Assembly (NCBI GenBank): GCA_009845425.1
Contig: VXZQ01000002.1
Coordinates: forward strand, 162,164-226,163
From: Holophagales bacterium
GTDB lineage: Bacteria > Acidobacteriota > Thermoanaerobaculia > Multivoradales > Multivoraceae
Direction of reading: 5' to 3'
DNA length: 64,000 bases
Under the pieces are notes generated by a model, which saw only the letters and a program-made list of their open reading frames with translations, had not been told where the DNA came from and ran no database searches. Numbering within the stretch: the first letter of the stretch is position 1; each line of letters starts with the position of its first letter. Below, in pieces: positions 1 through 64,000 of this stretch. The position numbers were made by a program, and so were the translations under genes.

Positions 1-2
1 GG

Positions 3-356
3 CCCTTCTTCATCGCATTCGACTACCTGACGTTCGGAGATCCATTCCCGCCCGAGCCGGAGGTGCCAACCGCCGACTATGTCGCGTCTACCGTTGTCGT
101 CATTCTGCTCCACTGGCTGTACTCCGCACTGATGGAGTCGTCGAGCAGGCAGGCCACCCTCGGCAAGATGCTGCTCCGGCTCCAGGTCACGGACCTGGAA
201 GGAAACCGGGTCAGCTTCGGTCGCGCAACTGGCCGTCACTTCACGGAGTATCTGTGCGTTCTGACTCTCAATCTCGGCTACCTCGTGAACCTGTTCTCGG
301 ACAAGCGGCAGTCGCTCCACGACAAGATCTCCCGAACGCTAGTGTTGGAACGCTGA
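3..356 (+). CDS. RDD family membrane protein, 5'-truncated by the window edge
   Basis: The reading frame is open to the left edge, so the true start lies outside the window; at least 117 residues are visible. The C-terminal half has the RDD-type pattern: a hydrophobic helix (VVVILLHWLYSALMES), then SSRQATLGKMLLRLQVTDLEG, a second helix and the closing SLHDKISRTLVL. This closely follows the usual end of RDD proteins (QTxGKxxLxLxV...R...HDxxxxTxVV). RDD proteins are small integral membrane proteins, mostly of unknown role, sometimes linked to ion exchange. It is followed 48 bp later by a membrane-protein gene on the same strand. Family call is solid; function is not. Confidence 0.8.
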   Translation, partial: PFFIAFDYLTFGDPFPPEPEVPTADYVASTVVVILLHWLYSALMESSSRQATLGKMLLRLQVTDLEGNRVSFGRATGRHFTEYLCVLTLNLGYLVNLFSDKRQSLHDKISRTLVLER

Positions 357-404
357 CCGTCGCTGACAGTCGCGCAGGTCGTTGCCGGAAACCCACATTC
401 GTCC

Positions 405-1115
405 GTGACCGAACAGGGACAGGAAACGCAGAGCGGCCTCGGACTCGGTCTGATGGGAAGGGTCTTCCTGATCCTCTTCCTGTTCAACCGGGCTGCTCGG
501 GAGGACTTGTTCTCGTTCACCGATCCTGGCCGCGCCCTGGTGACGACGACGTACCTGGCGTCCCTCCTCGTCATGGCGGGAGCGGTCGTCGCCTTCTGGA
601 AGAACTCCGCGAACAGCGAGACACCAGCCCAGGCGCCCGCGAAAACACCCACGGCGAGGCGCATCCACAGCCTGTTCAGTGAGCCCTGGTACGAGGTTCC
701 CGCTGTGCTCTGCATGGTCACCGCCGGCGACCAGTTCATCTCCAGCCTGCTTGCCCAGCCGCCCCAGTCGACCAAAGCGACGTGGTACCTGCTAGCGCTG
801 ATCTTCGCCGGCGTCATCGGAGCGATCGCATCGCTGCGGGACCCCAACCGTGGCGTCAGAAGCGGAGCCCTGAACCAGGGTGAGACACCTGAAGCCACAT
901 CGCCACGCACCGGCCCACTGTCCGATCCGGTGTTCCGGAGGTTCCTTTTCGCCTTCGTGCTGGTGTGGGTGGCGTCCGACGGAGTCGCCGTACTGGACCG
1001 AGACTCATCCTCAGTCCTGGCATGGGGTTTCCTCGTGCTTGGTTCCGTACTTGCCGGGATCGCCGCTGCCGCCCTGATCCAGAGCTTCCGCGTCAAACCG
1101 GACCCGACGACGTGA
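405..1115 (+). CDS. Hypothetical multi-pass membrane protein, paralogue 1 of 3
   Basis: A 236-residue protein starting at GTG 405, not assignable to a known family. It has four hydrophobic segments (roughly residues 14-25, 45-63, 121-139 and 170-222). The motif SEPWYEVPAVLC near residue 90 matches TDPWYQIPAIYC and TDPWYQVPAIFC in the genes at 1157 and 2904, and a weaker DPVFRRFLFAF copy follows near residue 168. It therefore belongs to a tandem family of three. It is the most diverged member, lacking the SKxKYDES opening of the other two. Membrane localisation is predicted; role unknown. Confidence 0.7.
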   Translation: MTEQGQETQSGLGLGLMGRVFLILFLFNRAAREDLFSFTDPGRALVTTTYLASLLVMAGAVVAFWKNSANSETPAQAPAKTPTARRIHSLFSEPWYEVPAVLCMVTAGDQFISSLLAQPPQSTKATWYLLALIFAGVIGAIASLRDPNRGVRSGALNQGETPEATSPRTGPLSDPVFRRFLFAFVLVWVASDGVAVLDRDSSSVLAWGFLVLGSVLAGIAAAALIQSFRVKPDPTT

Positions 1116-1156
1116 AACCAACCGCACACCAGTGCCCTGTACCATCAAACGCCCGC

Positions 1157-1939
1157 ATGACCGTCGCCACCGCCTCGAACAAGTACGACGAATCCCGCCT
1201 GTCGGCCCGACTCGTGGTCTTCTGGGGCCTGTTGATGTCCGGGTTCGCCGAAGATCTCCTCTGGCCGGACGACCTCCGTACGTCGCTGGTGAGTGTGACC
1301 TATGCGGTCGCGCTCGCGGCGATGACTCTGGGCATGCTGAGGTTCGTGATCCGAGAAGGACGCAACTATCTGAACCCGGAGGAACCGGCGCCGCGTGCCG
1401 AGACCGGTCCGACGTGGCACGAGGCGAGGCTGTTCACCGACCCCTGGTACCAGATTCCCGCCATCTACTGCGTCTTCGTGCTCGCCGGGCAGCTCGTCCT
1501 GGAAGTCGTCGCGGATCCACCGTCGACACGTCAGGCCTTGTGGTATCTGGCGTTCGTCGGGCTGATGTCCGTCGTCGTGCCGATCAGCGTCAGAAGGCGC
1601 GAGAAGCTGGAGATCGCCGACCGGGCCGACAGCCACGCCGGCCACGGCGGCGCGAAACCGCCTGCCTCCGCCGCCTTCCGGGACCCGTGGTTCACCGTTC
1701 CGACCGCAGTCCTGGGAGCCGTCCACCTCACTCGGTACGGACTGGAGCTTCTTGAGGAGGACCCCTCTTCGACCGTGGCGATCCTCGTGTTTCTGGCGCC
1801 CCTGGCCGCGGTCGTGGTGGCTGTAGCGATGCCTTCGATCGACACGCTGCGGCGGCGGCGCAAGCTGCGAGATGCCGCCGGGACCGGGTCACTCGCAGTC
1901 TCGGTCGACGCAACGTCCGCAGCGTCGGAGTCGCCGTGA
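1157..1939 (+). CDS. Hypothetical multi-pass membrane protein, paralogue 2 of 3
   Basis: A 260-residue protein. I chose ATG 1157 because the resulting N-terminus (MTVATASNKYDESRLSARLVV) aligns with that of the paralogue at 2904 (MTASKEKYDESKPGPRLIV); the frame stays open upstream but the extra residues have no counterpart. Repeated modules are visible: LRTSLVSVTYAVALA, then TDPWYQIPAIYC followed by DPPSTRQALWYL, then RDPWFTVPTAV followed by EEDPSSTVAILVFL. Each resembles a helix pair with a DPWY/F-x-VP cap. The tail is basic (RRRRKLRD), probably cytoplasmic. No known family recognised. Confidence 0.7.
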   Translation: MTVATASNKYDESRLSARLVVFWGLLMSGFAEDLLWPDDLRTSLVSVTYAVALAAMTLGMLRFVIREGRNYLNPEEPAPRAETGPTWHEARLFTDPWYQIPAIYCVFVLAGQLVLEVVADPPSTRQALWYLAFVGLMSVVVPISVRRREKLEIADRADSHAGHGGAKPPASAAFRDPWFTVPTAVLGAVHLTRYGLELLEEDPSSTVAILVFLAPLAAVVVAVAMPSIDTLRRRRKLRDAAGTGSLAVSVDATSAASESP

Positions 1940-1979
1940 CCCGGCCAGTACAAGCGGCCAGCGCAACTCCACGCGACAA

Positions 1980-2900
1980 GTGAACCAACAGGCGCGCTGG
2001 GAAGTACCGAAGCCCCTGGCGACGGCTGAGGCGCACATGGCCGATGGCAGCTGCATCGTCCTCAGGCGGCACGGCAACACCAGCGGTCCCAGGCTCGTCC
2101 TCAGTCACTGCAACGGGTTCGCCGCGGACGCCTACTACCCCTTCTGGTCGCTGCTCACGGACAGGTTCGACGTCGTCCTGTTCGACCTCCGCAACCACGG
2201 ATGGAACCCGGTCGGCAGCGGCGAAGATCACCACGTCGGCACGTTCGTCGAAGACCACGCGACGATCGGGCGGGCGATCGATCGAAACTTCAGCGACAAG
2301 CCGAAGATCGGCGTGTTCCACTCCGTGTCGGCCCAGTCGGCGCTCATCCATGCCAGTCGTGAGTCGGCCTACTCGGCCCTGGTTCTGTTCGACCCGGTCG
2401 TCTGTCCGCCGGGGTGCCGGTCCGAGGACGTCGAGAAGGTGGAGAAGGTGCTCGGCCAACTGGGCCAGGCCGCCCTGAAGCGGCGCGAACGCTTCGCGAG
2501 CCTCGAGGAGTTCATGGACCGCGTCCTTCGCGCCCCCGGCTTTCGGCTTCTCTGCCCCGGAGCCCCCGAACTCATCGCGCGCGCCACGCTGCGGCCGGCC
2601 GCGGACGGCGACGGATACGAACTGTGCTGTCCGCGAGAGTACGAAGCGAGGGTTTCCCTGGAAGGCCCGCGATGGGCGAGAGCAGCGGACCTGAGCCGCG
2701 TCTCACGCCCAGTGAAGATCGTCGGTTCCGACCCCACGGTGCCTTTCTCGTTTCTCCCCACCGTGGACCTCAGGGAGATCCTGGCCCTCGACTACGACTT
2801 CGTGCCGGACACGACGCATCTCCTCCAGCTTGAGCAGCCGGCGGAGTGCGTCGCGGCGATGATGCCGTTCGTGGAACGGTGCGTCACGGAGGCTTCGTGA
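1980..2900 (+). CDS. Alpha/beta hydrolase
   Basis: A 306-residue alpha/beta-hydrolase-fold protein. Visible landmarks are the strand and oxyanion region LVLSHCNGFAADAYYPFW, the strand FDVVLFDLRNHGWNP, a nucleophile elbow in IGVFHSVSAQSAL (a divergent GxSxG: H-S-V-S), an acid candidate in IVGSDPTVPF and the terminal His in PDTTHLLQLEQP. The GTG at 1980 keeps the first strand (AEAHMADGSCIVLRRHGN); ATG 2037 has a GAGG 5 nt upstream and is the alternative start. It lies between the second and third membrane paralogues, with only 3 bp before the latter, so co-transcription is likely. Substrate unknown; lipid or ester hydrolysis is a guess from the fold. Confidence 0.8.
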   Translation: MNQQARWEVPKPLATAEAHMADGSCIVLRRHGNTSGPRLVLSHCNGFAADAYYPFWSLLTDRFDVVLFDLRNHGWNPVGSGEDHHVGTFVEDHATIGRAIDRNFSDKPKIGVFHSVSAQSALIHASRESAYSALVLFDPVVCPPGCRSEDVEKVEKVLGQLGQAALKRRERFASLEEFMDRVLRAPGFRLLCPGAPELIARATLRPAADGDGYELCCPREYEARVSLEGPRWARAADLSRVSRPVKIVGSDPTVPFSFLPTVDLREILALDYDFVPDTTHLLQLEQPAECVAAMMPFVERCVTEAS

Positions 2901-2903
2901 CCA

Positions 2904-3662
2904 ATGACCGCGAGCAAGGAAAAGTACGACGAGTCCAAGCCGGGGCCCAGGCTCATCGTGCTGATGGGGCTCCTCATCACCGGCAGCGAAACCGGTCTCC
3001 TGAGCATCGATGCGCTCCGCACCTCGCCTCTCTCGATGGTCTACGCGGTCGCGCTGGCGACGGCCGCGGTCGCGACGCTGGTCGCCTTGCGTCGCGGTGC
3101 CCAGGGCGACACTCCACCGGAAGCAGAAGCGCCGCGAACCGGCCCGGTCTGGCACGAGTCGACTCTGTTCACCGACCCCTGGTACCAGGTTCCAGCGATC
3201 TTCTGCGTGTTCATCCTGTTTTCCCGGTTCGTCCTGGACTTGGTGGCCGAGCCACCGAGGACCGACCAGGCCGTGTGGTTCCTGGCGGGGCTGGGGATCA
3301 CGGGTCTCGCGGCCGCCTTCGGTGTGATTGGCGCCACCGACTCGAGGAAGCGGCCGAAGGACGGGCCGACGAACCCAGAGGAGGCGGCCACTTCGGGCGA
3401 GGAAGAGTCCGCCGTAGGTGCCACACTTCGTGACCCCTGGTTCAGTGTGCCTGCTGGCTCGATCGGCTTGCTGCACGTCGCCCAAGCCGGACTGGAGCAG
3501 ATCGAGGAAGATCCGGGCTCGCTCGGGGCCACCGTGTGGCTTCTCATGCCCGCGGCGGGCTTGATAGCGGGCCTGGTGAGTTCCGCGGTCTCACGGAGCC
3601 GGAAGAGGCGAAAGGAAGCAGCGGTGGTCGTGAACGCCGGTGAGGATGGCGACGCGTCGTAG
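2904..3662 (+). CDS. Hypothetical multi-pass membrane protein, paralogue 3 of 3
   Basis: A 252-residue protein starting at ATG 2904, 3 bp after the hydrolase stop. Three similar blocks can be read: IDALRTSPLSMVYAVALA; TDPWYQVPAIFC with EPPRTDQAVWFLAG; RDPWFSVPAGS with EEDPGSLGATVWLL. Each combines an aspartate-proline or similar cap, a hydrophobic helix, an acidic-PP turn and a second helix, which suggests an internally repeated membrane module. The acidic linker between blocks two and three (GPTNPEEAATSGEEES) should be outside the membrane. It shares long nucleotide stretches with the gene at 1157, so the duplication is fairly recent. Confidence 0.7.
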   Translation: MTASKEKYDESKPGPRLIVLMGLLITGSETGLLSIDALRTSPLSMVYAVALATAAVATLVALRRGAQGDTPPEAEAPRTGPVWHESTLFTDPWYQVPAIFCVFILFSRFVLDLVAEPPRTDQAVWFLAGLGITGLAAAFGVIGATDSRKRPKDGPTNPEEAATSGEEESAVGATLRDPWFSVPAGSIGLLHVAQAGLEQIEEDPGSLGATVWLLMPAAGLIAGLVSSAVSRSRKRRKEAAVVVNAGEDGDAS

Positions 3663-3698
3663 CGCGGGCGGATGCCGGCCAGCGCACCGACAATCGGT

Positions 3699-5039
3699 CT
3701 ACTCCGCCAGGAGTGAAGCCCGGACTATCTCCCGGTCGTTGCGGTGCACGATGTGGCCATTCGCGTAGGCGGGGTGCACCCAGAGGAGCTTGCCGAGTTC
3801 GCGGCGGATGCGGACGCTGCGGGTGGTCGGTTCGAGCAGACGGGTCCGGTCGATCTCGTGATAGCCGTCGCGGCTGAGGCGGGCGATCATCAGTTCGCCG
3901 CGGTCGTTGCTGATGAAGTAGCGGTCGCCGTTCCGGACCAGGAACGCGGTGGCGATGCGGGCGTCCTCGCTGGGCTCGAAGGTCGCCCAGACCTCCTTGC
4001 CGGTGGCGCGGTCGACGGCCCGCAGCGCGCCCTGGCCGCCGATGCCGTAGATCATGTCGCCGTCGAAGGCGGGCGTGGAGTTGAAGGCGTGCAGACCGTC
4101 GAGGTCCTCCTTGCTGCTGCTCTTGCCCTTCCAGACGATCCTGGCCTCCGGCTTGCCGCCTGAACCGGCGGCGACCTCGATCAGCGTCGAGCCGTGCGAC
4201 GCGGACGACACGAGGAGCTGGTTTCCGTCCTGGATCGGCGTGGCGATCGTCTGCCCGTACTCCACCTCGTAGGGGAACTGCCAGAACACCTCGCCGCCGG
4301 CCGGGTCGAGGCCGGCGATACCCTTCGGATGCCAGACGATGAGGTGGCGGCGGCCGCCGAGTTCGTAGATGACCGGCGGGTTGTAGCCCGGCTCGTTGCC
4401 TACCTCCATCGAGCGCCAGAGTTCGTCGCCGCTTTCCCGGTCGAACGCCACGACCATGGCGTCGGGTTCGCCGCCGACCAGGGTGACGATCTGCCGGCCG
4501 TCCACGAGCGGCGCGCCGACGAAGCCCCAGGCCTGGATCGGCGCTTCGTAGTCCGCCACCAGGTCGTGCCGCCAGAGCACGCGGCCGTCGTCGACCGAGA
4601 GCGCCGCGAGGTAGCCGGCCGAGCCGAGCACGTAGACGCGGTCGCCGTCGACAGTCGGTGTGGCCCGCGGGCCGTTCGAGTAGGCGGGCATGAGGCCGGC
4701 GAGATCGGTCTCCCAGGTGTGCTCCCAGAGCTGCTTGCCGGTCGCTTCGTCCAGCACGAGCAAGCGTTCCCGGCCCCGGTTGCCCGGCAGGCGTTCGAAG
4801 TCGGTCGCGAACACGCGCCCGCCGGCTACCGCCGGGCCGCCGTAGCCCGGGCCGATCGGCATCCGCCAGACGAAGCGAAGGCCGTCTTCGGGAAAGCGCT
4901 CGAGGATGCCGTCCTCATGCCAGACGCCGCGGCGCTCGGCGCCCCGCCACTGGGGCCAGTCGTCGGCGTGGGCCGGGTACGACGCGAGGGCGACCGCAAG
5001 TACGAGGACCGGCGCTGCCGTTCTCATGGGGCGAAGCAT
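3699..5039 (-). CDS. Secreted PQQ-type beta-propeller (BamB-like) protein
   Basis: A 446-residue protein with a Sec signal peptide (VLVLAVALASYPAHA-DDWPQWRG). DWPQWRGxxRxGV is the usual opening of the PQQ-binding-like beta-propeller proteins common in Acidobacteriota and Planctomycetota. Repeated blades follow, with motifs such as LLVLDEATGKQLWEH, LAALSVDDGRVLWRHD, VVAFDRESGDELWRS, AGLDPAGGEVFWQFP and LRAVDRATGKEVWA. Members are usually periplasmic scaffolds; true PQQ dehydrogenases carry extra catalytic residues, so enzymatic activity is not implied. It converges with the third membrane paralogue across 36 bp. Confidence 0.85.
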   Translation of the reverse strand: MLRPMRTAAPVLVLAVALASYPAHADDWPQWRGAERRGVWHEDGILERFPEDGLRFVWRMPIGPGYGGPAVAGGRVFATDFERLPGNRGRERLLVLDEATGKQLWEHTWETDLAGLMPAYSNGPRATPTVDGDRVYVLGSAGYLAALSVDDGRVLWRHDLVADYEAPIQAWGFVGAPLVDGRQIVTLVGGEPDAMVVAFDRESGDELWRSMEVGNEPGYNPPVIYELGGRRHLIVWHPKGIAGLDPAGGEVFWQFPYEVEYGQTIATPIQDGNQLLVSSASHGSTLIEVAAGSGGKPEARIVWKGKSSSKEDLDGLHAFNSTPAFDGDMIYGIGGQGALRAVDRATGKEVWATFEPSEDARIATAFLVRNGDRYFISNDRGELMIARLSRDGYHEIDRTRLLEPTTRSVRIRRELGKLLWVHPAYANGHIVHRNDREIVRASLLAE

Positions 5040-5101
5040 AGCCGTGGGGAGCGGCCGGTCACTGTCGCCGGCTCGTCAAGTGCGGTAGTTTGTCCGGCGC
5101 G

Positions 5102-5497
5102 ATGCGCCGCCTGCTTCTATCGCTGATTGTCGCTGCACTAGCGCCCGTCTCGTGCGGCTCTCCGCCCCACGTCAGCGCCGATCTCGTCTACCGGCACAGC
5201 CTGGACTTCCCGTCACCGCAGCGGCTCCGCCAGGGGTGGACCAGGGTCTGGGTCGGCAGGGAGCTGGAGCGTGTTGACACGCTCATCCATCGCGTCATCG
5301 TGATCCCGGAGTTCGCCGGCGACCTGATGATCATGCCCGGCCGGCAAAGAGAGCGCATGACGGCGGAGATCGCCTGTCCGCCGCTCGACCATCCGGTCTG
5401 GGAGGAACTGACCCGCGGCCAGGACATCGAGATCGACCTGGAAACGGCGGACCGGGGCCGGTTCACGACGGTGTCGTGCCGGGGCGGGCTGAGGTAG
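5102..5497 (+). CDS. Small secreted protein or weak lipoprotein, unknown function
   Basis: A 131-residue protein from ATG 5102 (the frame extends four codons upstream to GTG 5090). The N-terminus MRRLLLSLIVAALAPVSCGSPPH is a signal sequence ending at a Cys; the box (PVSC) has Pro at -3, so lipidation is uncertain. The mature part is beta-rich and hydrophilic with no recognised domain (RVWVGRELERVDTLIHRVIVIPEF...). It is divergent from the beta-propeller gene and ends 3 bp before the convergent arfB stop. Confidence 0.55.
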   Translation: MRRLLLSLIVAALAPVSCGSPPHVSADLVYRHSLDFPSPQRLRQGWTRVWVGRELERVDTLIHRVIVIPEFAGDLMIMPGRQRERMTAEIACPPLDHPVWEELTRGQDIEIDLETADRGRFTTVSCRGGLR

Positions 5498-5500
5498 AAC

Positions 5501-5923
5501 CTACTCGTCCGCGCCGACCGGACCGCGCAGCCGCTTCGTTGCGCCGCGCTGCCTCTTGGCCTCCAGCCGTCTCGTCCGGGCGCGGGCGGACGGTCGGGTG
5601 GCCACCCGCGGCCGAGGCTCGGCGGCAGCCTCTTCGATCATCGCCGCAAGCCTCATGAGCGCCGCCTCACGATTGCGGGCCTGGGTGCGGTGAGTGTCGG
5701 CGGACACGACGATCTCGCCGGCAGTTGTCAGGCGTTTCCCGGCGATCGCTTCGAGTCGATGGCGCAACGTGCCATCGATGCCGGCCACGTCGAGGTTCAG
5801 GCGGCACTGGGCGGCCGTTGCCACCTTGTTCACGTTCTGGCCGCCCGGGCCCGAAGCGCGGACGAACTTGAACGTCAGCGCCCGTTCGGGGATCGTGAGG
5901 CCGCCGATGTCGATGGGAGCCAT
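5501..5923 (-). CDS. arfB: Alternative ribosome-rescue factor B (peptidyl-tRNA hydrolase ArfB)
   Basis: A 140-residue release-factor-like protein with no codon-recognition domains. The catalytic GGQ lies near residues 27-29 (FVRASGPGGQNVNKVATAAQCRLNLD), followed by the typical VVSADTHRTQARNREAALMRL segment and a strongly basic tail (RTRRLEAKRQRGATKRLRG). That tail fits the mRNA entry channel of stalled ribosomes in known ArfB. The enzyme hydrolyses peptidyl-tRNA on non-stop ribosomes. Length and layout match the YaeJ/ArfB family. Confidence 0.93.
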   Translation of the reverse strand: MAPIDIGGLTIPERALTFKFVRASGPGGQNVNKVATAAQCRLNLDVAGIDGTLRHRLEAIAGKRLTTAGEIVVSADTHRTQARNREAALMRLAAMIEEAAAEPRPRVATRPSARARTRRLEAKRQRGATKRLRGPVGADE

Positions 5924-5985
5924 GGTTCCTATGCTCTCAGACGCAGCAGTTCGGGCTCGCCGCTGCGCGGCATCGCGCGTCTTTC

Positions 5986-6031
5986 CCGCGGGTCAGAAGA
6001 CCCGCGGCTACGGGCCGGCGCACCCAGTGTG
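5986..6031. repeat. Palindromic GC-rich intergenic element (copy with 9-bp hairpin)
   Basis: A perfect 9-bp stem, CCGCGGGTC / GACCCGCGG with loop AGAA (5986-6007), is followed by GCCGGCGCACCCAGTGTG (6014-6031). The 18-nt core GCGGGTCAGAAGACCCGC recurs exactly inside hisD (33930-33947), and GCCGGCGCACCCAGTGTG recurs exactly at 49194-49211. There is no U run, so this is not a classical intrinsic terminator. It lies between the last gene of the ABC operon and arfB. Confidence 0.75.
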
Positions 6032-6049
6032 TGGCCGTCGCGCCCCTTG

Positions 6050-6904
6050 TCAATCCTCGGTGTACCGGATCTCCATGCGACGGATGATCAGGGCGGTCAC
6101 GGCGAGCACGCCGGCGGCGAAGGCGAGCAGCCCAAGGACCGAGACCGCCGGCGGCGGCGGCTCGACGACCACGGCGAACGGGCCGTCGGAGAGCGGCACC
6201 GGCAGCAGGCCCTTCAGGTAGTGGATCACGCTCAGCTTCTTGAGCGCCGGCGGCAGCAGGAAGTGCAGCATCTCCCAGACGTAGAGGGCGCCGGCCGGGA
6301 TGATCGGGTTCCGGAACACCATGCCGACCAGCGTGAACAGCGAGCCGTAGCCGATGCAGGCGAGCAGGGTCACGCCCAGGTAGGCCACGAGATGCCGGCC
6401 GCCCGGGCCAGCGGTCAGATCCTCGATCGCTCCCGAAAAGCCCACGGGCAGGTAGATCAGCATGTAGCTGAAGACGGTGCTGGCCATGAACAGCGCCGTC
6501 ACGGCGGCTACCGCCGCCGCGTACTTGGCCGCCACGACCAGTTCACGGCGTAGCGGCGTCAGCAGGAGGTAGTGCAGGCTGCGCTCCAGGATCTCGCCCC
6601 GGAACAGGTTGAAGAAGACGTACAGGCAGCCGAAGAAGAGGATCGCGCCCAGGAAGACCGTCTCGAAGATCGTCTCGTAGACGATCCGGTTGCCGAACCG
6701 CTCCAGCACCGTCTGGCCGCTGATCGGTATCGAGCCGACCAGCAGGACGATCGCCACCGGAACCGCCGACGCGAGCCCCAGGATCACTGCCCGGCGGGTC
6801 AGCAACAGCCGGCGCAGCTCCAGCCGCACGAGTCCGCCGACCTGCCGGGCCAGCAGCGCCCAGTCGATGCGCGGACGCGCCGCCGTCTCCTGAGCCACGG
6901 TCAC
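6050..6904 (-). CDS. ABC-2 type exporter permease (pair 2)
   Basis: A 284-residue integral membrane protein with about six hydrophobic helices ([80 protein letters not shown], and one near the C-terminus). The [26 protein letters not shown] segment after helix 2 is typical of ABC-2 permeases, which pair with a soluble ATPase to export lipids, polysaccharides or drugs. It starts at GTG 6904, overlapping the stop of the ATPase gene by 4 nt (GTGA). It is the last gene of the six-gene operon headed by the sigma factor. Substrate unknown. Confidence 0.85.
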
Positions 6905-7857
6905 GAGGGCTCCTCCTCTTCATCAACCAGGTAGCGGTAAACGGCCTGCAGATCGCTGTCCGCCGGTCCCACCGCTTCGACCTCCACACCGCCTTCGGCA
7001 ACGAGTTCGGCGACCAGGCGCAGGAAGCGGTCCGCGTCCCGGGTGCGCAGGTGGAGCCCGCCGCCGTCGTCGTGGAGCTGAACCTCGGTGACGTGGTCGA
7101 GTTCGAAGGCGCGACCGGCCAGCCACTGCGGACGGTCGCAGCGCACGAACACCTGCAGCGGCTGCTCGCGGACTTCCTCGACCTCCGCCCGCATGCCCGG
7201 CACCTCGCCCTCCGCGACGATGTAGCCGTTCGAGATCAGGATCACGCGGTCCGAGAGCAGGTCGACCTCGTGCAGGATGTGGCTCGAGATGAGCACGTGC
7301 TGGCCCTCGCCGGCCAGTTGGCGGAAGAGCTCGATCGTCTCGGCTCGGACCATCGGATCGAGACCGTTGAGCGGCTCGTCGAGCACCATGACCTGGGGCC
7401 CGTGCGCGATCGCCTGCGCCAGCTTGATCCTCTGTCGCATACCCTTGCTGTAGCCCGCGATCCTCCGGTGCGCCGAGTCGACGAGGCCGACCCGCTCCAG
7501 CGTCCGGGCGGTCAGGCGCTCCGCCTCGCCGCGGTCCAGGCCGTGCAGCAGCAGGTAGGAGAAGACGAACTGCCAGCCGGTGGCGCCGCGCGGGAAGGAG
7601 TCGTACTGGGTGCAGTAGCCAAAGCGGCGGAACAGATCCTGCGGCCTGGTGACCGGAAAGCCGAGAATGTTGATCTCGCCCCGCGTCGGCCGCAGCAGGC
7701 CCGCGAGCAGATTCATCAGCGTGCTCTTGCCGGACCCGTTCGGGCCGACCAGGCTGGTGATCCCGGGCTCGATCTCCAGATCGACCCGGTTGACGCCGAG
7801 CACGTCTCCGTAGAACTTCGAGACGTCCCGGATCACGATGTTGCGATCGTCGCTCAC
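6901..7857 (-). CDS. ABC transporter ATP-binding protein (pair 2)
   Basis: A 318-residue ABC ATPase. GTG 7857 is chosen because it overlaps the preceding stop as GTGA and gives the normal N-terminus ([22 protein letters not shown]). Walker A is GPNGSGKS (about 38-45), the Q-loop is in [13 protein letters not shown], the signature YSKGMRQR, Walker [14 protein letters not shown], and the H-loop [10 protein letters not shown]. About 100 C-terminal residues form an extra domain as in exporter-type ATPases. It couples to the permease encoded immediately downstream. Confidence 0.93.
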
Positions 7858-8726
7858 TTGACGACCTCGAAGGCGCGGACACGCCGGTACAGCAGGGCCG
7901 CCGACAGCGAGGCCAGAGCGGCCGCCGCGAGCCAGGCGGCCGCTTCCGGCATCTGCACGGTTCCCTGTGTGCCGAAGACGGAGGCGGAGAGCGCGTCCGT
8001 CACGTCGAACGCCACGACCATGCTGCCCAGCCAGGAGTCGTAGAACTCCTTGTAGAACTGGCCGAAGGCCGTGCCCGTCAGGATCGCGCCCATGAACACG
8101 ATCCGCGCCCAGGGCTTCCACTTCACCCAGGCCGCGATCGCCAGCATCGGCAACGACATGCAGAGCAGCCACACGACCGACACGACCACCATCGACGGCG
8201 CGACCCGCCAGTGCTCCAGTAGCCAATCGCTGCCGCCGAGCGATGCCTGGATCACGAACAGGAGCAGCCCCGGCGCCCAGGTGATCGCCGAGACCAGAAC
8301 CCCGAGCACGACGAGCTTGCCGAGCACGTAGTCGGTTCGCGTCAGCGGACGCGAGAGATAGAGCGGCATCGCCCGGTTGCGCAGATCCGCCGACACGAGC
8401 GACGGCCCGACCACGAGCACGACGATGAACGCCAGATACAACTGCGCGCGCAGGAACAGGTTCTGGAAGAACCAGGTGTTGACCTGGACGAACTCGAGCA
8501 GGTCGGCCGAATCGAGGTTGATCAGGGTCAGCGCCTCCGCGTTGTAGCGCAGGTACATGGCGCCGAGCAGCACCAGCGGCCAGGCGAAGCAGAAGGCGAA
8601 GAAGGCCAGGAAGAGCCGCGACGCGAAGACCTCGCGCAGGCCGTAGCGGCTGATGACGAGGAACCGGCTCCGCGCCGGCATCAGCGGGCCGTCGTAGCCC
8701 TTGTAGCCGTGGTCATAGACGGCCAT
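7854..8726 (-). CDS. ABC-2 type exporter permease (pair 1)
   Basis: A 290-residue membrane protein with about six helices. Its N-terminus [14 protein letters not shown] resembles that of other ABC-2 permeases, and [26 protein letters not shown] is the cytoplasmic loop that contacts the ATPase in this family. The start at 8726 overlaps the upstream ATPase gene by 14 bp, and its stop overlaps the next ATPase start by 4 bp. It probably works with the ATPase at 8713. Whether the two permeases form a heterodimer or two separate exporters is not visible. Confidence 0.85.
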
Positions 8727-9663
8727 CGTCGCCCTCCATCGCCTGGAGGAAGATGTCCTCCAGCGAAGTGCGCTTGTAGTCCAGGCGGCGAATCGTCACG
8801 TCCTGCTCGATCGCCGACGCGTAGATGTGGCGCACCTCGACGCCCGGCGGCAGCACGGCCTTGATCCGGCGGCGGTTGACCACGGCTACCTCGCAGCCGA
8901 GCCCCTCGATCGCGGCCCGGAAGCTGCTTCCCGCCCCCTCGCGTTCGGCGGCGAGGTCGAGCTCGAGGAACCGGCGGTTGGCGCGGCGCTCCTCGGCCAG
9001 GTTGCAGTAGGTAGCGATCCTGCCCCGGTTCAGGACCAGCACTTCCTCGCAGCACTCCTCAACGTCCCGGAGCAGGTGCGACGATACGACGATCCGCGCG
9101 TTGCCCGAGTCCCGGATCTCCCGGATCAGCCGCAGCATGCGCAGGCGAGCCGGCGGGTCGAGACCGTTCGTCGGTTCGTCCAGGAAGAGCAGGCTGGGAC
9201 CGTGGGCGATCGCCTGCGCCAGCTTGAGCAACTGCTTCATGCCCAGCGAATAGGTCTCCACGTTGCGGTAGCGCGCCTCGCCCAGGCCGACGTAGAAGAA
9301 CACCTCGTGCGCGCGCTCGAGGGCGGCCTCGGGCGGCAGCCCGGAGACCTCCGCCATCAGCCGCACGAAGCGGACGCCGGAGATGCCGGCTATGAAGGCG
9401 TCCCGCTCCGGCATGTAGCCGACCCGGCGCCGCAGTTCCCGGCCCTGGGCCGTGATGTCCATGCCGAACAGGCGGGCCGTGCCGGCAGTCGGCCGGTAGA
9501 AGCCGAGCAGGGTGTTCAGCAGCGTCGTCTTGCCGGCGCCGTTGGGTCCCAGAAGGCCGATCGCGCGGCCGGAGAAGGCGCCGCGCAGGTCGTCCAGCAC
9601 CTGGTGCCGGCCGAATCGAACCCCGAGACCGTCGAGGTCGATGACCGGCGCCTCCTCACTCAT
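8713..9663 (-). CDS. ABC transporter ATP-binding protein (pair 1)
   Basis: A 316-residue ABC ATPase: Walker A GPNGAGKT (about 39-46), [13 protein letters not shown] around the Q-loop, signature YSLGMKQ, Walker [16 protein letters not shown]-loop [10 protein letters not shown]. The C-terminal third is a separate domain ending in [17 protein letters not shown], typical of exporter ATPases. ATG 9663 overlaps the anti-sigma gene stop as ATGA, so it is translationally coupled to that gene and linked in regulation to the sigma/anti-sigma pair. Confidence 0.93.
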
Positions 9664-12515
9664 CCGGCGGCGGGCCTTAGGTCTCGTCCATTGGGTGCGC
9701 CGGCCGCCAGGCCGGCGACGGCATCGACATCGGTACCAGTCTCCGCCTCCGGTTCCGGCTCCGCCGCGTCGTCGATCGCATCCAGGCCCTGAAGAAGATT
9801 GGGGAGTCCCAGCAGCGGACCAAGCCCGGTGAAGGCCAGCAGACTCGGACCGCTGGACGTCACGACGATCTCGCTGCGGCCCGCGTACACCGTGTAGAGA
9901 GACGGGCCCTGGCTGGTAATCGACTCCTCGATCGCCTGGACGACGGCCTGCTGCTCGTCACCCACGACCTCCGTCGGCAGCAGGTCGAAGAGTTCCCCGG
10001 CCGCCTCGGCGAGACGGTTGTAGACCATCGCGGAGAAGTCCGCGTAGCCGTTCTCGGGCAGCAGATCCAGGAACTGCTGGCTCGAGGTCAGCGACGCGTC
10101 ACTGCCGCGGTACCGGATCGCTGTGTCGATCGTTGCCACGCTGGAGGCACTCACCATGTACCCATCAAAGTACGTGTAGAAGATCTCGGGAGTTTCCACC
10201 AGGCTCTCGAGGACTCCCTCCAGGGAGTCCTCATCGTCGCCGGCGTCCGCCTCCTCGCCGCCGCCGTCCGCGTCGTCGATCGCGACCGCCAGACGGTAGA
10301 CCGTGCGACCGCCCGACTCCTGCTCCTCAAGCGTGGCCGCCGCACCCACGCCCTCGGCCGCAAGCCGGTCGTTCGTCTTCTCGATCAGAGTCTCGATGGA
10401 ACTCTGCAGACTCTCCGCATTGTAGACGGACGCCACCGCCTTCCACGTCGGCGAGGGCAGCACCGGACCGTCGATGCCGGCTGCATACTCGCCACCCAGG
10501 TGCTCCAGGAAGTCCGTGCGAATCGACATGCCCAGCTCGCTCTCGATCTCGGCCGGCGGCCCGTCCATCTCCCCGCCCAGCCCGCCGAGAAACGCCAGGA
10601 ACTCGTCGTAGATCGTCAGCGGATCCTCGATCACGCCGGCGGCGACGAACGACGCGTCGGGAGAGAAGAAGTCGAGGGCGCCGTTGGTGCCCGGCTCCGA
10701 CAGCCAGGAGACCATCCCGGACCGCTCGCCGTCGAAGCTCAGGGTCGCGGTGACGTTCGCCCGCTCGCCGTCCTGGGTCCGGGAAGCGACGAGATCCTCG
10801 ACGTGATCGAGCCCGCTGAACGCGAAGCCGTTCGCGTCCGGGTCATCGCCGTCCGCATCCTCGCCGTCCGCCAGTTCAGCCACGACCGCGGCCAGCTCGA
10901 CAGCGGCCAGCAGCTCCGCGCCGGCGGCGTAACGCTCCGCGAGCCGGCCATGCAGCCGCGAGCCGACGAACGGGTTGGCAGCGCCGTCCCGGTTCGCCGC
11001 CACCGTGCGAAGCGCGGCGAGGGAGGGCGAGGCCGCGGCGAGGTCGTCGGCGATCCAGACCAGGAACTCGCCGTCCGACTCTTCCGCCGCATCGAGATCC
11101 TCGACGATGACCGGCGAGCCCTCCTCGCCCATCGCATCGCCCAACGCCTCCAGGTGTTCCTCGAGGGCCTCGCGCAGGGCCGCGGCGTCCTCGACTTCCG
11201 TGACCATCAGAGGGCGGGCCGTGTTGTCGGCGATGCCGCCGGCGAGCGCCACCACCGTCTCGTCGCCCATCGTGTCGCCGAGCTCGCCCAGCAACCCGAT
11301 CACCTCGTCGATCGTCCCGACCGCGCCGGAGGCCTCGAACTCGGTCCACCATTCGGCGAACAGGTCGCTCTTCTCCGCTCGCGACCGCACGAGTGCGAAC
11401 AGATCGCTCAACGTCGCCGGGGCGTTCGGCATCGCCAGGTAGATCTTCGTGTCGGCCGGCATCAGGTCGAGCAGCCGGGTCGAGTGGCGCGCCGGCGTCG
11501 CCTCCATCAACTGGTTCAGTTCGCTCCGCAGCGACTTGAACTCCTCGAGCAGGGCGAGGTAACGGTCCGCGTCCTGGCTCCAGCCGACTTCCTCCTGCAG
11601 CGTCATCGCCACCAGGGTCGGGCGGCTGCGGAACTGATCGCCCGCGAGCAGGCTGTGGCGCTGGCGGCCCTTCTCGACCTCGACCTCGCCCTCGATCACC
11701 GATACCCGCGACCCCTTGACGCCGTGCGTGACGGCGAAGATCGTGCCCTTGACCGCCACCAGCATCTCCTCGGTCGACACGATCAGCGAACCGTCCTCCT
11801 GCTGAGCGGCCTGGACGATCACACTGCCGCGGTCGACGCGCACGCGATGGCCGCTGCGCCGGGCATCGACGCGGAACGTCGTGAGTCCCGCGGCCTCGAC
11901 CCGGGAACCGTCCGCGAGCTCGAGCACCGCGCGGCTGCCTGCGCCGGTGCGGATGCGGTCGCCGCCATCAACCGCGTCGCCGGGGCCGAGCGGCACGAGA
12001 TCGGCGCCGCGGTCGTCACCGGCCACGAACATCCGGCCATCGACACTCTGGACCTGCACGATGCCGTCCTGGGGCGGCAGCAGCACGCGCTGGCTGAGCC
12101 AGACGCCCGCCACGGCGACGCCGACCATTGCCGCGGCGGCCGCGTAGTAGCGGCCGACCCGCGCCGGCGCTGCGGGTCCGGCAGCATCGGACACCGCGCG
12201 GCCGGCCCGCACCGCCTGCAGATGCTTGCGGCAGGGGATGCACTCGCGCGCGTGGTCCTCCACCAGAAGGCGCTGCGCCTCCGGCAGCGTGCCCGCGACC
12301 AGGGCCGGCATCCGCGCCTGGTAGTCGGCGCAGGAGGTCAGCGTCGAGTTCGCGTCGATACTGGCTTCGAGCGTCTCGGTCCCGACGGCCGCGGCGGCCA
12401 GGGCCTGTCGCACGCGCTCGGCCGCGGCGGCCTCAACGTCGGCGGCCGGCCGCTCCGCGGCGATCGCCCGCGCGGTTTCGATCAGAGTCCGGTTCATCTT
12501 GTTGCGGTCGCTCAT
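9660..12515 (-). CDS. Anti-sigma-like protein: zinc finger, membrane helix, FecR domain, DUF3352-like C-terminus
   Basis: A 951-residue single-pass membrane protein. Residues 62-95 hold a ZAS-type motif C-x25-H-x3-C-x2-C (C62, H88, C92, C95), the signature of zinc-binding anti-sigma factors. One helix follows (about 123-141), then a FecR-like domain in the periplasm ([23 protein letters not shown]..., [12 protein letters not shown]..., [10 protein letters not shown]; about 150-295), a short coiled segment, and about 600 acidic residues beginning [14 protein letters not shown], which resembles DUF3352. ATG 12515 overlaps the sigma gene stop (ATGA). It most likely holds the ECF sigma at the membrane and senses an envelope signal. 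The C-terminus reads through a palindromic repeat (9692-9716). Confidence 0.85.
9692..9716. repeat. Palindromic element inside the 3' end of the anti-sigma gene
   Basis: The sequence GGGTGCGCCGGCC-GCCA-GGCCGGCG is a 7-bp stem with a 4-nt loop plus the GGGTGCGCC tail. It is the inverse complement of the GGCCGGCGCACCC element found elsewhere in the window. Here it is translated as part of the last 20 residues ([12 protein letters not shown]), so it has probably extended or replaced the original C-terminus. Confidence 0.6.
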
Positions 12516-13135
12516 TGCGGCACCCTCCGCGTCTCTTCCTGGTCTTTTCGGTCGTCCTGGTCTTCCTCCGCGAGTGCCGCGCCCAGGCGCTTGCGCAGCC
12601 GGTGCAGCGTCACCGCCACGGTCATGCGCGACGTACCCAGCATCGGCCCGATCTCCGAGTTCCGGTAGCCCTCGAAGTAACGCAGCACGAACATCTCGGC
12701 CGCGCGCGGGTTCACGTTGGCCAGCTCCCGCCGCAGCCGGTCGCGGAGTTCCAGCGAGGCGAAGCGCCGCGCCGGATCGCTCTCCACGGCGGAAGAGGGT
12801 CCCACTTCCTCGAGGACCTGCTGGTCCAGCGCCACGAGGCGCGAGCGTTTGCGTGAACGGAGCAGGTCGAGCGAGGCGTTGATCGCCGCCCGCCGCAGGT
12901 AGCCGCCGGCCTTCGCGGTGTCGAGCGACTCCGGCGGCCGGTTGAGCAGCCGCAGGAAGATCGTCTGCAGCACGTCCTCCGCGTCAGACGCGTTGCCCGT
13001 GACGCGGTAGGCCGTGTGGAAGATCAGCCGGTGGTGCTCCTCGAAGAGCCCCTGCAGCCCGTCCACGGCGGAGTCCGGCGTGGCGGGAGGCACTGCGGGC
13101 GGCCCTTCGGTCATCGAAACGCTTGCAATCGTCAA
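12512..13135 (-). CDS. ECF-type RNA polymerase sigma factor
   Basis: A 207-residue sigma-70-family protein. Region 2 is at about 27-95 (LFEEHHRLIFHTAYRVTGNASDAEDVLQTIFLRLL) and region 4 with its helix-turn-helix at about 130-185 (LANVNPRAAEMFVLRYFEGYRNSEIGPMLGTSRMTVAVTLHRLRKRL). TTG 13135 is preferred because AAGGAG lies 7 nt upstream, while ATG 13114 has no Shine-Dalgarno. Head of a six-gene operon with a zinc-finger anti-sigma and two ABC exporter pairs, so the regulon probably includes its own operon. Confidence 0.9.
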   Translation of the reverse strand: MTIASVSMTEGPPAVPPATPDSAVDGLQGLFEEHHRLIFHTAYRVTGNASDAEDVLQTIFLRLLNRPPESLDTAKAGGYLRRAAINASLDLLRSRKRSRLVALDQQVLEEVGPSSAVESDPARRFASLELRDRLRRELANVNPRAAEMFVLRYFEGYRNSEIGPMLGTSRMTVAVTLHRLRKRLGAALAEEDQDDRKDQEETRRVPQ

Positions 13136-13245
13136 ACGGCGCTCCTTGGCTCCGGGCGCACAGGCTCGACGCCGGCGCCCGGGGTGGGTTCAGTGGTGAA
13201 GACGCCGCAAAGGACGATTGTTTAGCAGACCGGCTTCCCTCCTTC

Positions 13246-14187
13246 TCACTCAGGTTCCCCCACCACCGTCGCGAGGAGCACGGTCGCCGCCGCAATGACC
13301 CCACCCCCCAGCCAGGTGAGCAGATGCGGCTGCTCCCCGTGAAACCACATCGCCCAGAACGGAGTGAGCGCGGGCTCCAGCAACAGCAGGAGAGCAAGGA
13401 CGGGGGCGTGCAGAACGCGGGCGGCACGCGTCACGAACACGTACGCGAGAGCAACCTGAAACAGCCCGAGATAGGCCACGATGACGAGGTCACCCGGTTC
13501 TACAGCGCCGAACGGGAACATCGCCGGCAGACACGCGAGGCAGACGATCACGTTGCCGCACGCCGCAGCCGCTATCCCGGGTGCAGAGGCACTTCTTCCC
13601 TCGGGCCGCGGCCGGCCGGCTGCGCGCAGCCCCATCAGGGTCAGGCCGTACGCCAGTCCGCAGAACACGGCCAGAACGTTGCCGGTGCGGGGATCGGGCG
13701 CGGACGCAGCCGCGTCGGCGCCGCCATAGAGAGCCATCACCAGGCCCGCGCCGAACAGCGGTACGAACAGAAGCTGGCGCCCGCTCGGTCGCTCCCGCAG
13801 CAGGAGAGGCGAGAGCAGCAGGACGAACAGCGGCGCCGTCGACTGCAGGAAGATCGTCTCGGCCGCCGTCGTCCGCTTGGCCGCGTGGACGAACAGCACG
13901 AGGGTCAGGCAGTAGCTGCAACCGGTCCCCAGCGTGAGAAGAAGGGCCCGGCGCCGCGACGAGTCGCGCCACCACGCCGCCGTACCCAACGGACTCGACT
14001 GACCCGCAGCGCCAGTCCACCTCCGCGCCGCGGGAATCGCGACCAGCAACACCGCGGCCGCGATCAGGGAGCGTGTCCCGGCGACCTGCCAGGCGTCGAG
14101 TTCCGTCGCCTTGACGGCCGCGCCGCCGGTCGAGAAGAGGATGCCGGCGACCACCGCCTGGAGCGCCGCGGACGAGCGGGACGTCAT
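13246..14187 (-). CDS. EamA/DMT-family transporter
   Basis: A 313-residue protein with about ten hydrophobic helices in two EamA repeats (roughly 8-135 and 165-305). Characteristic stretches are ILFSTGGAAVKATELDAWQVAGTRSLIAA at the start, AAETIFLQSTAPLFVLLLSPLLLRERPS closing repeat one, and HAPVLALLLLLEPALTPFWAMWFHGEQP closing repeat two. EamA proteins export metabolites such as amino acids or import nucleotide-linked compounds; specificity cannot be read here. It is divergent from the VWA pair. Confidence 0.9.
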   Translation of the reverse strand: MTSRSSAALQAVVAGILFSTGGAAVKATELDAWQVAGTRSLIAAAVLLVAIPAARRWTGAAGQSSPLGTAAWWRDSSRRRALLLTLGTGCSYCLTLVLFVHAAKRTTAAETIFLQSTAPLFVLLLSPLLLRERPSGRQLLFVPLFGAGLVMALYGGADAAASAPDPRTGNVLAVFCGLAYGLTLMGLRAAGRPRPEGRSASAPGIAAAACGNVIVCLACLPAMFPFGAVEPGDLVIVAYLGLFQVALAYVFVTRAARVLHAPVLALLLLLEPALTPFWAMWFHGEQPHLLTWLGGGVIAAATVLLATVVGEPE

Positions 14188-14352
14188 CGGAATGGCCTCT
14201 GCAACAGGCCTGTATGGTAGTGGGCAGAGGATCTGCTCGCAGTCCGCCGACGGCGCTCCCGGCCGGTGCCGAGGTCCATTCCCGGCACGGAAGTTGCTTC
14301 ACTACGCGTCAGGATCGACCAACGAAGCTCCAGGTGGAGCATGGGAGGCAGC

Positions 14353-16110
14353 ATGGTGACCCGATCTGAGCGCAATCCGCGATCGGCGCCGACCCTGGCG
14401 TCGTTGCTGTGCCTCACCCTGGCAGGGGCACTGCAAGCTCAGCCCAACCAGCCGTTCGTCGACTCCGTCGACGTCCAGGTTGTCGAGGTCGACGTTGTCG
14501 TCACCGACAGGAAGGGGCGCCCGGTCAAGGGACTGGCACGCAAGGACTTCGAGCTCTACGTGGACGGTCAACCGGTCGAGATCGCGAACTTCTACGAGTC
14601 GGCGATCTTCGTGGAGGAGCAGACCGCACGCCGCAAGAAGGAACGCCCTGCCGTCCGCAACGAAGAGACATCGGACGCCGCGGATGAAGGCCCGCTGACC
14701 GTCGTCTTCTACCTCGATGATCCCAACATCTTCCCGTCCCACCGCACCCGCCTGCTGCGGCGCCTGGAGAACGCGGTTGAACCGTGGCGTTCGATGGACG
14801 CGAGCTTCATGCTCGCGCGGTTCGTCAACCGGCTCGAGGTTCTCGTGCCGCCGACTCCCGACCTGAACGCGATCCTCGAAGGCGCCGCGACCGTGCCCAA
14901 GGGATCGCCACGCGCGATCCAGAACGGCGAAGGCGCCCGCCGCTTCGCGATCAGGAGCCTGATCGACAGCTACGAATTCTGCCGACAGGCACCGTACTGC
15001 CGCCCCTGCGAGGACAACTGGGGCGAACTCCTGTCGCTGGCACGCCAGTACGCGGACAACCAGGCGACGAACACGGCCATCGCCGCCGACGGCCTAGCGG
15101 ATCTCGTCACGACGCTCGCCGGCGTACCCGGCAAGAAGACAGTCGTCTACATGACCAACGGCCTGCCCCAAAGACCCGGGATCTCCGTCCTCGACTACCT
15201 CGGGAACGAACTCTGCAGAGACGAGCGCCCCAGCGCGCCCTCGGAGACCATGGCGGAGATCGTGCAGTACGACGAAAGCCGCCGCTTCAACCGCATCTCG
15301 GCTCACGCCAACGCGAATCGCGTCACGTTCTACGGCCTGGATGCCGGCGGAGTGCGAAGCGCAAACACCGACATCTCTCTCGACAATCCCCGACTGGCGC
15401 CGAGTTTCCACAACGTCAGCCTCATGGCAATGAACGCGCAGAGCGGGCTCCACCTCCTGGCCCATGAAACCGGCGGCAAGGCCCTGATCAACGCGAACGA
15501 CCTGTCGATCCTCCTCGACGACATGACCGATCAGCTCTCCGCCTCGTACTCCCTCGGTTTCGTTCCCGAGCAACACGACCTGGGCCAGGTGCGGCAGATC
15601 TCCGTCCAACTCGCCCCCGGTGCCGACAAGGGACGCAGAATCGCGTACCGCCGCACCTACCGGGACAAGTCACTGGACGAGCGGCTCGCCGAACGGCTCC
15701 TCTCCGTCGCGTACCTCGGCAACCCCGAGAATCCGCTCGAAGCGGTCGTCGACTTCGGCGACACGAAGCTGCTGGAGAAGAAGATCCACGAGTTGACCGT
15801 AGGCATCAGCGTGCCCGCGGAGTCCGTCCTGAGCCTGCCCGGCAAGGACGGCGCGTCGCCGAACGCGAGCGCCCAGCTCCGCCTCTGGCTGGTCGCCGTC
15901 GAGGACCGGAACGGCGCGCGGACCACCGTTCGGCAGAAGGCGATCACCGTCGGCGGCGCGGCGGGCGTCGCGGCCGAAAACGGCAGCTACCGCGTCGAGG
16001 TCGCGATGAACCTGCCCGAAGGGGACTATCAGGTCGCAGTGGGAATCCGGGACGAAACGACGGGGTTAACGTCCCTGATTCGCGAACCAGTATCCGTGCC
16101 GCCGAAGTAG
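14353..16110 (+). CDS. Secreted VWA-like protein of the acidobacterial type, copy 1
   Basis: A 585-residue protein. ATG 14353 is chosen for the GGAGG 4 nt upstream; ATG 14341 and earlier in-frame starts are possible. Signal peptide LASLLCLTLAGALQA-QPNQ. A conserved opening (VQVVEVDVVVTDRKGRPVKGLARKDFELYVDGQPVEIANFYE) leads to the VWA-like core: VVFYLDDPNIFPSHRTRLL at the MIDAS position (a degenerate DDPN instead of DxSxS), ADLVTTLAGVPGKKTVVYMTNGLPQRPG, and VTFYGLDAGGVRSAN. It resembles the VWFA-related family (TIGR03436) expanded in Acidobacteriota. Probably periplasmic or surface-exposed; role unknown. A close paralogue follows 24 bp downstream. Confidence 0.85.
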   Translation: MVTRSERNPRSAPTLASLLCLTLAGALQAQPNQPFVDSVDVQVVEVDVVVTDRKGRPVKGLARKDFELYVDGQPVEIANFYESAIFVEEQTARRKKERPAVRNEETSDAADEGPLTVVFYLDDPNIFPSHRTRLLRRLENAVEPWRSMDASFMLARFVNRLEVLVPPTPDLNAILEGAATVPKGSPRAIQNGEGARRFAIRSLIDSYEFCRQAPYCRPCEDNWGELLSLARQYADNQATNTAIAADGLADLVTTLAGVPGKKTVVYMTNGLPQRPGISVLDYLGNELCRDERPSAPSETMAEIVQYDESRRFNRISAHANANRVTFYGLDAGGVRSANTDISLDNPRLAPSFHNVSLMAMNAQSGLHLLAHETGGKALINANDLSILLDDMTDQLSASYSLGFVPEQHDLGQVRQISVQLAPGADKGRRIAYRRTYRDKSLDERLAERLLSVAYLGNPENPLEAVVDFGDTKLLEKKIHELTVGISVPAESVLSLPGKDGASPNASAQLRLWLVAVEDRNGARTTVRQKAITVGGAAGVAAENGSYRVEVAMNLPEGDYQVAVGIRDETTGLTSLIREPVSVPPK

Positions 16111-16134
16111 GCGGCCGCCGAGGGAGGCCAGACG

Positions 16135-17856
16135 TTGCAGCAGAACGCACTCGCGCGCATGAAGAACCACTTTCAATCCACCACGACCGCGACGCTGCTT
16201 GTGCTCGCCAGCGCCGCCGCTGTTCAGGCCCAGCCGAGCGAGACCTTCATCGACACTCTCGACGTGCAGGTCGTCGAAGTCGATGTCGTGGTCACGGACC
16301 GGAACAGCCGCCCGGTCAGGGGTTTGACCCGTGACGACTTCGAGCTCTACGTGGACGGCGAACCGGTCGAGATCACGAACTTCTTCGAGTCGGAGATCCT
16401 GGGCCAAGCGGCCGAGCCAGCGGACCGGACCGCCACGCCGATCGCCGATGCCGAGCCGTCCGAAGCCGAGGCCGCGGCCGATCCCGCCTCGCTCACGGTC
16501 GTCCTCTACATGGACGACGCGAACCTCTTTCCGCCCTACCGCTCGCGGCTGCTCCGGCGCCTGGAGAAGGCGGTCGAGTCGTGGCGGTCCCTGAACGCGC
16601 GGTTCATGTTCGCGCGGTTCGTCAACCGGCTGGAAGTCGTCGTGCCGCCGACCCGGGATCTCGACGCGATCCTCAAGGCCGCGGCCAAGCGCCCCAAGGG
16701 ACTGGCCCGCGCCGTGCGGAACCAGCGGTCCCGGCAGTTCACGCTGGAGGACATCAACGTGAACAGCCGGGGGTGTCAGAACACCGGCCAACTCGTGGCG
16801 CTCGCCGAGACGTACGCGGTCGAGCAGGCGAATCGCGCCGCGATCGCGGCCGACGGGCTCGCCGATCTGACCAGCACGCTGGCCGGTATCCCTGGGCGGA
16901 AGGCGATCGTCTACATGAGCGACGGACTGCCGCAGCAGCCCGGGCTCTCGGCCTTCGACTACATCGCCCAGGACCTCTGCCCGAACGACCCGCGCATCGT
17001 CCCCGAGACGAACGCGGCCGCTCAGCGCCACGACGAAACACGCCGCTTCCAGCAGCTCACGGCGCACGCCAACGCGAACCGCGTCACTCTCTTCACGCTG
17101 GACGCCGGCGGCATTCGCACCGGACTCAGCCAGTCGATGTCGTTCGATGGAAGGGCGCCGTCGTACCAGAACGACCGGCTGCACTGGACGAACATCCAGG
17201 GCGGCCTGCAGCAGCTCGCGTCTGAAACCGGCGGCAAGGCGCTTCTCAACTCGAACGACCTGGCCGACCTGCTCGACGACGTGACCGAGCAGCTCGCCTC
17301 CACCTACTCCCTGGGCTTCTCCCCGGACGAGCGAAGGTCGGGCGAAGTCCGGCGCCTGAAGGTCGAACTCGCACCCAACGTCGCTCAGGGCCGCAGCGTG
17401 GAGTACCGGCGGTCCTACCGGGACAAGACCCAGGACGAGCAACTCGCCGAACGACTGATCTCCGCGGCCTACCTCGGCAGCACCCCGAATCCGCTCGGCG
17501 TCGCGGTCGACCTGGGCGCGACGACCCCGCGGGAGAAGAAGGTGCACCGGCAACCGGTCAGCATCGTCGTACCCGAAGAGGCGGTCCTGCTGGTGCCGGG
17601 CGCCGGCGGATCGAGCGGTCGGCTCCGGCTTCTACTCCTCGCGGTCGACGAGGAAAGACGCGGCCGCACGCCGGTGCGCCAGATGACGGTGCCGGTGGGG
17701 CCTGCCGGCGACGTCCAGACCACGGAGGGCGCCTTCCGCTTCGAGGTTTCGGTGAGTCTGGGCGAGGGCGACTACCAGGTCGTCGTCGGCGTCCGGGATG
17801 AGACGACGGGAGAGATGTCCCTGGTCCGCGACGCGACGAAGGTGCCGTCGCGGTAA
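16135..17856 (+). CDS. Secreted VWA-like protein of the acidobacterial type, copy 2
   Basis: A 573-residue tandem paralogue of the preceding gene, co-linear along its whole length (VQVVEVDVVVTDRNSRPVRGLTRDDFELYVDGEPVEI; VVLYMDDANLFPPYRSRLL; LTSTLAGIPGRKAIVYMSDGLPQQPG; VTLFTLDAGGIRTG; TYSLGFSPDE). TTG 16135 has GGGAGG 7 nt upstream; ATG 16159 also gives a good signal peptide (MKNHFQSTTTATLLVLASAAAVQA-Q) but lacks a ribosome site. The middle segment containing FCRQAPYCRPCEDNW in copy 1 is shortened and keeps only one Cys here. Probably co-transcribed with copy 1. Confidence 0.85.
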   Translation: MQQNALARMKNHFQSTTTATLLVLASAAAVQAQPSETFIDTLDVQVVEVDVVVTDRNSRPVRGLTRDDFELYVDGEPVEITNFFESEILGQAAEPADRTATPIADAEPSEAEAAADPASLTVVLYMDDANLFPPYRSRLLRRLEKAVESWRSLNARFMFARFVNRLEVVVPPTRDLDAILKAAAKRPKGLARAVRNQRSRQFTLEDINVNSRGCQNTGQLVALAETYAVEQANRAAIAADGLADLTSTLAGIPGRKAIVYMSDGLPQQPGLSAFDYIAQDLCPNDPRIVPETNAAAQRHDETRRFQQLTAHANANRVTLFTLDAGGIRTGLSQSMSFDGRAPSYQNDRLHWTNIQGGLQQLASETGGKALLNSNDLADLLDDVTEQLASTYSLGFSPDERRSGEVRRLKVELAPNVAQGRSVEYRRSYRDKTQDEQLAERLISAAYLGSTPNPLGVAVDLGATTPREKKVHRQPVSIVVPEEAVLLVPGAGGSSGRLRLLLLAVDEERRGRTPVRQMTVPVGPAGDVQTTEGAFRFEVSVSLGEGDYQVVVGVRDETTGEMSLVRDATKVPSR

Positions 17857-17863
17857 CGCGCGG

Positions 17864-20182
17864 CTAATCGCGGATTCGGCTCTCGCCCCAAGGGACGACC
17901 TCGACGCTGGTGCAGGCGCTGTCCTTCGGGCAGTACGAGTACGTCCCCGGCGCCAGATCCCTGACGATCACCTCGTCGTCGTCCTTCTGGATCTGGCCTC
18001 TGTCGTTGACTCCCGCGAGCGTACCGACCCGAATGGAGGCGCCGCCAGGTGTGACGAGGCGCGCGTCCCAATAGAAGCCGGCGCTCCGGGATCCGGCACC
18101 GTCCTGGAAACGCGGTACGCGGAGCGATCCACGCTCCGGCGCCAGCTCGATGAAAAGCGGCGCGCCCTCCCGAATCTCGAATCGCCAGCCGACCATCCCG
18201 TGGCCCGCCGCCCGGACGACGACACCAACGGACTCGGCCTCCAACGGAAGATGATGAGTGGCTTCACCCGCGCCGTCCGAGTAGCTGTTGGCCACGGTGG
18301 TGGCTGACGCCGCGGGGTGGAGCACAAACGTCTGCGCACCGCTGATCGGCACTCCTCCGGAGCGGACGACTACGGTGACGCGCCGCTGATCGGCCAGCCG
18401 CAGTTCAACATCCTCGATCCGCTCGTCGACCCGTAGCTGGACCTGCGCCGGAGCCGACTGGAGTTCCCGTTCATCCACGTACGCTTCGGCATGGATGCTG
18501 TAGCTCCATTCGGGCAGTCCGGTGACCTCGAAGGCCCCGGAGGCGTCGGTCCGACGGCGCCAACTCCGCGGTTGCAGGGAGTCTTGTTCTTCGCCAGCAA
18601 CCTCGCCCGCGGCAAACACCCAGACCCGAGCCCCCGCCACCGACTCGAGAAGGCCGCTCTCCGCGTTGCGTCTCACGACTCGCCCACCGATCGCACCTGC
18701 TGCGAGGTCGATGTCGACCCTCGCTACGCCGTCGGAGTCCGCCTCGATCTCGAAGATGCCGGCTTCGTTGACCTCGCGATCGTCGAAGTCACCCCAGCCG
18801 TCCGTGTCCCACCCGCCTTCGCAAGGATCGCAGTCGGGGGCAGGAGTCACCTCGACGTGCCAGAAACCCTCCCTCGGCAGCAGGCCGCTGAAGCGGCCCT
18901 CCTCGCGGCTCCGGAAGGAGATTCGTTCACGGCCCCACATGCCGCCGAACCAGACCATCGCCTCTTCCAGGGGCTCCCCGCCGCGCTCGATCCGGCCGAC
19001 CAGCGGCACGGCATCCAGTTCGACGTAGTGGTGATCCTGACCGAAGAAGCGGACGACCTCATGGTGCCAGCGGTTGCCGCGGTTGTCCTCGACGTCTACC
19101 TCGTAGTCGCCCGGCGCCAGGCCTCGCCACAGGAAGGAGCCGTCACTTCCACGATCGTGGAACTCGAACCTGCGCTCGCGCCGTTCCACCTCGCCGTCAG
19201 GCCCCAGCGTCACTGAAGAAACCGTCGGTCTCAGATCGATCTCCAGCACGCTCGGCGTCAGGAAGGAAACGGACAGCAGGTTGCCGGCGGATGACACGAG
19301 TGGGCCCAGGTCGATCTGATCGGCCAGCGACTCGATGCGCACCGGCCAACTGTCGCCGTCGGAACCGGCGAGTCGGAGCTCGTACGCCGCAGGCGAAAGG
19401 CCTTCGAACGTCAAGGCACCTCCGGAGTCCGTCCAGGCAACCCAGCCGAGGGCCAGAGACCCATCCCGTTGCCGCAAGCGGAACTGGTGACTGGAGCCGT
19501 CCGGCGCGGCCAGGCTGGCGGTCACCCGCGCTCCCCTGACGGGCTCGACCAACCCCAGGTCCGTGTCCGCCTCGACCGTCACTTCGGACCGTAGCAGGGG
19601 CAGGAAAGGACCCAGCCGTACTCGTAGTTCCACCTCCTCGTCCCGGGCGAACGGGCACGCGATCAGCACCTCGCGCCGCTCCGGTTCCCGGTCCACCTCG
19701 CACGGACCTCCGTAGAGGCCGCGGTCGAGGCGGACGCGACGCCTGTCGACCCGCCCGTCGATCCAGACCTTGCCGGTCTCCAGGAAGTCCACCGCTGTGT
19801 CCGTGCCGTCGACGGCGAACCGCACCAAGCCTTCCGGCACCAGGGTCAGGGACGCCTCCCGCTCGTCCCACGGGATGAAGGCGGCAGGACTCCACCAGCC
19901 CTCCGACCGTGCCCGGAGAAGCCAGCCGGATCGCGACTCCAGAGCCGGCACCGTAACTACGAAACTCTGCTCTTCGGCGGACGCCGCGACGACCCAGGAG
20001 GCCACTGGTTCGCGAGTCGACGCGTCGGAGAACTCGATCGTCACGTCGCCGGACGGCGCTTCGTCGCCCGAAACGACCGCGTCCAGACGAACCGTGAGTC
20101 CCACCTGGTCCGCGGGCTGGGCCGCGACGACCGTCGACGCCAGGATCGCGAGGGCTACCGCCAGCGCCTGGCTACTCCTCAA
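17864..20182 (-). CDS. Large secreted protein with regulatory-like/Ig-like repeats
   Basis: A 772-residue protein with a signal peptide (LAVALAILASTVVAAQ-P). TTG 20182 is supported by AGGAGG 7 nt upstream. The body is a string of beta-sandwich-like units with motifs such as GGALTFEGLSPAAYELRLAGS, GSFLWRGLAPGDYEVDVED and SGAFEVTGLPEWSYSIHAE. These GxFxxxGLxPGxYxL patterns are characteristic of carboxypeptidase-regulatory-like folds on surface proteins. A local CDPCEGGW carries two Cys. The start overlaps the AraC-fusion gene by 11 bp, so the two are coupled. No enzymatic domain visible. Confidence 0.75.
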   Translation of the reverse strand: MRSSQALAVALAILASTVVAAQPADQVGLTVRLDAVVSGDEAPSGDVTIEFSDASTREPVASWVVAASAEEQSFVVTVPALESRSGWLLRARSEGWWSPAAFIPWDEREASLTLVPEGLVRFAVDGTDTAVDFLETGKVWIDGRVDRRRVRLDRGLYGGPCEVDREPERREVLIACPFARDEEVELRVRLGPFLPLLRSEVTVEADTDLGLVEPVRGARVTASLAAPDGSSHQFRLRQRDGSLALGWVAWTDSGGALTFEGLSPAAYELRLAGSDGDSWPVRIESLADQIDLGPLVSSAGNLLSVSFLTPSVLEIDLRPTVSSVTLGPDGEVERRERRFEFHDRGSDGSFLWRGLAPGDYEVDVEDNRGNRWHHEVVRFFGQDHHYVELDAVPLVGRIERGGEPLEEAMVWFGGMWGRERISFRSREEGRFSGLLPREGFWHVEVTPAPDCDPCEGGWDTDGWGDFDDREVNEAGIFEIEADSDGVARVDIDLAAGAIGGRVVRRNAESGLLESVAGARVWVFAAGEVAGEEQDSLQPRSWRRRTDASGAFEVTGLPEWSYSIHAEAYVDERELQSAPAQVQLRVDERIEDVELRLADQRRVTVVVRSGGVPISGAQTFVLHPAASATTVANSYSDGAGEATHHLPLEAESVGVVVRAAGHGMVGWRFEIREGAPLFIELAPERGSLRVPRFQDGAGSRSAGFYWDARLVTPGGASIRVGTLAGVNDRGQIQKDDDEVIVRDLAPGTYSYCPKDSACTSVEVVPWGESRIRD

Positions 20183-21221
20183 GCGCCTTCCTCCTGTACT
20201 CCGAAGGGCTGCAGTCCATCTGTTCGTGGAAGGCCCGGCGAAACGTCCTCTCGCTGTGGAAACCGACCGATTCCGAGATCCGGCTCACCGCGTCGTTGTT
20301 CTCGCGCAGGAGCTGGCAGGCGCGTTCGATCCGGCGGTGCGCCAGCCAGCCCGCGAACGTCATCCCGACGTGCTCCCGGAAGTACCGGGAGAAACCCGTG
20401 CGCGACATCGCGGCGACCCTGGCGACCACACCGGCGTTCAGATCCTCGGCAATGTGGAGGTCGACGTGGCGCCGCACGCGGTCGAGCCTCGCGAAGTGAC
20501 TGAATGGATCGATCCGCGAAGGCGCGGAGCCATCCGCCGCTTCGATCTCCGCGAACGCGAAGTCGTAGACCTCGATCGTGCGAGTCGGCTCGACCTCCAC
20601 GCGGCCCTCCCAACCGGGCGCCCACTCCACGAACGTGTGGAACTCGTCGTTCCCGCCGCAAGGGTCCACTCCCTCGGGCAATCCGGCCACGAAGTCCGAA
20701 TCGAACCGGCGTCCCGCGAGATTCGCCGCCAGGGACCCGGTATCGACGGAACACACCCAGGCCGACAAACCGGACTTCAGCATCTCCACCGAATGAGCCC
20801 GCGTATCCCGATTCCAGAGCGGAAACACGACCTCGAGACCCGAGTCGGCCGTGACGAGCAAACGTCGATCGCGCCCCTCCAACGAGAACAGATCGCCAAA
20901 GGCGACACAAGCCGCGCCGTCCGCCCGCACTTCTCCGAAACCCCGGGCCAGAGCAGCGTTGCGTTCGCCTCTCGACGACGTCCAGTCGAGCGGAATGAAC
21001 CGCAGCGGCAACCCCACCGCCTCCGCCTGCCGCTGGAGCAGGGTATGACGCACGCCGTGGAGAATCACACGGCCGTTCTTCTCGTTCACGAGGCTGATCA
21101 GCCCCCGGACCTCGAAGGACGGTTCGGCTCGAAGCTCCCGGAGAGCCCAAGCCGAGTCCTTTCCGCCTGACCAGCACAGCCAGGTGGGCCTGGCGTTCCA
21201 GGGAAGCGATTGCCCGACCAC
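20172..21221 (-). CDS. Fusion of an ATP-pyrophosphatase (DUF71/Dph6-like) domain and an AraC-type DNA-binding domain
   Basis: A 349-residue protein with an unusual architecture. Residues 1-225 look like the DUF71/ATP_bind_4 adenine-nucleotide alpha hydrolase family: PP-loop LCWSGGKDSAWAL (about 14-26), CVAFGDLFSLEGRDRRL, and GLEVVFPLWNRDTRAH in place of the family's ePLWgrdt motif. Residues about 245-349 are an AraC-type double helix-turn-helix (VARVAAMSRTGFSRYFREHVGMTFAGWLAHRRIERACQLL...VGFHSERTFRRAFHEQMDCSPSEYRRKAL). In archaea and eukaryotes the first domain amidates diphthine; the bacterial role is unsettled. The fusion suggests a transcription regulator whose sensor binds ATP or an adenylated ligand. 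GTG 21221 has no clear Shine-Dalgarno. It is coupled to the secreted protein downstream. Confidence 0.85.
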   Translation of the reverse strand: MVGQSLPWNARPTWLCWSGGKDSAWALRELRAEPSFEVRGLISLVNEKNGRVILHGVRHTLLQRQAEAVGLPLRFIPLDWTSSRGERNAALARGFGEVRADGAACVAFGDLFSLEGRDRRLLVTADSGLEVVFPLWNRDTRAHSVEMLKSGLSAWVCSVDTGSLAANLAGRRFDSDFVAGLPEGVDPCGGNDEFHTFVEWAPGWEGRVEVEPTRTIEVYDFAFAEIEAADGSAPSRIDPFSHFARLDRVRRHVDLHIAEDLNAGVVARVAAMSRTGFSRYFREHVGMTFAGWLAHRRIERACQLLRENNDAVSRISESVGFHSERTFRRAFHEQMDCSPSEYRRKALEE

Positions 21222-21260
21222 GGATGCGTGGCATGTTAGCCCGCATCCTTCGACTCCGGC

Positions 21261-21431
21261 TCAGCGTGTGAAGCCGTGCACGATCGCCCACGCCATCAAG
21301 GCCAGCAGGGCGCCGGCCAGCAGTGGATCGCCCCACCGCGACCAGAAGCGCGCGAGGAAGCCGAAACGATCGGCTCGGCGCAGGTCACGCTGCACCTGCC
21401 CGGTATTCAAGGATCGTGTGTAGCGGTACAT
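21261..21431 (-). CDS. Small 56-residue membrane protein
   Basis: ATG 21431 is preceded at 6 nt by GAGGAGG, a strong ribosome site, which favours a real gene even though the protein is short. The N-terminal half is basic and polar (MYRYTRSLNTGQVQRDLRRADRFGFLARFW); the C-terminal half is one hydrophobic helix (DPLLAGALLALMAWAIVHGF). A single-pass inner-membrane peptide is predicted. Its promoter region contains a phased CCGGCC array. It ends 39 bp before the AraC-fusion start. No family recognised. Confidence 0.6.
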   Translation of the reverse strand: MYRYTRSLNTGQVQRDLRRADRFGFLARFWSRWGDPLLAGALLALMAWAIVHGFTR

Positions 21432-21479
21432 TCCGCACCTCCTCTCAACCAACCACTCTAGAGAGGAATCCGCGGGAAG

Positions 21480-21550
21480 ACCGGCCAGTTTCTAGCTGAT
21501 TCCGGCCAGATTCGCGCAGGACCGGCCAGGACCGGTTACTTCCCGGCCAC
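21480..21550. repeat. Four CCGGCCA sites spaced 20-21 bp apart
   Basis: ACCGGCCAG at 21480, TCCGGCCAG at 21501, ACCGGCCAG at 21521 and CCCGGCCAC at 21542 sit 21, 20 and 21 bp apart, two helical turns each. The array lies between the trpA stop and the small membrane-protein gene on the same strand, so it could be an operator array or a relic of a tandem repeat. Additional CCGGT half-sites lie between copies. Confidence 0.5.
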
Positions 21551-21569
21551 CTGCCGGTCCAGCGACCCT

Positions 21570-22400
21570 CTAGCCGCGAAGCGGTGCGGTCAGTTCGCCG
21601 ACGCGGCGTTCGAGTCGAGCCGCCAGGTCGGGCTCGACGGCGTTCTCCTCGACCAGCCGGACGAGGGCGCTGCCGACGACGACGCCGTGGGCGACCTTCG
21701 CCACTTCCTCGACCTGCCGCGGGGTCGAGATGCCGAAGCCGACGGCGACCGGCAGCCGCACCCGTCGGCGGACGCGCTTCACTTCCCGGGCCAGGGTGGG
21801 GATCAGGTCCTCCCGCTCGCCGGTGACGTCCGAGCGGGCGGTGTAGTAGACGAAGCCGTTCGACGCCGCGGCGGCGCGGTCGATTCGCTCGCGGGTACTG
21901 GTGGCGGCGATCAGGTAGATCGAGTCGAGGCCCCGCTCCTCCAGTGCCGGCTGCAGTTCGCGCAGGCCCTCGTCGGGCGGCAGGTCGACGCAGAGAACGC
22001 CGTCGACACCGCTGTCGGCCGCCTGGGCGGCGAAAGTCCCGACGCCGCGGGCGTGAACCGGGTTGTAGTACGTGAAGAGGACGATCGGGACGCCCAGTTC
22101 CTCGCGGTGCCGCTCCACGATGCCGAGCACGGCGCTGAGCGAGGAACCCGCGGCAAGCGCCCGGTGCGAACCGCGCTGAATGGTCGGGCCGTCGGCGATC
22201 GGGTCGCTGAAGGCGACGCCGAGTTCGATCACGTCGGCGCCGCCGGCAACCAGGGCGCGCAGCAGGTCGGGCGTGGCCTCGAGCGACGGATCGCCGGCGA
22301 CGAGGAAGGGGATGAAGGCGGAGCGCCGCTGCTTCCGGCAGGCGGCGAAGGAAGCGGCGATGCCGCCGTTGCGTGAGGGGCGCTTGCGTCGGGAGCTCAT
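21570..22400 (-). CDS. trpA: Tryptophan synthase alpha chain
   Basis: A 276-residue TIM-barrel protein that cleaves indole-3-glycerol phosphate to indole and glyceraldehyde 3-phosphate, passing indole to TrpB. The catalytic pair is present: E59 in [10 protein letters not shown] and D70 in PIADGPT. The phosphate-binding GFGIST and VVVGSALV are near the C-terminus. ATG 22400 overlaps the trpB stop (ATGA). It is the last gene of the aro-his-trp supraoperon. Confidence 0.97.
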
Positions 22401-23689
22401 TCGGCGTCTCCATCGCCCGACGCGGACCCGGAGTGCCGGCCAGAGGGCCGGCGCACCGACACTCGACCGCCTGAAGCGGCGTCGTACTCGAGTACCGACT
22501 CGACGTCCTTGTCGCCGCGGCCGGAGAGGTTGACCAGGATGACCCGGTCGGGTTCCATTTCGGGCGCCCGGCGCATCACCTCGGCGATCGCGTGCGCCGA
22601 TTCGAGCGCCGGCAGAATGCCCTCCGTCGCCGACAGGAGGTGGAACCCCTCGATCGCCTCCTGGTCGGTCGCGGACGTGAACTCGATCTGCCCGTGTTCG
22701 TGCAGAAACACGTGCTCGGGGCCAACCGCCGGGTAGTCGAGCCCGGCCGACACCGAGTGGGTGCCGACGACCTGACCCTCCTCGTCCTGGAGCACCAGCG
22801 TCCGGGCGCCGTGAAGCACGCCGAGCGTGCCGCCCGAGAATCGGGCCGCGTGATCGCCCAGCTCGGGCCCCCGGCCGCCGGCTTCGACGCCGATGAGCAG
22901 CACGTCCGGACGGTCGAGAAACGCCGAAAACAGTCCCATCGCGTTGCTGCCGCCGCCGACGCAGGCAACCGCCACGTCGGGGTCCGGCGTGCCGGCAAGG
23001 CGCCGCAACTGCCGCCGAGCCTCGGCTCCGATCACGCTGTGGAACTGGCGGACCATACGCGGATAGGGCTCCGGCCCGGTGACCGTGCCGAGCACGTAGT
23101 GGGTGTCCGCGAAGCTCGCCACCCAGTCACGGAACGCCTCGTTGATTGCGTCCTTGAGCGTCTGGCTGCCGGCATCGACCGGCGCCACCTCGGCGCCGAG
23201 GAGCTGCATCCGGTAGACGTTCAGGCGTTGCCGCCGCATGTCCTCCTCGCCCATGTAGACGACGCAGTCCAGGCCGAGGAGCGCCGCCGCGGTCGCGGTG
23301 GCGACGCCGTGCTGACCGGCGCCGGTCTCCGCGATGATCCGCGTCTTGCCCATCTCCTTCGCCAGCAGGACCTGGCCCAGGGCGTTGTTGATTTTGTGCG
23401 CGCCGGTGTGAAGCAGGTCCTCGCGCTTCAGGTAGATGCGGGCTCCGCCCAGGTGCTCCGTCAGCCGTTCCGCGAAGTAGAGCGGCGTCGGGCGTCCGAC
23501 GTAGTGCTCCAGCAGGTGGTTGAGCCGGCGCTGGAAGGTCCGCTTCCGGCGCAGCCTGTCGTAGCAGCGACTCAACTCCTCGAGCGGCGCCATCAGCGTC
23601 TCCGGGGCGTAGCGCCCGCCGTAGACGCCGTAGCGGCCGCCCTCGTCCGGCTCCATGGCCGTGGCGGAGAGGGGTGTCCTTACCTTCAT
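22397..23689 (-). CDS. trpB: Tryptophan synthase beta chain
   Basis: A 430-residue PLP enzyme joining indole and serine. PLP lysine K99 is in [13 protein letters not shown], the active-site Glu in AETGAGQHG, the phosphate cup in [10 protein letters not shown], and the C-terminal NLSGRGDKD is present. ATG 23689 overlaps the trpF stop as ATGA. After the normal end (VLEYDA) there are about 25 extra residues ([19 protein letters not shown]...) that coincide with a palindromic repeat at 22431-22464. Confidence 0.97.
22431..22464. repeat. Palindromic element inside the 3' end of trpB
   Basis: GAGTGCCGGCC-AGAG-GGCCGGCGCACCGACACTC has a 7-bp inner stem (GCCGGCC/GGCCGGC) and outer GAGTG/CACTC complementarity. 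The right half GGCCGGCGCACC matches the element at 6013-6024. It is translated as part of the TrpB C-terminal extension. Confidence 0.65.
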
Positions 23690-24327
23690 CGTGCTGCTCC
23701 CGCTCTGAGGTTGGCGAACAGTCGCTCCAGCTTGGCGCGGTCCTTCCGGCCGGGCGCGGCCTCCACGCCCGAACAGGTGTCCACCGCGTAGGCGCCCGGC
23801 ACCGCCGCAGCCACCGCGGTGACGTTGCCGGGGTGGACGCCGCCAGCGATGAACAGGCGGCGTGGCTCGCGGTCGACGTCCGGTGTCCGGACGAGGTCGG
23901 CCGCGGCGGCGTAGTCCCAGCTCTCGCCGGAGCCGCCGTAGAGGCGTTCGTGGGCGCGGTCGATCAGGATCGCCCAGCAATCCTCGTCAGGGATCGCGGC
24001 CGGGGCCGCGGCGCCGCCGACACGGCGGACGCGGATGGCGCGCTCCCTGAACTCGGCGACCAGCTCCGGGCTCTCATCGCCGCTGAACTGGATGTAGTCG
24101 AGGCCGACCTTGCGGTCGATCGTCTCGAGCTCTTCGCGCGTGGGATCGACGAAGATGCCAACGGTCCGGGCCCGGTCCCCGACGCGGCGCCGGATGTGGG
24201 CCGCCTCGTCGACGTCGATCCAGCGCGGGCTCGGACGATAGAAGTTGAGGCCGATGAAGTCCGCACCCAGGTCGACGGCGAGACGGGCGTCGGCGGGCGT
24301 CGTGACGCCGCAGATCTTGACCTTCAT
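23686..24327 (-). CDS. trpF: Phosphoribosylanthranilate isomerase
   Basis: A 213-residue barrel enzyme converting N-(5-phosphoribosyl)anthranilate to CdRP, the third step of Trp synthesis. The catalytic Cys is in [10 protein letters not shown] (C6) and the Asp in [22 protein letters not shown] is the phosphate site. ATG 24327 overlaps the trpC stop as ATGA, and its stop overlaps trpB. Normal length, monofunctional. Confidence 0.96.
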
Positions 24328-25160
24328 CGGGTCAGCTCCCGGAGCGCCGGCGCACCCAGTAGTTCGGAAAGTGCAGCGGCCGGGTCGCCGGAAAGTACGA
24401 GCCGCTCGCCGATGAGGAACGCGTCGAAACCGGCACGCCGCAACCTGGCCACGTCGGCGCCGGTGTGGATGCCCGACTCGGCCACCTTGAGGGCCGGGGC
24501 CGGCAGGCGGCCGACGCGGTCGGCGCTGCGTTCCAGATCGACTTCGAAGGTGCGCAGGTCGCGGTTGTTGATGCCGACCAGTTCCCAGTCGGAACTCCCT
24601 TCCTCGCCGTCGTCGTGCGCCAGCGGCCGGAGCTTCTCGAAGTCCGCATCGTCGTGGGTCTCGATCAGCGGCACGATCCCGAGGCCGCGGGCAAGCCCGG
24701 CCAGGCGGCGCAGTTCCGCCGCATCGTAGAGAGCCGCGATCAGCAGCACGGCACAGGCGCCGGCGTCGCGCGCCCACGCAAGCTGCACGTCGGAGACGAC
24801 GAAGTCCTTCGCCACCGCGGGCAGCCCGGACGCGGCCGCGCACTCGGCCAGCAGGTCGTAGCCCCCGTGAAAGTGGTCCGGCTCGACGACGACCGACAGG
24901 CAGGCCGCCCCGGCATCCGCGTAGGCCACGGCGCGGGCGACCGGATCGAAACGGCCGCGCAGGTCGCCCAGCTTGGGCGAGCCCATCTTGATCTCGGCGA
25001 TCACGGCATCGCCGCGACGCTCGGAGATCGCATCGAGGAAGCGGCGGCCCGGAGCCCCGGCTGACAGACGCCGTACGGACGATACGCCCGCGTCTCCGGC
25101 GGCCACGCGCCGGCGCCGCTGCTCGCAGATGCGCCTCAGGATGTCGGGAACCTCAGCCAC
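24324..25160 (-). CDS. trpC: Indole-3-glycerol phosphate synthase
   Basis: A 278-residue barrel that cyclises CdRP to indole-3-glycerol phosphate. Motifs: AVIAEIKMGSPKLGDL (catalytic Lys; family usually KxxSPS), SVVVEPDHFHGG, AVAKDFVVSDVQL (second Lys), GINNRDLRTFEVDL and VAESGIHTGADV. It starts at GTG 25160, 3 bp after the trpD stop: one of the few junctions in the operon without overlap. The last residues (LLGAPALREL) coincide with a GCCGGCGCACCCA repeat-like stretch (24346-24358). Confidence 0.96.
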   Translation of the reverse strand: MAEVPDILRRICEQRRRRVAAGDAGVSSVRRLSAGAPGRRFLDAISERRGDAVIAEIKMGSPKLGDLRGRFDPVARAVAYADAGAACLSVVVEPDHFHGGYDLLAECAAASGLPAVAKDFVVSDVQLAWARDAGACAVLLIAALYDAAELRRLAGLARGLGIVPLIETHDDADFEKLRPLAHDDGEEGSSDWELVGINNRDLRTFEVDLERSADRVGRLPAPALKVAESGIHTGADVARLRRAGFDAFLIGERLVLSGDPAAALSELLGAPALRELTR

Positions 25161-25163
25161 GCT

Positions 25164-26196
25164 TCAGTCTCCGCCGCCTCCGTCGTCCCAGCCGGTCCAG
25201 TCGACGAGTTCTGCGAGCTTGGCGGCCGCCGCGCCCGAAGCCTGAACCTCGGACGCCGCCGCGACACCTGCCGCGAGGTTCTCCGCCCTGCCCGCTACGT
25301 AGAGCGCGGCCCCGGCGTTCAGGCGAGCGATGTCGGCCAGCGGCCCTCCCCCGCCGCCCAGCACGCCCCGCATCAGTTCGACGTTCCGCTCCGGGTCGCC
25401 GCCGGCCAGCGCTTCGGCCTGCGCCTCGGCGATGCCGAAGTCGCTCGGCCGGACTTCGTACGTCCTGACCTCGCCGTCGCGGACTTCGGCGACCGCGGTC
25501 GGCCCCGTCGTCGTCATCTCGTCCAGGCCGTCACCGTGAACGACCAGGGCGTGCTCGCTGCCGAGCTCGAGCAGCACCCGCCCGATCGGCTCGACGAGGT
25601 CGGGCGAGAAGACGCCGATCAACTGGCGCTTCGCCCCCGCCGGGTTCGTCAGGGGTCCCAGCACGTTGAACAGGGTGCGCACGCCCAGCTCCTTCCGCAC
25701 CGGCATGACCTGGGCCATCGCCGGGTGGAGCATCGGCGCGAAGAGGAACACGATGCCGACCTCGTCCAGGCAGCGTCCCAGGGCCTCCGTGTAGCCGGAG
25801 AGCCTCACGCCGAGCGCGGCCAGAACATCGGCCGAGCCGGACCGGCTCGACACCGCCCGGTTGCCGTGCTTGGCGACCGGGGCGCCGCCCGCCGCCGCGA
25901 CCAGCGCGGCCGCGGTCGAGATATTGAAGGTGCCGCGGCCGTCACCACCGGTGCCGCAGGTGTCGATCACGCCGGAACTCGAGTGCTCGACCCGGGCGGC
26001 TCGTGCCCGCATCGCCCGGGCGGCGCCGGCGATCTCGCCGACCGACTCCCCCTTCGCCGCCAGCGCGACGAGGAACGCGCTCTTCCACACCTCGGAGAGT
26101 TCGCCGTCCATCAGGCGACCGAACAGCTCCTCCACGGTCTCTGACGGGAGTTCCTCGCCGGCGATCGCCGTTCGCAGCAGAGCCGAAAGGTCGAGA

Positions 26197-26204
<8 letters not shown>
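25164..26204 (-). CDS. trpD: Anthranilate phosphoribosyltransferase
   Basis: A 346-residue enzyme transferring phosphoribose from PRPP to anthranilate. The PRPP site is GVIDTCGTGGDGRGTFNIST, followed by AKHGNRAVSSRSGSADVLAALG, and FAPMLHPAMAQVMPVRKELGVRTLFNVLGPLTNP completes the anthranilate tunnel. ATG 26204 has GAGG 6 nt upstream; it overlaps the trpG stop by 8 bp. An upstream GTG or ATG at 26216 is less likely. Confidence 0.97.
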
Positions 26205-26771
<567 letters not shown>

Positions 26772-26775
<4 letters not shown>

Positions 26776-28265
26776 GCCCGGCCCTCCAGCTCGCGCGCCA
26801 GCGCCACCGCACGCAGCAGGGCCGCGGCCTTGTCACGCGTCTCCTGCGCCTCGCGCACCGGATCCGAGTCGGCGACGATGCCGCCCCCGGCGGTGATCGA
26901 AGCCTCGCCGTCGACGAGCGCCAGGGTGCGGATCGTGATGCAGGTGTCCATGTCGCCGCCGAACGAGAAGTAGCCGACCGATCCGCCGTACATGCCGCGC
27001 GCCTCCGGCTCCAGCTCGTCGATGATCTCGACCGCGCGGATCTTCGGCGCTCCCGAGAGGGTGCCGGCCGGGAGGCAGGCCAGCAGGGCGTCGAGCGCCG
27101 AACCCGCGCCGTTGCCGACGCCCGCCGCCTGCTCCGCCTCGACCGAGCTGACGATGTGCATCACGTCGCTGTAGTGCTCGATCACCATGAAGTCCTCGAC
27201 CGAGACCCCGCCTGGAGATGCCACCCGGCCCAGATCGTTGCGACCGAGATCGACGAGCATCACATGCTCGGCGCGCTCCTTCGGGTCCGCCATCAGCTCC
27301 TCGGCCAGCGCCCGGTCTTCCACGGGCGTGCGGCCACGCGGTCTGGTGCCGGCGATCGGCCGCATCTCCAGGCGGCGCCCCGTCCGGCGCACGAGCATCT
27401 CGGGCGAAGCGCCGATCAGCGACACCTCGGGCGACTCGAACAGCACCATGTAGGGCGACGGGTTGACCAGGCGCAACGCCCGATAAACGGTCGTCAGCGG
27501 CACGTCGAGATCGAGCGCCCAGCGACGCGCGAGCACGACCTGGAAAATGTCGCCGGCGGCGATGTACTCCTTCGCCGCATTGACGACCCCGAAGTACTCT
27601 TCGTCGCTCAGGGTGGGGTCGGCGGTCCTTGCCTTGAGCCCCCTGTCCTCGACCCGCGCCGCTACCGCCTCGCCCCGGCTCTCGAGCACCGACTGCAGCA
27701 CGTCGAGCCGGGCTTCCGCGTCGGCGGCGGTGTTCTCGCCCTCGATCTCGTTCGCCACCGCGACGATCCGCTGGCGGGCGTGGTCGAACACGAGGATGTC
27801 GTCGTAGCGGGCGAGGATGGCGACGGGCAGGCCGAAGGGATCCGGCGGCCGGCCGGCCGGATGGTCGACGAGACACGTCTCGGCGAGACGAATCGCGTCG
27901 AAGCCGAAAGCGCCGATCCAGCCGCCCGCGAACGGCAGCGGCGGCGCGGGATCGGCGGTCACGCCGTCGAGCAGCTTCCGGAGCCGGGGCAACGGATCCC
28001 CCGTCTGGACCCGCACGCCGCAGCCGTTGCGGAGATCCTCGATCTCGAGCCGGTCCAGGTACACGCGGCACACCTGGGACGGGCTGGCGCCGAGGAAGCT
28101 GTAGCGCGACACGTGCTCGCCGCCGGTGACGCTCTCGAGCAGGAAGCGCCGCGCGGACGCATCGCCATCGGCGTGGGCAGCCAGCTTGCCGTAGACCCCG
28201 AGCGGGGTCGAGGTGTCGGCGAGAAACTCCCGGGTGTGGGCAATGGCCCCGGCGGCCCGGCTCAT
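26772..28265 (-). CDS. trpE: Anthranilate synthase component I
   Basis: A 497-residue chorismate-utilising enzyme. FLLESVTGGEHVSRYSFLG near residue 40 contains the LLES motif that forms the tryptophan feedback site, so allosteric inhibition is expected. The catalytic core includes RPIAGTRPRGRT, ELMADPKERAEHVMLVDLGRNDLGRV, VMHIVSSVEA, CLPAGTLSGAPKIRAVEIIDELEP and ITAGGGIVADSDP. ATG 28265 overlaps hisIE by ATGA, directly joining the his and trp blocks. Confidence 0.97.
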
Positions 28266-28915
28266 GACGGCACTCTCCCCGCTTCCTGGTGACGGTGGCC
28301 GAGTTCGGCCGCGACGTCGGCGAGTTCGACGCCCGTCGCCTGCAGCAGGACCAGCACGTGGTACGCGAGGTCGGCCACTTCCGCGGCAAGGTCGCCGCGG
28401 CGTTCGGTGGACTCCGGTTCCGCATCCGCGCGGATGCCGGCGATCACGGTCTCCCCCGCCTCCTCCGCCACCTTGCGGGCGATCCGGTCGACTCCCTGGC
28501 CGAGCAGGCGTGCGGTGTAGCTCTCGTCCGGCGCCGCGGACGCCCGCTCTGCGAGCACCCGACGCAGCCAGCCGAGCTCGAACTCGGCAACGTTCGGTTC
28601 GAAGCAGCTCCGCGTGTAGAGGTGGCAGGCCGGCCCCGCCGGCAACACCCGCACCAGCAGGGCGTCCCGGTCGCAGTCCTGAAGCACCTCGACGACCGCC
28701 AGCGTGTTGCCGGAAGTCGCGCCCTTGCGCCAGAGCTCCTGGCGGGACCGGCTGTAGAAGTGGGCCTGACCGGTCTCGAGTGTCTTCTCGACCGCCTCGC
28801 GGTTCGCGTAGGCGAGCATGAGCACCGCCCCCGACAGGACGTCCTGCACCACGACCGGCAGCAGACCCCGGTCGTCGTAGGTGAGCGCCGCCGGGTCGAT
28901 CGTTGTCTTCGTCAC
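28262..28915 (-). CDS. hisIE: Bifunctional phosphoribosyl-AMP cyclohydrolase / phosphoribosyl-ATP pyrophosphatase
   Basis: A 217-residue fusion for steps 2 and 3 of histidine synthesis. HisI part, about 1-112: [55 protein letters not shown] and [12 protein letters not shown] (metal-binding Asp/Cys residues). HisE part, about 118-205: [24 protein letters not shown] helix with EE/D residues and [17 protein letters not shown]. It starts at GTG 28915, overlapping the hisF stop as GTGA. Confidence 0.96.
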
Positions 28916-29721
28916 CTGCTTGCTCCTGTCTGAATGCGGATCGGATAGCGCCGGCCGAGATACTCCTTGACGGCGCCCACGGAGTACGTCTCCTGGTGGA
29001 AGATCGAGGCGGCGAGGACAGCGGCGGCGCCCGTTTCCAGGGCATCGGCGAGATGCTCCAGGGTGCCCGCGCCCCCCGAGGCGATCACCGGCACGGGCGA
29101 AAGCGCGGACGCCCGGCGCAGCAACTCCAGGTCGTAGCCCGCCTGCGTGCCGTCACTGTCGATGCTGGTCAGCAGGATCTCCCCGGCGCCGCGCTCGATC
29201 CCTTCCTCGATCCACTCCAGCGCATCGAGCCCGGTCGGAGTGCGGCCGCCGTGGGTGACGACCTCCCAGGTCTGGTCCTCGGCACCGGCCGGCTCCCGGC
29301 GCTTTGCGTCGACGGAGAGCACGACGCACTGGCTGCCGAAGCGCTCGGCGAGGCGGGTGAGCAGTTCCGGTTCGGCGACCGCGGCGGTGTTGATCCCCAG
29401 CTTGTCCGCGCCGGCGAGGAGCAAATTGCGGCCGTCATCGACGCTGCGCACGCCGCCGCCGACGCTCAGGGGAATGAACACCTGCTCGGCGGTCCGGCGC
29501 ACCCAGTCGAGGTCCGTGTCGCGACGCTCGGGCGCCGCGGTGATGTCGAGGAAGACGATCTCGTCGGCACCCTCCGCCGCGTAGCGCGCCGCCGCCTCGG
29601 TCGGGTCGCCCTGATCGGTCAGGTTCCTGAACTGGACCCCCTTCACCACGCGGCCGGCCGCCACGTCCAGGCAGGGGATGATCCGGCGCGTCAGGCCGGT
29701 CGGCTCGATGGTGGCTCTCAT
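28912..29721 (-). CDS. hisF: Imidazole glycerol phosphate synthase cyclase subunit
   Basis: A 269-residue barrel that closes the imidazole ring using ammonia from HisH and releases AICAR. It begins [20 protein letters not shown] (catalytic D19) and carries [12 protein letters not shown] and [21 protein letters not shown] (second Asp) plus [16 protein letters not shown] 29721 overlaps hisA (ATGA). [14 protein letters not shown] segment lengthens the loop before the [11 protein letters not shown] strand. Confidence 0.96.
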
Positions 29722-30458
29722 GAAGCCCTCCCGCAGGCGGCAATCGCATCCTCCAGGCGGAGCGAACCGTCGTAGAGCGCCCGGCCCACGATCGCGGCTT
29801 CGATCCCGGGCCGCCGCGCCGCGGCTTCCAGATCGGCCGCTGAACGCACCCCGCCCGAGAGGATCGCCGGCGCGCCGGCCAGGTCGCCGATCCGGCAGGC
29901 GAGGTCGATGTTCGGGCCCTGCATCATCCCGTCGCGCGAGATGTCGGTCACGAGGACCGCGGCCACCGGCAGATCGGCGAGCTGAGCGCAGAGCGCGGCC
30001 GGCGAACGGTCGGCCGACTCGGTCCAGCCGGCGAGCCGGACCTCGCCGCCGTCGATGTCGAGCGCCGCCACCATGCGTTCGGGGTACCGGCGGCAGAGAT
30101 CGGCGAACACGTCGAACTCGCGGACGATGAGCGAGGTCACGACGGTCCGCTCGCAGCCGGCCGCGAAGGCCCACTCGACCGCCTCGCGGTCCCGCAGGCC
30201 GCCGCCGAGCTGGATGCCGCCGCGACCGTTCGGGGACTCCTCTGCCTGCCGCGCGAGCTCCTGGACGACATCGCGCTGGGGCGGGCCACCGAACGCCGCG
30301 TCCAGGTCGACGACGTGGATACGGGCGACACCGGCTTCGCGGTAACGGCGGAGCGCGCTGCCCGGATCGGCGTCATAGACGGTGCGCCGCCGGTCGTCGC
30401 CGCGCATAAGGCGCACGACCTGGCCGCCACGCAGATCAATGGCCGGAAGCAGTTGCAC
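29718..30458 (-). CDS. hisA: Phosphoribosylformimino-AICAR ribotide isomerase
   Basis: A 246-residue barrel. GTG 30458 is chosen: it has GGAGG 5 nt upstream and gives the family's exact opening ([21 protein letters not shown]); TTG 30473 would only add TEEPV. Catalytic Asp in PAIDLRGG (D8) and in [15 protein letters not shown]; phosphate sites [10 protein letters not shown] and [11 protein letters not shown]. It overlaps hisH by 23 bp, the longest overlap in the operon. Confidence 0.96.
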
Positions 30459-31101
30459 TGGTTCCTCCGTCAATCCCGGCGGCCAGATCGCCGGCCCAGC
30501 TCAGGTAGTTGCTCAGCAACCGCAGGCCCGCAGCGCCGCTCTTCTCAGGGTGGAACTGGGTGCCGGCGATCCGCCCGCGGCCCGTGATCGCCGGGAAGCT
30601 GCGGCCGTGCCGGCAACGCCCGAGCACCCACTCCTCCGGCACGTCCTGTGGTGCGAAGGAGTGGACGAAGTAGTAGTGGTCGTCGTTCGTGGCGCCCTCG
30701 AGCAGGGGGTGGTCCTTGACCGCGAAGACGCGGTTCCAGCCGATGTGGGGCAACGGCACACCGCCGGGTAGCTCGGTGACCCCACCGGGGAGCAGGGCAA
30801 GGCCGTCCGTGGTCCCGAACTCTTCGCTGCTGTCGAACAGGAGCTGGTAGCCGATGCAGATGCCGAGCAGCGTGGCGCCGTCGTCGAGCGCGGCGCGCAT
30901 GGCCTCCTCGGGCGCGCCGCGCAGGACCTCCCGCGGCGGTCGGAAGGCACCGACCCCCGGCAGCACCAGGCAGCGGGAGGCACGAATCGTCGCCGGGTCG
31001 CAGGTGATCTCGACCTTGGCGCCCAGGTGCCGGAGCGCCCGCACCAGGTTGCCGATGTTGCCGACCCCGGCGTCGATCACGGTCGCTTCCGTGCCGGTCA
31101 T
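30436..31101 (-). CDS. hisH: Imidazole glycerol phosphate synthase glutaminase subunit
   Basis: A 221-residue class I amidotransferase partner of HisF. Nucleophile C82 in LLGICIGYQLLFDSSEE; His/Glu dyad in GTQFHPEKSGAAGLRLLSNYL; early IDAGVGNIGNLVRAL. ATG 31101 overlaps the hisB stop as ATGA. A short Gly/Ser-rich tail ([13 protein letters not shown]) extends past the normal end, within the hisA overlap. Confidence 0.96.
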   Translation of the reverse strand: MTGTEATVIDAGVGNIGNLVRALRHLGAKVEITCDPATIRASRCLVLPGVGAFRPPREVLRGAPEEAMRAALDDGATLLGICIGYQLLFDSSEEFGTTDGLALLPGGVTELPGGVPLPHIGWNRVFAVKDHPLLEGATNDDHYYFVHSFAPQDVPEEWVLGRCRHGRSFPAITGRGRIAGTQFHPEKSGAAGLRLLSNYLSWAGDLAAGIDGGTSATASGH

Positions 31102-31697
31102 GCGGTGAGACTCCCCTTCGTGCTCGGCACCTCGGCAACCGCCCCGGCCCGAAGCGACACCGCGTCGCGCAGCGCGAGAGCCACCGCCTTGAAGGCGGCT
31201 TCGGCCACGTGGTGCGGGTTACGGCCGCAGAGCACGTCAAGGTGCAGCGTCAGCCGGCCGCGGTCGGCGAGGGCGCCGAAGAAGTCGCCGACCAGGGTGA
31301 GCGGGAACTCGGTCGTGACCCAGGCCTGCTCGAGGTCCGGCGGCAGCCGGAGGTGGAAGGCGCCCCGGCCGGAGAGGTCGACCACGGCGCGCGCCAGCGC
31401 CTCGTCGAGCGGGGCGAAGGCGTGCGCAAAGCGGCGCACCCCGGCGCGGTCACCCAGAGCCTCCCGGAGAGCGTCGCCGAGCACGATCCCGGTGTCCTCC
31501 ACCGTGTGGTGGAGGTCGATCTCGACATCGCCGCGGGCTTCGAGGTCGAGCCCCAGGCCGCCGTGGCGCGTCAGCGCGTCCAGCATGTGGCTGAAGAACC
31601 CGTTCGGAGTATCGATCCGGCGGGTTCCACCGTCCAGCGACAGGTCGGCGCGAATCTCGGTTTCGGACGTCTTCCGCTCGACCGACGCTGTTCTCAT
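31098..31697 (-). CDS. hisB: Imidazoleglycerol-phosphate dehydratase
   Basis: A 199-residue monofunctional enzyme (no phosphatase domain). It carries the two manganese-binding HH-x-x-E repeats (DLHHTVEDTGIVLG and GRNPHHVAEAAFKAVALALR) and FFSHMLDALTRHGGLGL. ATG 31697 overlaps the hisC stop (ATGA). A separate histidinol-phosphatase is not in this window. Confidence 0.97.
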   Translation of the reverse strand: MRTASVERKTSETEIRADLSLDGGTRRIDTPNGFFSHMLDALTRHGGLGLDLEARGDVEIDLHHTVEDTGIVLGDALREALGDRAGVRRFAHAFAPLDEALARAVVDLSGRGAFHLRLPPDLEQAWVTTEFPLTLVGDFFGALADRGRLTLHLDVLCGRNPHHVAEAAFKAVALALRDAVSLRAGAVAEVPSTKGSLTA

Positions 31698-32788
31698 GCC
31701 TCGCCTCCTGAAGTTGACGCCAGCATCTCCGCCAGGGCGCGCCGGGTCGCACGCAGGGCCGGCCCGGCGCCGATTCCGATCCGCATGCAGTTGGCGAGTC
31801 CCGGGTAGCGGCTCACGTCCCGGACCAGCACGCCGACCGCCGCCAGACCGTCGCGGATCTCGGTACAGCGCGGATGGCGAGCGAGCAGGAAGTTCGCTTC
31901 CGAGTCGAAGACCTCGAAGCCGAACTCCCGGAGCATGACTGCCCACTGCTCCCGCCGCGCCCGCACGACCGCGACCCGGCGCGGGAAGCGGCCGGCGTGT
32001 TCCAACGCCACCTCGCCGATGACGGCCGCGGCGTGCCCGACGTTGTAGGCCAGTTTGACCTTGATCAACTGCGCGACGAGCTCCGGCGCGGCGAGCAGGT
32101 AGCCAAGACGGATGCCGCCCAGGGACCAGGCCTTGGACAGGGTCCGGAACAGGACGACGTTCGGGTTCGCCCGCAGCAACGGCCGGTAGTCGTGGCGGCA
32201 GAACTCGCCGTAGGCGTTGTCGAGCAGAAGGGCCGCTTCCAGGGACCGCGCCAGACGCTCCACGGCTTCGCGATCAGCCGCCGCGCCGGTCGGGTTGTTC
32301 GGTGTGCACAGGAGCACCGGCCGGCGCGGGTCGCGGTCGACCTCGGCCTGGAGCTCGTCCATCTGCAGGCCCAGGTCGGGAGCCGGAGGCAGGTGCCGCG
32401 GCACGCCGGCGGCGCGGCCGACGAACGTCCTGTAGGGGCTGAAGCTCGGATCGCAGATGAGCACTTCCTGACCGGGGCGGACGACTCCCTCGAGCACGGT
32501 CGTGAGGAGTTCGCCGGAACCGTTACCCACCAGGACGCCCTCCATGGGCCACTCGTGCAGGTCGCCGATCAGCCGGCGCAGCCGGTCGGCGTGAAAGTCC
32601 GGGTACTCCGACCAGGGCCGGGCAGCCAGCCGGGCCAGCGCCTCCCGCTTGAGCGACCTCGGCAGGTCCCAGGGCGCCTCGTTCTGGTCGAGCTTGTAGC
32701 GGGCCTCGACCTGGTGCAGCGAGTAGAGAGACAGGTCGCGCACCTCCGGCCGCACCAGGGCCGCCGCCCGCTCGGCGCGGCCGCTCAT
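31694..32788 (-). CDS. hisC: Histidinol-phosphate aminotransferase
   Basis: A 364-residue fold-type I aminotransferase. PLP lysine K219 is in RTLSKAWSLGGIRLGYLLA; other markers are KLDQNEAPWDLP, VGNGSGELL, CTPNNPTG, LLLDNAYGEF and the C-terminal MRIGIG. ATG 32788 overlaps the hisD stop (ATGA). It may also act on aromatic amino acids, as some HisC do. Confidence 0.96.
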   Translation of the reverse strand: MSGRAERAAALVRPEVRDLSLYSLHQVEARYKLDQNEAPWDLPRSLKREALARLAARPWSEYPDFHADRLRRLIGDLHEWPMEGVLVGNGSGELLTTVLEGVVRPGQEVLICDPSFSPYRTFVGRAAGVPRHLPPAPDLGLQMDELQAEVDRDPRRPVLLCTPNNPTGAAADREAVERLARSLEAALLLDNAYGEFCRHDYRPLLRANPNVVLFRTLSKAWSLGGIRLGYLLAAPELVAQLIKVKLAYNVGHAAAVIGEVALEHAGRFPRRVAVVRARREQWAVMLREFGFEVFDSEANFLLARHPRCTEIRDGLAAVGVLVRDVSRYPGLANCMRIGIGAGPALRATRRALAEMLASTSGGEA

Positions 32789-34185
32789 CGCCTGGTCTCC
32801 CGGCCGTCGGACCCGCGACGCAGCGCGGCCGCCGCGGCATGGGCGGACAGACCCTCCGTCGTCGCCAGTGTCTCGGCGGCGCCGGCCCAGGCTGCCGCGG
32901 CCTCGGCGGAGAACCGGACGGTGTGGCTTCGCCGCAGGAAGTCCTCGGTGCCGAGGCCGGAAGCAAAGCGCGCGCTGCCGCCCGTGGGCAGCACGTGGCT
33001 GGGACCGGCGACGTAGTCACCGAACACGACCGGGGACGACGCGCCGACGAACACCGCGCCGGCGTTCCGGACCTCGCCGGCCCTCTCCTCGGCCGCCTCG
33101 CCCATCAACTGCAGATGCTCCGGGGCGATGCGCTCGGCGAGAGCGATCGCCTCGTCCAGGTCGGCGACGACGAAGGCCACGCCGTACCGCTCGAGGGCCG
33201 CCACGGCCGTTTCAGCGGTCGGCAGGTCCGCGAGCCGCGAGTCGACCTCACGGCCGACGCTCTCCGCGAGTTCGGCGGAGTCGGTGACCAGGACCGCGAC
33301 CGCCAGCGGATCGTGTTCCGCCTGCGCCAGCAGGTCGGCGGCGACGCACTCAGCCGGAGCGCCGGCGGTGGCGACGATGACGACCTCGGACGGCCCGGCG
33401 TCCCGGTCGATACCGACATCCGCCGCGACGTGCTGCTTGGCCGCCGCCACCCAGGCGTTGCCCGGGCCCGCGATCAGATCGACCGGGCGGATCGACTCGG
33501 TGCCGTAGGCCAGCGCCGCGACCGCGTGGGCCCCGCCCATGCCCCACACCTCGTCCACTCCGACCAGGTCCAGAACGTGCCGCAGCACCGGGCTGTCCCG
33601 ATAGGCCCGGGGCGGCGTGGCGACGACGATCTCCTCGACACCGGCGAGCCGGGCCGGCACCGCGGTCATCAGCACGGTCGACGGATAGGGGAAGCGGCCG
33701 CCTGGCAAGTAGAGGCCGACCCGGCGGACGGCGAGGCGACGCTCCTCGATCCGGACGCCGTCCCGGTCGACGCGTTCCACGCCGGGCCCACGCAGGAGTA
33801 CGCGGTGATACGCCTCGATCGCGCTCCGGGCGCGTTCGATGGCGGCGAGTACCGGCGGCTCGACCTCATCGACGGCTGGAGCGGAGCCGGCCTCGCGGCC
33901 GGCGCGTTTCCCGGCCGCCTTCGGCGGCAGCGGGTCAGAAGACCCGCGCACCGACAGGCGGAGGAGGTCCGTTGTCCCTGCCTCGTAACCGTCGAAGCGA
34001 CGCACTGCCTCGAGCAGGGCGGCGTCGCCGCCGGCCCGGACCTGGTCCACGATCTCCGCTGCCGCCTGGCGGATCTCCGCCGCGATGCCGCCGCGGCCCC
34101 GGCGGTCAAGGAGTTCCAGGCGTTCCCGTCCGGCGAAACTCCCGGCGTCGAGGACCCGAAGCGCGCTGCCGCCTACTTCACTCAC
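32785..34185 (-). CDS. hisD: Histidinol dehydrogenase with an in-frame repeat-derived insert
   Basis: A 466-residue zinc enzyme performing the last two oxidations of His synthesis. Present: GLYLPGGRFPYPSTVLMTAVPARLAGV, WGMGGAHAVAALAYGTESI, VDLIAGPGNAWVAAAKQHV, GPSEVVIVA, LLAQAEHDPLAVAVLV and ERIAPEHLQ (catalytic Glu/His), and GDYVAGPSHVLPTGGSARF. Residues about 77-98 (RGSSDPLPPKAAGKRAGREAGS) are unusual: they are encoded by a palindromic repeat inserted in frame. GTG 34185 overlaps hisG by 8 bp. Confidence 0.95.
   Translation of the reverse strand: MSEVGGSALRVLDAGSFAGRERLELLDRRGRGGIAAEIRQAAAEIVDQVRAGGDAALLEAVRRFDGYEAGTTDLLRLSVRGSSDPLPPKAAGKRAGREAGSAPAVDEVEPPVLAAIERARSAIEAYHRVLLRGPGVERVDRDGVRIEERRLAVRRVGLYLPGGRFPYPSTVLMTAVPARLAGVEEIVVATPPRAYRDSPVLRHVLDLVGVDEVWGMGGAHAVAALAYGTESIRPVDLIAGPGNAWVAAAKQHVAADVGIDRDAGPSEVVIVATAGAPAECVAADLLAQAEHDPLAVAVLVTDSAELAESVGREVDSRLADLPTAETAVAALERYGVAFVVADLDEAIALAERIAPEHLQLMGEAAEERAGEVRNAGAVFVGASSPVVFGDYVAGPSHVLPTGGSARFASGLGTEDFLRRSHTVRFSAEAAAAWAGAAETLATTEGLSAHAAAAALRRGSDGRETRR
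33895..33955. repeat. Palindromic element inserted in frame in hisD
   Basis: Two stacked hairpins: a GGCCGG...CCGGCC palindrome (about 33897-33916) and the exact 18-nt core GCGGGTC-AGAA-GACCCGC at 33930-33947, identical to the core of the intergenic element at 5986-6007, followed by GCACCGACAG. It is read through without a stop in the HisD frame. Confidence 0.7.
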
Positions 34186-34816
34186 CGCCGGTCTCCGTCT
34201 CTTCGAGTGCGCCGAGCAGGCCGCTCAGCCGCCGGCGGTGGGCGTGAAACGACGCCCGGTTGACGACGAACGTCGGGGCCACGGCCGCGAGCACCTCGAC
34301 TTCGTGCAGGTCGTGGGCCCGGAGCGTGCCACCGGTCTGAACGATGTCCACCGCCACGTCGGTCAGATCGAGCAGCGGTCCAAGTTCGATCGAGCTGGTG
34401 AGGTGGATCACCTCGACGTGGAGGTTCCGGGCGGCCAGCAGCCGTGCCGCCCAGGTCGGATAGCGGGTCGCCGCGCGGAGCTGGCCGCTCCGCTTCGGCA
34501 ACTCGGGAGTCTCGGCGATCAGGGACAGGCGGCTCCTGCCGCCCTTCAGCTGAAGCGGCCGGAAGACGTCGGGCTGGGTCTCCTCGAGCACGTCCGAGCC
34601 GACGATCGCGCAGTCGACGATCCCGTGCTCGACGTAGAGCGGCAGGTCCCAGTCCTTGAGCAGCAGCACCTCGACCGGAGTCCCCAGGACGCTCTGGTCG
34701 GGGAAACGCTGGCGCAGCCGCGAGGAGTCGAGGCCGTCGAGGTTCAGTCCCGCGGCCGCGAGGGCCGCGCGCGCGGGGCCCAGGTTCCGCCCCTTGGGCA
34801 GGCCAATCGTGATCAT
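34178..34816 (-). CDS. hisG: ATP phosphoribosyltransferase, short form
   Basis: A 212-residue HisG of the short type, lacking the C-terminal regulatory domain. It catalyses the first step, ATP plus PRPP, and depends on HisZ for activity and His feedback. Motifs: ITIGLPKGRNLGPA, YVEHGIVDCAIVGSDVLEE, ATRYPTWAARLLAARN, and the PRPP loop AVDIVQTGGTLRAHDL. ATG 34816 overlaps hisZ by ATGA, matching the need for a 1:1 complex. Confidence 0.96.
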   Translation of the reverse strand: MITIGLPKGRNLGPARAALAAAGLNLDGLDSSRLRQRFPDQSVLGTPVEVLLLKDWDLPLYVEHGIVDCAIVGSDVLEETQPDVFRPLQLKGGRSRLSLIAETPELPKRSGQLRAATRYPTWAARLLAARNLHVEVIHLTSSIELGPLLDLTDVAVDIVQTGGTLRAHDLHEVEVLAAVAPTFVVNRASFHAHRRRLSGLLGALEETETGGE

Positions 34817-35817
34817 GACCGCGCCTCCGCGACGCCGAGTTCCAGCAGCAGGTCGAGACCGAGCGAGAAGCCGACCGCCGAGCAATCGCCGCTGAGCGAC
34901 CGGAACACCTTGTCGTAGCGGCCGCCGACGCCGAGGGCCAGGGCGGTCCCCGGCGCGTAGGCGGCGAACATCAGGCCGTCGTAGTAGCCGCGCGGGCCCG
35001 AGCCGACACCGATGCGCGGGTCGAGGGCCGCGGCGGCGAACTCGGCGAGGTCGACCTCGATCTCGACGGCCGCGTCGCGATACGCGGAGGACAGCCGGTC
35101 GCGCAGAGCGAGCAGTTCGAACACGGCCTCTCCCGTGCCGCCCAGCACCGAGAGGTCAGTCGGGTAGCCGCGTTCGACGACCTCGGCCAGACCGGCCCGG
35201 CGCGCCGCGATCCGGTCGCGGCTGGCGATGCGCAATGCGAGGTCGGAGGCTTCGTGTTCGCCGGCGGCGGCCAGCAGAGCCTCGTCGAGCGCTCCGGCCA
35301 CGCCGAGCACCACGCGCAGGGCATGCTCCTCGCCGTCGACGACCGCGGGGGCCTCCCCGCGCGCCTCGAGCAGCAGGTCGAAGAACAGGGTCAACATCTG
35401 CTCGTCCGCTTCGGCCTCGTCGCCACCGAGGAGCTCCGCGCCCAACTGGGAGTACTCGCGCATCCTGCCCGGCCGCAAGGGCTGGTGACGCACGACATCG
35501 CCCCGGTAGTAGAGGCGCAGCGGCAGCTCCAGTTCGTCCAGGTGGGGCGCCAGTAGCCGCGCCAGCATCGGCGTGAAGTCGCCCCGCAGCACGAGAAGCT
35601 GACCGTCCCGGTCCACGAAACGGTAGAGCTGCTCCAGTCGTCGCCCCGTCAGCAACGGCCGGTACGGCTCGAAGTAGTCGAGGATGGGGAGGAGGACTTC
35701 GGCAAAACCGCGCTCCTCCAGCAGCGCGGAAAGCCGCGCCTCAAGCCGGCGGCGCCGCCTGGCGCTGTCGAACAGGGCGGCCGAGACTCCGGTCGGCAAG
35801 CCGGCGGAGATCTTCAT
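34813..35817 (-). CDS. hisZ: ATP phosphoribosyltransferase regulatory subunit
   Basis: A 334-residue class II HisRS-like protein without aminoacylation motifs. Readable landmarks: FAEVLLPILDYFEPYRPLLTGRRLEQLYRFVDRDGQLLVLRGDFTPMLARLLAPHL (motif 1/2 region) and YYDGLMFAAYAPGTALALGVGGRYDKVFRSLS near the end. It binds short HisG and carries the histidine feedback site. ATG 35817 overlaps the aroDE stop (ATGA). Confidence 0.95.
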   Translation of the reverse strand: MKISAGLPTGVSAALFDSARRRRRLEARLSALLEERGFAEVLLPILDYFEPYRPLLTGRRLEQLYRFVDRDGQLLVLRGDFTPMLARLLAPHLDELELPLRLYYRGDVVRHQPLRPGRMREYSQLGAELLGGDEAEADEQMLTLFFDLLLEARGEAPAVVDGEEHALRVVLGVAGALDEALLAAAGEHEASDLALRIASRDRIAARRAGLAEVVERGYPTDLSVLGGTGEAVFELLALRDRLSSAYRDAAVEIEVDLAEFAAAALDPRIGVGSGPRGYYDGLMFAAYAPGTALALGVGGRYDKVFRSLSGDCSAVGFSLGLDLLLELGVAEARS

Positions 35818-37355
35818 CGACACATCTCCAGGCCCAGGGCGGCGGCACCGACCTCGAAGGGCAGGGCCGTTCCGGTCATCGCCTTGAACTGCGAGAGCCC
35901 CTGGTGCAGGAGGACCTCGCGGCCGCCGACCACCATCAACCCCCTGGCCGCCAGCGCGCGGCTCCAGGGTGTTGGGCCGCCGCCGTAGACCAGCTCGACC
36001 GCGGCCGCCGAGGCTCGAAGCCCCGCCGGGTCGCAGGGCAGCGGATCGTCGGCCCGGTGACCGAGAGAAGTCGCGTTGACGATGATGTCGAAGTCGCCGG
36101 GCACCAGTTCTTCGAGCGGCACGAAGGCGAGGCCGAGCGACTCCGCGGCAGCCAGTCCCGTCGACTCCGTGCGGTTGGCGAGTGCCACCCGGGCGCCGGC
36201 CGCGGCCAGACCGAGCGCGGCGGCTCGACCGGCGCCGCCGGCGCCGATGACCACCGCCTCGCGGTCCTCCAGAGCGATGCCGCCTCGGCGGAGCGGACCC
36301 ACAACCCCCTCGGGATCCGTACTCTCCGCCCTCCATCGCGTGGCCGCGGCGCCATTCCGGCATGGCAACAGCGTGTTCGCGCCCTGCGTCCCGCGCGCCA
36401 GGTCCCCCGCCTCGGAGGCCGCCGCAAGGGCCGCCGCCTTGTGGGGCGCGGTCACGCTCAGGCCGGAGAGCGGCAAGCCCGCGCGGTCGAAGAAGTCGGA
36501 GAGAGCGACCTCGCGCCAGAAAGTCTCGAAGCTCGGCGCATCGAAGGCGACGTAGAGAGCCTCCTCGCCGCGGTCGCTGTAGCCCGCGTTGTGGAGCCTG
36601 GGCGACAGGCTGTGCGCCGCCGGGTGGCCGACGACGCCGAACAGCCGCGATGCGCGACGGAGGTTCGGGAGGCCGTAGTCGACCCGCAGCCGCTCCACGG
36701 GCGGCTGACCGGGCGCCGCGGCCAGCGGTCCGGCGGCGCCGTAGACCCACGGTGCGCCGAGACGCGGCGCCACCAGCCGGGTCCAGGCGCCGATGGCGCC
36801 CATCGAGAAGGCGGCGACGTCGCCCCGGCCCGCGCCGAGAAGCAACTCGAGCGGCACCAGCTCCTCGCCGGAGCGCTGTGCCTCGGTCACCAGCTTGTAA
36901 AGCCGCGCCTCCACCCCGGAAACCTGTCTCAAGCGGCCCCGCAGGACCTTCAGGTTCCGCGCCCGACCGTGCCACGACACCAGGCGACGCCGGGGCTCGA
37001 CAACGTCCAGAACGGCCCTGCCGAGATCGCGGTCCGCCTCGATGTCAACGAAGTCATATCCGCGTGCCGCGGAAAGCAGCGCCGCCCGGCGCTCCGGCTC
37101 AACGGTGCCCCGACCGCCTTCCGCTTCGCTCCGCAGCGTGTAGAGAAGCTCTCCGGCGAAACGCTCCCGCAACCAGTCGACGCCGATATCGCCGACCAGA
37201 TCCGCCCGCACCTCGAGGCAGTCCGCCAGCTCCGAGAGAGCGCGCACCTCGTCGCCGGACGCGCTGGGCGCCTCGGTCAACGACGCCACCAAGGTCGCAG
37301 TCGCTGCGGCCTCCGTAGGGGTGGCGATCCGGGGTTCGTCGATTGTCGGGTTCAA
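35814..37355 (-). CDS. aroDE: Bifunctional 3-dehydroquinate dehydratase (type I) / shikimate dehydrogenase
   Basis: A 513-residue fusion for shikimate steps 3 and 4. DHQ dehydratase part (about 1-222): LEVRADL, LLYTLRSEAEGG, catalytic His in RLVSWHG (H129), Schiff-base Lys in ARLYKLVTEA (K154), AFSMGAIGAWTRL and AAAPGQPPV. Shikimate dehydrogenase part (about 238-513): FGVVGHPAAHSLSPRLHN, SVTAPHKAAAL (catalytic Lys), GANTLLP, TDPEGV and VIGAGGAGRAAALGLA. I chose TTG 37355 because the frame upstream runs through the terminator hairpin, and AAGGAGGT lies 9 nt before the TTG; GTG 37400 is the alternative. First enzyme gene of the supraoperon. Confidence 0.9.
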   Translation of the reverse strand: MNPTIDEPRIATPTEAAATATLVASLTEAPSASGDEVRALSELADCLEVRADLVGDIGVDWLRERFAGELLYTLRSEAEGGRGTVEPERRAALLSAARGYDFVDIEADRDLGRAVLDVVEPRRRLVSWHGRARNLKVLRGRLRQVSGVEARLYKLVTEAQRSGEELVPLELLLGAGRGDVAAFSMGAIGAWTRLVAPRLGAPWVYGAAGPLAAAPGQPPVERLRVDYGLPNLRRASRLFGVVGHPAAHSLSPRLHNAGYSDRGEEALYVAFDAPSFETFWREVALSDFFDRAGLPLSGLSVTAPHKAAALAAASEAGDLARGTQGANTLLPCRNGAAATRWRAESTDPEGVVGPLRRGGIALEDREAVVIGAGGAGRAAALGLAAAGARVALANRTESTGLAAAESLGLAFVPLEELVPGDFDIIVNATSLGHRADDPLPCDPAGLRASAAAVELVYGGGPTPWSRALAARGLMVVGGREVLLHQGLSQFKAMTGTALPFEVGAAALGLEMCR

Positions 37356-37392
37356 AACGGGAAGACCTCCTTCGATCCGGAAGGAGGTCTTC
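37353..37392 (-). terminator. Attenuator terminator hairpin before aroDE
   Basis: On the transcript, GAAGACCTCCTTC (37392-37380), a 6-nt loop CGGATC, then GAAGGAGGTCTTC (37373-37361) form a perfect 13-bp stem, followed by CCGTTTTG. The U run is short (four), so termination strength is uncertain. The 3' arm contains the AAGGAGGT Shine-Dalgarno for the TTG start at 37355, so the folded stem would also block translation. Confidence 0.75.
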
Positions 37393-37404
37393 TCGCTCAC
37401 CCTC

Positions 37405-37428
37405 GTCCCGGACCGTGCGTACCGGGAC
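37405..37428 (-). promoter_or_regulatory. Upstream attenuator hairpin
   Basis: GTCCCGG (37428-37422) pairs perfectly with CCGGGAC (37411-37405) across a 10-nt loop. An alternative exists: GCCAGG at 37433-37428 can pair with CCUGGU at 37471-37466, which contains the first Trp codon and the first base of the second. A third, AGGUC at 37430-37426, can pair with GACCU in the terminator 5' arm (37389-37385). These options exclude each other, as expected of an attenuator; which one dominates was not computed. Confidence 0.6.
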
Positions 37429-37439
37429 CTGGCCCGGGT

Positions 37440-37544
37440 TCAGCCCTTGCCGTGACCGTGAGCCCACCAGGAAGTCGCGACAACCCCAGTCGCAGGAGCG
37501 ACGGAGACGGCGACGAGCGCGAAGATGCTGTCCGGTGAGTTCAT
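37440..37544 (-). CDS. 34-residue leader peptide with tandem Trp and alternating His codons
   Basis: ATG 37544 opens 34 codons ending at TGA 37440. The last ten residues are SWWAHGHGKG: two adjacent Trp codons (37469-37464) and two His codons (37460-37458 and 37454-37452) just before the stop, 48 bp ahead of the terminator stem. This is the layout of ribosome-stalling leader peptides such as TrpL and HisL, with both amino acids represented, matching the his and trp genes downstream. No good Shine-Dalgarno precedes the ATG, the main weakness. Too short for standard gene callers. Confidence 0.8.
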   Translation of the reverse strand: MNSPDSIFALVAVSVAPATGVVATSWWAHGHGKG

Positions 37545-37589
37545 GACGCGGTGCGGGCGGAACGGGCCGGAATGGCTCCGGGACGCCGG

Positions 37590-37618
37590 ATACTGCACCG
37601 GAAGGTGCGGACTGTCAA
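37590..37618 (-). promoter_or_regulatory. Putative sigma-70 promoter of the aro-his-trp supraoperon
   Basis: A consensus -35 TTGACA (37618-37613), a 17-bp spacer and a -10-like CAGTAT (37595-37590) point towards the leader peptide. Transcription would start near 37583, about 39 nt before the leader ATG. The -35 is perfect; the -10 matches only three of six positions. It is the only strong promoter-like signal seen ahead of the 17-gene block. Confidence 0.6.
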
Positions 37619-37634
37619 GCAGGTTCCGCGCCTG

Positions 37635-38336
37635 CTACGACTCCGAAGTGAGCTCGCTTCTCCCCTGGTACATCCCCACCCCGATGATGACGAAGCAGAG
37701 CGAACCGAACGCCTGCATGGCGTTGTCGTTCGTGAGAAGCGTCCGGGGCTCGATCCCCGAGACGTGCTGCAGGACCAGGAAGTTGATGATTGCCAGGACC
37801 CCCAGGAGGACGAATCCGTAGGAGGCCAGCTTGAAGATGCTCATCGAGCCGAACCGGGAGGAAAGGCCGAGGCCCACCAGAATGGACCCGATGGGGTAAA
37901 CGGAAACCAGCGCGATGACGATGCCGGCCATCGACACGTAGGTACCGAGGGCCAGGTCCTCCATGCCACGCTGCATCAGGTGGACACTGAACTGCCGCAT
38001 GCCCATCGCGACGACGTAGAGGCTCCAGCCGAACACGCTGACATACGCCCCTAGCCGCAAGCACAAGCCGCCAGGCCCCTGCTCGGCCAGGCGGAGCCAG
38101 GTGAAGGCAGCGTAACCGTAGAGGAACATCCCGATGATCGACAGCATGGACGCCAGATGCGCGAGGCTGGCGTTCCCCGCCGCTGCCTCGAGCGCGACCG
38201 GGAAGTCGGTCTGGTCCACCCGGTCCACTACGCCGCCGGGAAAGAGGAGCGATGCGAGCACCGACAGGATGACACCGACGATCAGGGCCAACCCTCCCTG
38301 CCTGGTGACGGGGTTCGACATCGTGGATGGGGCCAT
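37635..38336 (-). CDS. Hypothetical multi-pass membrane protein
   Basis: A 233-residue protein with about six hydrophobic helices (LALIVGVILSVLASLLFPGG, LASMLSIIGMFLYGYAAFTW, LGAYVSVFGWSLYVVAMGM, YVSMAGIVIALVSVYPIGSILVG, LASYGFVLLGVLAIINFLVL, FGSLCFVIIGVGMYQGRS). ATG 38336 is preferred, with AGGA 7 nt upstream; GTG 38342 is an alternative. It resembles DUF4386-type small membrane proteins but the match is weak. It ends 17 bp upstream of the supraoperon -35 box, so read-through into the leader is possible. Confidence 0.7.
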   Translation of the reverse strand: MAPSTMSNPVTRQGGLALIVGVILSVLASLLFPGGVVDRVDQTDFPVALEAAAGNASLAHLASMLSIIGMFLYGYAAFTWLRLAEQGPGGLCLRLGAYVSVFGWSLYVVAMGMRQFSVHLMQRGMEDLALGTYVSMAGIVIALVSVYPIGSILVGLGLSSRFGSMSIFKLASYGFVLLGVLAIINFLVLQHVSGIEPRTLLTNDNAMQAFGSLCFVIIGVGMYQGRSELTSES

Positions 38337-38416
38337 GTCCACTTCCTTTCTGGCGCCGGAGCACCTGCTGAGACTGAGGGTTTTGAGGCAATACTAGCAG
38401 GGGCGATAGAGTCACC

Positions 38417-39019
38417 GTGAGCGCGAACATGGCGAACGAAGCTCCTCTGGCTCGGAGTCCCGTCACCGCGCCGCCCGCCAGTGGCAGCTGGCGGCGGTTC
38501 TGGCGACCTTCCCACCCTCCCGACGAACGCCGGGACCTGGCGCCCAACCTGTCCTGGCGCGAACTGGTGAACCGCAGCGACGCCCATATCCTCGACATCC
38601 GGTCGAGGCAATCGTCCGGTCTCTCAGAAACGCTCCTGATCGCCCTGATCGACACGACCGGGGCTGCGCGGTTCGTTGCCATGGGCCGGACACTGAACCC
38701 CAGCACCGCCGCTGCCAGCACTGCCCTGCCCTGGCCGGAAGTCCACGGCCATCTCGTTCAGGCGCTCGAGAGCGCTAGCGTCGTTCTGACCTGGGACGCC
38801 TCGTCGAAGGCCCACCTCCTGGCCCGGATCGCCCGGAGCCACGGCCTGAGCCTGCCCCCGATCCCGTGGCGCGACCTGCGCGCCGACTACCGGCGGTTCG
38901 GCTATCCCGGCGACAGCCTGACCGCCGCCGCGAAGCGGCATGTGAACGGCGCCCTGGTTTCGGGACCGCTGGCCTCGTGCCACCTGGCGCTGGCCGTCAT
39001 GAAGGCCTGCGGTCGCTGA
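38417..39019 (+). CDS. DnaQ-like (DEDD exonuclease fold) protein, probably degenerate
   Basis: A 200-residue protein starting at GTG 38417 (ATG 38429 possible). After a polar N-terminus, a DnaQ/RNase T-like order can be read: LLIALIDTTGAARFVAMGRTL (Exo I-like, with IDTTG where active enzymes have DxETTG), VVLTWDASSKAHLLARIARSHGL (Exo II-like, where WN/D-x-x-F-D is usual), WRDLRADYRRFGYP, and LASCHLALAVMKA (Exo III-like, lacking the HRAxxDA Asp). Several metal ligands appear missing, so it may bind but not cut nucleic acid. Tentative fold call. It converges with fabF. Confidence 0.5.
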   Translation: MSANMANEAPLARSPVTAPPASGSWRRFWRPSHPPDERRDLAPNLSWRELVNRSDAHILDIRSRQSSGLSETLLIALIDTTGAARFVAMGRTLNPSTAAASTALPWPEVHGHLVQALESASVVLTWDASSKAHLLARIARSHGLSLPPIPWRDLRADYRRFGYPGDSLTAAAKRHVNGALVSGPLASCHLALAVMKACGR

Positions 39020-39036
39020 CCGGCGGCAGTTCGCGG

Positions 39037-40278
39037 TCAGGCCCTGGCCATGACCAGGGCGCCGTTCGTGCCGCCGAAGCCGAAGGAGTTGGTCAGCGCC
39101 ACGTCCACCTTCGCCTCGCGCGGCTCGTGGGGCACGAAGTCCAGGTCGCACTCCTCGCCGGGCTTGTCGAGATTCAGCGTCGCCGGCAGCACCTGGCGGT
39201 CGACGGTCAGCGCCAGGATGCCGGCTTCGACGCCGCCCGCGGCGCCCAGCAGGTGACCCGTCGAGGACTTGGTCGAGGACACGGCCAGGCGGTAGGCGTG
39301 GTCGCCGAACACCCGCTTGACGGCCCGGACCTCGGCTATGTCGCCGAGCGGCGTGGACGTGCCGTGGGCGTTGACGTAGTCGACCGTCTCTGGCGCCAGC
39401 CCCGCGTCGTCTAGCGCCGCCAGCATCACCCGGGCGGCGCCGTCGCCCTCCGGCTCCGGCGCCGAGACGTGGTAGGCGTCGGAACTCATGCCGTAGCCGA
39501 CGATCTCGGCGTAGACGTGGGCCCCACGCTCAAGCGCCGCCTCACGCTCCTCCAGAATGAGGATCCCGGCTCCCTCCCCGAGCACGAAGCCGTCGCGGTC
39601 CTTGTCCCATGGCCGCGACGCCTTCGTCGGCTCGTCGTTGCGCACCGACAGCGCCTTCATCGCACCGAAGCCGGCCAGCGCCAGGTCGGAGGTCGTGGCC
39701 TCGGTGCCACCGGCGAAGGCAGCGTCGGCGTAGCCATGCTGGATCATCCGGAACGCGTCGCCGACTCCGTGCAGGCCGGTCGTGCAGGCGGTCGTCGGAC
39801 AGGTGTTCGGGCCCCGCGCGCCAAAGCGGATCGAGATCTGGCCGGACGCCATGTTCGCGATCAGGCCGGGGATGAAGAACGGCGACACCCGGCGCGGACC
39901 ACGGTCGCGCCAGATGCCGTGCATGTGCTCGATCAGGGGCAGGCCGCCCATGCCGGAACCGACGACGGTGGCGACGCGGTCGCGGTTGCCGCCGTCGATC
40001 ACAAGCCCCGCGTCCTCGTGGGCGAGAGTCGCAGCGGCCAGGGCGAACTGGATGAACAGGTCGACCCGGCGGATCTCTTTGCGCCCCATGAACTGCTCAG
40101 CGTCGAAGTCCCGCACCTCCGCGGCGATCTTCGTCGTGTAGAGGTCGGCGTCGACCCGTGTCAGCGGACCGACGCCGCTCCGCCCTTCCATCAGGCCGGA
40201 CCAGGTCGCCTCCGTGCCCACGCCAAGCGGAGACACCAGCCCCACGCCGGTAACGACGACGCGTCTACGGTCGCTCAT
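39037..40278 (-). CDS. fabF: 3-oxoacyl-[ACP] synthase II
   Basis: A 413-residue condensing enzyme elongating acyl-ACP with malonyl-ACP. Catalytic Cys165 is in PTTACTTGLHG; the two His are in VNAHGTSTPLGD and KSSTGHLLGAAGG; the C-terminal NSFGFGGTNGALV is typical. It is the last gene of the fab operon, 33 bp after acpP. Standard length. Confidence 0.97.
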   Translation of the reverse strand: MSDRRRVVVTGVGLVSPLGVGTEATWSGLMEGRSGVGPLTRVDADLYTTKIAAEVRDFDAEQFMGRKEIRRVDLFIQFALAAATLAHEDAGLVIDGGNRDRVATVVGSGMGGLPLIEHMHGIWRDRGPRRVSPFFIPGLIANMASGQISIRFGARGPNTCPTTACTTGLHGVGDAFRMIQHGYADAAFAGGTEATTSDLALAGFGAMKALSVRNDEPTKASRPWDKDRDGFVLGEGAGILILEEREAALERGAHVYAEIVGYGMSSDAYHVSAPEPEGDGAARVMLAALDDAGLAPETVDYVNAHGTSTPLGDIAEVRAVKRVFGDHAYRLAVSSTKSSTGHLLGAAGGVEAGILALTVDRQVLPATLNLDKPGEECDLDFVPHEPREAKVDVALTNSFGFGGTNGALVMARA

Positions 40279-40311
40279 GGTCTGGACCGGCCCGCGCCGG
40301 TCAAAGAGAGA

Positions 40312-40551
40312 TCAGTTCGAGGACCCGTGGGCCTGAATGTAGTCGATGGCCTCCTTGACCGAGCCGATCTTCTCGGCGTCCTCGTCCGGGATCTCGATGC
40401 CGAACTCCTCCTCGAAGGCCATGACCAACTCGACGATGTCGAGCGAGTCTGCACCGAGATCGTCAGTGAAGCTGGCCTCCGGAGTGACTTCGTCGGCATC
40501 GACTCCGAGCTGCTCGACGATGATGCTGTTGACCTTTTCGACTACGGACAT
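40312..40551 (-). CDS. acpP: Acyl carrier protein
   Basis: A 79-residue acidic helical protein that carries growing acyl chains. The phosphopantetheine site is S36 in [16 protein letters not shown] 40551 has AGGA 7 nt upstream. It lies between fabG and fabF, as in many bacteria; 119 bp separate it from fabG, room for its own promoter. Confidence 0.98.
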
Positions 40552-40670
40552 TCTGATTCCTCTCGAGGGTAAAGGCAGGTTTGGCGTTTCGGACCCGCGG
40601 GCAGAGGGAAGACTATGCCACCACCGGGGCCATCCGTCCAATGGCAGGTCCGCGGCCGCGGTCGACTCCG

Positions 40671-41417
40671 CTAGGTCATGCCAGCGCTGACGCTCAACAC
40701 CTCGCCCGTGACATAGGACGCCTCGTCGCTCGCCAGGTAGAGCACCGCCGCCGCAATGTCGTCCACGGTGCCCAGCCGGACCAGGCCGTGCTGCTCCAGG
40801 AAGCGTTCGCCCGCCCCGTCCGGCAGGGCCGCGGTCATGTCCGTCTCGATGAAGCCCGGCGCCACGACGTTGACCGTGATCCCGCGGCTCAGGAGCTCCC
40901 GCGCGAGCGACTTGCTGAACCCGATCAGCCCGGCCTTGGAGGCCGCGTAGTTCGCCTGGCCCGCGTTGCCAACCACTCCGGCCACCGAAGACACGGACAC
41001 CACCCGGCCGTGGCGGCGCCGCATCATGCCGCGGACCAGAGCCTTGGTCAGGACGAAGGCGCCCGTCAGGTTCACGTCCAGCACCCGCTGCCACTGCTCC
41101 AGGGTCATCCGCGCCAGCAGGTTGTCGGCGGTGATCCCCGCGTTGTTCACCAGGATGTCGACGGCCGCGAACTCCGCAGGCAGACCCCGCACCGCGGCGG
41201 GGATCGACTCGTGATCGGCGAGATCGAGCGCCATCGGATGGGCGTCGCCGCCGTTCGCGCGCACCGTGCCGGCAACCTCGTCGAGGAGTGCCTCGTTGCG
41301 GGCGGCAAGGACGACCCGCGCGCCCTGCCGAGCCAGCAGCAGGGCCGCGGCGCGGCCGATGCCGCGCGAGGCGCCGGTGACCAGGGCGGTTCTGCCCTTC
41401 AGGTCGAAGACCGTCAC
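40671..41417 (-). CDS. fabG: 3-oxoacyl-[ACP] reductase
   Basis: A 248-residue short-chain dehydrogenase reducing 3-ketoacyl-ACP with [13 protein letters not shown] at 14-21 binds the cofactor; NNAG in [11 protein letters not shown], the catalytic Ser in VVSVSSVAG, and YAASK are all present. GTG 41417 overlaps the fabD stop as GTGA. Confidence 0.96.
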
Positions 41418-42343
41418 GCGGCGAGGTCCTCCGGCTCGGCGATCGCCCGCACCTTCAGGCTCCGCTCGATGCGGCGTCCGAGGCCGGAAAGCACCTTGCC
41501 CGGGCCGATCTCGACCAGTCTCTCGACGCCCCGGGAAGCCATCAGCGCCACCGACTCCGACCAGCGCACGGCGCCGTCGATCTGCCGGACCAGCGCGTCC
41601 CGGGCCGCCGCCGCGGTCGTCACTTCCCCCGCATCGACGTTGCAGACGACCGGGACCTCCGGATCCGCCATCGGTACGTCCCGGATCAGGGGTTCCATCG
41701 CAGCGCGAGCCGGCGCCATCAGGGCACAGTGGAAGGGAGCCGACACGGGCAGCGGGATGGCCCGCCGCGCGCCCCGCTCCGCTGCCAGCTCCACGGCCCT
41801 GTCGACCGCGCCGGCCGCCCCGGCGATCACGATCTGCCCCGGCGCGTTCAGGTTCGCGAGCTGGCAGACGCCGCCGGTGTCGTTCGTCGCCTGTGCCGCC
41901 ACCGCGGCGGTGTCCTCCTCGCTCAGCCCGAGGATCGCCGCCATGCCGCCCTCACCGACCGGCACCGCCTGCTGCATCGCCTGCCCGCGGGCCCGCACCA
42001 GCCGCAGGGCGTCGGCGAGTTCCAGAGAGCCGGCCGCCACCAGGGCCGAGTACTCTCCCAGGCTGTGACCGGCGACGAAGGCGGGCGCAGCCGGCCCAGG
42101 ATCCTGCGCCAGGTAGCAGCGCAGCACGGCGACCGACATCGCGACGATCGCTGGCTGGGTGTTCGCGGTCAGTTGGAGTTCGTCCTCCGGGCCCTCGAAA
42201 CAGAGCTCCGACAACGAGAAGCCGAGCGTGTCGTCAGCCTCCTCGAACACCGCCCGCGCCTCGGGAAAGGCCGAGGCCAGCGCCCGGCCCATGCCGACCC
42301 GCTGCGAGCCCTGGCCCGGAAAAACGTACGCCACCCCGCTCAT
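41414..42343 (-). CDS. fabD: Malonyl CoA-acyl carrier protein transacylase
   Basis: A 309-residue transferase loading malonate onto [12 protein letters not shown] near the start, nucleophile Ser94 in [11 protein letters not shown], the Arg in RARGQAMQ, and the His in [12 protein letters not shown] 42343 is 22 bp downstream of the fabH stop. Normal length. Confidence 0.97.
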
Positions 42344-42365
42344 GCCAAGAACCGGAAAGGACCGG

Positions 42366-43409
42366 CTAGAAGCGCACCGCGGCCGCGCCCCAGGTGAGGC
42401 CAGCACCAAAGGCTGCCATCAGAACCAGGTCGCCCGGGTCGATCCGACCGTCGCGGTTCAGCTCGTCGAGGGCGATCGGTATGGAAGCGGCCGACGTGTT
42501 GCCGTAGCGCTCGACGTTGACGTAGACGCGCTCGGCCGGCACGTCGATCCTGCGGCCGACGGCGTCGATGATCCGGCGGTTCGCCTGGTGGGGTATCAGC
42601 CACCGGACGTCTTCGGGACGTTGTCCGGCGCCCTCGAGCACCTCGCCCGAGACCTCCGCCAGGGTGCGCACGGCGACCTTGAAGGTCTCGTTGCCGAGCA
42701 TCCGGATGAAGGGCAGGCGGGCCTCCAGGGTCTCGGGACGGTTCGGTGGATTGCGGCTGCCGCCGCCCGGCATCTCGAGCAGGTGAGCGAGCGAGCCGTC
42801 GCTGTGGATCGCCACCGAGAGAATGCCCGAAAGCCCGTTCTCGCTGGAGGGCCCCGGTGGGTCCTCGCCGCGCAGCACCACCGCGCCGGCGCCGTCGCCG
42901 AACAGCACGCAGGTCGAACGGTCCTCGTAGTCCGTGTACTTCGTCAACGACTCGGCCCCGATGACCAGGGCCGTGGAAGCGGCGCCGCTCGACACGTACT
43001 GGTGGGCCACGGAGAGACCGTAGACGAAGCCCGTGCAGCCGGCGTTCAGGTCGAACGCCGTGGCGTCCTTCGCACCGAGTTCCTCCTGCACCAGGCAGGC
43101 GGTGGCTGGAAAGGGCATGTCCGGCGTCACCGTCGAGATGAGGACGAGATCCACGTCAGACGCCTCGACCCCGCCCATCTCCATCGCCTTGCGGGCGGCG
43201 TCCACGGCAAAGACCGAGGTGTACTCCTCGTCAGACGCGACCCGGCGTTCCTCGATGCCGGTGCGCGCGATGATCCAGTCGTTCGACGTGTCGACGATGC
43301 GTTCGAGGTCGGCGTTCGTCAGGATCCGGTCGGGCACCGAGCGGCCCGTACCGGCGATCCGGACCCGGCGCATCCCGTTCGAGGAAGCTCCCTGTAAGCC
43401 GTTCGTCAT
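42366..43409 (-). CDS. fabH: 3-oxoacyl-[ACP] synthase III
   Basis: A 347-residue enzyme initiating fatty-acid synthesis from acyl-CoA and malonyl-ACP. Catalytic C125 in DLNAGCTGFVYGL; His in LIPHQANRRII; Asn in YGNTSAASIPIAL. ATG 43409 overlaps the plsX stop (ATGA). An internal ATG at 43373 would drop 12 poorly conserved residues and remains possible. Confidence 0.96.
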   Translation of the reverse strand: MTNGLQGASSNGMRRVRIAGTGRSVPDRILTNADLERIVDTSNDWIIARTGIEERRVASDEEYTSVFAVDAARKAMEMGGVEASDVDLVLISTVTPDMPFPATACLVQEELGAKDATAFDLNAGCTGFVYGLSVAHQYVSSGAASTALVIGAESLTKYTDYEDRSTCVLFGDGAGAVVLRGEDPPGPSSENGLSGILSVAIHSDGSLAHLLEMPGGGSRNPPNRPETLEARLPFIRMLGNETFKVAVRTLAEVSGEVLEGAGQRPEDVRWLIPHQANRRIIDAVGRRIDVPAERVYVNVERYGNTSAASIPIALDELNRDGRIDPGDLVLMAAFGAGLTWGAAAVRF

Positions 43410-44467
43410 CCCGCCACCACCGCCTTCGACCGCGTTTCGTACGCGACCTCGGCGAGCTTCGCGCTGACCTTGAGGTGTATGCCTGCTTCGCAGAACTCTA
43501 CCGCCCGCCGCACGGCGCTGTGGATCGCGTGCGCGGAAGACCGGCCGTGGGCGACGAAGCAGCCGCCCCGCAGCCCGAGCAGCGGCGCGCCGCCGTACTC
43601 GCTGTAGTCGAGGCGGCGCTTGAAGCGTTCGAAGGCCGGCCGGGCCAGCAGATAGCCGAACCGTGCTCGCCACGTACTTCCCAGTTCGCGGCGCAACTGT
43701 CCGCTCACGAACTCGCCCAGGGACTCGGCGCTCTTGAGGATCGCGTTGCCGACGAAACCGTCGCAGACGACGACGTCGACCGTGCCGTTGAACACGTCGC
43801 CGCCCTCGACGTTGCCGACAAAATTGAGCCCGGTGGCGTCAAGCGCCTTGAACACCTCGCGGACGAGTTCCGTTCCCTTGCCCACCTCCTCGCCGATCGA
43901 CAGCAGTCCGATCCGCGGCGACTCCTGGCTCAGGAGCTGCTCCGCGAGGTAGTGCCCCATCACCGCGAACTGGCGGAGCTGGTGGAGCTTGGAATCCACG
44001 TTGGCGCCGGCATCGAGCAGGATCGTGCTGCCGTCGCGGCGCGGCAGCGTGACGGCGAGAGCCGGCCGGTCGACTCCGGGCGCCACGCCGATCACCATCT
44101 TGCCGGCGACCAGGGCGGCGCCCGTGTTGCCCGCCGTCAGCATCGCCGCGGCCCGGCCCTCCCTGACCAGCCGAGCGCAGACCCGCACGGAGGAATCGCG
44201 CTTCCGGCGCACCGCCAGCGCGGATTCGCCCATGCCGACGACCTCGCGGGCGTGAACGATCTCGATCCGGTCGAGATCGGAGGCCACGGACTCGAGTTCC
44301 TCGATCTCCCGTTCCAGCGCATCCCGCCTGCCGACCAGGAGCAACCGGAGCCCGTTCTCCTGCGCCGCCAGGAGCGCCCCCTCGACCACGGCCCGCGGAG
44401 CGTGATCGCCGCCCATCGCATCGACGGCGATCACCGTCGGGTCGGGTGCAGGAGATCGATTCGTCAT
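43406..44467 (-). CDS. plsX: Phosphate acyltransferase PlsX
   Basis: A 353-residue enzyme making acyl-phosphate from acyl-ACP for phospholipid synthesis. IAVDAMGGDHAPRAVVEGAL at the start, AMLTAGNTGAALVAGKMVIG, LDAGANVDSKL, IGLLSIGEEVGKGTELVRE, VVVCDGFVGNAILKSAE and YGGAPLLGLRGGCFVAHGRS follow the family closely. It overlaps fabH and follows rpmF by 30 bp, the classical yceD-rpmF-plsX-fab order. Confidence 0.97.
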   Translation of the reverse strand: MTNRSPAPDPTVIAVDAMGGDHAPRAVVEGALLAAQENGLRLLLVGRRDALEREIEELESVASDLDRIEIVHAREVVGMGESALAVRRKRDSSVRVCARLVREGRAAAMLTAGNTGAALVAGKMVIGVAPGVDRPALAVTLPRRDGSTILLDAGANVDSKLHQLRQFAVMGHYLAEQLLSQESPRIGLLSIGEEVGKGTELVREVFKALDATGLNFVGNVEGGDVFNGTVDVVVCDGFVGNAILKSAESLGEFVSGQLRRELGSTWRARFGYLLARPAFERFKRRLDYSEYGGAPLLGLRGGCFVAHGRSSAHAIHSAVRRAVEFCEAGIHLKVSAKLAEVAYETRSKAVVAG

Positions 44468-44497
44468 TGGGACCGCGGCGCCGCCAGCTTCGGGCTC

Positions 44498-44683
44498 CTA
44501 GAGAACGTCCTCGACGTCGATCACGTCGCGCCCGCGGTAGTAACCGCAGTGGCTGCAGGCGCGATGCGGCAGTTTGGTTTCGCCGCAGTTCGGACAGATC
44601 GAGCCGGCGGGACGCTTCAGGAAGTCATGGGACCGTCGCCGGTCCCGACGCGCCTTCGAGTGCCGCCGTTTGGGATTGGGCAT
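44498..44683 (-). CDS. rpmF: 50S ribosomal protein L32
   Basis: A 61-residue basic protein. It opens [20 protein letters not shown] and has a zinc-ribbon (ICPNCGE...ACSHCG), so it is the Cys-bearing, zinc-binding form. It lies between yceD and plsX. Confidence 0.97.
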
Positions 44684-44715
44684 TTCTTCTATTCCTTTCC
44701 TGGCTTGGTAGCTGG

Positions 44716-45279
44716 CTAAGTCAGACTATCGGTAAGCCGTTCGCGGACCGCTTCGAGGGCGGCCCAGCGGGGGTCGACGCTCTCCGCAACGCAGGTGCAG
44801 GCCTCCCGGTTCCGGTCGATTCCGCACCGCGGGCACAGTCCCCGGCACGCCGCGTGGCACGTCGGTTTCATCGGGACGTTGAGTTCGACCTGTTCGCAGA
44901 CCAGCCGAAACAGGTCGACGGCGCCATCGACCGCGACGAGCGTCGAGAGATCCTCCGGCTCCAACTCTTGAGCGCCATGCCCGTCCCCGGAGCCGGCGGC
45001 AGCCGCCGGGCCGTCCGCGCCGCCAGCCGTCACGACGAACGCGAGCGGCAGGTCGACATCCTCCTCGTACGGGGTCAGGCAGCGGTCACAGCGAAGTCGG
45101 TGGCGGTAGCGCAGCCGCGTCCGGAGCAGAAAGTCCGGCCCGGTGAAGGTCAGGCTGCCCTCGCAGTCGACGCTGCCCGGAACCAGCGCCTCGTCCCGGC
45201 GCAGATCGGGAGCCGCCACGCGGACGGCATCGCGCCAACGGAGAGGGCCGTTACGGGCTTGGTCGAGCTGCAGATGCAT
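44716..45279 (-). CDS. yceD: YceD/DUF177 family protein
   Basis: A 187-residue protein. The pattern [26 protein letters not shown] and [30 protein letters not shown], ending [14 protein letters not shown], matches the DUF177 family linked to 23S rRNA maturation or accumulation in E. coli and plants. The two CxxC pairs suggest metal binding. First gene of the fatty-acid operon. Confidence 0.92.
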
Positions 45280-45392
45280 CCCAGTTCACCGTCAGGCGTC
45301 CGCCGTCTCCAACCGCGAGTCAGCGTTCCATGGGACGCCGCTCCCAGGGGCCGCCGCGACTCCGGCCAGGCGCAACCGCGCAAACCCCAGAG

Positions 45393-45420
45393 GCTATGAA
45401 TCGTTACCGTCACTTGTCAA
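45393..45420 (-). promoter_or_regulatory. Putative promoter of the yceD-rpmF-plsX-fab operon
   Basis: TTGACA (45420-45415), a 16-bp spacer and CATAGC (45398-45393) point to yceD about 105 nt downstream. The -35 is consensus; the -10 is weak. It lies in the divergent region between yceD and a glycosyltransferase gene. Confidence 0.45.
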
Positions 45421-45475
45421 CGCCTTCACGCTCTGGCGGCCCTGGCGCCGGCCTTGTCGGCGCTAGGCTTGCTCC

Positions 45476-46618
45476 GTGGCCAGGATCGGCATCGACGCCC
45501 GGAAAGTGCGCGACTTCGGCATCGGCGTCTACGTGACGAACCTGATCCACGGTCTGGCCCGCATCGAAGGCGCGAGCGACACGCCCGCCGGCAACGAGTA
45601 CGTCCTGTTCGTGCGGCACGAGGACCGGGACTTCGCGGCCGACCTGCCGCCGAACTTCCGATGCGTCGTCGAACGTTCGCCCGTGTACTCACTGCGCGAG
45701 ATCGGAATGATGAGCTGGCGGATCTGGCGGTCGCGACTGGACCTCTACCACGCCACCCACTACGTCCTGCCGGCCGTCGTGCCGTGTCCGACCGTCGTCA
45801 CGATCCACGACATCATCCACCTGCTCTATCCCGGCTTCCTGCCCAGCCGCGCCGCGTCCCTCTACGCCCAGGGGATGTTCCGCCACAGCGTCGCCCGGGC
45901 CGACCGGATCGTCGCCGTGTCGAACAACACGCGCAACGACATCCTCGATCACTTCAGCGTCGACGAGGACAAGGTCCGCGTCGTCTACAACGGCGTGGAG
46001 GACCGCTTCCGCCGACCGCTACCGGAGAATGAACTCCGCGCCGCCCTGGACCAGGTCGGCGTACGCCGGCCCTACCTGCTGTTCGTCGGCAACCCGAAGC
46101 CTCACAAGAACCTCGACCGGGTGGTCAAGGCCTACGCGCGGGCCCGGTCGCGGGCCGGCTTCGACGCTCCGCTCGTCTGCACAGGCGCCCGTCCGGGAAG
46201 CGACTTCAAGCTCGAACGGCGAGCCCGCCAGCTCGGAGTCGGCGATCACATCCGTCTGCTGGGCCACGTGGACGGCGAGGTTCTGCCGGCTCTTTACCAG
46301 GGAGCGAGTCTGTTCCTCTACCCCACCCTCTACGAGGGCTTCGGACTGCCCGTCGTGGAGGCGATGGCCTCTGGCGTACCGGTCATCACCTCGAACACGT
46401 CGTCGCTCAAGGAGATCGCCCAGGGCTACGCGGAACTCGTGAACCCGCTGGAGGTGAAGGAGATCGCCAGGGCGATCGAGCGCTGCATGGGAAACCGGGA
46501 CCACGCGAGGCAACTGGCCGACCGCGCCGGCGAACGGTCGGCCCGCTTCCGGTGGGAAGAGGCAGCCGAAAGCACCCTGAACATCTACCAGGAGGTCCTG
46601 CGGGAGGCCGGTAACTGA
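45476..46618 (+). CDS. GT4-type glycosyltransferase
   Basis: A 380-residue retaining GT-B glycosyltransferase. Early ARIGIDARKVRDFGIGVYV; mid-protein RIVAVSNNTRNDILDHF; C-terminal donor domain with YLLFVGNPKPHKNLDRVVKAY and the E-x7-E motif in YPTLYEGFGLPVVEAMASGVPVI. It starts at GTG 45476. The gene after it encodes an initiating sugar-phosphate transferase, so both probably serve exopolysaccharide or O-antigen assembly. Sugar specificity unknown. Confidence 0.9.
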   Translation: MARIGIDARKVRDFGIGVYVTNLIHGLARIEGASDTPAGNEYVLFVRHEDRDFAADLPPNFRCVVERSPVYSLREIGMMSWRIWRSRLDLYHATHYVLPAVVPCPTVVTIHDIIHLLYPGFLPSRAASLYAQGMFRHSVARADRIVAVSNNTRNDILDHFSVDEDKVRVVYNGVEDRFRRPLPENELRAALDQVGVRRPYLLFVGNPKPHKNLDRVVKAYARARSRAGFDAPLVCTGARPGSDFKLERRARQLGVGDHIRLLGHVDGEVLPALYQGASLFLYPTLYEGFGLPVVEAMASGVPVITSNTSSLKEIAQGYAELVNPLEVKEIARAIERCMGNRDHARQLADRAGERSARFRWEEAAESTLNIYQEVLREAGN

Positions 46619-46721
46619 GGGCCCGGAAGCGCTCCGCGCCGCGACTACTCACCGTGACGCCGGCTGGTAGCATCCTGCGCCCGCGCGATCGAGCGGCGGC
46701 GGCCTCGCAGGACTGAAGACC

Positions 46722-48149
46722 GTGCTTCACAAGCAACTTCGCGTCACCGCCGCCCTGAACCTGGGCGGCGACGTCGCCGCGACCGTCGGGGCCTTCTTCC
46801 TGGCCTGGTACCTGCGGTTCGTCCAGCCGGTGATCGAGATCACGAAGGCGGTGCCCGACTTCGAGCCCTACCTCAGGATGCTGCCCTTCATCGTCCTGAT
46901 CTGGCCCACGGTCTACTACTTCCACGGCCTGTACCGCATCCGCCGCGGGCATAGCCGGGTGGACGAGATGATCAGCATCGTCGTCGCCACCGTGCTGGCG
47001 CTGGTCATCCTGACCTCGGTCCTGACCTTCGACCGCCTGACCCAAGCCGGAACGGACGACCCCTTCTCGTACAGCCGGGCGTTCTTCGCCCTGTTCGTCG
47101 TCACCGACATCTTCCTCGTCGCCTTCCTCCGGCTGGTGACCCGCGCCTTCCTGCGCATGGTGCGCCGCCGCGGTCACAACGTGCGCCGCATCCTGATCGT
47201 CGGCGCCGGCGACAGCGGCGAGGAGATCGCGGCCAAGCTGGTCCGTCACCGGGAACTCGGCTACGAAGTCGTCGGGTTCCTCGACGATGATCCGGAGAAG
47301 CTGCACTCGGAGATCGGCGATGGCGTGCAGGTCCTCGGCACCCTGAACGACCTGGAGGAAACGATCGAACAGCACGGCGTCGACCAGGTGATGATCGCCC
47401 TGCCCTTCGCGGCCCATCGCAAGATCCTCGACCTGCTCGACCGCATCGGAAACGAACTGATCGAGATCCGGCTCGTCCCAAACGTTCTCCAGTACGCGAC
47501 GCTGCGCGCCGAGATCGAGGACGTCGACGGCACGCCAGTCATCAATCTCTCCCACGTCCCGATGGAGGGCTGGTCGAGCCTGGCCAAGCGCACGATGGAC
47601 GTCGTTCTCTCCGCCGCCGCGATGGTCGTTCTCCTCCCGTTCCTGCCGGTCGTGATGCTGCTGATCAAGCTGGAGGACCGGGGCCCGCTCTTCTACCGCC
47701 AGGAGCGGATGGGCCTCGACGGCCGCTCTTTCATGATCCTCAAGTTCCGCTCGATGCGCGTCGGCGCCGAGTCCTCGACCGGCCCCGTCTGGGCAACGGA
47801 AGACGACCCCCGCCGCACCCGCATCGGCGCCTTCCTGCGCCGCTGGTCGATCGACGAATTGCCGCAGCTCTGGAACATCTTCCTCGGCGACATGTCCTGC
47901 GTCGGACCCCGCCCCGAACGCCCCACCTTCGTCCGCGAGTTCCGCGACAAGATCCCGAACTACATGCTCCGCCACCGCGTCAAGTCGGGCCTCACCGGCT
48001 GGGCCCAGGTCCACGGCTGGCGCGGCAACACCTCCATCCGCAAACGCATCCAGTACGACCTCTACTACATCGAAAACTGGAGCCTCCGCCTCGACCTCCA
48101 GATCCTCTGGCTCACCCTCCGCCGCGGCCTGACGAAGAACGCTTACTGA
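46722..48149 (+). CDS. Undecaprenyl-phosphate sugar phosphotransferase (WcaJ/polyprenyl PHPT type)
   Basis: A 475-residue membrane enzyme. Four N-terminal helices (about 10-130), a Rossmann-like CoA-binding domain (RRILIVGAGDSGEEIAAKL), then a re-entrant helix (KRTMDVVLSAAAMVVLLPFLPVVMLLIKLE) and the catalytic sugar-transferase domain: GPLFYRQERMGLDGRSFMILKFRSM, TRIGAFLRRWSIDELPQLWNIFLGDMSCVGPRPER and RHRVKSGLTGWAQVHGWRG. It transfers a hexose-1-phosphate, commonly glucose, to undecaprenyl phosphate. It starts at GTG 46722. An inverted-repeat element follows its stop. Confidence 0.93.
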   Translation: MLHKQLRVTAALNLGGDVAATVGAFFLAWYLRFVQPVIEITKAVPDFEPYLRMLPFIVLIWPTVYYFHGLYRIRRGHSRVDEMISIVVATVLALVILTSVLTFDRLTQAGTDDPFSYSRAFFALFVVTDIFLVAFLRLVTRAFLRMVRRRGHNVRRILIVGAGDSGEEIAAKLVRHRELGYEVVGFLDDDPEKLHSEIGDGVQVLGTLNDLEETIEQHGVDQVMIALPFAAHRKILDLLDRIGNELIEIRLVPNVLQYATLRAEIEDVDGTPVINLSHVPMEGWSSLAKRTMDVVLSAAAMVVLLPFLPVVMLLIKLEDRGPLFYRQERMGLDGRSFMILKFRSMRVGAESSTGPVWATEDDPRRTRIGAFLRRWSIDELPQLWNIFLGDMSCVGPRPERPTFVREFRDKIPNYMLRHRVKSGLTGWAQVHGWRGNTSIRKRIQYDLYYIENWSLRLDLQILWLTLRRGLTKNAY

Positions 48150-48170
48150 CGGACGTCGGCGGTTTGGCCC

Positions 48171-48415
48171 GTCTGCGGCGGGATGCGGGGGGAGGGTCCC
48201 AGCGGACGCGGCATCCGCGCGTCCGCGAGCGGACACGCGGACTGCGACGCACGTGGCGCGGGCCGCGCCACGTGGGTGCACCCCTGCTTGGTAGGTGTGG
48301 GGATGGGGGTTCGCTTCGGTCGGCTGCGCTTCGTCAGGTTGGTGGTAGATGGAAGTCGTCGGCAGTCGCTTGCCTCCAGCCCGCTGGGACCCTCCCCCCG
48401 CATCCCGTCGCAGAC
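48171..48415. mobile_element. Inverted-end element, copy 1 (245 bp, no ORF)
   Basis: Ends GTCTGCGGCGGGATGCGGGG.. (48171-48205) and its inverse complement (48381-48415) match at 34 of 35 positions. The interior contains GGGGGTTCGCTTCGGTCGGC and a GCAGTCGCTTGCCTCCAGCC stretch shared, in opposite orientation, with copy 2 (49237-49414). It encodes no protein. This copy carries an additional unrelated GC-rich palindromic segment near 48206-48285. MITE-like or large structured RNA. Confidence 0.7.
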
Positions 48416-48483
48416 TGGTCGGTGTCGGACAGGCTATTCTTGGACCACGCGGAGTGATTCCGGATCGACGGAAGGGAGAGGGC

Positions 48484-49002
48484 ATGAAGAGAATCGAGGA
48501 TCGAGTGTCGCTGTGGCAGTTGGGTGCGTTGGCTCTGGCCGGTTTGCTCCTGTTGGCCGCTTGTGCGGGGGAGGGAGGCGTTTCCGGTGCCCGCGCCGGG
48601 TACATCGCGGAGATGGGGTCGTTCTCGGTTGTAGCGCCCGCGATGGCCGAGGAGGCGACGGAAGACGCCGAGGCCGACGCTGAACCCACTGAGGAGGCTG
48701 CTGCACCGGCGGAGCCCTCGATGACTACCGTCCTGCTCGACTTCCTGATTCACAACGAGGGCTCCGGAACGCTCGACGGCGTGACGGTCGACCTCACGAT
48801 CGCCGACCCGGATGGCAACGAGAAAGAACGCCATCTCCTCTGGGTCGACACGACCGGCCTGACCAAGGGCTCGCAGCGACAGGTCGCCCATGAACTGACC
48901 GATGTCGCCTACGTTGAAGGCGACGGTTTCCACGTCGAGGTTCGTCACCCGATCCCGATGGAGGAGCGCGGCGACTACGCCGAGTTCGACGCCGAGAACT
49001 AG
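48484..49002 (+). CDS. Lipoprotein of unknown function
   Basis: A 172-residue protein from ATG 48484. The N-terminus MKRIEDRVSLWQLGALALAGLLLLAACAGEGG carries a clear lipobox (LAAC), so lipid attachment at that Cys is expected. A low-complexity acidic Ala/Glu linker follows (EEATEDAEADAEPTEEAAAPAEP), then a beta-rich domain (TVLLDFLIHNEGSGTLDGVTVDLTIADPDGNEKERHLLWVDTTGL) resembling FxLYD or Ig-like folds. A small membrane-protein gene follows 12 bp later. Confidence 0.75.
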   Translation: MKRIEDRVSLWQLGALALAGLLLLAACAGEGGVSGARAGYIAEMGSFSVVAPAMAEEATEDAEADAEPTEEAAAPAEPSMTTVLLDFLIHNEGSGTLDGVTVDLTIADPDGNEKERHLLWVDTTGLTKGSQRQVAHELTDVAYVEGDGFHVEVRHPIPMEERGDYAEFDAEN

Positions 49003-49014
49003 GAAGCCGCGCTC

Positions 49015-49296
49015 ATGGGGAGCGCCCGCAGCCTGACCGCGGCTCTCCTGACCTGTGCCGCCGTAGGCCTCCTGGTCTGGACCCTGACCGGGATCTACCT
49101 CTTCATTCTCGTCCTGCCCCTCGGTGCTTGGCTCTGGACTGTGGGCCGGCGCGGCAGAGACTTGCGCCGCCTACGGCGGCAGCCGGCGGGGACGCCGGCG
49201 CACCCAGTGTGCGACAGCGCAGTCCAACGTCGACCAGTCTGCGGCGGTGTGCGGGGGGAGGGTCCCAGCGGGCTGGAGGCAAGCGACTGCCGTTGA
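49015..49296 (+). CDS. Small membrane protein with a repeat-derived C-terminus
   Basis: Up to 93 residues from ATG 49015. Residues 5-45 form two hydrophobic helices (LTAALLTCAAVGLLVWTLTGIYLFILVLPLGAWLW), and then a basic segment (GRRGRDLRRLRR). Everything after about residue 55 is encoded by a palindromic repeat (49180-49211) and the left end of inverted-end element 2, so the original stop was probably lost or lies in the repeat. Function unknown. Confidence 0.5.
   Translation: MGSARSLTAALLTCAAVGLLVWTLTGIYLFILVLPLGAWLWTVGRRGRDLRRLRRQPAGTPAHPVCDSAVQRRPVCGGVRGEGPSGLEASDCR
49180..49211. repeat. Palindromic intergenic-type element
   Basis: AGCCGGC-GGGGAC-GCCGGCG then CACCCAGTGTG. The 18-nt block GCCGGCGCACCCAGTGTG (49194-49211) is identical to that at 6014-6031. 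Here it falls within the reading frame of the small membrane protein. Confidence 0.65.
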
Positions 49297-49414
49297 CCCT
49301 CCATCTACCACCAACCTAACGAAGCGTAGCCGACCGAAGCGAACCCCCATCCCTCCACCCACCGAGAAGGGGTGAGCGTCCGCTGGGACCCTCCCCCCGC
49401 ACGCCGCCGCAGAC
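49237..49414. mobile_element. Inverted-end element, copy 2 (178 bp, no ORF)
   Basis: Ends GTCTGCGGCGGTGTGCGGGG.. (49237-49271) and the inverse complement (49380-49414) match at 34 of 35 positions. The interior, read on the minus strand, repeats the GGGGGTTCGCTTCGGTCGGC-x-GCGCTTCGT-like core and the GGCAGTCGCTTGCCTCCAGCCCGCTGGGACCC right end of copy 1. It lies between the small membrane-protein gene and recA. Confidence 0.7.
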
Positions 49415-49445
49415 GGGCCCAACCGACGTCGAACCGCCAGCGCCG

Positions 49446-50507
49446 CTACCCGGCAGCGGCGGCCTGGTCGGTGGAGGCGGCAACGACGATGGCTGGCAGG
49501 CCGAGTTCGGAGCGGAGGTGGCTTTCGATGTCGTCGGCGAGGTCGGCGTTGTCGCGGAGGAACTGCTTGGCGTTCTCGCGGCCCTGGCCGAGCCTGGTGT
49601 CGCCGGCGGAGAACCAGGCGCCGCTCTTCATCACGCGCTTGTGCTGGATGCCGAGGTCGATCAACTCGCCGACGCGCGAGATGCCCTCGCCGTAGTCGAT
49701 GTCGAACTCGGCGACCCGGAAGGGTGGAGCGACCTTGTTCTTGACGACCTTGACGCGGACCCGGGAGCCGACGACCTGGTCGCCGTCCTTGAGCGCGGCG
49801 ATGCGCCGGATATCGATGCGGACGGAAGAGTAGAACTTGAGCGCGCGGCCGCCGGTGGTCGTCTCGGGCGATCCGAACATGACGCCGATCTTCTCGCGGA
49901 TCTGGTTGATGAAGACGAGCGTCGTCCTCGACTTGGCGACGATCGCGGTCAGCTTGCGGAGCGCCTGGGACATAAGGCGCGCCTGCAGGCCGACGTGGGA
50001 ATCGCCCATCTCGCCTTCGAGCTCGGCGCGCGGCACGAGCGCGGCGACCGAGTCGATCACCACGATGTCGAGCGCGTTCGAGCGCACGAGCATCTCGGCG
50101 ATTTCGAGCGCCTGTTCGCCGCTGTCCGGCTGGGAGACGAGGAGTTCGTCGATGTTGACGCCGATCTTCTCGGCGTACTCGGCGTCGAGGGCGTGCTCGG
50201 CATCGATGAAGGCGGCGGTGCCGCCGACGCGCTGAGCCTGGCCGGTGACCGAGAGGGCCAGCGTCGTCTTGCCGCTCGACTCCGGGCCGTAGACCTCGAC
50301 AACGCGGCCCCGCGGGAAACCGCCGGTGCCGATCGCATGGTCGACGGCGAGCGATCCGGTCGAGATCGACTCGATGCCGAGGTTCTCCTGTTCGCCGAGG
50401 CGCATGATCGCGCCCTTGCCGAACTGCCGTTCGATCTGGGTGAGCGCGCCCGAGATGGCCTCCTTGCGGCCGGCTCCCTTCTGTGCGTTCGCGCGGGCCT
50501 GCTTCAT
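49446..50507 (-). CDS. recA: Recombinase RecA
   Basis: A 353-residue DNA-strand-exchange ATPase and SOS co-protease. Walker [10 protein letters not shown] at 74-82; [92 protein letters not shown] lies 9 nt before ATG 50507. I saw no LexA-type box in the 208-bp divergent region shared with murB. Confidence 0.98.
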
Positions 50508-50715
50508 GGGTTGCTTTCTCCTGAGGGTGTGGTGGAGGCTTGGCGTGCCAGATGGGTTGCGAGCGTCACGCCCTGGAGACGGTCACGGCGCCGTCCCGGC
50601 GACATGGCCGGAGAGTGCGCGTGGCTATACTCCCGCGCGACCGGTTTGGCGCTCCCCTGGATCGTCAGACGGTTGAACGGAGGTCGGGAGTTGGCCGCTG
50701 CGGACGCTCGGCGAC

Positions 50716-51732
50716 GTGGCGCGGAAGAACGTGACAGCCAGCATCGACAAGGGCGCAGTCAGCGTATTGCAGCCCCCCGAGGGCGTCAACCTGAAAGCAC
50801 GGGATCGGCTCGCCTCGATACCCGGCGTCGAAGTCCGCGAAGCGGTGCGTCTCGCTTCGGTCACCACCCTGCGGATCGGCGGTCCGGCCGAGCTCTTCGT
50901 GCGGGTCGAGTCCGAGGCGGCGCTCACCGACGTGCTGACCGTCGCCCGGGAGGCTGCGCTGGCCCTGCACCTCCACGGCCACGGCTCGAACGTCCTGTTT
51001 CCGGACGGCGGCATGCGTGGCATCGTCTGCCGCCTCCGCGGCGAGCTGGAACAGGTCGAGGTGGAGGGTGAAACGGTGCGGGCCGGCGCCGGCGTCACCC
51101 TCGCCCGACTGGCCCGGGACACGGCGAAACGGGGTCTGCTCGGCCTCGAGGCGCTGTCCGGTTTTCCGTCGACGGTCGGCGGCGCCGTCGTCATGAACGC
51201 GGGCTGCTACGGCACGGAGATCCGGGACGTGCTCGCCGAAGTGCGGGTGGCTCGGCCCGGCCGGCCCGTCGAAACGCTGACCACCGCGGATCTCGAGCCC
51301 GGCTACCGGACGACGAGTCTCCAGGGAACGGAAGCCGTGGTCACCCGCGCCGAGTTCCGGCTCCGCCGCGGAGACGGCGATGCGGCTCTCAGGCGGATCG
51401 ACGAACTGAACCGGCGGCGCTGGGAGAGCCTGCCGTCGGGCAAGCCGAACGCCGGCTCCGTGTTCCGCAATCCGGAGAGTGACTTCGCCGGCCGGCTGAT
51501 CGAGGCCTGCGGTCTCAAGGGCGCGAGCAGCGGCGGCGCCGAGATCAGCCGGCGCCACGCGAACGTGATCGTCAACCGGGAGAACGCCCGAGCCGCCGAC
51601 GTCCTCGATCTGATGATCGAGGCTCACCGGGCCGTGCGGGACCGCTTCGACGTCGAACTGCGCCCAGAGATCGTGCTGGCAGGAGAGTTGGCTGACGAGT
51701 TCTGGCGCCGGGCCGCCGGAAACACCGACTAG
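50716..51732 (+). CDS. murB: UDP-N-acetylenolpyruvoylglucosamine reductase
   Basis: A 338-residue FAD enzyme making UDP-MurNAc for peptidoglycan. FAD-binding part: TTLRIGGPAELFVRVESEAAL, LHLHGHGSNVLFPDGG, ALSGFPSTVGGAVVMNAGCYGTEI; substrate part: NRRRWESLPSGKPNAGSVFRNPE (catalytic Ser) and LIEACGLKGASSGGAEISRRHANVIVN. It starts at GTG 50716. A TATACT -10-like site at 50626-50631 faces this gene but lacks a matching -35. Confidence 0.95.
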   Translation: MARKNVTASIDKGAVSVLQPPEGVNLKARDRLASIPGVEVREAVRLASVTTLRIGGPAELFVRVESEAALTDVLTVAREAALALHLHGHGSNVLFPDGGMRGIVCRLRGELEQVEVEGETVRAGAGVTLARLARDTAKRGLLGLEALSGFPSTVGGAVVMNAGCYGTEIRDVLAEVRVARPGRPVETLTTADLEPGYRTTSLQGTEAVVTRAEFRLRRGDGDAALRRIDELNRRRWESLPSGKPNAGSVFRNPESDFAGRLIEACGLKGASSGGAEISRRHANVIVNRENARAADVLDLMIEAHRAVRDRFDVELRPEIVLAGELADEFWRRAAGNTD

Positions 51733-51839
51733 CGGACCGCCGTAGAGAGCCTGATCGGGGCGCGCAGCGGGAATCTGAGACCCGATCCGCTGTTATCCCG
51801 GCTAGCCTCTTCCGAACCACCACGAAGACCCCAGCGCCC

Positions 51840-54779
51840 ATGCCCATACGAACCTCCGCCTCGATCCTGCTCCTCCTCGCGGGCGCCCTGCCGGCACTGG
51901 CGCAGTTGCCCTGCAATCCGTGCGTCGGCCTGGCGGCCGACGACCCGGCCGCCGCAGCGGACCTGCTGGGTGCGCTGCCGGCATTGCCCGAAGAGGCGAT
52001 ACTGGTCGTCAAGTGGCCGGTGGACCTGGCCGACGACGCAGCCCTCACTGCCGCCCGCGAGGCGGCCTCAACGCTCCGGGCCGCGGGTGCGCTGCCCTGG
52101 TACGCGGTTCGATTCGCCGCGCCGCCACCTCCGGCCGAGCGGGGCGACGACCTGACAGCGGAGCTCGAGCGGCTCGCCGAACTCGCCCGCACGGCGGCGG
52201 CCGGTTCCCTGTTTCAGCTCGACTGGCCGGGGGAGCTTCTCAACGAGCCGCAGGCCATCCAGGAGTACGCGCTCGCTCTCAAGCGGGCGTCGGTGGCGGT
52301 TTCGGGCGCGCAGCCGGACGCCGCCGTTGTCACCGAGCCCCTGCCGCCCGACCCGGAGCTGGTCCGGGCGCTGTACGCCCAGGAACTCGACGCCTACCTC
52401 GACGGAGTCGCGTTCGGGCCTCGTCGAGCGACCAACGCAGCCGGCGTCCCTGAACTGAAGCAGCTCATTCGGGAACTCGACCCGGACGCGCTCGTCGCGC
52501 TCGAAGCGAACCCGGCAGCCGGTAGTGGCGAAGGCGCGACGCTGGTGAGGGCCGCGGCCGAGGCCGAGGCCGGCGCCTCGCTCTCCCTGTTCCCGCTCTC
52601 CGGCGACACCGGGGCCGACGCGGGCACGGTGCGTGCCGCCCGGCTGATCGCCCAGGAGTTCTCGGGCGACGTCACTTTCGACCCCTACTCCACTCCCGCG
52701 GGCGCCGAAGCCTGGAGCTTCGTCCGGGGCGAGGACCTGAGCCTGCGAATCGTCGTGTCACCGCCCGCGGCGGGCGGACCGTTCACGCTCCGCTTCAGCG
52801 ACCGGCAGATCGGGTCGCCGGCGCGCTTCGACCCGGCGACCGGCGAGTCGGACCTCGTCTTCGGTGGACGCCGCACCCGCAACGGTTACGAACTCGAGCT
52901 GCGGGACGCCGCCGAGCCCTTCGTGTTCCGCCTGGAGCGAGATCTGGCGGTCGGGCTCGACGGCGCCGAGAGCGTCGAGGAGGCGCTCACGGTCGCCGAC
53001 ACCCGCCGCATCCCGGTCAGCGAGATCCTGCGGCGGCTGCAGGCCTTCGAGGACGATCAATCACGCCGAGTGGCGAACTACAGCGCCACGAACACGACAT
53101 CGCTCCGGTTCCAGCTCGGCACCGGCGTCCAGTCGGTCGACGCGACCTTCCAGGGGCCCTTCTTCTTCCGCCAGGGCGCGGGCTTCGACTGGGCCTGGGA
53201 CAACTTCTACGTCAACGGCATCCGTTGGCGACGCAAGCGGATCCCCGAGATCCCCCTGATCCAGCCGGAGAAGGCGGCGGCGATGCCAGCCGAGATCACG
53301 TTCACCAGGGAGTACCGCTACCGCCTGCGGGGCACGGCGACGGTGGAAGGCCGAGACACATGGGTTGTCGACTTCGAGCCGGCGGAGGCTCTGACCGAGG
53401 GACGCAGCCTGTTCCGCGGCACCGTCTGGGTGGACCGTGAGATCTACGCGCGGGTGAAGACGCGTGCGGTTCAGCTCGGCCTGACCGGTGACGTGCTGTC
53501 CAACGACGAGACCACGTTCTACACCCCGGTCGACGCCGGCGGCCAGCCGGCGGCGTGGGAGCGGTCGTCCTACTGGCTGCCGACCCGGGTCATCGGCCAG
53601 CAGTTGTTCTCGGTCCTGAACGCGACGACGATCGTCGAACGGGAGATCGAGTTGACCGGCATCCGCATCAACCCGGCCGACTTCGACACGCGACGCGACG
53701 CGACCCTGGCCTCCGAAGCGACGATGGTGCGCGACACGGAGGTGGGCCTCCGCTACCTGGAGCTAGACCAGGAGACCGGCGAACGCGTGGTCAAGGAGGA
53801 AGACAAGACGCGGATGTTCCTGCTCGGCGGCGCCTTCTACGACGAGGCCCAGGACGGTCCGCTGCCGTTGGGCGGGGTGAACTGGCTGTCCTTCGACTGG
53901 CGGGGCACGGGCACCCAGGCCGACCTGTTCATCGCCGGGCCGCTCATCCTCGCCGACATCGCCAACCCGAGCCTGTTCGGCTCCCGCTGGGACGCGGGCG
54001 TCGACGTCTTCGCGCTTGCCTTCGCCGGTGAGGACGTGCTCTACCGGGAAGGCGTCGAATCGCCGACGGAGAACGTCGAGCGGCTACGTCCGAACATCGA
54101 CTTCAGCCTGGGCCGGCCGCTCGGCAGCTTCGTCAAGCTCGACCTCCGCTACGAGCTGTCCTGGAACAACTTCCAGCGCGCCGACGAGACCGGCGAGAAC
54201 TTCGTTCTTCCCTCGGACCACCTGAGCCACAGCGTCGGCGCCATCGTCCGCTACATCCGCTCGGGCTACCGGCTCGTCGCCGGCGGCTCGTGGAACCTGC
54301 GCGACGAGTGGCAGCCCTGGGGCCTGGACGCCGCCAACCTGACCCCGGACAGCTACACGCTCTGGAACGTCGGCGTTGCCAAGACCTGGCATCTGCCGAA
54401 GTTCCAGAAGTTCGGCGTCGCCCTCGAGTACGTCGACGGCAGCGATCTCGACCGCTTCAGCAAGTACGAGTTCGGCTTCTTCTCGGACGTCAACGTCCAT
54501 GGCTACCAGAGCGACAAGGTACGGGCCGAACGGGCCGCCGCGGCCCATGTGAGCTACGGCTTCGAACTCGGCGAGATCTTCCGCATCGACCTCGTCGGCG
54601 ACGCCGCCTGGGCCACCGACCCCGCCTCCGGCCTCGACCGCGAACTCCTCGCCGGCGCCGGCATCGTCGGCACCTTCATCGGCCCCTGGGGCACCGTCGT
54701 CAACATGGACATCGGCCACGCCCTCGCAGGCCCGGACGACGGCTGGAGCGCCTTCATCGCCGTGCTGAAGCTGTTCTAG
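51840..54779 (+). CDS. Large outer-membrane protein: N-terminal barrel-like domain, LolA-like middle, C-terminal beta-barrel
   Basis: A 979-residue protein with signal peptide (ILLLLAGALPALA-Q). Residues about 25-290 alternate strand/helix with patterns like EAILVVKWPVD, PWYAVRFAAPPPP, DPDALVALEANPAA and SLSLFPLSGDTGA, suggesting a TIM-barrel-like fold. Residues about 395-640 (ILRRLQAFEDDQSRRVANYSATNTTSLRFQ..., YRLRGTATVEGRDTWVVDFEP, LFRGTVWVDREIYARVKTRAVQ) resemble a LolA/outer-membrane lipoprotein-sorting fold. The last about 300 residues are amphipathic strands ending ...AVLKLF, a terminal Phe typical of beta-barrels. No function assigned; domain calls are pattern-based. Confidence 0.7.
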   Translation: MPIRTSASILLLLAGALPALAQLPCNPCVGLAADDPAAAADLLGALPALPEEAILVVKWPVDLADDAALTAAREAASTLRAAGALPWYAVRFAAPPPPAERGDDLTAELERLAELARTAAAGSLFQLDWPGELLNEPQAIQEYALALKRASVAVSGAQPDAAVVTEPLPPDPELVRALYAQELDAYLDGVAFGPRRATNAAGVPELKQLIRELDPDALVALEANPAAGSGEGATLVRAAAEAEAGASLSLFPLSGDTGADAGTVRAARLIAQEFSGDVTFDPYSTPAGAEAWSFVRGEDLSLRIVVSPPAAGGPFTLRFSDRQIGSPARFDPATGESDLVFGGRRTRNGYELELRDAAEPFVFRLERDLAVGLDGAESVEEALTVADTRRIPVSEILRRLQAFEDDQSRRVANYSATNTTSLRFQLGTGVQSVDATFQGPFFFRQGAGFDWAWDNFYVNGIRWRRKRIPEIPLIQPEKAAAMPAEITFTREYRYRLRGTATVEGRDTWVVDFEPAEALTEGRSLFRGTVWVDREIYARVKTRAVQLGLTGDVLSNDETTFYTPVDAGGQPAAWERSSYWLPTRVIGQQLFSVLNATTIVEREIELTGIRINPADFDTRRDATLASEATMVRDTEVGLRYLELDQETGERVVKEEDKTRMFLLGGAFYDEAQDGPLPLGGVNWLSFDWRGTGTQADLFIAGPLILADIANPSLFGSRWDAGVDVFALAFAGEDVLYREGVESPTENVERLRPNIDFSLGRPLGSFVKLDLRYELSWNNFQRADETGENFVLPSDHLSHSVGAIVRYIRSGYRLVAGGSWNLRDEWQPWGLDAANLTPDSYTLWNVGVAKTWHLPKFQKFGVALEYVDGSDLDRFSKYEFGFFSDVNVHGYQSDKVRAERAAAAHVSYGFELGEIFRIDLVGDAAWATDPASGLDRELLAGAGIVGTFIGPWGTVVNMDIGHALAGPDDGWSAFIAVLKLF

Positions 54780-54789
54780 CTAGAGCGGA

Positions 54790-54966
54790 GCAGTGAGGGG
54801 ATCGGGGAGGGAGGCTCCCATCGGCCGCTCGCGCCCTCTCGGTAGAAGGAAAGTCAGCGCTCGCTTCGGTCGCCGGCGCTTCGCCAGGATGGCGGTTGCC
54901 GTAAGGTCGTCGGAAGTCGCTTGGCTCCAGCGCGCTGGGAGCCTCCCCTCCCGATCCCCTCACTGC
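54790..54966. mobile_element. Inverted-end element, diverged copy 3 (about 177 bp)
   Basis: Ends CAGTGAGGGGATCGGGGAGG.. (54791-54823) and the inverse complement (54933-54965) differ at about three positions. The interior (GCTCGCTTCGGTCG-CCGGCGCTTCGCCAGGATGGCGG, then GTCGTCGGAAGTCGCTTGGCTCCAGC) aligns with copy 1. It fills the gap between the outer-membrane protein stop and the Smr gene. No ORF of its own. Confidence 0.65.
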
Positions 54967-55006
54967 GCGAGTCTCTTCGAACAAATCAGCCCCTATCTCT
55001 TCAGAA

Positions 55007-55297
55007 ATGAACCCGGAAGACGAACTCACACCCGACGATGTCGTAGAAGTTCCCATCGGGGATGAGATGGACCTGCATCCGTTTCAGCCGCGCGAGGTGA
55101 AGGATGTCGTCGAGAGCTACCTGGATGCTGCGTACGAGAAGGGGTTCCGGGAGGTGCGGATCATCCACGGGCGCGGCATCGGGGTGCAGCGGCAGATCGT
55201 TCGGAAGGTGCTGGAGCGGGATCCGCGGGTCGTCTCGTTCAGGAGTGGCGGGCCGGGCGGGGGTGGTTGGGGCGCCACGGTGGCTCGGCTGCGCTAG
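55007..55297 (+). CDS. Smr domain protein
   Basis: A 96-residue stand-alone Smr domain. EMDLHPFQPREVKDVVESYLDAAYEKGFREVRIIHGRGIGVQRQIVRKVLERDPRVVSFR contains the LHxxxxxEA-like opening and the HGRG motif of Smr, as in the MutS2 C-terminus, which has nicking or RNA-cleavage activity in studied members. The end (GGPGGGGWGATVARLR) corresponds to the GGxGATxV closure. ATG 55007 starts just downstream of element copy 3. Confidence 0.9.
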   Translation: MNPEDELTPDDVVEVPIGDEMDLHPFQPREVKDVVESYLDAAYEKGFREVRIIHGRGIGVQRQIVRKVLERDPRVVSFRSGGPGGGGWGATVARLR

Positions 55298-55318
55298 CAA
55301 CCAGACACGGGGGCGGCG

Positions 55319-56191
55319 ATGAAGAAGGCGATCGCGGCGGCGGTCCTCGTCGGCTTGCTCCTGGTTCTGACGACCACGCGATTCGGCATCTTCATCGTCT
55401 TCGACGTTCTGGGAGACGTCGGCTCCGACAATCTGCCGACCGACCCCACCGCAGGACCCCTGGTCCTTTCCGGCGCCCTGAGAGCGAAGGAGCGGATCCC
55501 GTTGCCGGAGTCGCTGGAGCAGGCTTCCGGGCTCCACGTCGACGGTCAACACATCTACGTCAGCACGGATCAGGCGGAGCTGTTCACGCTGTCGCATACG
55601 GGCGTCGAGGCTCGACCGGCGAGCCGCCTGCTGGGCGGCCCGTTGATCTTGCGGCAGGGACGTCTGGAGGGCATTGCCGTAGACCGGAACCGGCTCCTCG
55701 GCATCGGCGAGTTGGGAGCCCTCAGGTCGTGGCGGTACGACGAGGAGCGGTGGCAACCCGGCGAATCAACGGCGTTGCCGGACGGTCTCGAGAACCTGGA
55801 GTTCACCGGAATCACCCGGTTCGGCACCGACCTCCTTGCCACCGCGGACGATGGTCTCGACATCTGGAATCTCGGCACGGGCGATCGGCACCAACTCGAT
55901 CTCGGCTCTTACCTGCGGCCCGAACGCAGCGCCGACGGCCTGCTGGTCTCCGGGATCACCGCGGACGCCTCGTCCGTCTACCTCGTAACCGAGAACTACG
56001 CCTCCATCCTGCGAGTCGATCCGATCGCCTGGCGGGTCCTGGACGTCTGGGGCATCGACGCCGGAGAATCGTCTGATATCGCCGTGCTGGACGGTTCCGC
56101 GTACGTCACCGTCGATCACAACTACTTCGATCCGCGGCCGCCCCTCCTGGTCTACGAGCTGCCCCGCTCACCGGATCGACCAGCCTGGTAG
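55319..56191 (+). CDS. Predicted exported beta-propeller-like protein
   Basis: A 290-residue protein with an N-terminal signal or anchor helix (IAAAVLVGLLLVLTTTRFGIFIVF). Repeated strands such as EQASGLHVDGQHIYVSTDQAELFTLS, LEGIAVDRNRLLGIGELGALRSWRY, FTGITRFGTDLLATADDGLDIWNL and SGITADASSVYLVTENYASILRVD resemble SdiA-regulated/phytase-like propellers. Tail-to-tail overlap of 40 bp with the next gene. Function unknown. Confidence 0.65.
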   Translation: MKKAIAAAVLVGLLLVLTTTRFGIFIVFDVLGDVGSDNLPTDPTAGPLVLSGALRAKERIPLPESLEQASGLHVDGQHIYVSTDQAELFTLSHTGVEARPASRLLGGPLILRQGRLEGIAVDRNRLLGIGELGALRSWRYDEERWQPGESTALPDGLENLEFTGITRFGTDLLATADDGLDIWNLGTGDRHQLDLGSYLRPERSADGLLVSGITADASSVYLVTENYASILRVDPIAWRVLDVWGIDAGESSDIAVLDGSAYVTVDHNYFDPRPPLLVYELPRSPDRPAW

Positions 56192-56724
56192 CGCGCCCAC
56201 AGCATGCCGAGGCCGAAGGCGATCAGCGGCGTCACGATCAGCAGATCGGAGGGGCTCAGCGTGTACACGGGCTCGGCCGCGAGGGCCTCGGTCAGGGTCT
56301 GGTCCGGGGACGGAACGTCCGGCGTCTCGCCGCCGAGAACCCGAGTGACCGCCGCGCCCGCTTCAGGGCGCTCGGAGCGCAACTGGTAGGCGAGCCAGCC
56401 GCCAAGGGTCACGCCGGCGAGGAGGAACTGGGCGCTCGCCCGTCGCAACCGGGACTCGGCCTCGCGGTGAGCATGTTCCCGCTCGCCCGACGTGAGGTCG
56501 GGATCTTCCACCAGCTTCCAGCGCTCGACGTCGATCTCGGCCCGACGCCGGGTCGCCGCGATGCCCGACAAGAAGCCAATGGCCGCCACCAGCACGTGCA
56601 GGACCCAGACCAGGCCGGGAATGTCTCGGGGGATGAGCTGGACCCCGACGATCGTCAGGATCGCCAGCCCCAGGAAGACCGCCGACCAGACGACGGCGAT
56701 GCTCTGCAACCGCTTCCAGTTCAT
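56152..56724 (-). CDS. Hypothetical membrane protein
   Basis: A 190-residue protein. Three or four helices are visible: SIAVVWSAVFLGLAILTIVGVQL and VWVLHVLVAAIGFLSGIAATRR at the N-terminus, then a charged stretch (ERWKLVEDPDLTSGEREHAHREAESRLRRA), AQFLLAGVTLGGWLAYQL, and a last helix DLLIVTPLIAFGLGMLWARYQ. No family recognised. It overlaps the 3' end of the gene on the other strand by 40 bp. Confidence 0.65.
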   Translation of the reverse strand: MNWKRLQSIAVVWSAVFLGLAILTIVGVQLIPRDIPGLVWVLHVLVAAIGFLSGIAATRRRAEIDVERWKLVEDPDLTSGEREHAHREAESRLRRASAQFLLAGVTLGGWLAYQLRSERPEAGAAVTRVLGGETPDVPSPDQTLTEALAAEPVYTLSPSDLLIVTPLIAFGLGMLWARYQAGRSGERGSS

Positions 56725-56728
56725 ACCA

Positions 56729-56763
56729 TGGCCGAGAAGATGTCCATCAGGCAGCCGACCAGC
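56729..56763. repeat. 35-bp inverted copy of a dctM gene segment
   Basis: TGGCCGAGAAGATGTCCATC... (56729-56763) is the exact inverse complement of 59778-59812, which encodes LVGCLMDIFSA in the TRAP permease. The copy lies 4 bp upstream of the ATG of the minus-strand membrane protein. The 356-bp region 56725-57080 otherwise holds only divergent upstream sequences, and I saw no gene in it. Confidence 0.8.
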
Positions 56764-57080
56764 GAGGGAAACGCTACATCAACCCTGCGCTGGAGTCCCC
56801 GGAGCGAGGAGTCCCAATGGGCGCTCGCGCTCGATCAAACTCAGGTCTGGCCGTTGGGCGGCTGGTCGCTGCAAGAGCGCCGAAGTTGGTGTAAGCGGCA
56901 GGGATCGGCGGAGACGCTCATCCGCCTTGCGATGCGCACCGCCTCCTCAGGCTCATCTTCCACGGGAGAGTCCTGAGCTGTCCCGCCGGCGTCGGGCCGT
57001 TGATACAGTGCCAGTCCCCCAATGTTGCAGGGCTGGGGCGTTGCGAACACGACTCCGGCCAGCCACCAAGGAGGCCCAGG

Positions 57081-58145
57081 ATGCCAAGGAGGCCCAGAAC
57101 GAATGTCTCGATCCGAGAGACGACTGCGTTCATCCGGTTCTCGCACATGGTGGTCCTGTTCCTGTTTCTGGCCGCCGTTGCCCAACCGTCCGGAGCGGCG
57201 AACTTCACCATCAAGATGGCGACGCTCTCGCCCGACGGCTCGCCCTGGGACGGCTTCTTCAAGACGATGGGCAGGGACTGGGAGACCGGTACCGACGGCC
57301 GGGTCACTCTCACGATCTACCCCGGCGGCGTGGCGGGCGACGAGCCGGACATCCTGCGCAAGATGAAGATCGGCCAGTACCACGCGGCCGCCCTGTCCGT
57401 CCGTGGCCTGACCGATATCTCGAAGGACTTCACCGTCTTCGAGATCCCCCTGTTCTTCCACGACGAACAGGAGATGTTCCACGTGCTGCGCGAGCTGACC
57501 CCCGGTCTGCGCGAGACGCTGGACGAGGAGGGCTTCGTGCTTCTCGGCTGGGGCTACGTGGGCCAGGTCCACTTCTTCACGAACGAGCTGGCGCGCACGG
57601 TCGAGGAGATGCAGCGGCTCAAGATCTTCACCTGGACCGGCGATGAGGCCATGGCGAACTGGTGGCGCGAGGGCGGCTTCAAGCCCGTCTCGCTCGCGGC
57701 AACAGACATGATGACCGGGCTCCAGACCGGCATGATCGACGCGCTCGCCGTACCGCCGATCTACGCGATGCAGGTCCAGTTCTTCAAGCAAGCCAAGTAC
57801 TTCGCCGACATTCCGCTGATTCCCATGATGGGGGCGATCCTCGTCACGAAGCGGGCATGGAACCGGATCTCCGAAGAGGACCGGAAGGTGATGATCAAGG
57901 CCGGTCAGCGGGCCGAGGACCAGATCTTCGAGACGATTCCCACGATCGAGCAAACGGCGGTCGGGCTGATGGGCGGCCAGGGCCTGGAAGTCGTACCGAT
58001 CGTGGGCACCGAGGTCGAGGACGACTGGGTGGAGATCGCCAACGACTTCGCGGCCAGCATGCGGGGCAACACCGTTCCGGAAGCGATCTTCGATCGAGCC
58101 ACGGCGGTTCGGGACGCTTATCGCCGGCAGTCTTCGGTTGACTGA
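57081..58145 (+). CDS. TRAP transporter substrate-binding protein (DctP family)
   Basis: A 354-residue periplasmic binding protein. ATG 57081 has AAGGAGG 6 nt upstream; the frame is open further left but without a ribosome site. The signal peptide ends LFLFLAAVAQPSGAA-N. Family features: FTIKMATLSPDGSPWDGFFKTMGRDWETGTDGRVTLTIYPGGVAGDEPDILRKMKIGQYHAAALSVRGL and VPPIYAMQVQFFKQAKYFADIPLIPM. The ligand is usually an organic acid in this family; here unknown. The permease gene overlaps by 8 bp. Confidence 0.92.
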   Translation: MPRRPRTNVSIRETTAFIRFSHMVVLFLFLAAVAQPSGAANFTIKMATLSPDGSPWDGFFKTMGRDWETGTDGRVTLTIYPGGVAGDEPDILRKMKIGQYHAAALSVRGLTDISKDFTVFEIPLFFHDEQEMFHVLRELTPGLRETLDEEGFVLLGWGYVGQVHFFTNELARTVEEMQRLKIFTWTGDEAMANWWREGGFKPVSLAATDMMTGLQTGMIDALAVPPIYAMQVQFFKQAKYFADIPLIPMMGAILVTKRAWNRISEEDRKVMIKAGQRAEDQIFETIPTIEQTAVGLMGGQGLEVVPIVGTEVEDDWVEIANDFAASMRGNTVPEAIFDRATAVRDAYRRQSSVD

Positions 58146-60090
58146 GAGCGACGCCGCGGTCCGTCCCTGGGCCTCGGTGCGCTTCCTCCACCGGCTGGAG
58201 GACAGTGTCTCGATCGTCCTGCTCGGCGCGATGGTGCTCCTGCCCCTGGCGGAGATCGTCGTCCGGCAGCTCGGCACCGGCATTCCGGGCGCGCTTCCGT
58301 TCGAGCAGCACCTGACCCTGTGGATCGCGTTCCTGGGAGCGGGCCTGGCGGCGAGAGAAGGACGCCTGCTCGCCCTGGCCACGGGCAACTTCCTGCCGGA
58401 AGGCAGGTTTCGGGCCGTTGCCGCGGTGTTTACCGGCGGCGTCAGCGCGATGGTCGCCACCCTGCTGGGCACGGCCAGTCTCGACCTGGTCCAGATCGAG
58501 CGCGAGGGCGGCATCGAGATGGCGGCCGGAGTGCCGGTCTGGGCGGGCCAGGCGATCATGCCGGTCGGTTTCGCGATCCTTGCGCTGCGCCTAGCATGGA
58601 AATCGTCGGACCTGTGGACAGGCCGGGCTTTGGCCGGGTTCGGCATCGTGCTCGGTCTGTGGATCGGCGCCAACGCGGACTCCTTCGCTGATCGAGCGGC
58701 CACGCCGTGGTTGGTGCTTATCCTGGCTTCGACTCTCCTTGGCGGCCCGATCTTCGCTGCTCTGGGCGGTGCGGCGGTGTTCCTGTTCCTTTCCGACTTC
58801 GTGCCGCTCGCGGCGGTCCCGGCGGAGAGCTACCGGCTCGCCGTGTCGCCGACCCTGGCGGCGATCCCGCTGTTCACGCTGACCGGATTCCTGCTCGCCG
58901 AGGGCGGGGCGTCGGAGAGGCTGCTCAGGGTGTTTCGGGCCCTGTTCGGCTGGGTGCCGGGCAGCACCCCGGTGGTCTGCGCCGTCGTCTGCGCGTTCTT
59001 CACCGTCTTCACGGGCGGTTCGGGAGTCACGATCCTGGCGCTGGGCGGCGTGCTCTTCACCGCCCTTTCGGCCGATGGCTACCGTGAACGCTTTTCGCTC
59101 GGCCTGCTTACCGCCTCCGGTTCGCTCGGCCTTCTGCTGCCGATGGCTTTGCCGCTGATCCTCTTCGGCATCGTCGCCGAAGTACCGATCGAAGACCTGT
59201 TCATTGGCGGGATCGTCCCAGGGCTCCTTCTGATCGCGTTGATCGCGCTCTGGGGCGTCAGGGAGGCCCTGCGCGGCGGAACCGGCAGGGCCCGTACTTC
59301 GGCAGGAGTGGACGACCGCGGGATCGGGAATGTCAATTGGGAGCGGTTCCCATCCGTGGCCCGACGACTCCTGCCGGTCGTCTGGGAGCGGTTGCCGCCG
59401 ATAGTGAAGCGCTTCCTGTGCAGCGAGTTCGTGCGCGCGCTTTGGGGCGGCAAGTGGGAGCTGCTGCTACCTATCGTGGTCGTTGGTTCGTTCTTCAGCG
59501 GCTACGCGACCCTGGTCGAGACCGCGGCGTTGGCGGCTCTCTACGCCTTCGTTGTCCAGTGCCTGGTGCACCGCGACGTGAGGCTCGGCAAGCCCCTTCT
59601 GGCCGTCTTCCGGCAATGCGCCGTGCTGGTAGGCGGCGTGCTGATCATTTTGGTGGCGGCCATGGGTCTGACGAGCTGGCTGGTCGACGCCCAGGCGGCT
59701 CAGGCTCTCGTCGAGCTGGTGCAGAACAACATCGAGTCGAAGATCGTCTTCCTGCTCGCGCTCAACGTCTTCCTGCTGCTGGTCGGCTGCCTGATGGACA
59801 TCTTCTCGGCCACCGTCGTCGTCGTGCCGCTGATCATCCCGCTCGGTCTGGCGTTCGGCGTCGACCCGATCCATCTCGGGATCATTTTCGTCGCCAACCT
59901 GGAGCTCGGCTACCTGACGCCGCCGGTGGGCCTCAACCTGTTCCTGGCGTCCTACCGCTTCGAACGGCCGCTGCTTGCGGTCTATCGGGCCGCGGTTCCT
60001 GCGCTTGTGATTCTGGGCATCGGCGTACTGCTGATCACCTACGTACCGGTCCTGACCCTGGGTCTGCTTGAGCTATTCGGAAGATCGTGA
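58138..60090 (+). CDS. TRAP transporter fused small and large permease (DctQM)
   Basis: A 650-residue integral membrane protein. Residues about 1-165 are DctQ-like (four helices, VSIVLLGAMVLLPLAEIVVRQLG...FEQHLTLWIAFLGAGLAAREGRLL); about 185-650 are DctM-like, with FTVFTGGSGVTILALGGVLFTAL, the conserved LLLVGCLMDIFSATVVVVPLIIPL and GIIFVANLELGYLTPPVGLNLFLASYRF. A polar loop of about 60 residues (near 380-445) separates the two DctM halves. TTG 58138 overlaps the binding-protein gene. Confidence 0.92.
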   Translation: MTESDAAVRPWASVRFLHRLEDSVSIVLLGAMVLLPLAEIVVRQLGTGIPGALPFEQHLTLWIAFLGAGLAAREGRLLALATGNFLPEGRFRAVAAVFTGGVSAMVATLLGTASLDLVQIEREGGIEMAAGVPVWAGQAIMPVGFAILALRLAWKSSDLWTGRALAGFGIVLGLWIGANADSFADRAATPWLVLILASTLLGGPIFAALGGAAVFLFLSDFVPLAAVPAESYRLAVSPTLAAIPLFTLTGFLLAEGGASERLLRVFRALFGWVPGSTPVVCAVVCAFFTVFTGGSGVTILALGGVLFTALSADGYRERFSLGLLTASGSLGLLLPMALPLILFGIVAEVPIEDLFIGGIVPGLLLIALIALWGVREALRGGTGRARTSAGVDDRGIGNVNWERFPSVARRLLPVVWERLPPIVKRFLCSEFVRALWGGKWELLLPIVVVGSFFSGYATLVETAALAALYAFVVQCLVHRDVRLGKPLLAVFRQCAVLVGGVLIILVAAMGLTSWLVDAQAAQALVELVQNNIESKIVFLLALNVFLLLVGCLMDIFSATVVVVPLIIPLGLAFGVDPIHLGIIFVANLELGYLTPPVGLNLFLASYRFERPLLAVYRAAVPALVILGIGVLLITYVPVLTLGLLELFGRS

Positions 60091-60162
60091 ACCGTGGAAA
60101 GGCCGCCACCCCGAGGAACCGGGAATGGCCCGGTCTCTTCAAGACTGTGGACAACAGCGTCG

Positions 60163-60432
60163 TCAGCCGGCGCCCGAGTGACAGAAGACAGCTTCGACCG
60201 GCACTACTGTCGGTGATCCTGGTGGATCGTCAGGCGTCGGGACTCCTCCACGGGCGTAGCAAATCAACCAGCCGACCAGAACCACGAAACAGCCGGGGAA
60301 CACCGGATGCGGGAACGATGGCTGCGGTATGGGAGCACGAACGAACCGGCATTCTGCCGCTGCTGTAGCAGGCGCGCCAAGCAACAGCACAACTAACAAC
60401 AACGTCACTACCCCGCGACGGAAGCGAGTCAC
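60163..60432 (-). CDS. Small secreted protein, unknown function
   Basis: An 89-residue frame from GTG 60432 encodes a good signal peptide (FRRGVVTLLLVVLLLGAPATAAA-E) and a short mature part with Cys residues and a second hydrophobic stretch (CFVVLVGWLICYARGG). The frame continues upstream to 60744, but that part resembles arbitrary translation. Unlikely to be an enzyme. The 179-bp gap to the next gene shows nothing else. Confidence 0.4.
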   Translation of the reverse strand: MTRFRRGVVTLLLVVLLLGAPATAAAECRFVRAPIPQPSFPHPVFPGCFVVLVGWLICYARGGVPTPDDPPGSPTVVPVEAVFCHSGAG

Positions 60433-60611
60433 GTCACCCCACGCCGCTATGCGACCTAATCGCTTTCTATCGCACGATTGCGACCTCCCTGTAGTGGCTT
60501 CGCGCAACTCCTCTGGGGTACGCCGCTGAGGCGGCCTCCGAAACCAAACAGAGACAGACAACAGATTCGCCCTCATGGAATCAAGTTCCGTGGTCCAGCG
60601 GGAATCACGAC

Positions 60612-63353
60612 CTACAGCCCGGCTTCCCGGCCATTCACGATCACGGGCTCCCCTGCCGGCCCCTTGCTGCTGACATTGACTTCCGTGCCCCAGCGCCGGC
60701 CTGCCGCCCAGAAGGAGACTGCGTATGTGCCGGGAGTCACGCAACCGAGACCGAGCCGGCCGAACTCGGAGAATCGGACCCCCTCGCCAGCGCCGCTAAG
60801 GTGGCTGGCGATCTCGGCGCCGGACTTCGTAGTCACACTCAGGAAGGAGAGGGGTTCACCGGCGCAGTCGTACGCCCGGCAACGGAGTTCGACGAGGCGG
60901 CCCATCGGGAGCGACTGCCGCAGCGCAGCGGTGCGGCCTGCTTCGGCGCTCAAGCCGACGCCGCCGACGCAGGCCACAGCGTCGTTCCAGACAATGGTCA
61001 CTTCACCAGCAGGCACCGTTCGGGTCATCTGCCCGGCCGCCGACGCCAAACCGCCGCCAACCGCATCGCCTGCCGCACTGACGAAGTGAAGCCAAGCGCC
61101 CGCGGCCGGGCTGCCGTCGGCTCGCCGAAGGTCGACCTCAGCAGTGCCACGGCCGTCGTTGTCGACTATCAGCATCTGGTGCGGAGCCCCCCCTGTCGAA
61201 AGTGTGATGTCCTTCGACACGCTCCCTCTCGGGCGACTTCTGCCTTGCCGGATCAGCGTCGGCGACACTCCAGCATCCGCCCTGATGCGATAAGAGCCCG
61301 GAGGCGCCGGCGGCAACAGGAACCGCCCGTCGTCACCCACTTCCGCGTATGCCACCGCGCGACCGATGTCTGTGATGACGGCGACCTGCCCTCCCACCGG
61401 AGCGCCGTCCGCGCCGCGAAGTTCACCCGTCACCCGGACACCGCTCAGGTCCATTAGTGGCAACGGATCGGCAGGCCACAACCGCCCGATCCTGCTTCCG
61501 TCATCGGCGGCCCAGGTCATCCACAACAGGTCCACCGGCGCGTTCTCGACCATGAAGAGACCATCCAGCTCTACGCTGGCACTTACTCTGTGAGAAACGG
61601 AGCCACCCACTCCCAGAAGGCGCCGGCTCTCTCCCCTGTCGGTCAAGGTCGAGATCACCAGCTTCATCGAGCTGCGCGACGCATCGAAGACGCTGCCGAA
61701 CGACACTCGCCCGCCCGCCACCGGCCGGCCGCCCATGAAGAGGACGCTACGAATGGCGCGAGTCTGCAGCATCAGGTCCACCACCTGCACCTCGGCCGGC
61801 CCCTCGGCGATCCTGATCTCCTGGGACACGCGCAATCGGCCGGAACCGTCGACCACTTCGAGCCGGTACACGCCGGGCGCGGCCGCGAAGTCTGCCCGCA
61901 TAGTCGCGTGCTCTTCGCGGCGATGCGATGCCCCGGTCCGCGTGGAAGACCCCAACACGGCCTCGACGACCGGCGCCGCAATCTCCCGGAACCGGTCAAG
62001 CAGCCGAACCGTGCCGCCGCCGAGACCGTTGACCCGGACGGCCACACGGCGGCCCGGATGCAGCCACGATTCACCTTGATCCGCCGTCTCGTTTGTGCCC
62101 AGCGCCAGAAACCGGTCGGCAACCGGCACCCCAGGGCACTGCACACGGAGGTGGTAACGGCCCGCTTCGAGACCGCCAAGCAGGTACCGGCCTTCCGAGT
62201 CGGATACTGCGACATTCCGTTCCGGCCTCAGGATCGCGCCGATGGCGCCGGAACCTGCGGGGAGTAGCTCGACTAGACAGCCGACCGCGGGTTCGGCGCC
62301 TGCCGCGTCGAAGAGCCGCCCCTGCACGACCGTACCGCGGTCCAATGCGATCACGCCGAGGTCGACCTCCGCACCAGGTGCCGGCACGACGCGGATCAAG
62401 GGAGACTGGAGATAGTCGGCGGCTTGAAACGAAACGTCAACCGCGCGCTCGTTCGCATAGGCGGCGCTGATCGGCACAGACACCCGGCCCTCCGCGTCCT
62501 CGATCTCGTGCGAGGCGCTGCCGATTCGGCCTACAGCATGAACTCGCATGGTGAAGTTCCGTATCGCTTCGCCGCCGGGTCCGACGAGCTGGACGCGAAC
62601 CAAACCGGCCGACGCCGGGCTGGCCTCAACCTCGCCGACCGCCTGGTTCTTGGCTACGAGCTCGAAGAGGACTCGGGTAGCCCCACGTCCTTCCGCGATG
62701 GTTCGAGCATCCGTTTCGAAACCGAAGGCCTCGGCCGTAGCATCGAGGGCCGCGGCCGGCAAGCCGGCAAGCTTGAAGCGGCCTCCTTCGCCGCTCTCGA
62801 CGCACCGCCATTCGGGAGCGAAGGAACCCAGTAAGTCCGGACCCCGCCAGAAAGCGCAGACCTCCGCTCCTGCTACCGGCTCACCGCTCCCGCTCTCCTG
62901 GACAACGCCCGTCGCCACTCGCCCGGCCTGGAGTCTGATGACGTCAGGCAGAGCCTCGTTCGGATACCAGCCCGAGAACGGCAGGTGCATGGGATGGTCG
63001 ACGACCACAGCAAGGCCGCGAAGCTGGGGCAGGGCATCTCTGACAACGCCCTCCGCGGTGGTCGTGGTCCGCAGCAGGATCGCCGCCGTCCTCCGCTCGG
63101 GGCTCTCTTCCCACGTGGGCACCGCTCCGGAAGCGACCATGTGCTCCGTCGGCGAGCGAAGCACCGTGACTGTGGCTTCGGCAGCGGGTTCACCACTCGC
63201 CCCGAGGACGATCATGCGCCCGAACTCCGGAGCGACTTGCGAAGCAGCCGGGATTGCGGAAACAAGCAACGTACCGGCCACGGCTAGGACCGGCCGGAGG
63301 CGGCCACGTCCTAGCCAAAAAACCGGCACCCGCTTCAAGGCGGCCAGTTCCAT
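60612..63353 (-). CDS. Large secreted protein with regulatory-like/Ig-like repeats
   Basis: A 913-residue protein with signal peptide (LAVAGTLLVSAIPAASQ). Repeated units with the GxFxLxGLxxGxYxL pattern (GGRFKLAGLPAAALDATAEA; EGRYLLGGLEAGRYHLRVQCPG; DGRFLLPPAPPGSYRIRADAG) match carboxypeptidase-regulatory-like folds. Several Cys pairs occur in mature regions (AEVCAFW...WRCVE; RCRAYDC). Architecture resembles the 772-residue protein at 17864, but they are not close copies. Possible surface protein; role unknown. Confidence 0.7.
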   Translation of the reverse strand: MELAALKRVPVFWLGRGRLRPVLAVAGTLLVSAIPAASQVAPEFGRMIVLGASGEPAAEATVTVLRSPTEHMVASGAVPTWEESPERRTAAILLRTTTTAEGVVRDALPQLRGLAVVVDHPMHLPFSGWYPNEALPDVIRLQAGRVATGVVQESGSGEPVAGAEVCAFWRGPDLLGSFAPEWRCVESGEGGRFKLAGLPAAALDATAEAFGFETDARTIAEGRGATRVLFELVAKNQAVGEVEASPASAGLVRVQLVGPGGEAIRNFTMRVHAVGRIGSASHEIEDAEGRVSVPISAAYANERAVDVSFQAADYLQSPLIRVVPAPGAEVDLGVIALDRGTVVQGRLFDAAGAEPAVGCLVELLPAGSGAIGAILRPERNVAVSDSEGRYLLGGLEAGRYHLRVQCPGVPVADRFLALGTNETADQGESWLHPGRRVAVRVNGLGGGTVRLLDRFREIAAPVVEAVLGSSTRTGASHRREEHATMRADFAAAPGVYRLEVVDGSGRLRVSQEIRIAEGPAEVQVVDLMLQTRAIRSVLFMGGRPVAGGRVSFGSVFDASRSSMKLVISTLTDRGESRRLLGVGGSVSHRVSASVELDGLFMVENAPVDLLWMTWAADDGSRIGRLWPADPLPLMDLSGVRVTGELRGADGAPVGGQVAVITDIGRAVAYAEVGDDGRFLLPPAPPGSYRIRADAGVSPTLIRQGRSRPRGSVSKDITLSTGGAPHQMLIVDNDGRGTAEVDLRRADGSPAAGAWLHFVSAAGDAVGGGLASAAGQMTRTVPAGEVTIVWNDAVACVGGVGLSAEAGRTAALRQSLPMGRLVELRCRAYDCAGEPLSFLSVTTKSGAEIASHLSGAGEGVRFSEFGRLGLGCVTPGTYAVSFWAAGRRWGTEVNVSSKGPAGEPVIVNGREAGL

Positions 63354-63382
63354 GCCAGATCGACAGATCTAGGTACAGCGGC

Positions 63383-63946
63383 CTATTCGCACCCGCGCAC
63401 GGCGACCTCAACAGCGCCCGCAGCCACTTCGATGCCCCTCCGAAGCCTGCGGGGCAACCTCCTTAAGCTCTTGCTCTCATCGATAGTGGATATCAGGCCT
63501 GCAACGAATGCGGGGCCGTCAAGTGCTACTACTCCTGTGCAGTACACATCTTGCGCCATTCCCCGCGGAGTTCCCTCGATCACGTCGCGGCTTGGGGGTG
63601 TGTACGGCGTGCCTCCCCAAGTTCCTCCAGCCGGTTCCCAGCCACCTCCACTCGGTAGCCCTTCCTGGCCAAGCAGTCCCCACTGTTGGAGATACTCAAC
63701 GTCCGAAGGGTTCTCTGCCGTAACCGTCATGCACTCGTCCGTGTAGTTCTCCGCGCAAGGGTCGCTTTCGCCACCCCCTTGCGCAACGGCCGGCAACGCC
63801 GCCAAAACGAGCAGTGCAAGAAACTGGACCGCCACACGGGCCGGCAGCACAGTTCCCGTGAAGAACGCTCGCAAGCATTGGAACTTGGCGCCCTGAGGCG
63901 AGTAAGTCGTCTGGGCGAGCGCGAGCCGTGGGCTCTTGAATTGCAT
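63383..63946 (-). CDS. Secreted Gly/Pro-rich protein, unknown function
   Basis: A frame of up to 187 residues. A signal peptide lies at about residues 36-55 (RVAVQFLALLVLAALPAVAQ), so translation may really begin further in than ATG 63946, for example at a TTG or GTG about 24-33 codons downstream. The mature part is Gly/Pro-rich with two Cys near its start (DPCAENYTDECMTV) and two later, ending in a basic stretch (RRLPRRLRRG). A tandem repeat abuts the upstream end. Confidence 0.45.
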   Translation of the reverse strand: MQFKSPRLALAQTTYSPQGAKFQCLRAFFTGTVLPARVAVQFLALLVLAALPAVAQGGGESDPCAENYTDECMTVTAENPSDVEYLQQWGLLGQEGLPSGGGWEPAGGTWGGTPYTPPSRDVIEGTPRGMAQDVYCTGVVALDGPAFVAGLISTIDESKSLRRLPRRLRRGIEVAAGAVEVAVRGCE

Positions 63947-63947
63947 T

Positions 63948-64000
63948 GCGGGGACCCCCTGGTTGCGGGGACCCCCTGGTTGCGGGGACCCCCTGGTTGC
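63948..64000. repeat. Three perfect 17-bp tandem repeats at the window edge
   Basis: The unit GCGGGGACCCCCTGGTT occurs at 63948-63964, 63965-63981 and 63982-63998, then GC starts a fourth. The unit contains the near-palindrome GGGGACCCC. It lies immediately upstream of the secreted protein's ATG and continues to the edge. Confidence 0.95.

Follow-up and report, generated by a model that had tools for sequence, protein, structure and literature searches.

In Salmonella and E. coli, the HisL and TrpL leaders resemble the leader described here in having their own promoter, a short open reading frame (ORF) with regulatory codons near its stop, and a chain of mutually exclusive hairpins with a terminal hairpin before the operon, and the segment chain found here resembles the his leader model. 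The E. coli thr (Thr and Ile) and ilvGMEDA leaders are bivalent or multivalent, with amino acids that belong to connected pathways, and like the present leader would do they use one peptide for more than one amino acid with OR logic. The HisL attenuator is described in part of PMC10989985. In the sections available from Seliverstov et al. (2005; PMC1262725), actinobacterial trp leaders have double or triple UGG codons and end in GC-rich terminators with U-tracts, ileS T-boxes provide hairpins that sequester the Shine-Dalgarno sequence, and no conserved RNA structure was observed 5' of actinobacterial histidine operons. Actinobacterial leader peptides that contain His are the subject of a conference paper cited in PMC4833913. 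For Acidobacteria, premature terminators have been predicted, almost none with an associated function in the accessible text of that survey (Naville and Gautheret, 2010; PMC2965389). A literature search, with most subscription journals outside its scope, found no leader peptide that combines Trp and His.

Organization of the leader and its operon

The leader lies in the window (the whole stretch of 64,000 nucleotides analysed) of an uncultured Acidobacteriota lineage, upstream of a joint shikimate/histidine/tryptophan operon with the gene order aroDE-hisZGDCBHAF-IE-trpEGDCFBA. The amino acids encoded in its clustered leader codons, Trp and His, are products of this downstream operon. The initial annotation had placed here, before an aro-his-trp supraoperon, a previously unannotated attenuator whose leader peptide combines Trp and His codons, a proposal supported by both layout and comparison, and the promoter, the 34-codon ORF ending SWWAHGHGKG and the 7-bp and 13-bp hairpins that it listed match the sequence base for base. 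The features are as follows.

37590..37618, minus strand: promoter TTGACA-17-CAGTAT, read in the sequence
37440..37544, minus strand: leader peptide ORF, 34 codons plus TGA, with the sensing tail WWAHGHGKG (translation)
37433..37437, minus strand: segment A (CCGGG), 5' arm of A:B, a fold present in 30 of 30 leaders
37422..37428, minus strand: segment B (GUCCCGG), partner of A or C (covariation)
37401..37411, minus strand: segment C (CCGGGACGAGG), partner of B or D (B:C paired cells and C:D permutation test)
37380..37392, minus strand: segment D, 5' arm of the terminal hairpin, with the anti-Shine-Dalgarno CCUCC (covariation)
37361..37373, minus strand: segment E, 3' arm of the terminal hairpin, with the Shine-Dalgarno GGAGG at 37370-37366 (sequence)
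37354..37357, minus strand: UUUU, a weak U-run that overlaps the start codon (four U in a row in no more than 5 of the 20 members of the genus)
35814..37355, minus strand: aroDE, encoding dehydroquinate dehydratase/shikimate dehydrogenase, with the TTG at 37355 as its predicted start
34813..35850, minus strand: hisZ (TIGR00443, score under the curated cut-off)
34178..34885, minus strand: hisG
32785..34185, minus strand: hisD
31694..32788, minus strand: hisC
31098..31697, minus strand: hisB, inside ORF 31098-31946, start approximate
30436..31101, minus strand: hisH
29718..30473, minus strand: hisA
28912..29697, minus strand: hisF, inside ORF 28912-30174, start approximate
28262..28915, minus strand: hisIE
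26772..28218, minus strand: trpE, given as the domain part (PF00425, PF04715) of ORF 26772-29045
26197..26775, minus strand: trpG
25164..26216, minus strand: trpD
24324..25160, minus strand: trpC
23686..24321, minus strand: trpF, inside ORF 23686-24843, start approximate
22397..23584, minus strand: trpB, inside ORF 22397-23980, start approximate
21570..22400, minus strand: trpA

The promoter elements TTGACA (37618-37613) and CAGTAT (37595-37590) are separated by a 17 nt spacer, and a permissive scan without a shuffled control placed TTGACA with a 17-18 nt spacer and a −10-like hexamer 5' of 29 of the 30 leaders compared below, the thirtieth being truncated by a contig end. The ORF (37544-37440) encodes MNSPDSIFALVAVSVAPATGVVATSWWAHGHGKG followed by the stop codon. 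Downstream of it, the 7-bp hairpin is formed by GUCCCGG and CCGGGAC (37428-37422 and 37411-37405) and the perfect 13-bp hairpin by GAAGACCUCCUUC and GAAGGAGGUCUUC (37392-37380 and 37373-37361), followed by CCGUUUU. Thus, of the 13-bp hairpin plus UUUU described earlier, the hairpin stands as drawn, and the U-run is set off from the stem by CCG. Of 200 dinucleotide shuffles of the 161-nt region, 198 fold less well than the native sequence (z −2.72). None of 4227 Rfam families, his and trp leaders and T-box included, matched anywhere in the window at gathering score.

Helices between the leader ORF and the first gene

The same layout was found in 30 leaders from 19 genera of one order, the window included, although the peptides are divergent (with tails such as WWHGVHHHGR, WWLRVHHHTT and HWHHWTHN). 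Covariation in their alignment supports a series of four mutually exclusive helices, A:B, B:C, C:D and D:E, between the ORF stop and the first gene, and since the layout recurs across these genera and the helices covary, more than chance must be involved. In B:C, 94.3% of the cells were paired, and in D:E 88.1%, with double changes in 8 of 11 pairs. Taken as the two alternative sets, pairing extended to 86.8% of cells in A:B plus C:D, where 16 cells carried double changes, and to 90.5% in B:C plus D:E, with 32 such cells. Paired cells, double changes and covariation score were, for both sets, matched by none of 500 shuffles and by no slide; of two weaker measures of A:B plus C:D, one was attained by a single shuffle of the 500 and the other by 33. 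In the window A:B has 5 bp only (−8.4 kcal/mol).

The case for C:D, which in the window engages bases 37387-37377 of segment D, is based on its common position (23-33 nt past the stop in 29 of 30 leaders, G057 deviating) and on a permutation test in which the leaders' own pairing reached −17.7 kcal/mol against −15.7 kcal/mol after permutation, with none of 5000 permutations as good. Single-sequence shuffles gave a modest signal (mean z −1.0; at most 10 of 200 shuffles as good in 6 of 30 leaders). When the leaders were folded up to arm D with the bases under the ribosome masked, the mean number of C:D pairs was 3.5 with the ribosome at the stop, 8.0 at the first Trp codon, 7.5 at the first His codon and 6.5 at the last His codon. 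Relative to the stop, a stall changed the C:D count by more than one pair as follows: at the first Trp codon, up in 18 and down in 2 of 27 leaders; at the first His codon, up in 18 and down in 3 of 29; and at the last His codon, up in 17 and down in 4 of 29. In this stall-folding check, of the kind set out in the initial annotation, about two thirds of the leaders are thus predicted to switch at equilibrium, those of G030 and G060 cleanly, but the window's own is not: there, C:D has 4.1 pairs at the stop versus 0.7-3.4 when stalled, and a forced C:D lies 2.7 kcal/mol above the optimum.

Covariation in the stems, which had likewise been anticipated, was found for all four helices and not for the earlier pairing of CCUGGU (the first Trp codon) with GCCAGG. 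That pairing can be drawn, but in a test that admitted any pairing between the last 45 coding nucleotides and 16 nt at the stop it showed no common position and was hardly separable from permuted leaders (−15.3 versus −15.0 kcal/mol; 1004 of 5000 permutations as good, and 823 of 5000 when each genus was represented by a single leader), and it was dropped as a conserved element. It does exist in the window and may still be active there. The second earlier pairing, AGGUC with GACCU of the terminator arm, proved not to be conserved: G069 lacks one G of AGGUC, which interrupts the pairing, and the aligned leaders of other genera, on reading, do not carry AGGUC at the corresponding position, so that it was rejected as the general anti-terminator. 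The candidate anti-terminator is better drawn as CCGGGACGAGG:CCUCCUUCCGG. A long-range helix GCUCAC:GUGAGC in the window was also rejected, its 3' side varying by inspection inside the genus. A search of the last 45 coding bases gave no conserved partner for segment A, and an untranslated leader would thus default to on. E. coli trp differs in this respect, as an untranslated leader would not default to on there.

Leader codons and operon content in related genomes

The ORF and its W and H codons had been expected to persist in relatives, and for the most part they do: the ORF is present in 20 of 21 genomes of the window's genus. Two genomes do not conform in that they have such a hairpin and are devoid of the leader ORF: G068, with the hairpin kept below unrelated upstream sequence, and G046, with a similar hairpin. 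Within the last 13 residues, W occurs in 27 and H in 29 of the 30 order-level leaders, window included, which were first collected partly via their W/H pattern; their His codons are divided between CAT (54) and CAC (42), and conservation is at the level of the peptide, between flanks that diverge. A further model was built from the stop codon onward, without the leader codons, and gave 25 matches outside the order. Twenty loci were examined, namely 18 of these 25 and two new ones within the order (G021, G023), and at 16 of them an in-frame ORF ended at most 5 nt from the model start with at least three W, H, Y or F among its last 10 residues. Base-shuffled versions of these 16 tails, the four loci without such an ORF being excluded, reached that level in 6%. 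The comparison genomes include metagenome bins.

Relatives that have lost W or H codons have mostly lost the matching genes as well. Among order genomes outside the window's genus in which linkage is readable on the contigs, W codons are present in all 15 with trp demonstrably linked, where it follows his on one contig (G022-G027, G031, G035, G055, G059-G062, G084, G089), and absent near the stop in all four with trp demonstrably split off (G091, G056, G057, G021). As the genomes are related these counts are not independent events, and the four H-only cases represent three genera. In these four no W-only leader was seen 5' of the split-off trp genes. The count excludes eight genomes in which trp linkage is unreadable (G029, G030, G034, G054, G058, G063, G085, G090), the leaders of which all have both W and H, and the his-less G028, G032, G033 and G045. 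The four his-less leaders have 0, 1, 2 and 2 H codons: G045 reads WW with zero H in the tail, and G032 has QHR in place of the HHH seen in G030 and G031, both of its own genus; G033 and G028 retain two H codons despite the loss of his and are counter-cases. Another is G113, outside the order, with HHHH and zero W although trpE and trpG come after hisD. At the sequence level, leader codon content is thus seen to track operon gene content, with G028, G033 and G113 as counter-cases. Where aroDE is elsewhere in the genome, the leader precedes hisZ.

Searches of the phylum with the order model and with a model of family f10 matched 36 (E ≤ 0.001, seven of them outside the class) and 52 of 396 genomes, respectively. 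Six of the seven outside-class order-model matches were rejected as having no ORF of at least 8 codons ending at most 15 nt from the model start, and the seventh, G286, has two ORFs of which neither is rich in W, H, Y or F. Five of 27 loci examined, the six ORF-less ones included, look real: G014, G008, G007 and G019 inside the class and, outside it, G469 with FYRWWWYRCGCRG before aroDE. The weak order-model matches in G048 and G088 and seven of the 25 outside-order matches were outside the examined set (G008 C193 was covered later), and a weak second model match in the window's own genome (G000 C15) showed no leader on reading. We consider it rather likely that one class-wide Acidobacteriota scaffold serves as a re-addressable attenuator, in which the four-helix chain and the buried Shine-Dalgarno would be constant and the last ten codons rewritten according to the operon genes (W+H for aro-his-trp, H only where trp is gone, W only where his is lost, Y/F for chorismate mutase-DAHP synthase, and Y+W(+H) where all are joined), its output having drifted from termination to translation start in the window's lineage.

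Proposed mechanism and comparison with known attenuators

The leader is likely a dual Trp/His leader-peptide attenuator controlling the aro-his-trp operon. With enough Trp and His, the ribosome would run to the stop codon and mask segment A, so that B:C and then D:E would form and the Shine-Dalgarno would be hidden; transcription would also end in this state where a U-run is present. Shortage of Trp or His would likely stall the ribosome and turn the operon on, because at any W or H codon A would remain free, A:B and C:D would form, and E and the Shine-Dalgarno would be open. The peptide would in this way act as an OR gate for two pathways on one transcript. As the terminal hairpin holds the aroDE Shine-Dalgarno, with the predicted start codon just after it, the output may be translational instead of, or beside, termination. 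A TTG, the candidate start, is found just past the hairpin in 19 of 20 leaders of the genus (none was found in G081); 18 of these are open to the end of the excerpt, and that of G082 begins a 17-codon ORF. Leaders without aroDE keep a start codon as well, a mini-ORF from the hairpin overlapping the inferred hisZ start (ATGA/GTGA) in G024, G025, G054 and G056 and, by eye, in G055 and G057. Since it is the start codon and the buried Shine-Dalgarno that are conserved, and not the U-run, the output in the window's genus is probably mainly translational.

It is possible, though we think it the less probable account, that the same dual leader acts by ordinary termination at the D:E hairpin and U-run, the buried Shine-Dalgarno being incidental, a difference that concerns only the last step of the proposed mechanism. 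Of the 30 order-level leaders, 18 have at least 4 U after arm E in a script count that credits the spaced UUUU of the window and misses G033 and G057 (UUUU on reading), and all 11 aligned leaders of family f10 have at least 5 U, as termination would have it; the offset and mostly shorter U-runs of the window's genus, together with its retained TTG, speak against it, as do G024 and G025, which carry hairpin and Shine-Dalgarno without a U-run. That the leader senses Trp only or His only, the codons of the other amino acid being chance passengers, is improbable. The tail of the window's genus, in which 17 of 20 genomes share one DNA sequence and synonymous changes were not seen, would allow it, because selection on RNA and on codons is inseparable there, but across genera W and H recur while their codons and spacing vary, and either one declines or disappears independently of the other as the matching genes leave.

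A constitutive terminator or insulator hairpin that separates aroDE from the gene upstream, the ORF being fortuitous, would suit G068 and G046, and we regard it as very improbable in view of the promoter upstream of the ORF, the covarying helix series and the recovery by an RNA-only model of the same kind of ORF at most of the further matches. Least probable of all is a tRNA-sensing T-box or metabolite riboswitch: the position before amino-acid biosynthesis genes would be fitting, but no Rfam family reaches its gathering score in the window, and what is conserved consists of a chain of local hairpins and an ORF that carries regulatory codons.

The dual Trp/His attenuator thus preferred, whose Trp/His OR gate would be a new form of leader-peptide attenuation in Acidobacteriota, suggests joint management of the histidine and tryptophan supply by these uncultured bacteria. 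Two biosynthetic pathways that usually have separate control appear to depend on a common sensor, a small peptide that would respond to both end products. The relatives are natural experiments in which pathway genes leave and the matching codons vanish, and the specificity of a leader peptide can therefore be watched evolving. HisL and TrpL respond to one amino acid each, whereas the present leader combines Trp and His, and it further differs from them in its Shine-Dalgarno within the terminal hairpin, its segment A after the stop codon and the lack of an Rfam match. Unlike thr and ilvGMEDA, it serves His and aromatic/Trp pathways joined in one transcript. Repeated Trp codons are shared with the actinobacterial trp attenuators, which, as far as described in the available sections of PMC1262725, differ in their U-tract terminators; a hairpin that sequesters the Shine-Dalgarno is shared with the ileS T-boxes of that paper. 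In comparison with the attenuators predicted in the same phylum, almost none of which was assigned a function in the accessible text of one survey (PMC2965389), the window leader adds a proposed function.

Conservation of the leader in the order

The initial annotation had described a promoter, a 34-codon ORF and two hairpins ahead of the aroDE-his-trp operon, and all of these are present in the window sequence.

37618–37353, minus strand: sigma-70-type promoter, leader ORF and hairpins, as read in the sequence
37370–37366, minus strand: aroDE Shine-Dalgarno sequence GGAGG, inside arm E, the 3' arm of the terminal hairpin; the predicted TTG start lies 10 nt further on

Translation of the minus strand gives an ORF of 34 codons with the C-terminal end SWWAHGHGKG, and two hairpins, one of 7 bp and a perfect one of 13 bp, can be read on the same strand. 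No Rfam family was found at gathering score anywhere in the window. At the other end of the operon, directly downstream of trpA, a 349-aa ORF (20172–21221, minus strand) carries an odd fusion of a diphthamide-synthase-type domain (PF01902) with an AraC-type DNA-binding domain (HTH_18).

AroDE is present in 131 of the 148 genomes of the class. The order sample comprised 72 genomes, 45 of which have AroDE and lie outside the genus of the window; the region upstream of aroDE was scanned in 44 of these (G039 was left out), and 38 of the 44 were read. A leader ORF precedes aroDE in 23 of the scanned genomes, and six further leaders in order genomes outside the genus sit before hisZ, giving, together with the window, 30 leaders from 19 genera. 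Their tails include WWGFVHHHVE, WWHGVHHHGR, WWLRVHHHTT, WWRGVHHHGNR, WWWHGHAHSKA, LHWHHWTHN and WRRSGHHHVVS. His codons within the last 13 codons of the 30 leaders are mixed (CAT 54, CAC 42), so what is conserved is the amino acid and not the nucleotide. TTGACA with a spacer of 17–18 nt was found by a permissive scan, run without a shuffled control, upstream of 29 of the 30 leaders, the remaining one being cut by a contig end. The leader transcripts of seven genomes of family f3 and of G085 (family f8) are probably leaderless, because their ATG lies only 9–11 nt 3' of the −10 hexamer (loci L030, L031, L033, L039, L054, L070, L071 and L072).

It had been proposed that relatives keeping the hairpin after loss of the leader ORF or of its W/H codons would speak against attenuation. 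In the genus of the window the ORF is present in 20 of 21 genomes, with the last ten codons (stop included) identical in 17 of the 20 and one of the two W codons left in G070; a hairpin of this kind stands alone in two genomes of the order. In one of them, G068 (L008/L024), the exception within the genus, the terminal hairpin and aroDE are retained, the leader is replaced upstream by unrelated sequence that appears to be coding, and the matches to aroDE, hisZ and hisG are piecewise, a state attributable to rearrangement, decay or an assembly fault. The other, G046 (L058), which lacks HisD and HisB, has a similar hairpin with the Shine-Dalgarno sequence before aroDE and no leader ORF.

Codon content of the leader and gene content of the operon

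Linkage of trp was judged by reading contigs. Fifteen genomes of the order, none from the window's own genus, have trp behind his on one contig, and W occurs close to the stop codon in each of their leaders. Where trp is split off (G091, G056, G057 and G021), all four leaders have H and lack W near the stop (tails VVVHHHPVI, DLVHHHKMT, RGVHHHHGMS and GGMHHRHGP), the single W of the G057 leader lying 27 codons upstream of the stop. W is retained in relatives from the same genus or family whose trp genes are linked (G022, G055 and G089). Outside the order, G113 (L157) is a clear exception to this match, as its aroDE-hisD-trpE-trpG genes are preceded by a His-only leader, RHHHHGPPRR, with no W.

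Several lineages of the order seem to have lost His synthesis, because HisD was found in only 49 and HisB in 47 of the 72 genomes (many of these bins being incomplete), against 68 for TrpA. HisD and HisB are both missing from G028, G032, G033, most of G036–G053, G086 and G087, which belong to several separate families, include incomplete bins and mostly have TrpA. Four such his-less genomes retain a leader: that of G045 (PVWWCVRSRS) has no H, that of G032 (CWRGRAQHRLS) has one where its sisters G030 and G031 have three, that of G028 (WRSHVHLLGA) has two where its sister G029 has three, and that of G033 (CWWRRAHIHAG) has two; G028 and G033 are weak support at best for H-codon loss tracking his loss. 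Family f4 comprises 18 genomes, 16 without HisD, and has a leader before aroDE in G045 only.

Alternative helices and probable mode of control

Five successive segments 3' of the leader stop codon, A to E, can form the mutually exclusive helices A:B, B:C, C:D and D:E, the last being the terminal hairpin. A:B and B:C can form in 30/30 leaders, with A beginning at most a few bases from the stop codon; C:D lies at a common place in 29/30; D:E is readable in each, if short or imperfect in some (the G043-type genus g3, G058 and G059). In alignment A1, in which segment A of the window is one column off register, 86.8% of cells are paired for A:B plus C:D (16 double-change cells) and 90.5% for B:C plus D:E (32). 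The pairing and double-change values of both helix sets were reached by no slid version and by 0/500 shuffles, counts that are not probabilities for related sequences. Segment C pairs with its own D at −17.7 kcal/mol vs −15.7 kcal/mol with D of other genomes, and 0/5000 permutations were as good, likewise 0/5000 with one leader per genus, whereas the pairing of the first Trp codon with GCCAGG, proposed in the initial annotation, fails this same test. Some changes, read by eye in the alignment, extend through C, D and E alike (e.g. GAUC in G025, GAGC/GCUC in G085).

Ribosome positions were modelled by hiding the RNA to 12 nt past the A-site codon's first base and folding the remainder at equilibrium as far as arm D. 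A ribosome at the stop codon covers A, and B:C then prevails, with a mean of 8.2 pairs against 3.5 for C:D. Mean C:D pairs are 8.0 at the first Trp, 7.5 at the first His and 6.5 at the last His codon, exceeding the stop value by more than one pair in 18/27, 18/29 and 17/29 leaders and falling below it by more than one in 2, 3 and 4, respectively. The window's own leader showed no switch in this folding up to arm D, and forcing C:D costs 2.7 kcal/mol; competition from arm E and kinetics during transcription could rescue or sink its switch.

A TTG stands directly 3' of the hairpin in 19 of the 20 genus leaders, 18 with a frame open to the excerpt end and one (G082) with a 17-codon ORF; G081 has none. 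A run of four U occurs in only five of the 20. Where aroDE is gone, a short ORF from just past the hairpin meets the inferred hisZ start by an ATGA/GTGA overlap (scripted in G024, G025, G054 and G056; by eye in G055 and G057), which argues for actual use of translation starts next to the hairpin. A strong U-run additionally follows the hairpin in other families. Translational control is therefore the favoured reading for the window's lineage and mixed control for the others.

The wider family and its relation to known leaders

The covariance model R1, which covers only the RNA from the stop codon onward, had matches at E ≤ 0.01 in 75 of the 147 class genomes, and a fitting ORF was found at 16 of 20 further matches examined (G021, G023 and 18 of the 25 that were listed from outside the order). 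In G136 (family f17), HWHAHHN precedes aroDE-hisZGDCBHAF-IE-trpGDCFB, as far as the contig end. Leaders before aroDE in family f10 include ones ending in HWWWHGRR and WWWPSSE, and Tyr/Phe-rich tails in the same family (YYYGYFT, FYYGYYT and YYYGFYT; loci L136, L137, L139, L141, L144 and L145) precede chorismate mutase (aroQ) and DAHP synthase (aroF), with aroF next to aroQ where the searched stretch extends so far. The f10 genes were named by sequence similarity, aroQ and aroF also from reading translated ORFs. The leader with Trp and His codons thus appears to be one version of an aromatic/His attenuator family that spans the class.

Bivalent leaders are known, e.g. that of thr, and no leader peptide carrying both Trp and His was found in the literature searched.
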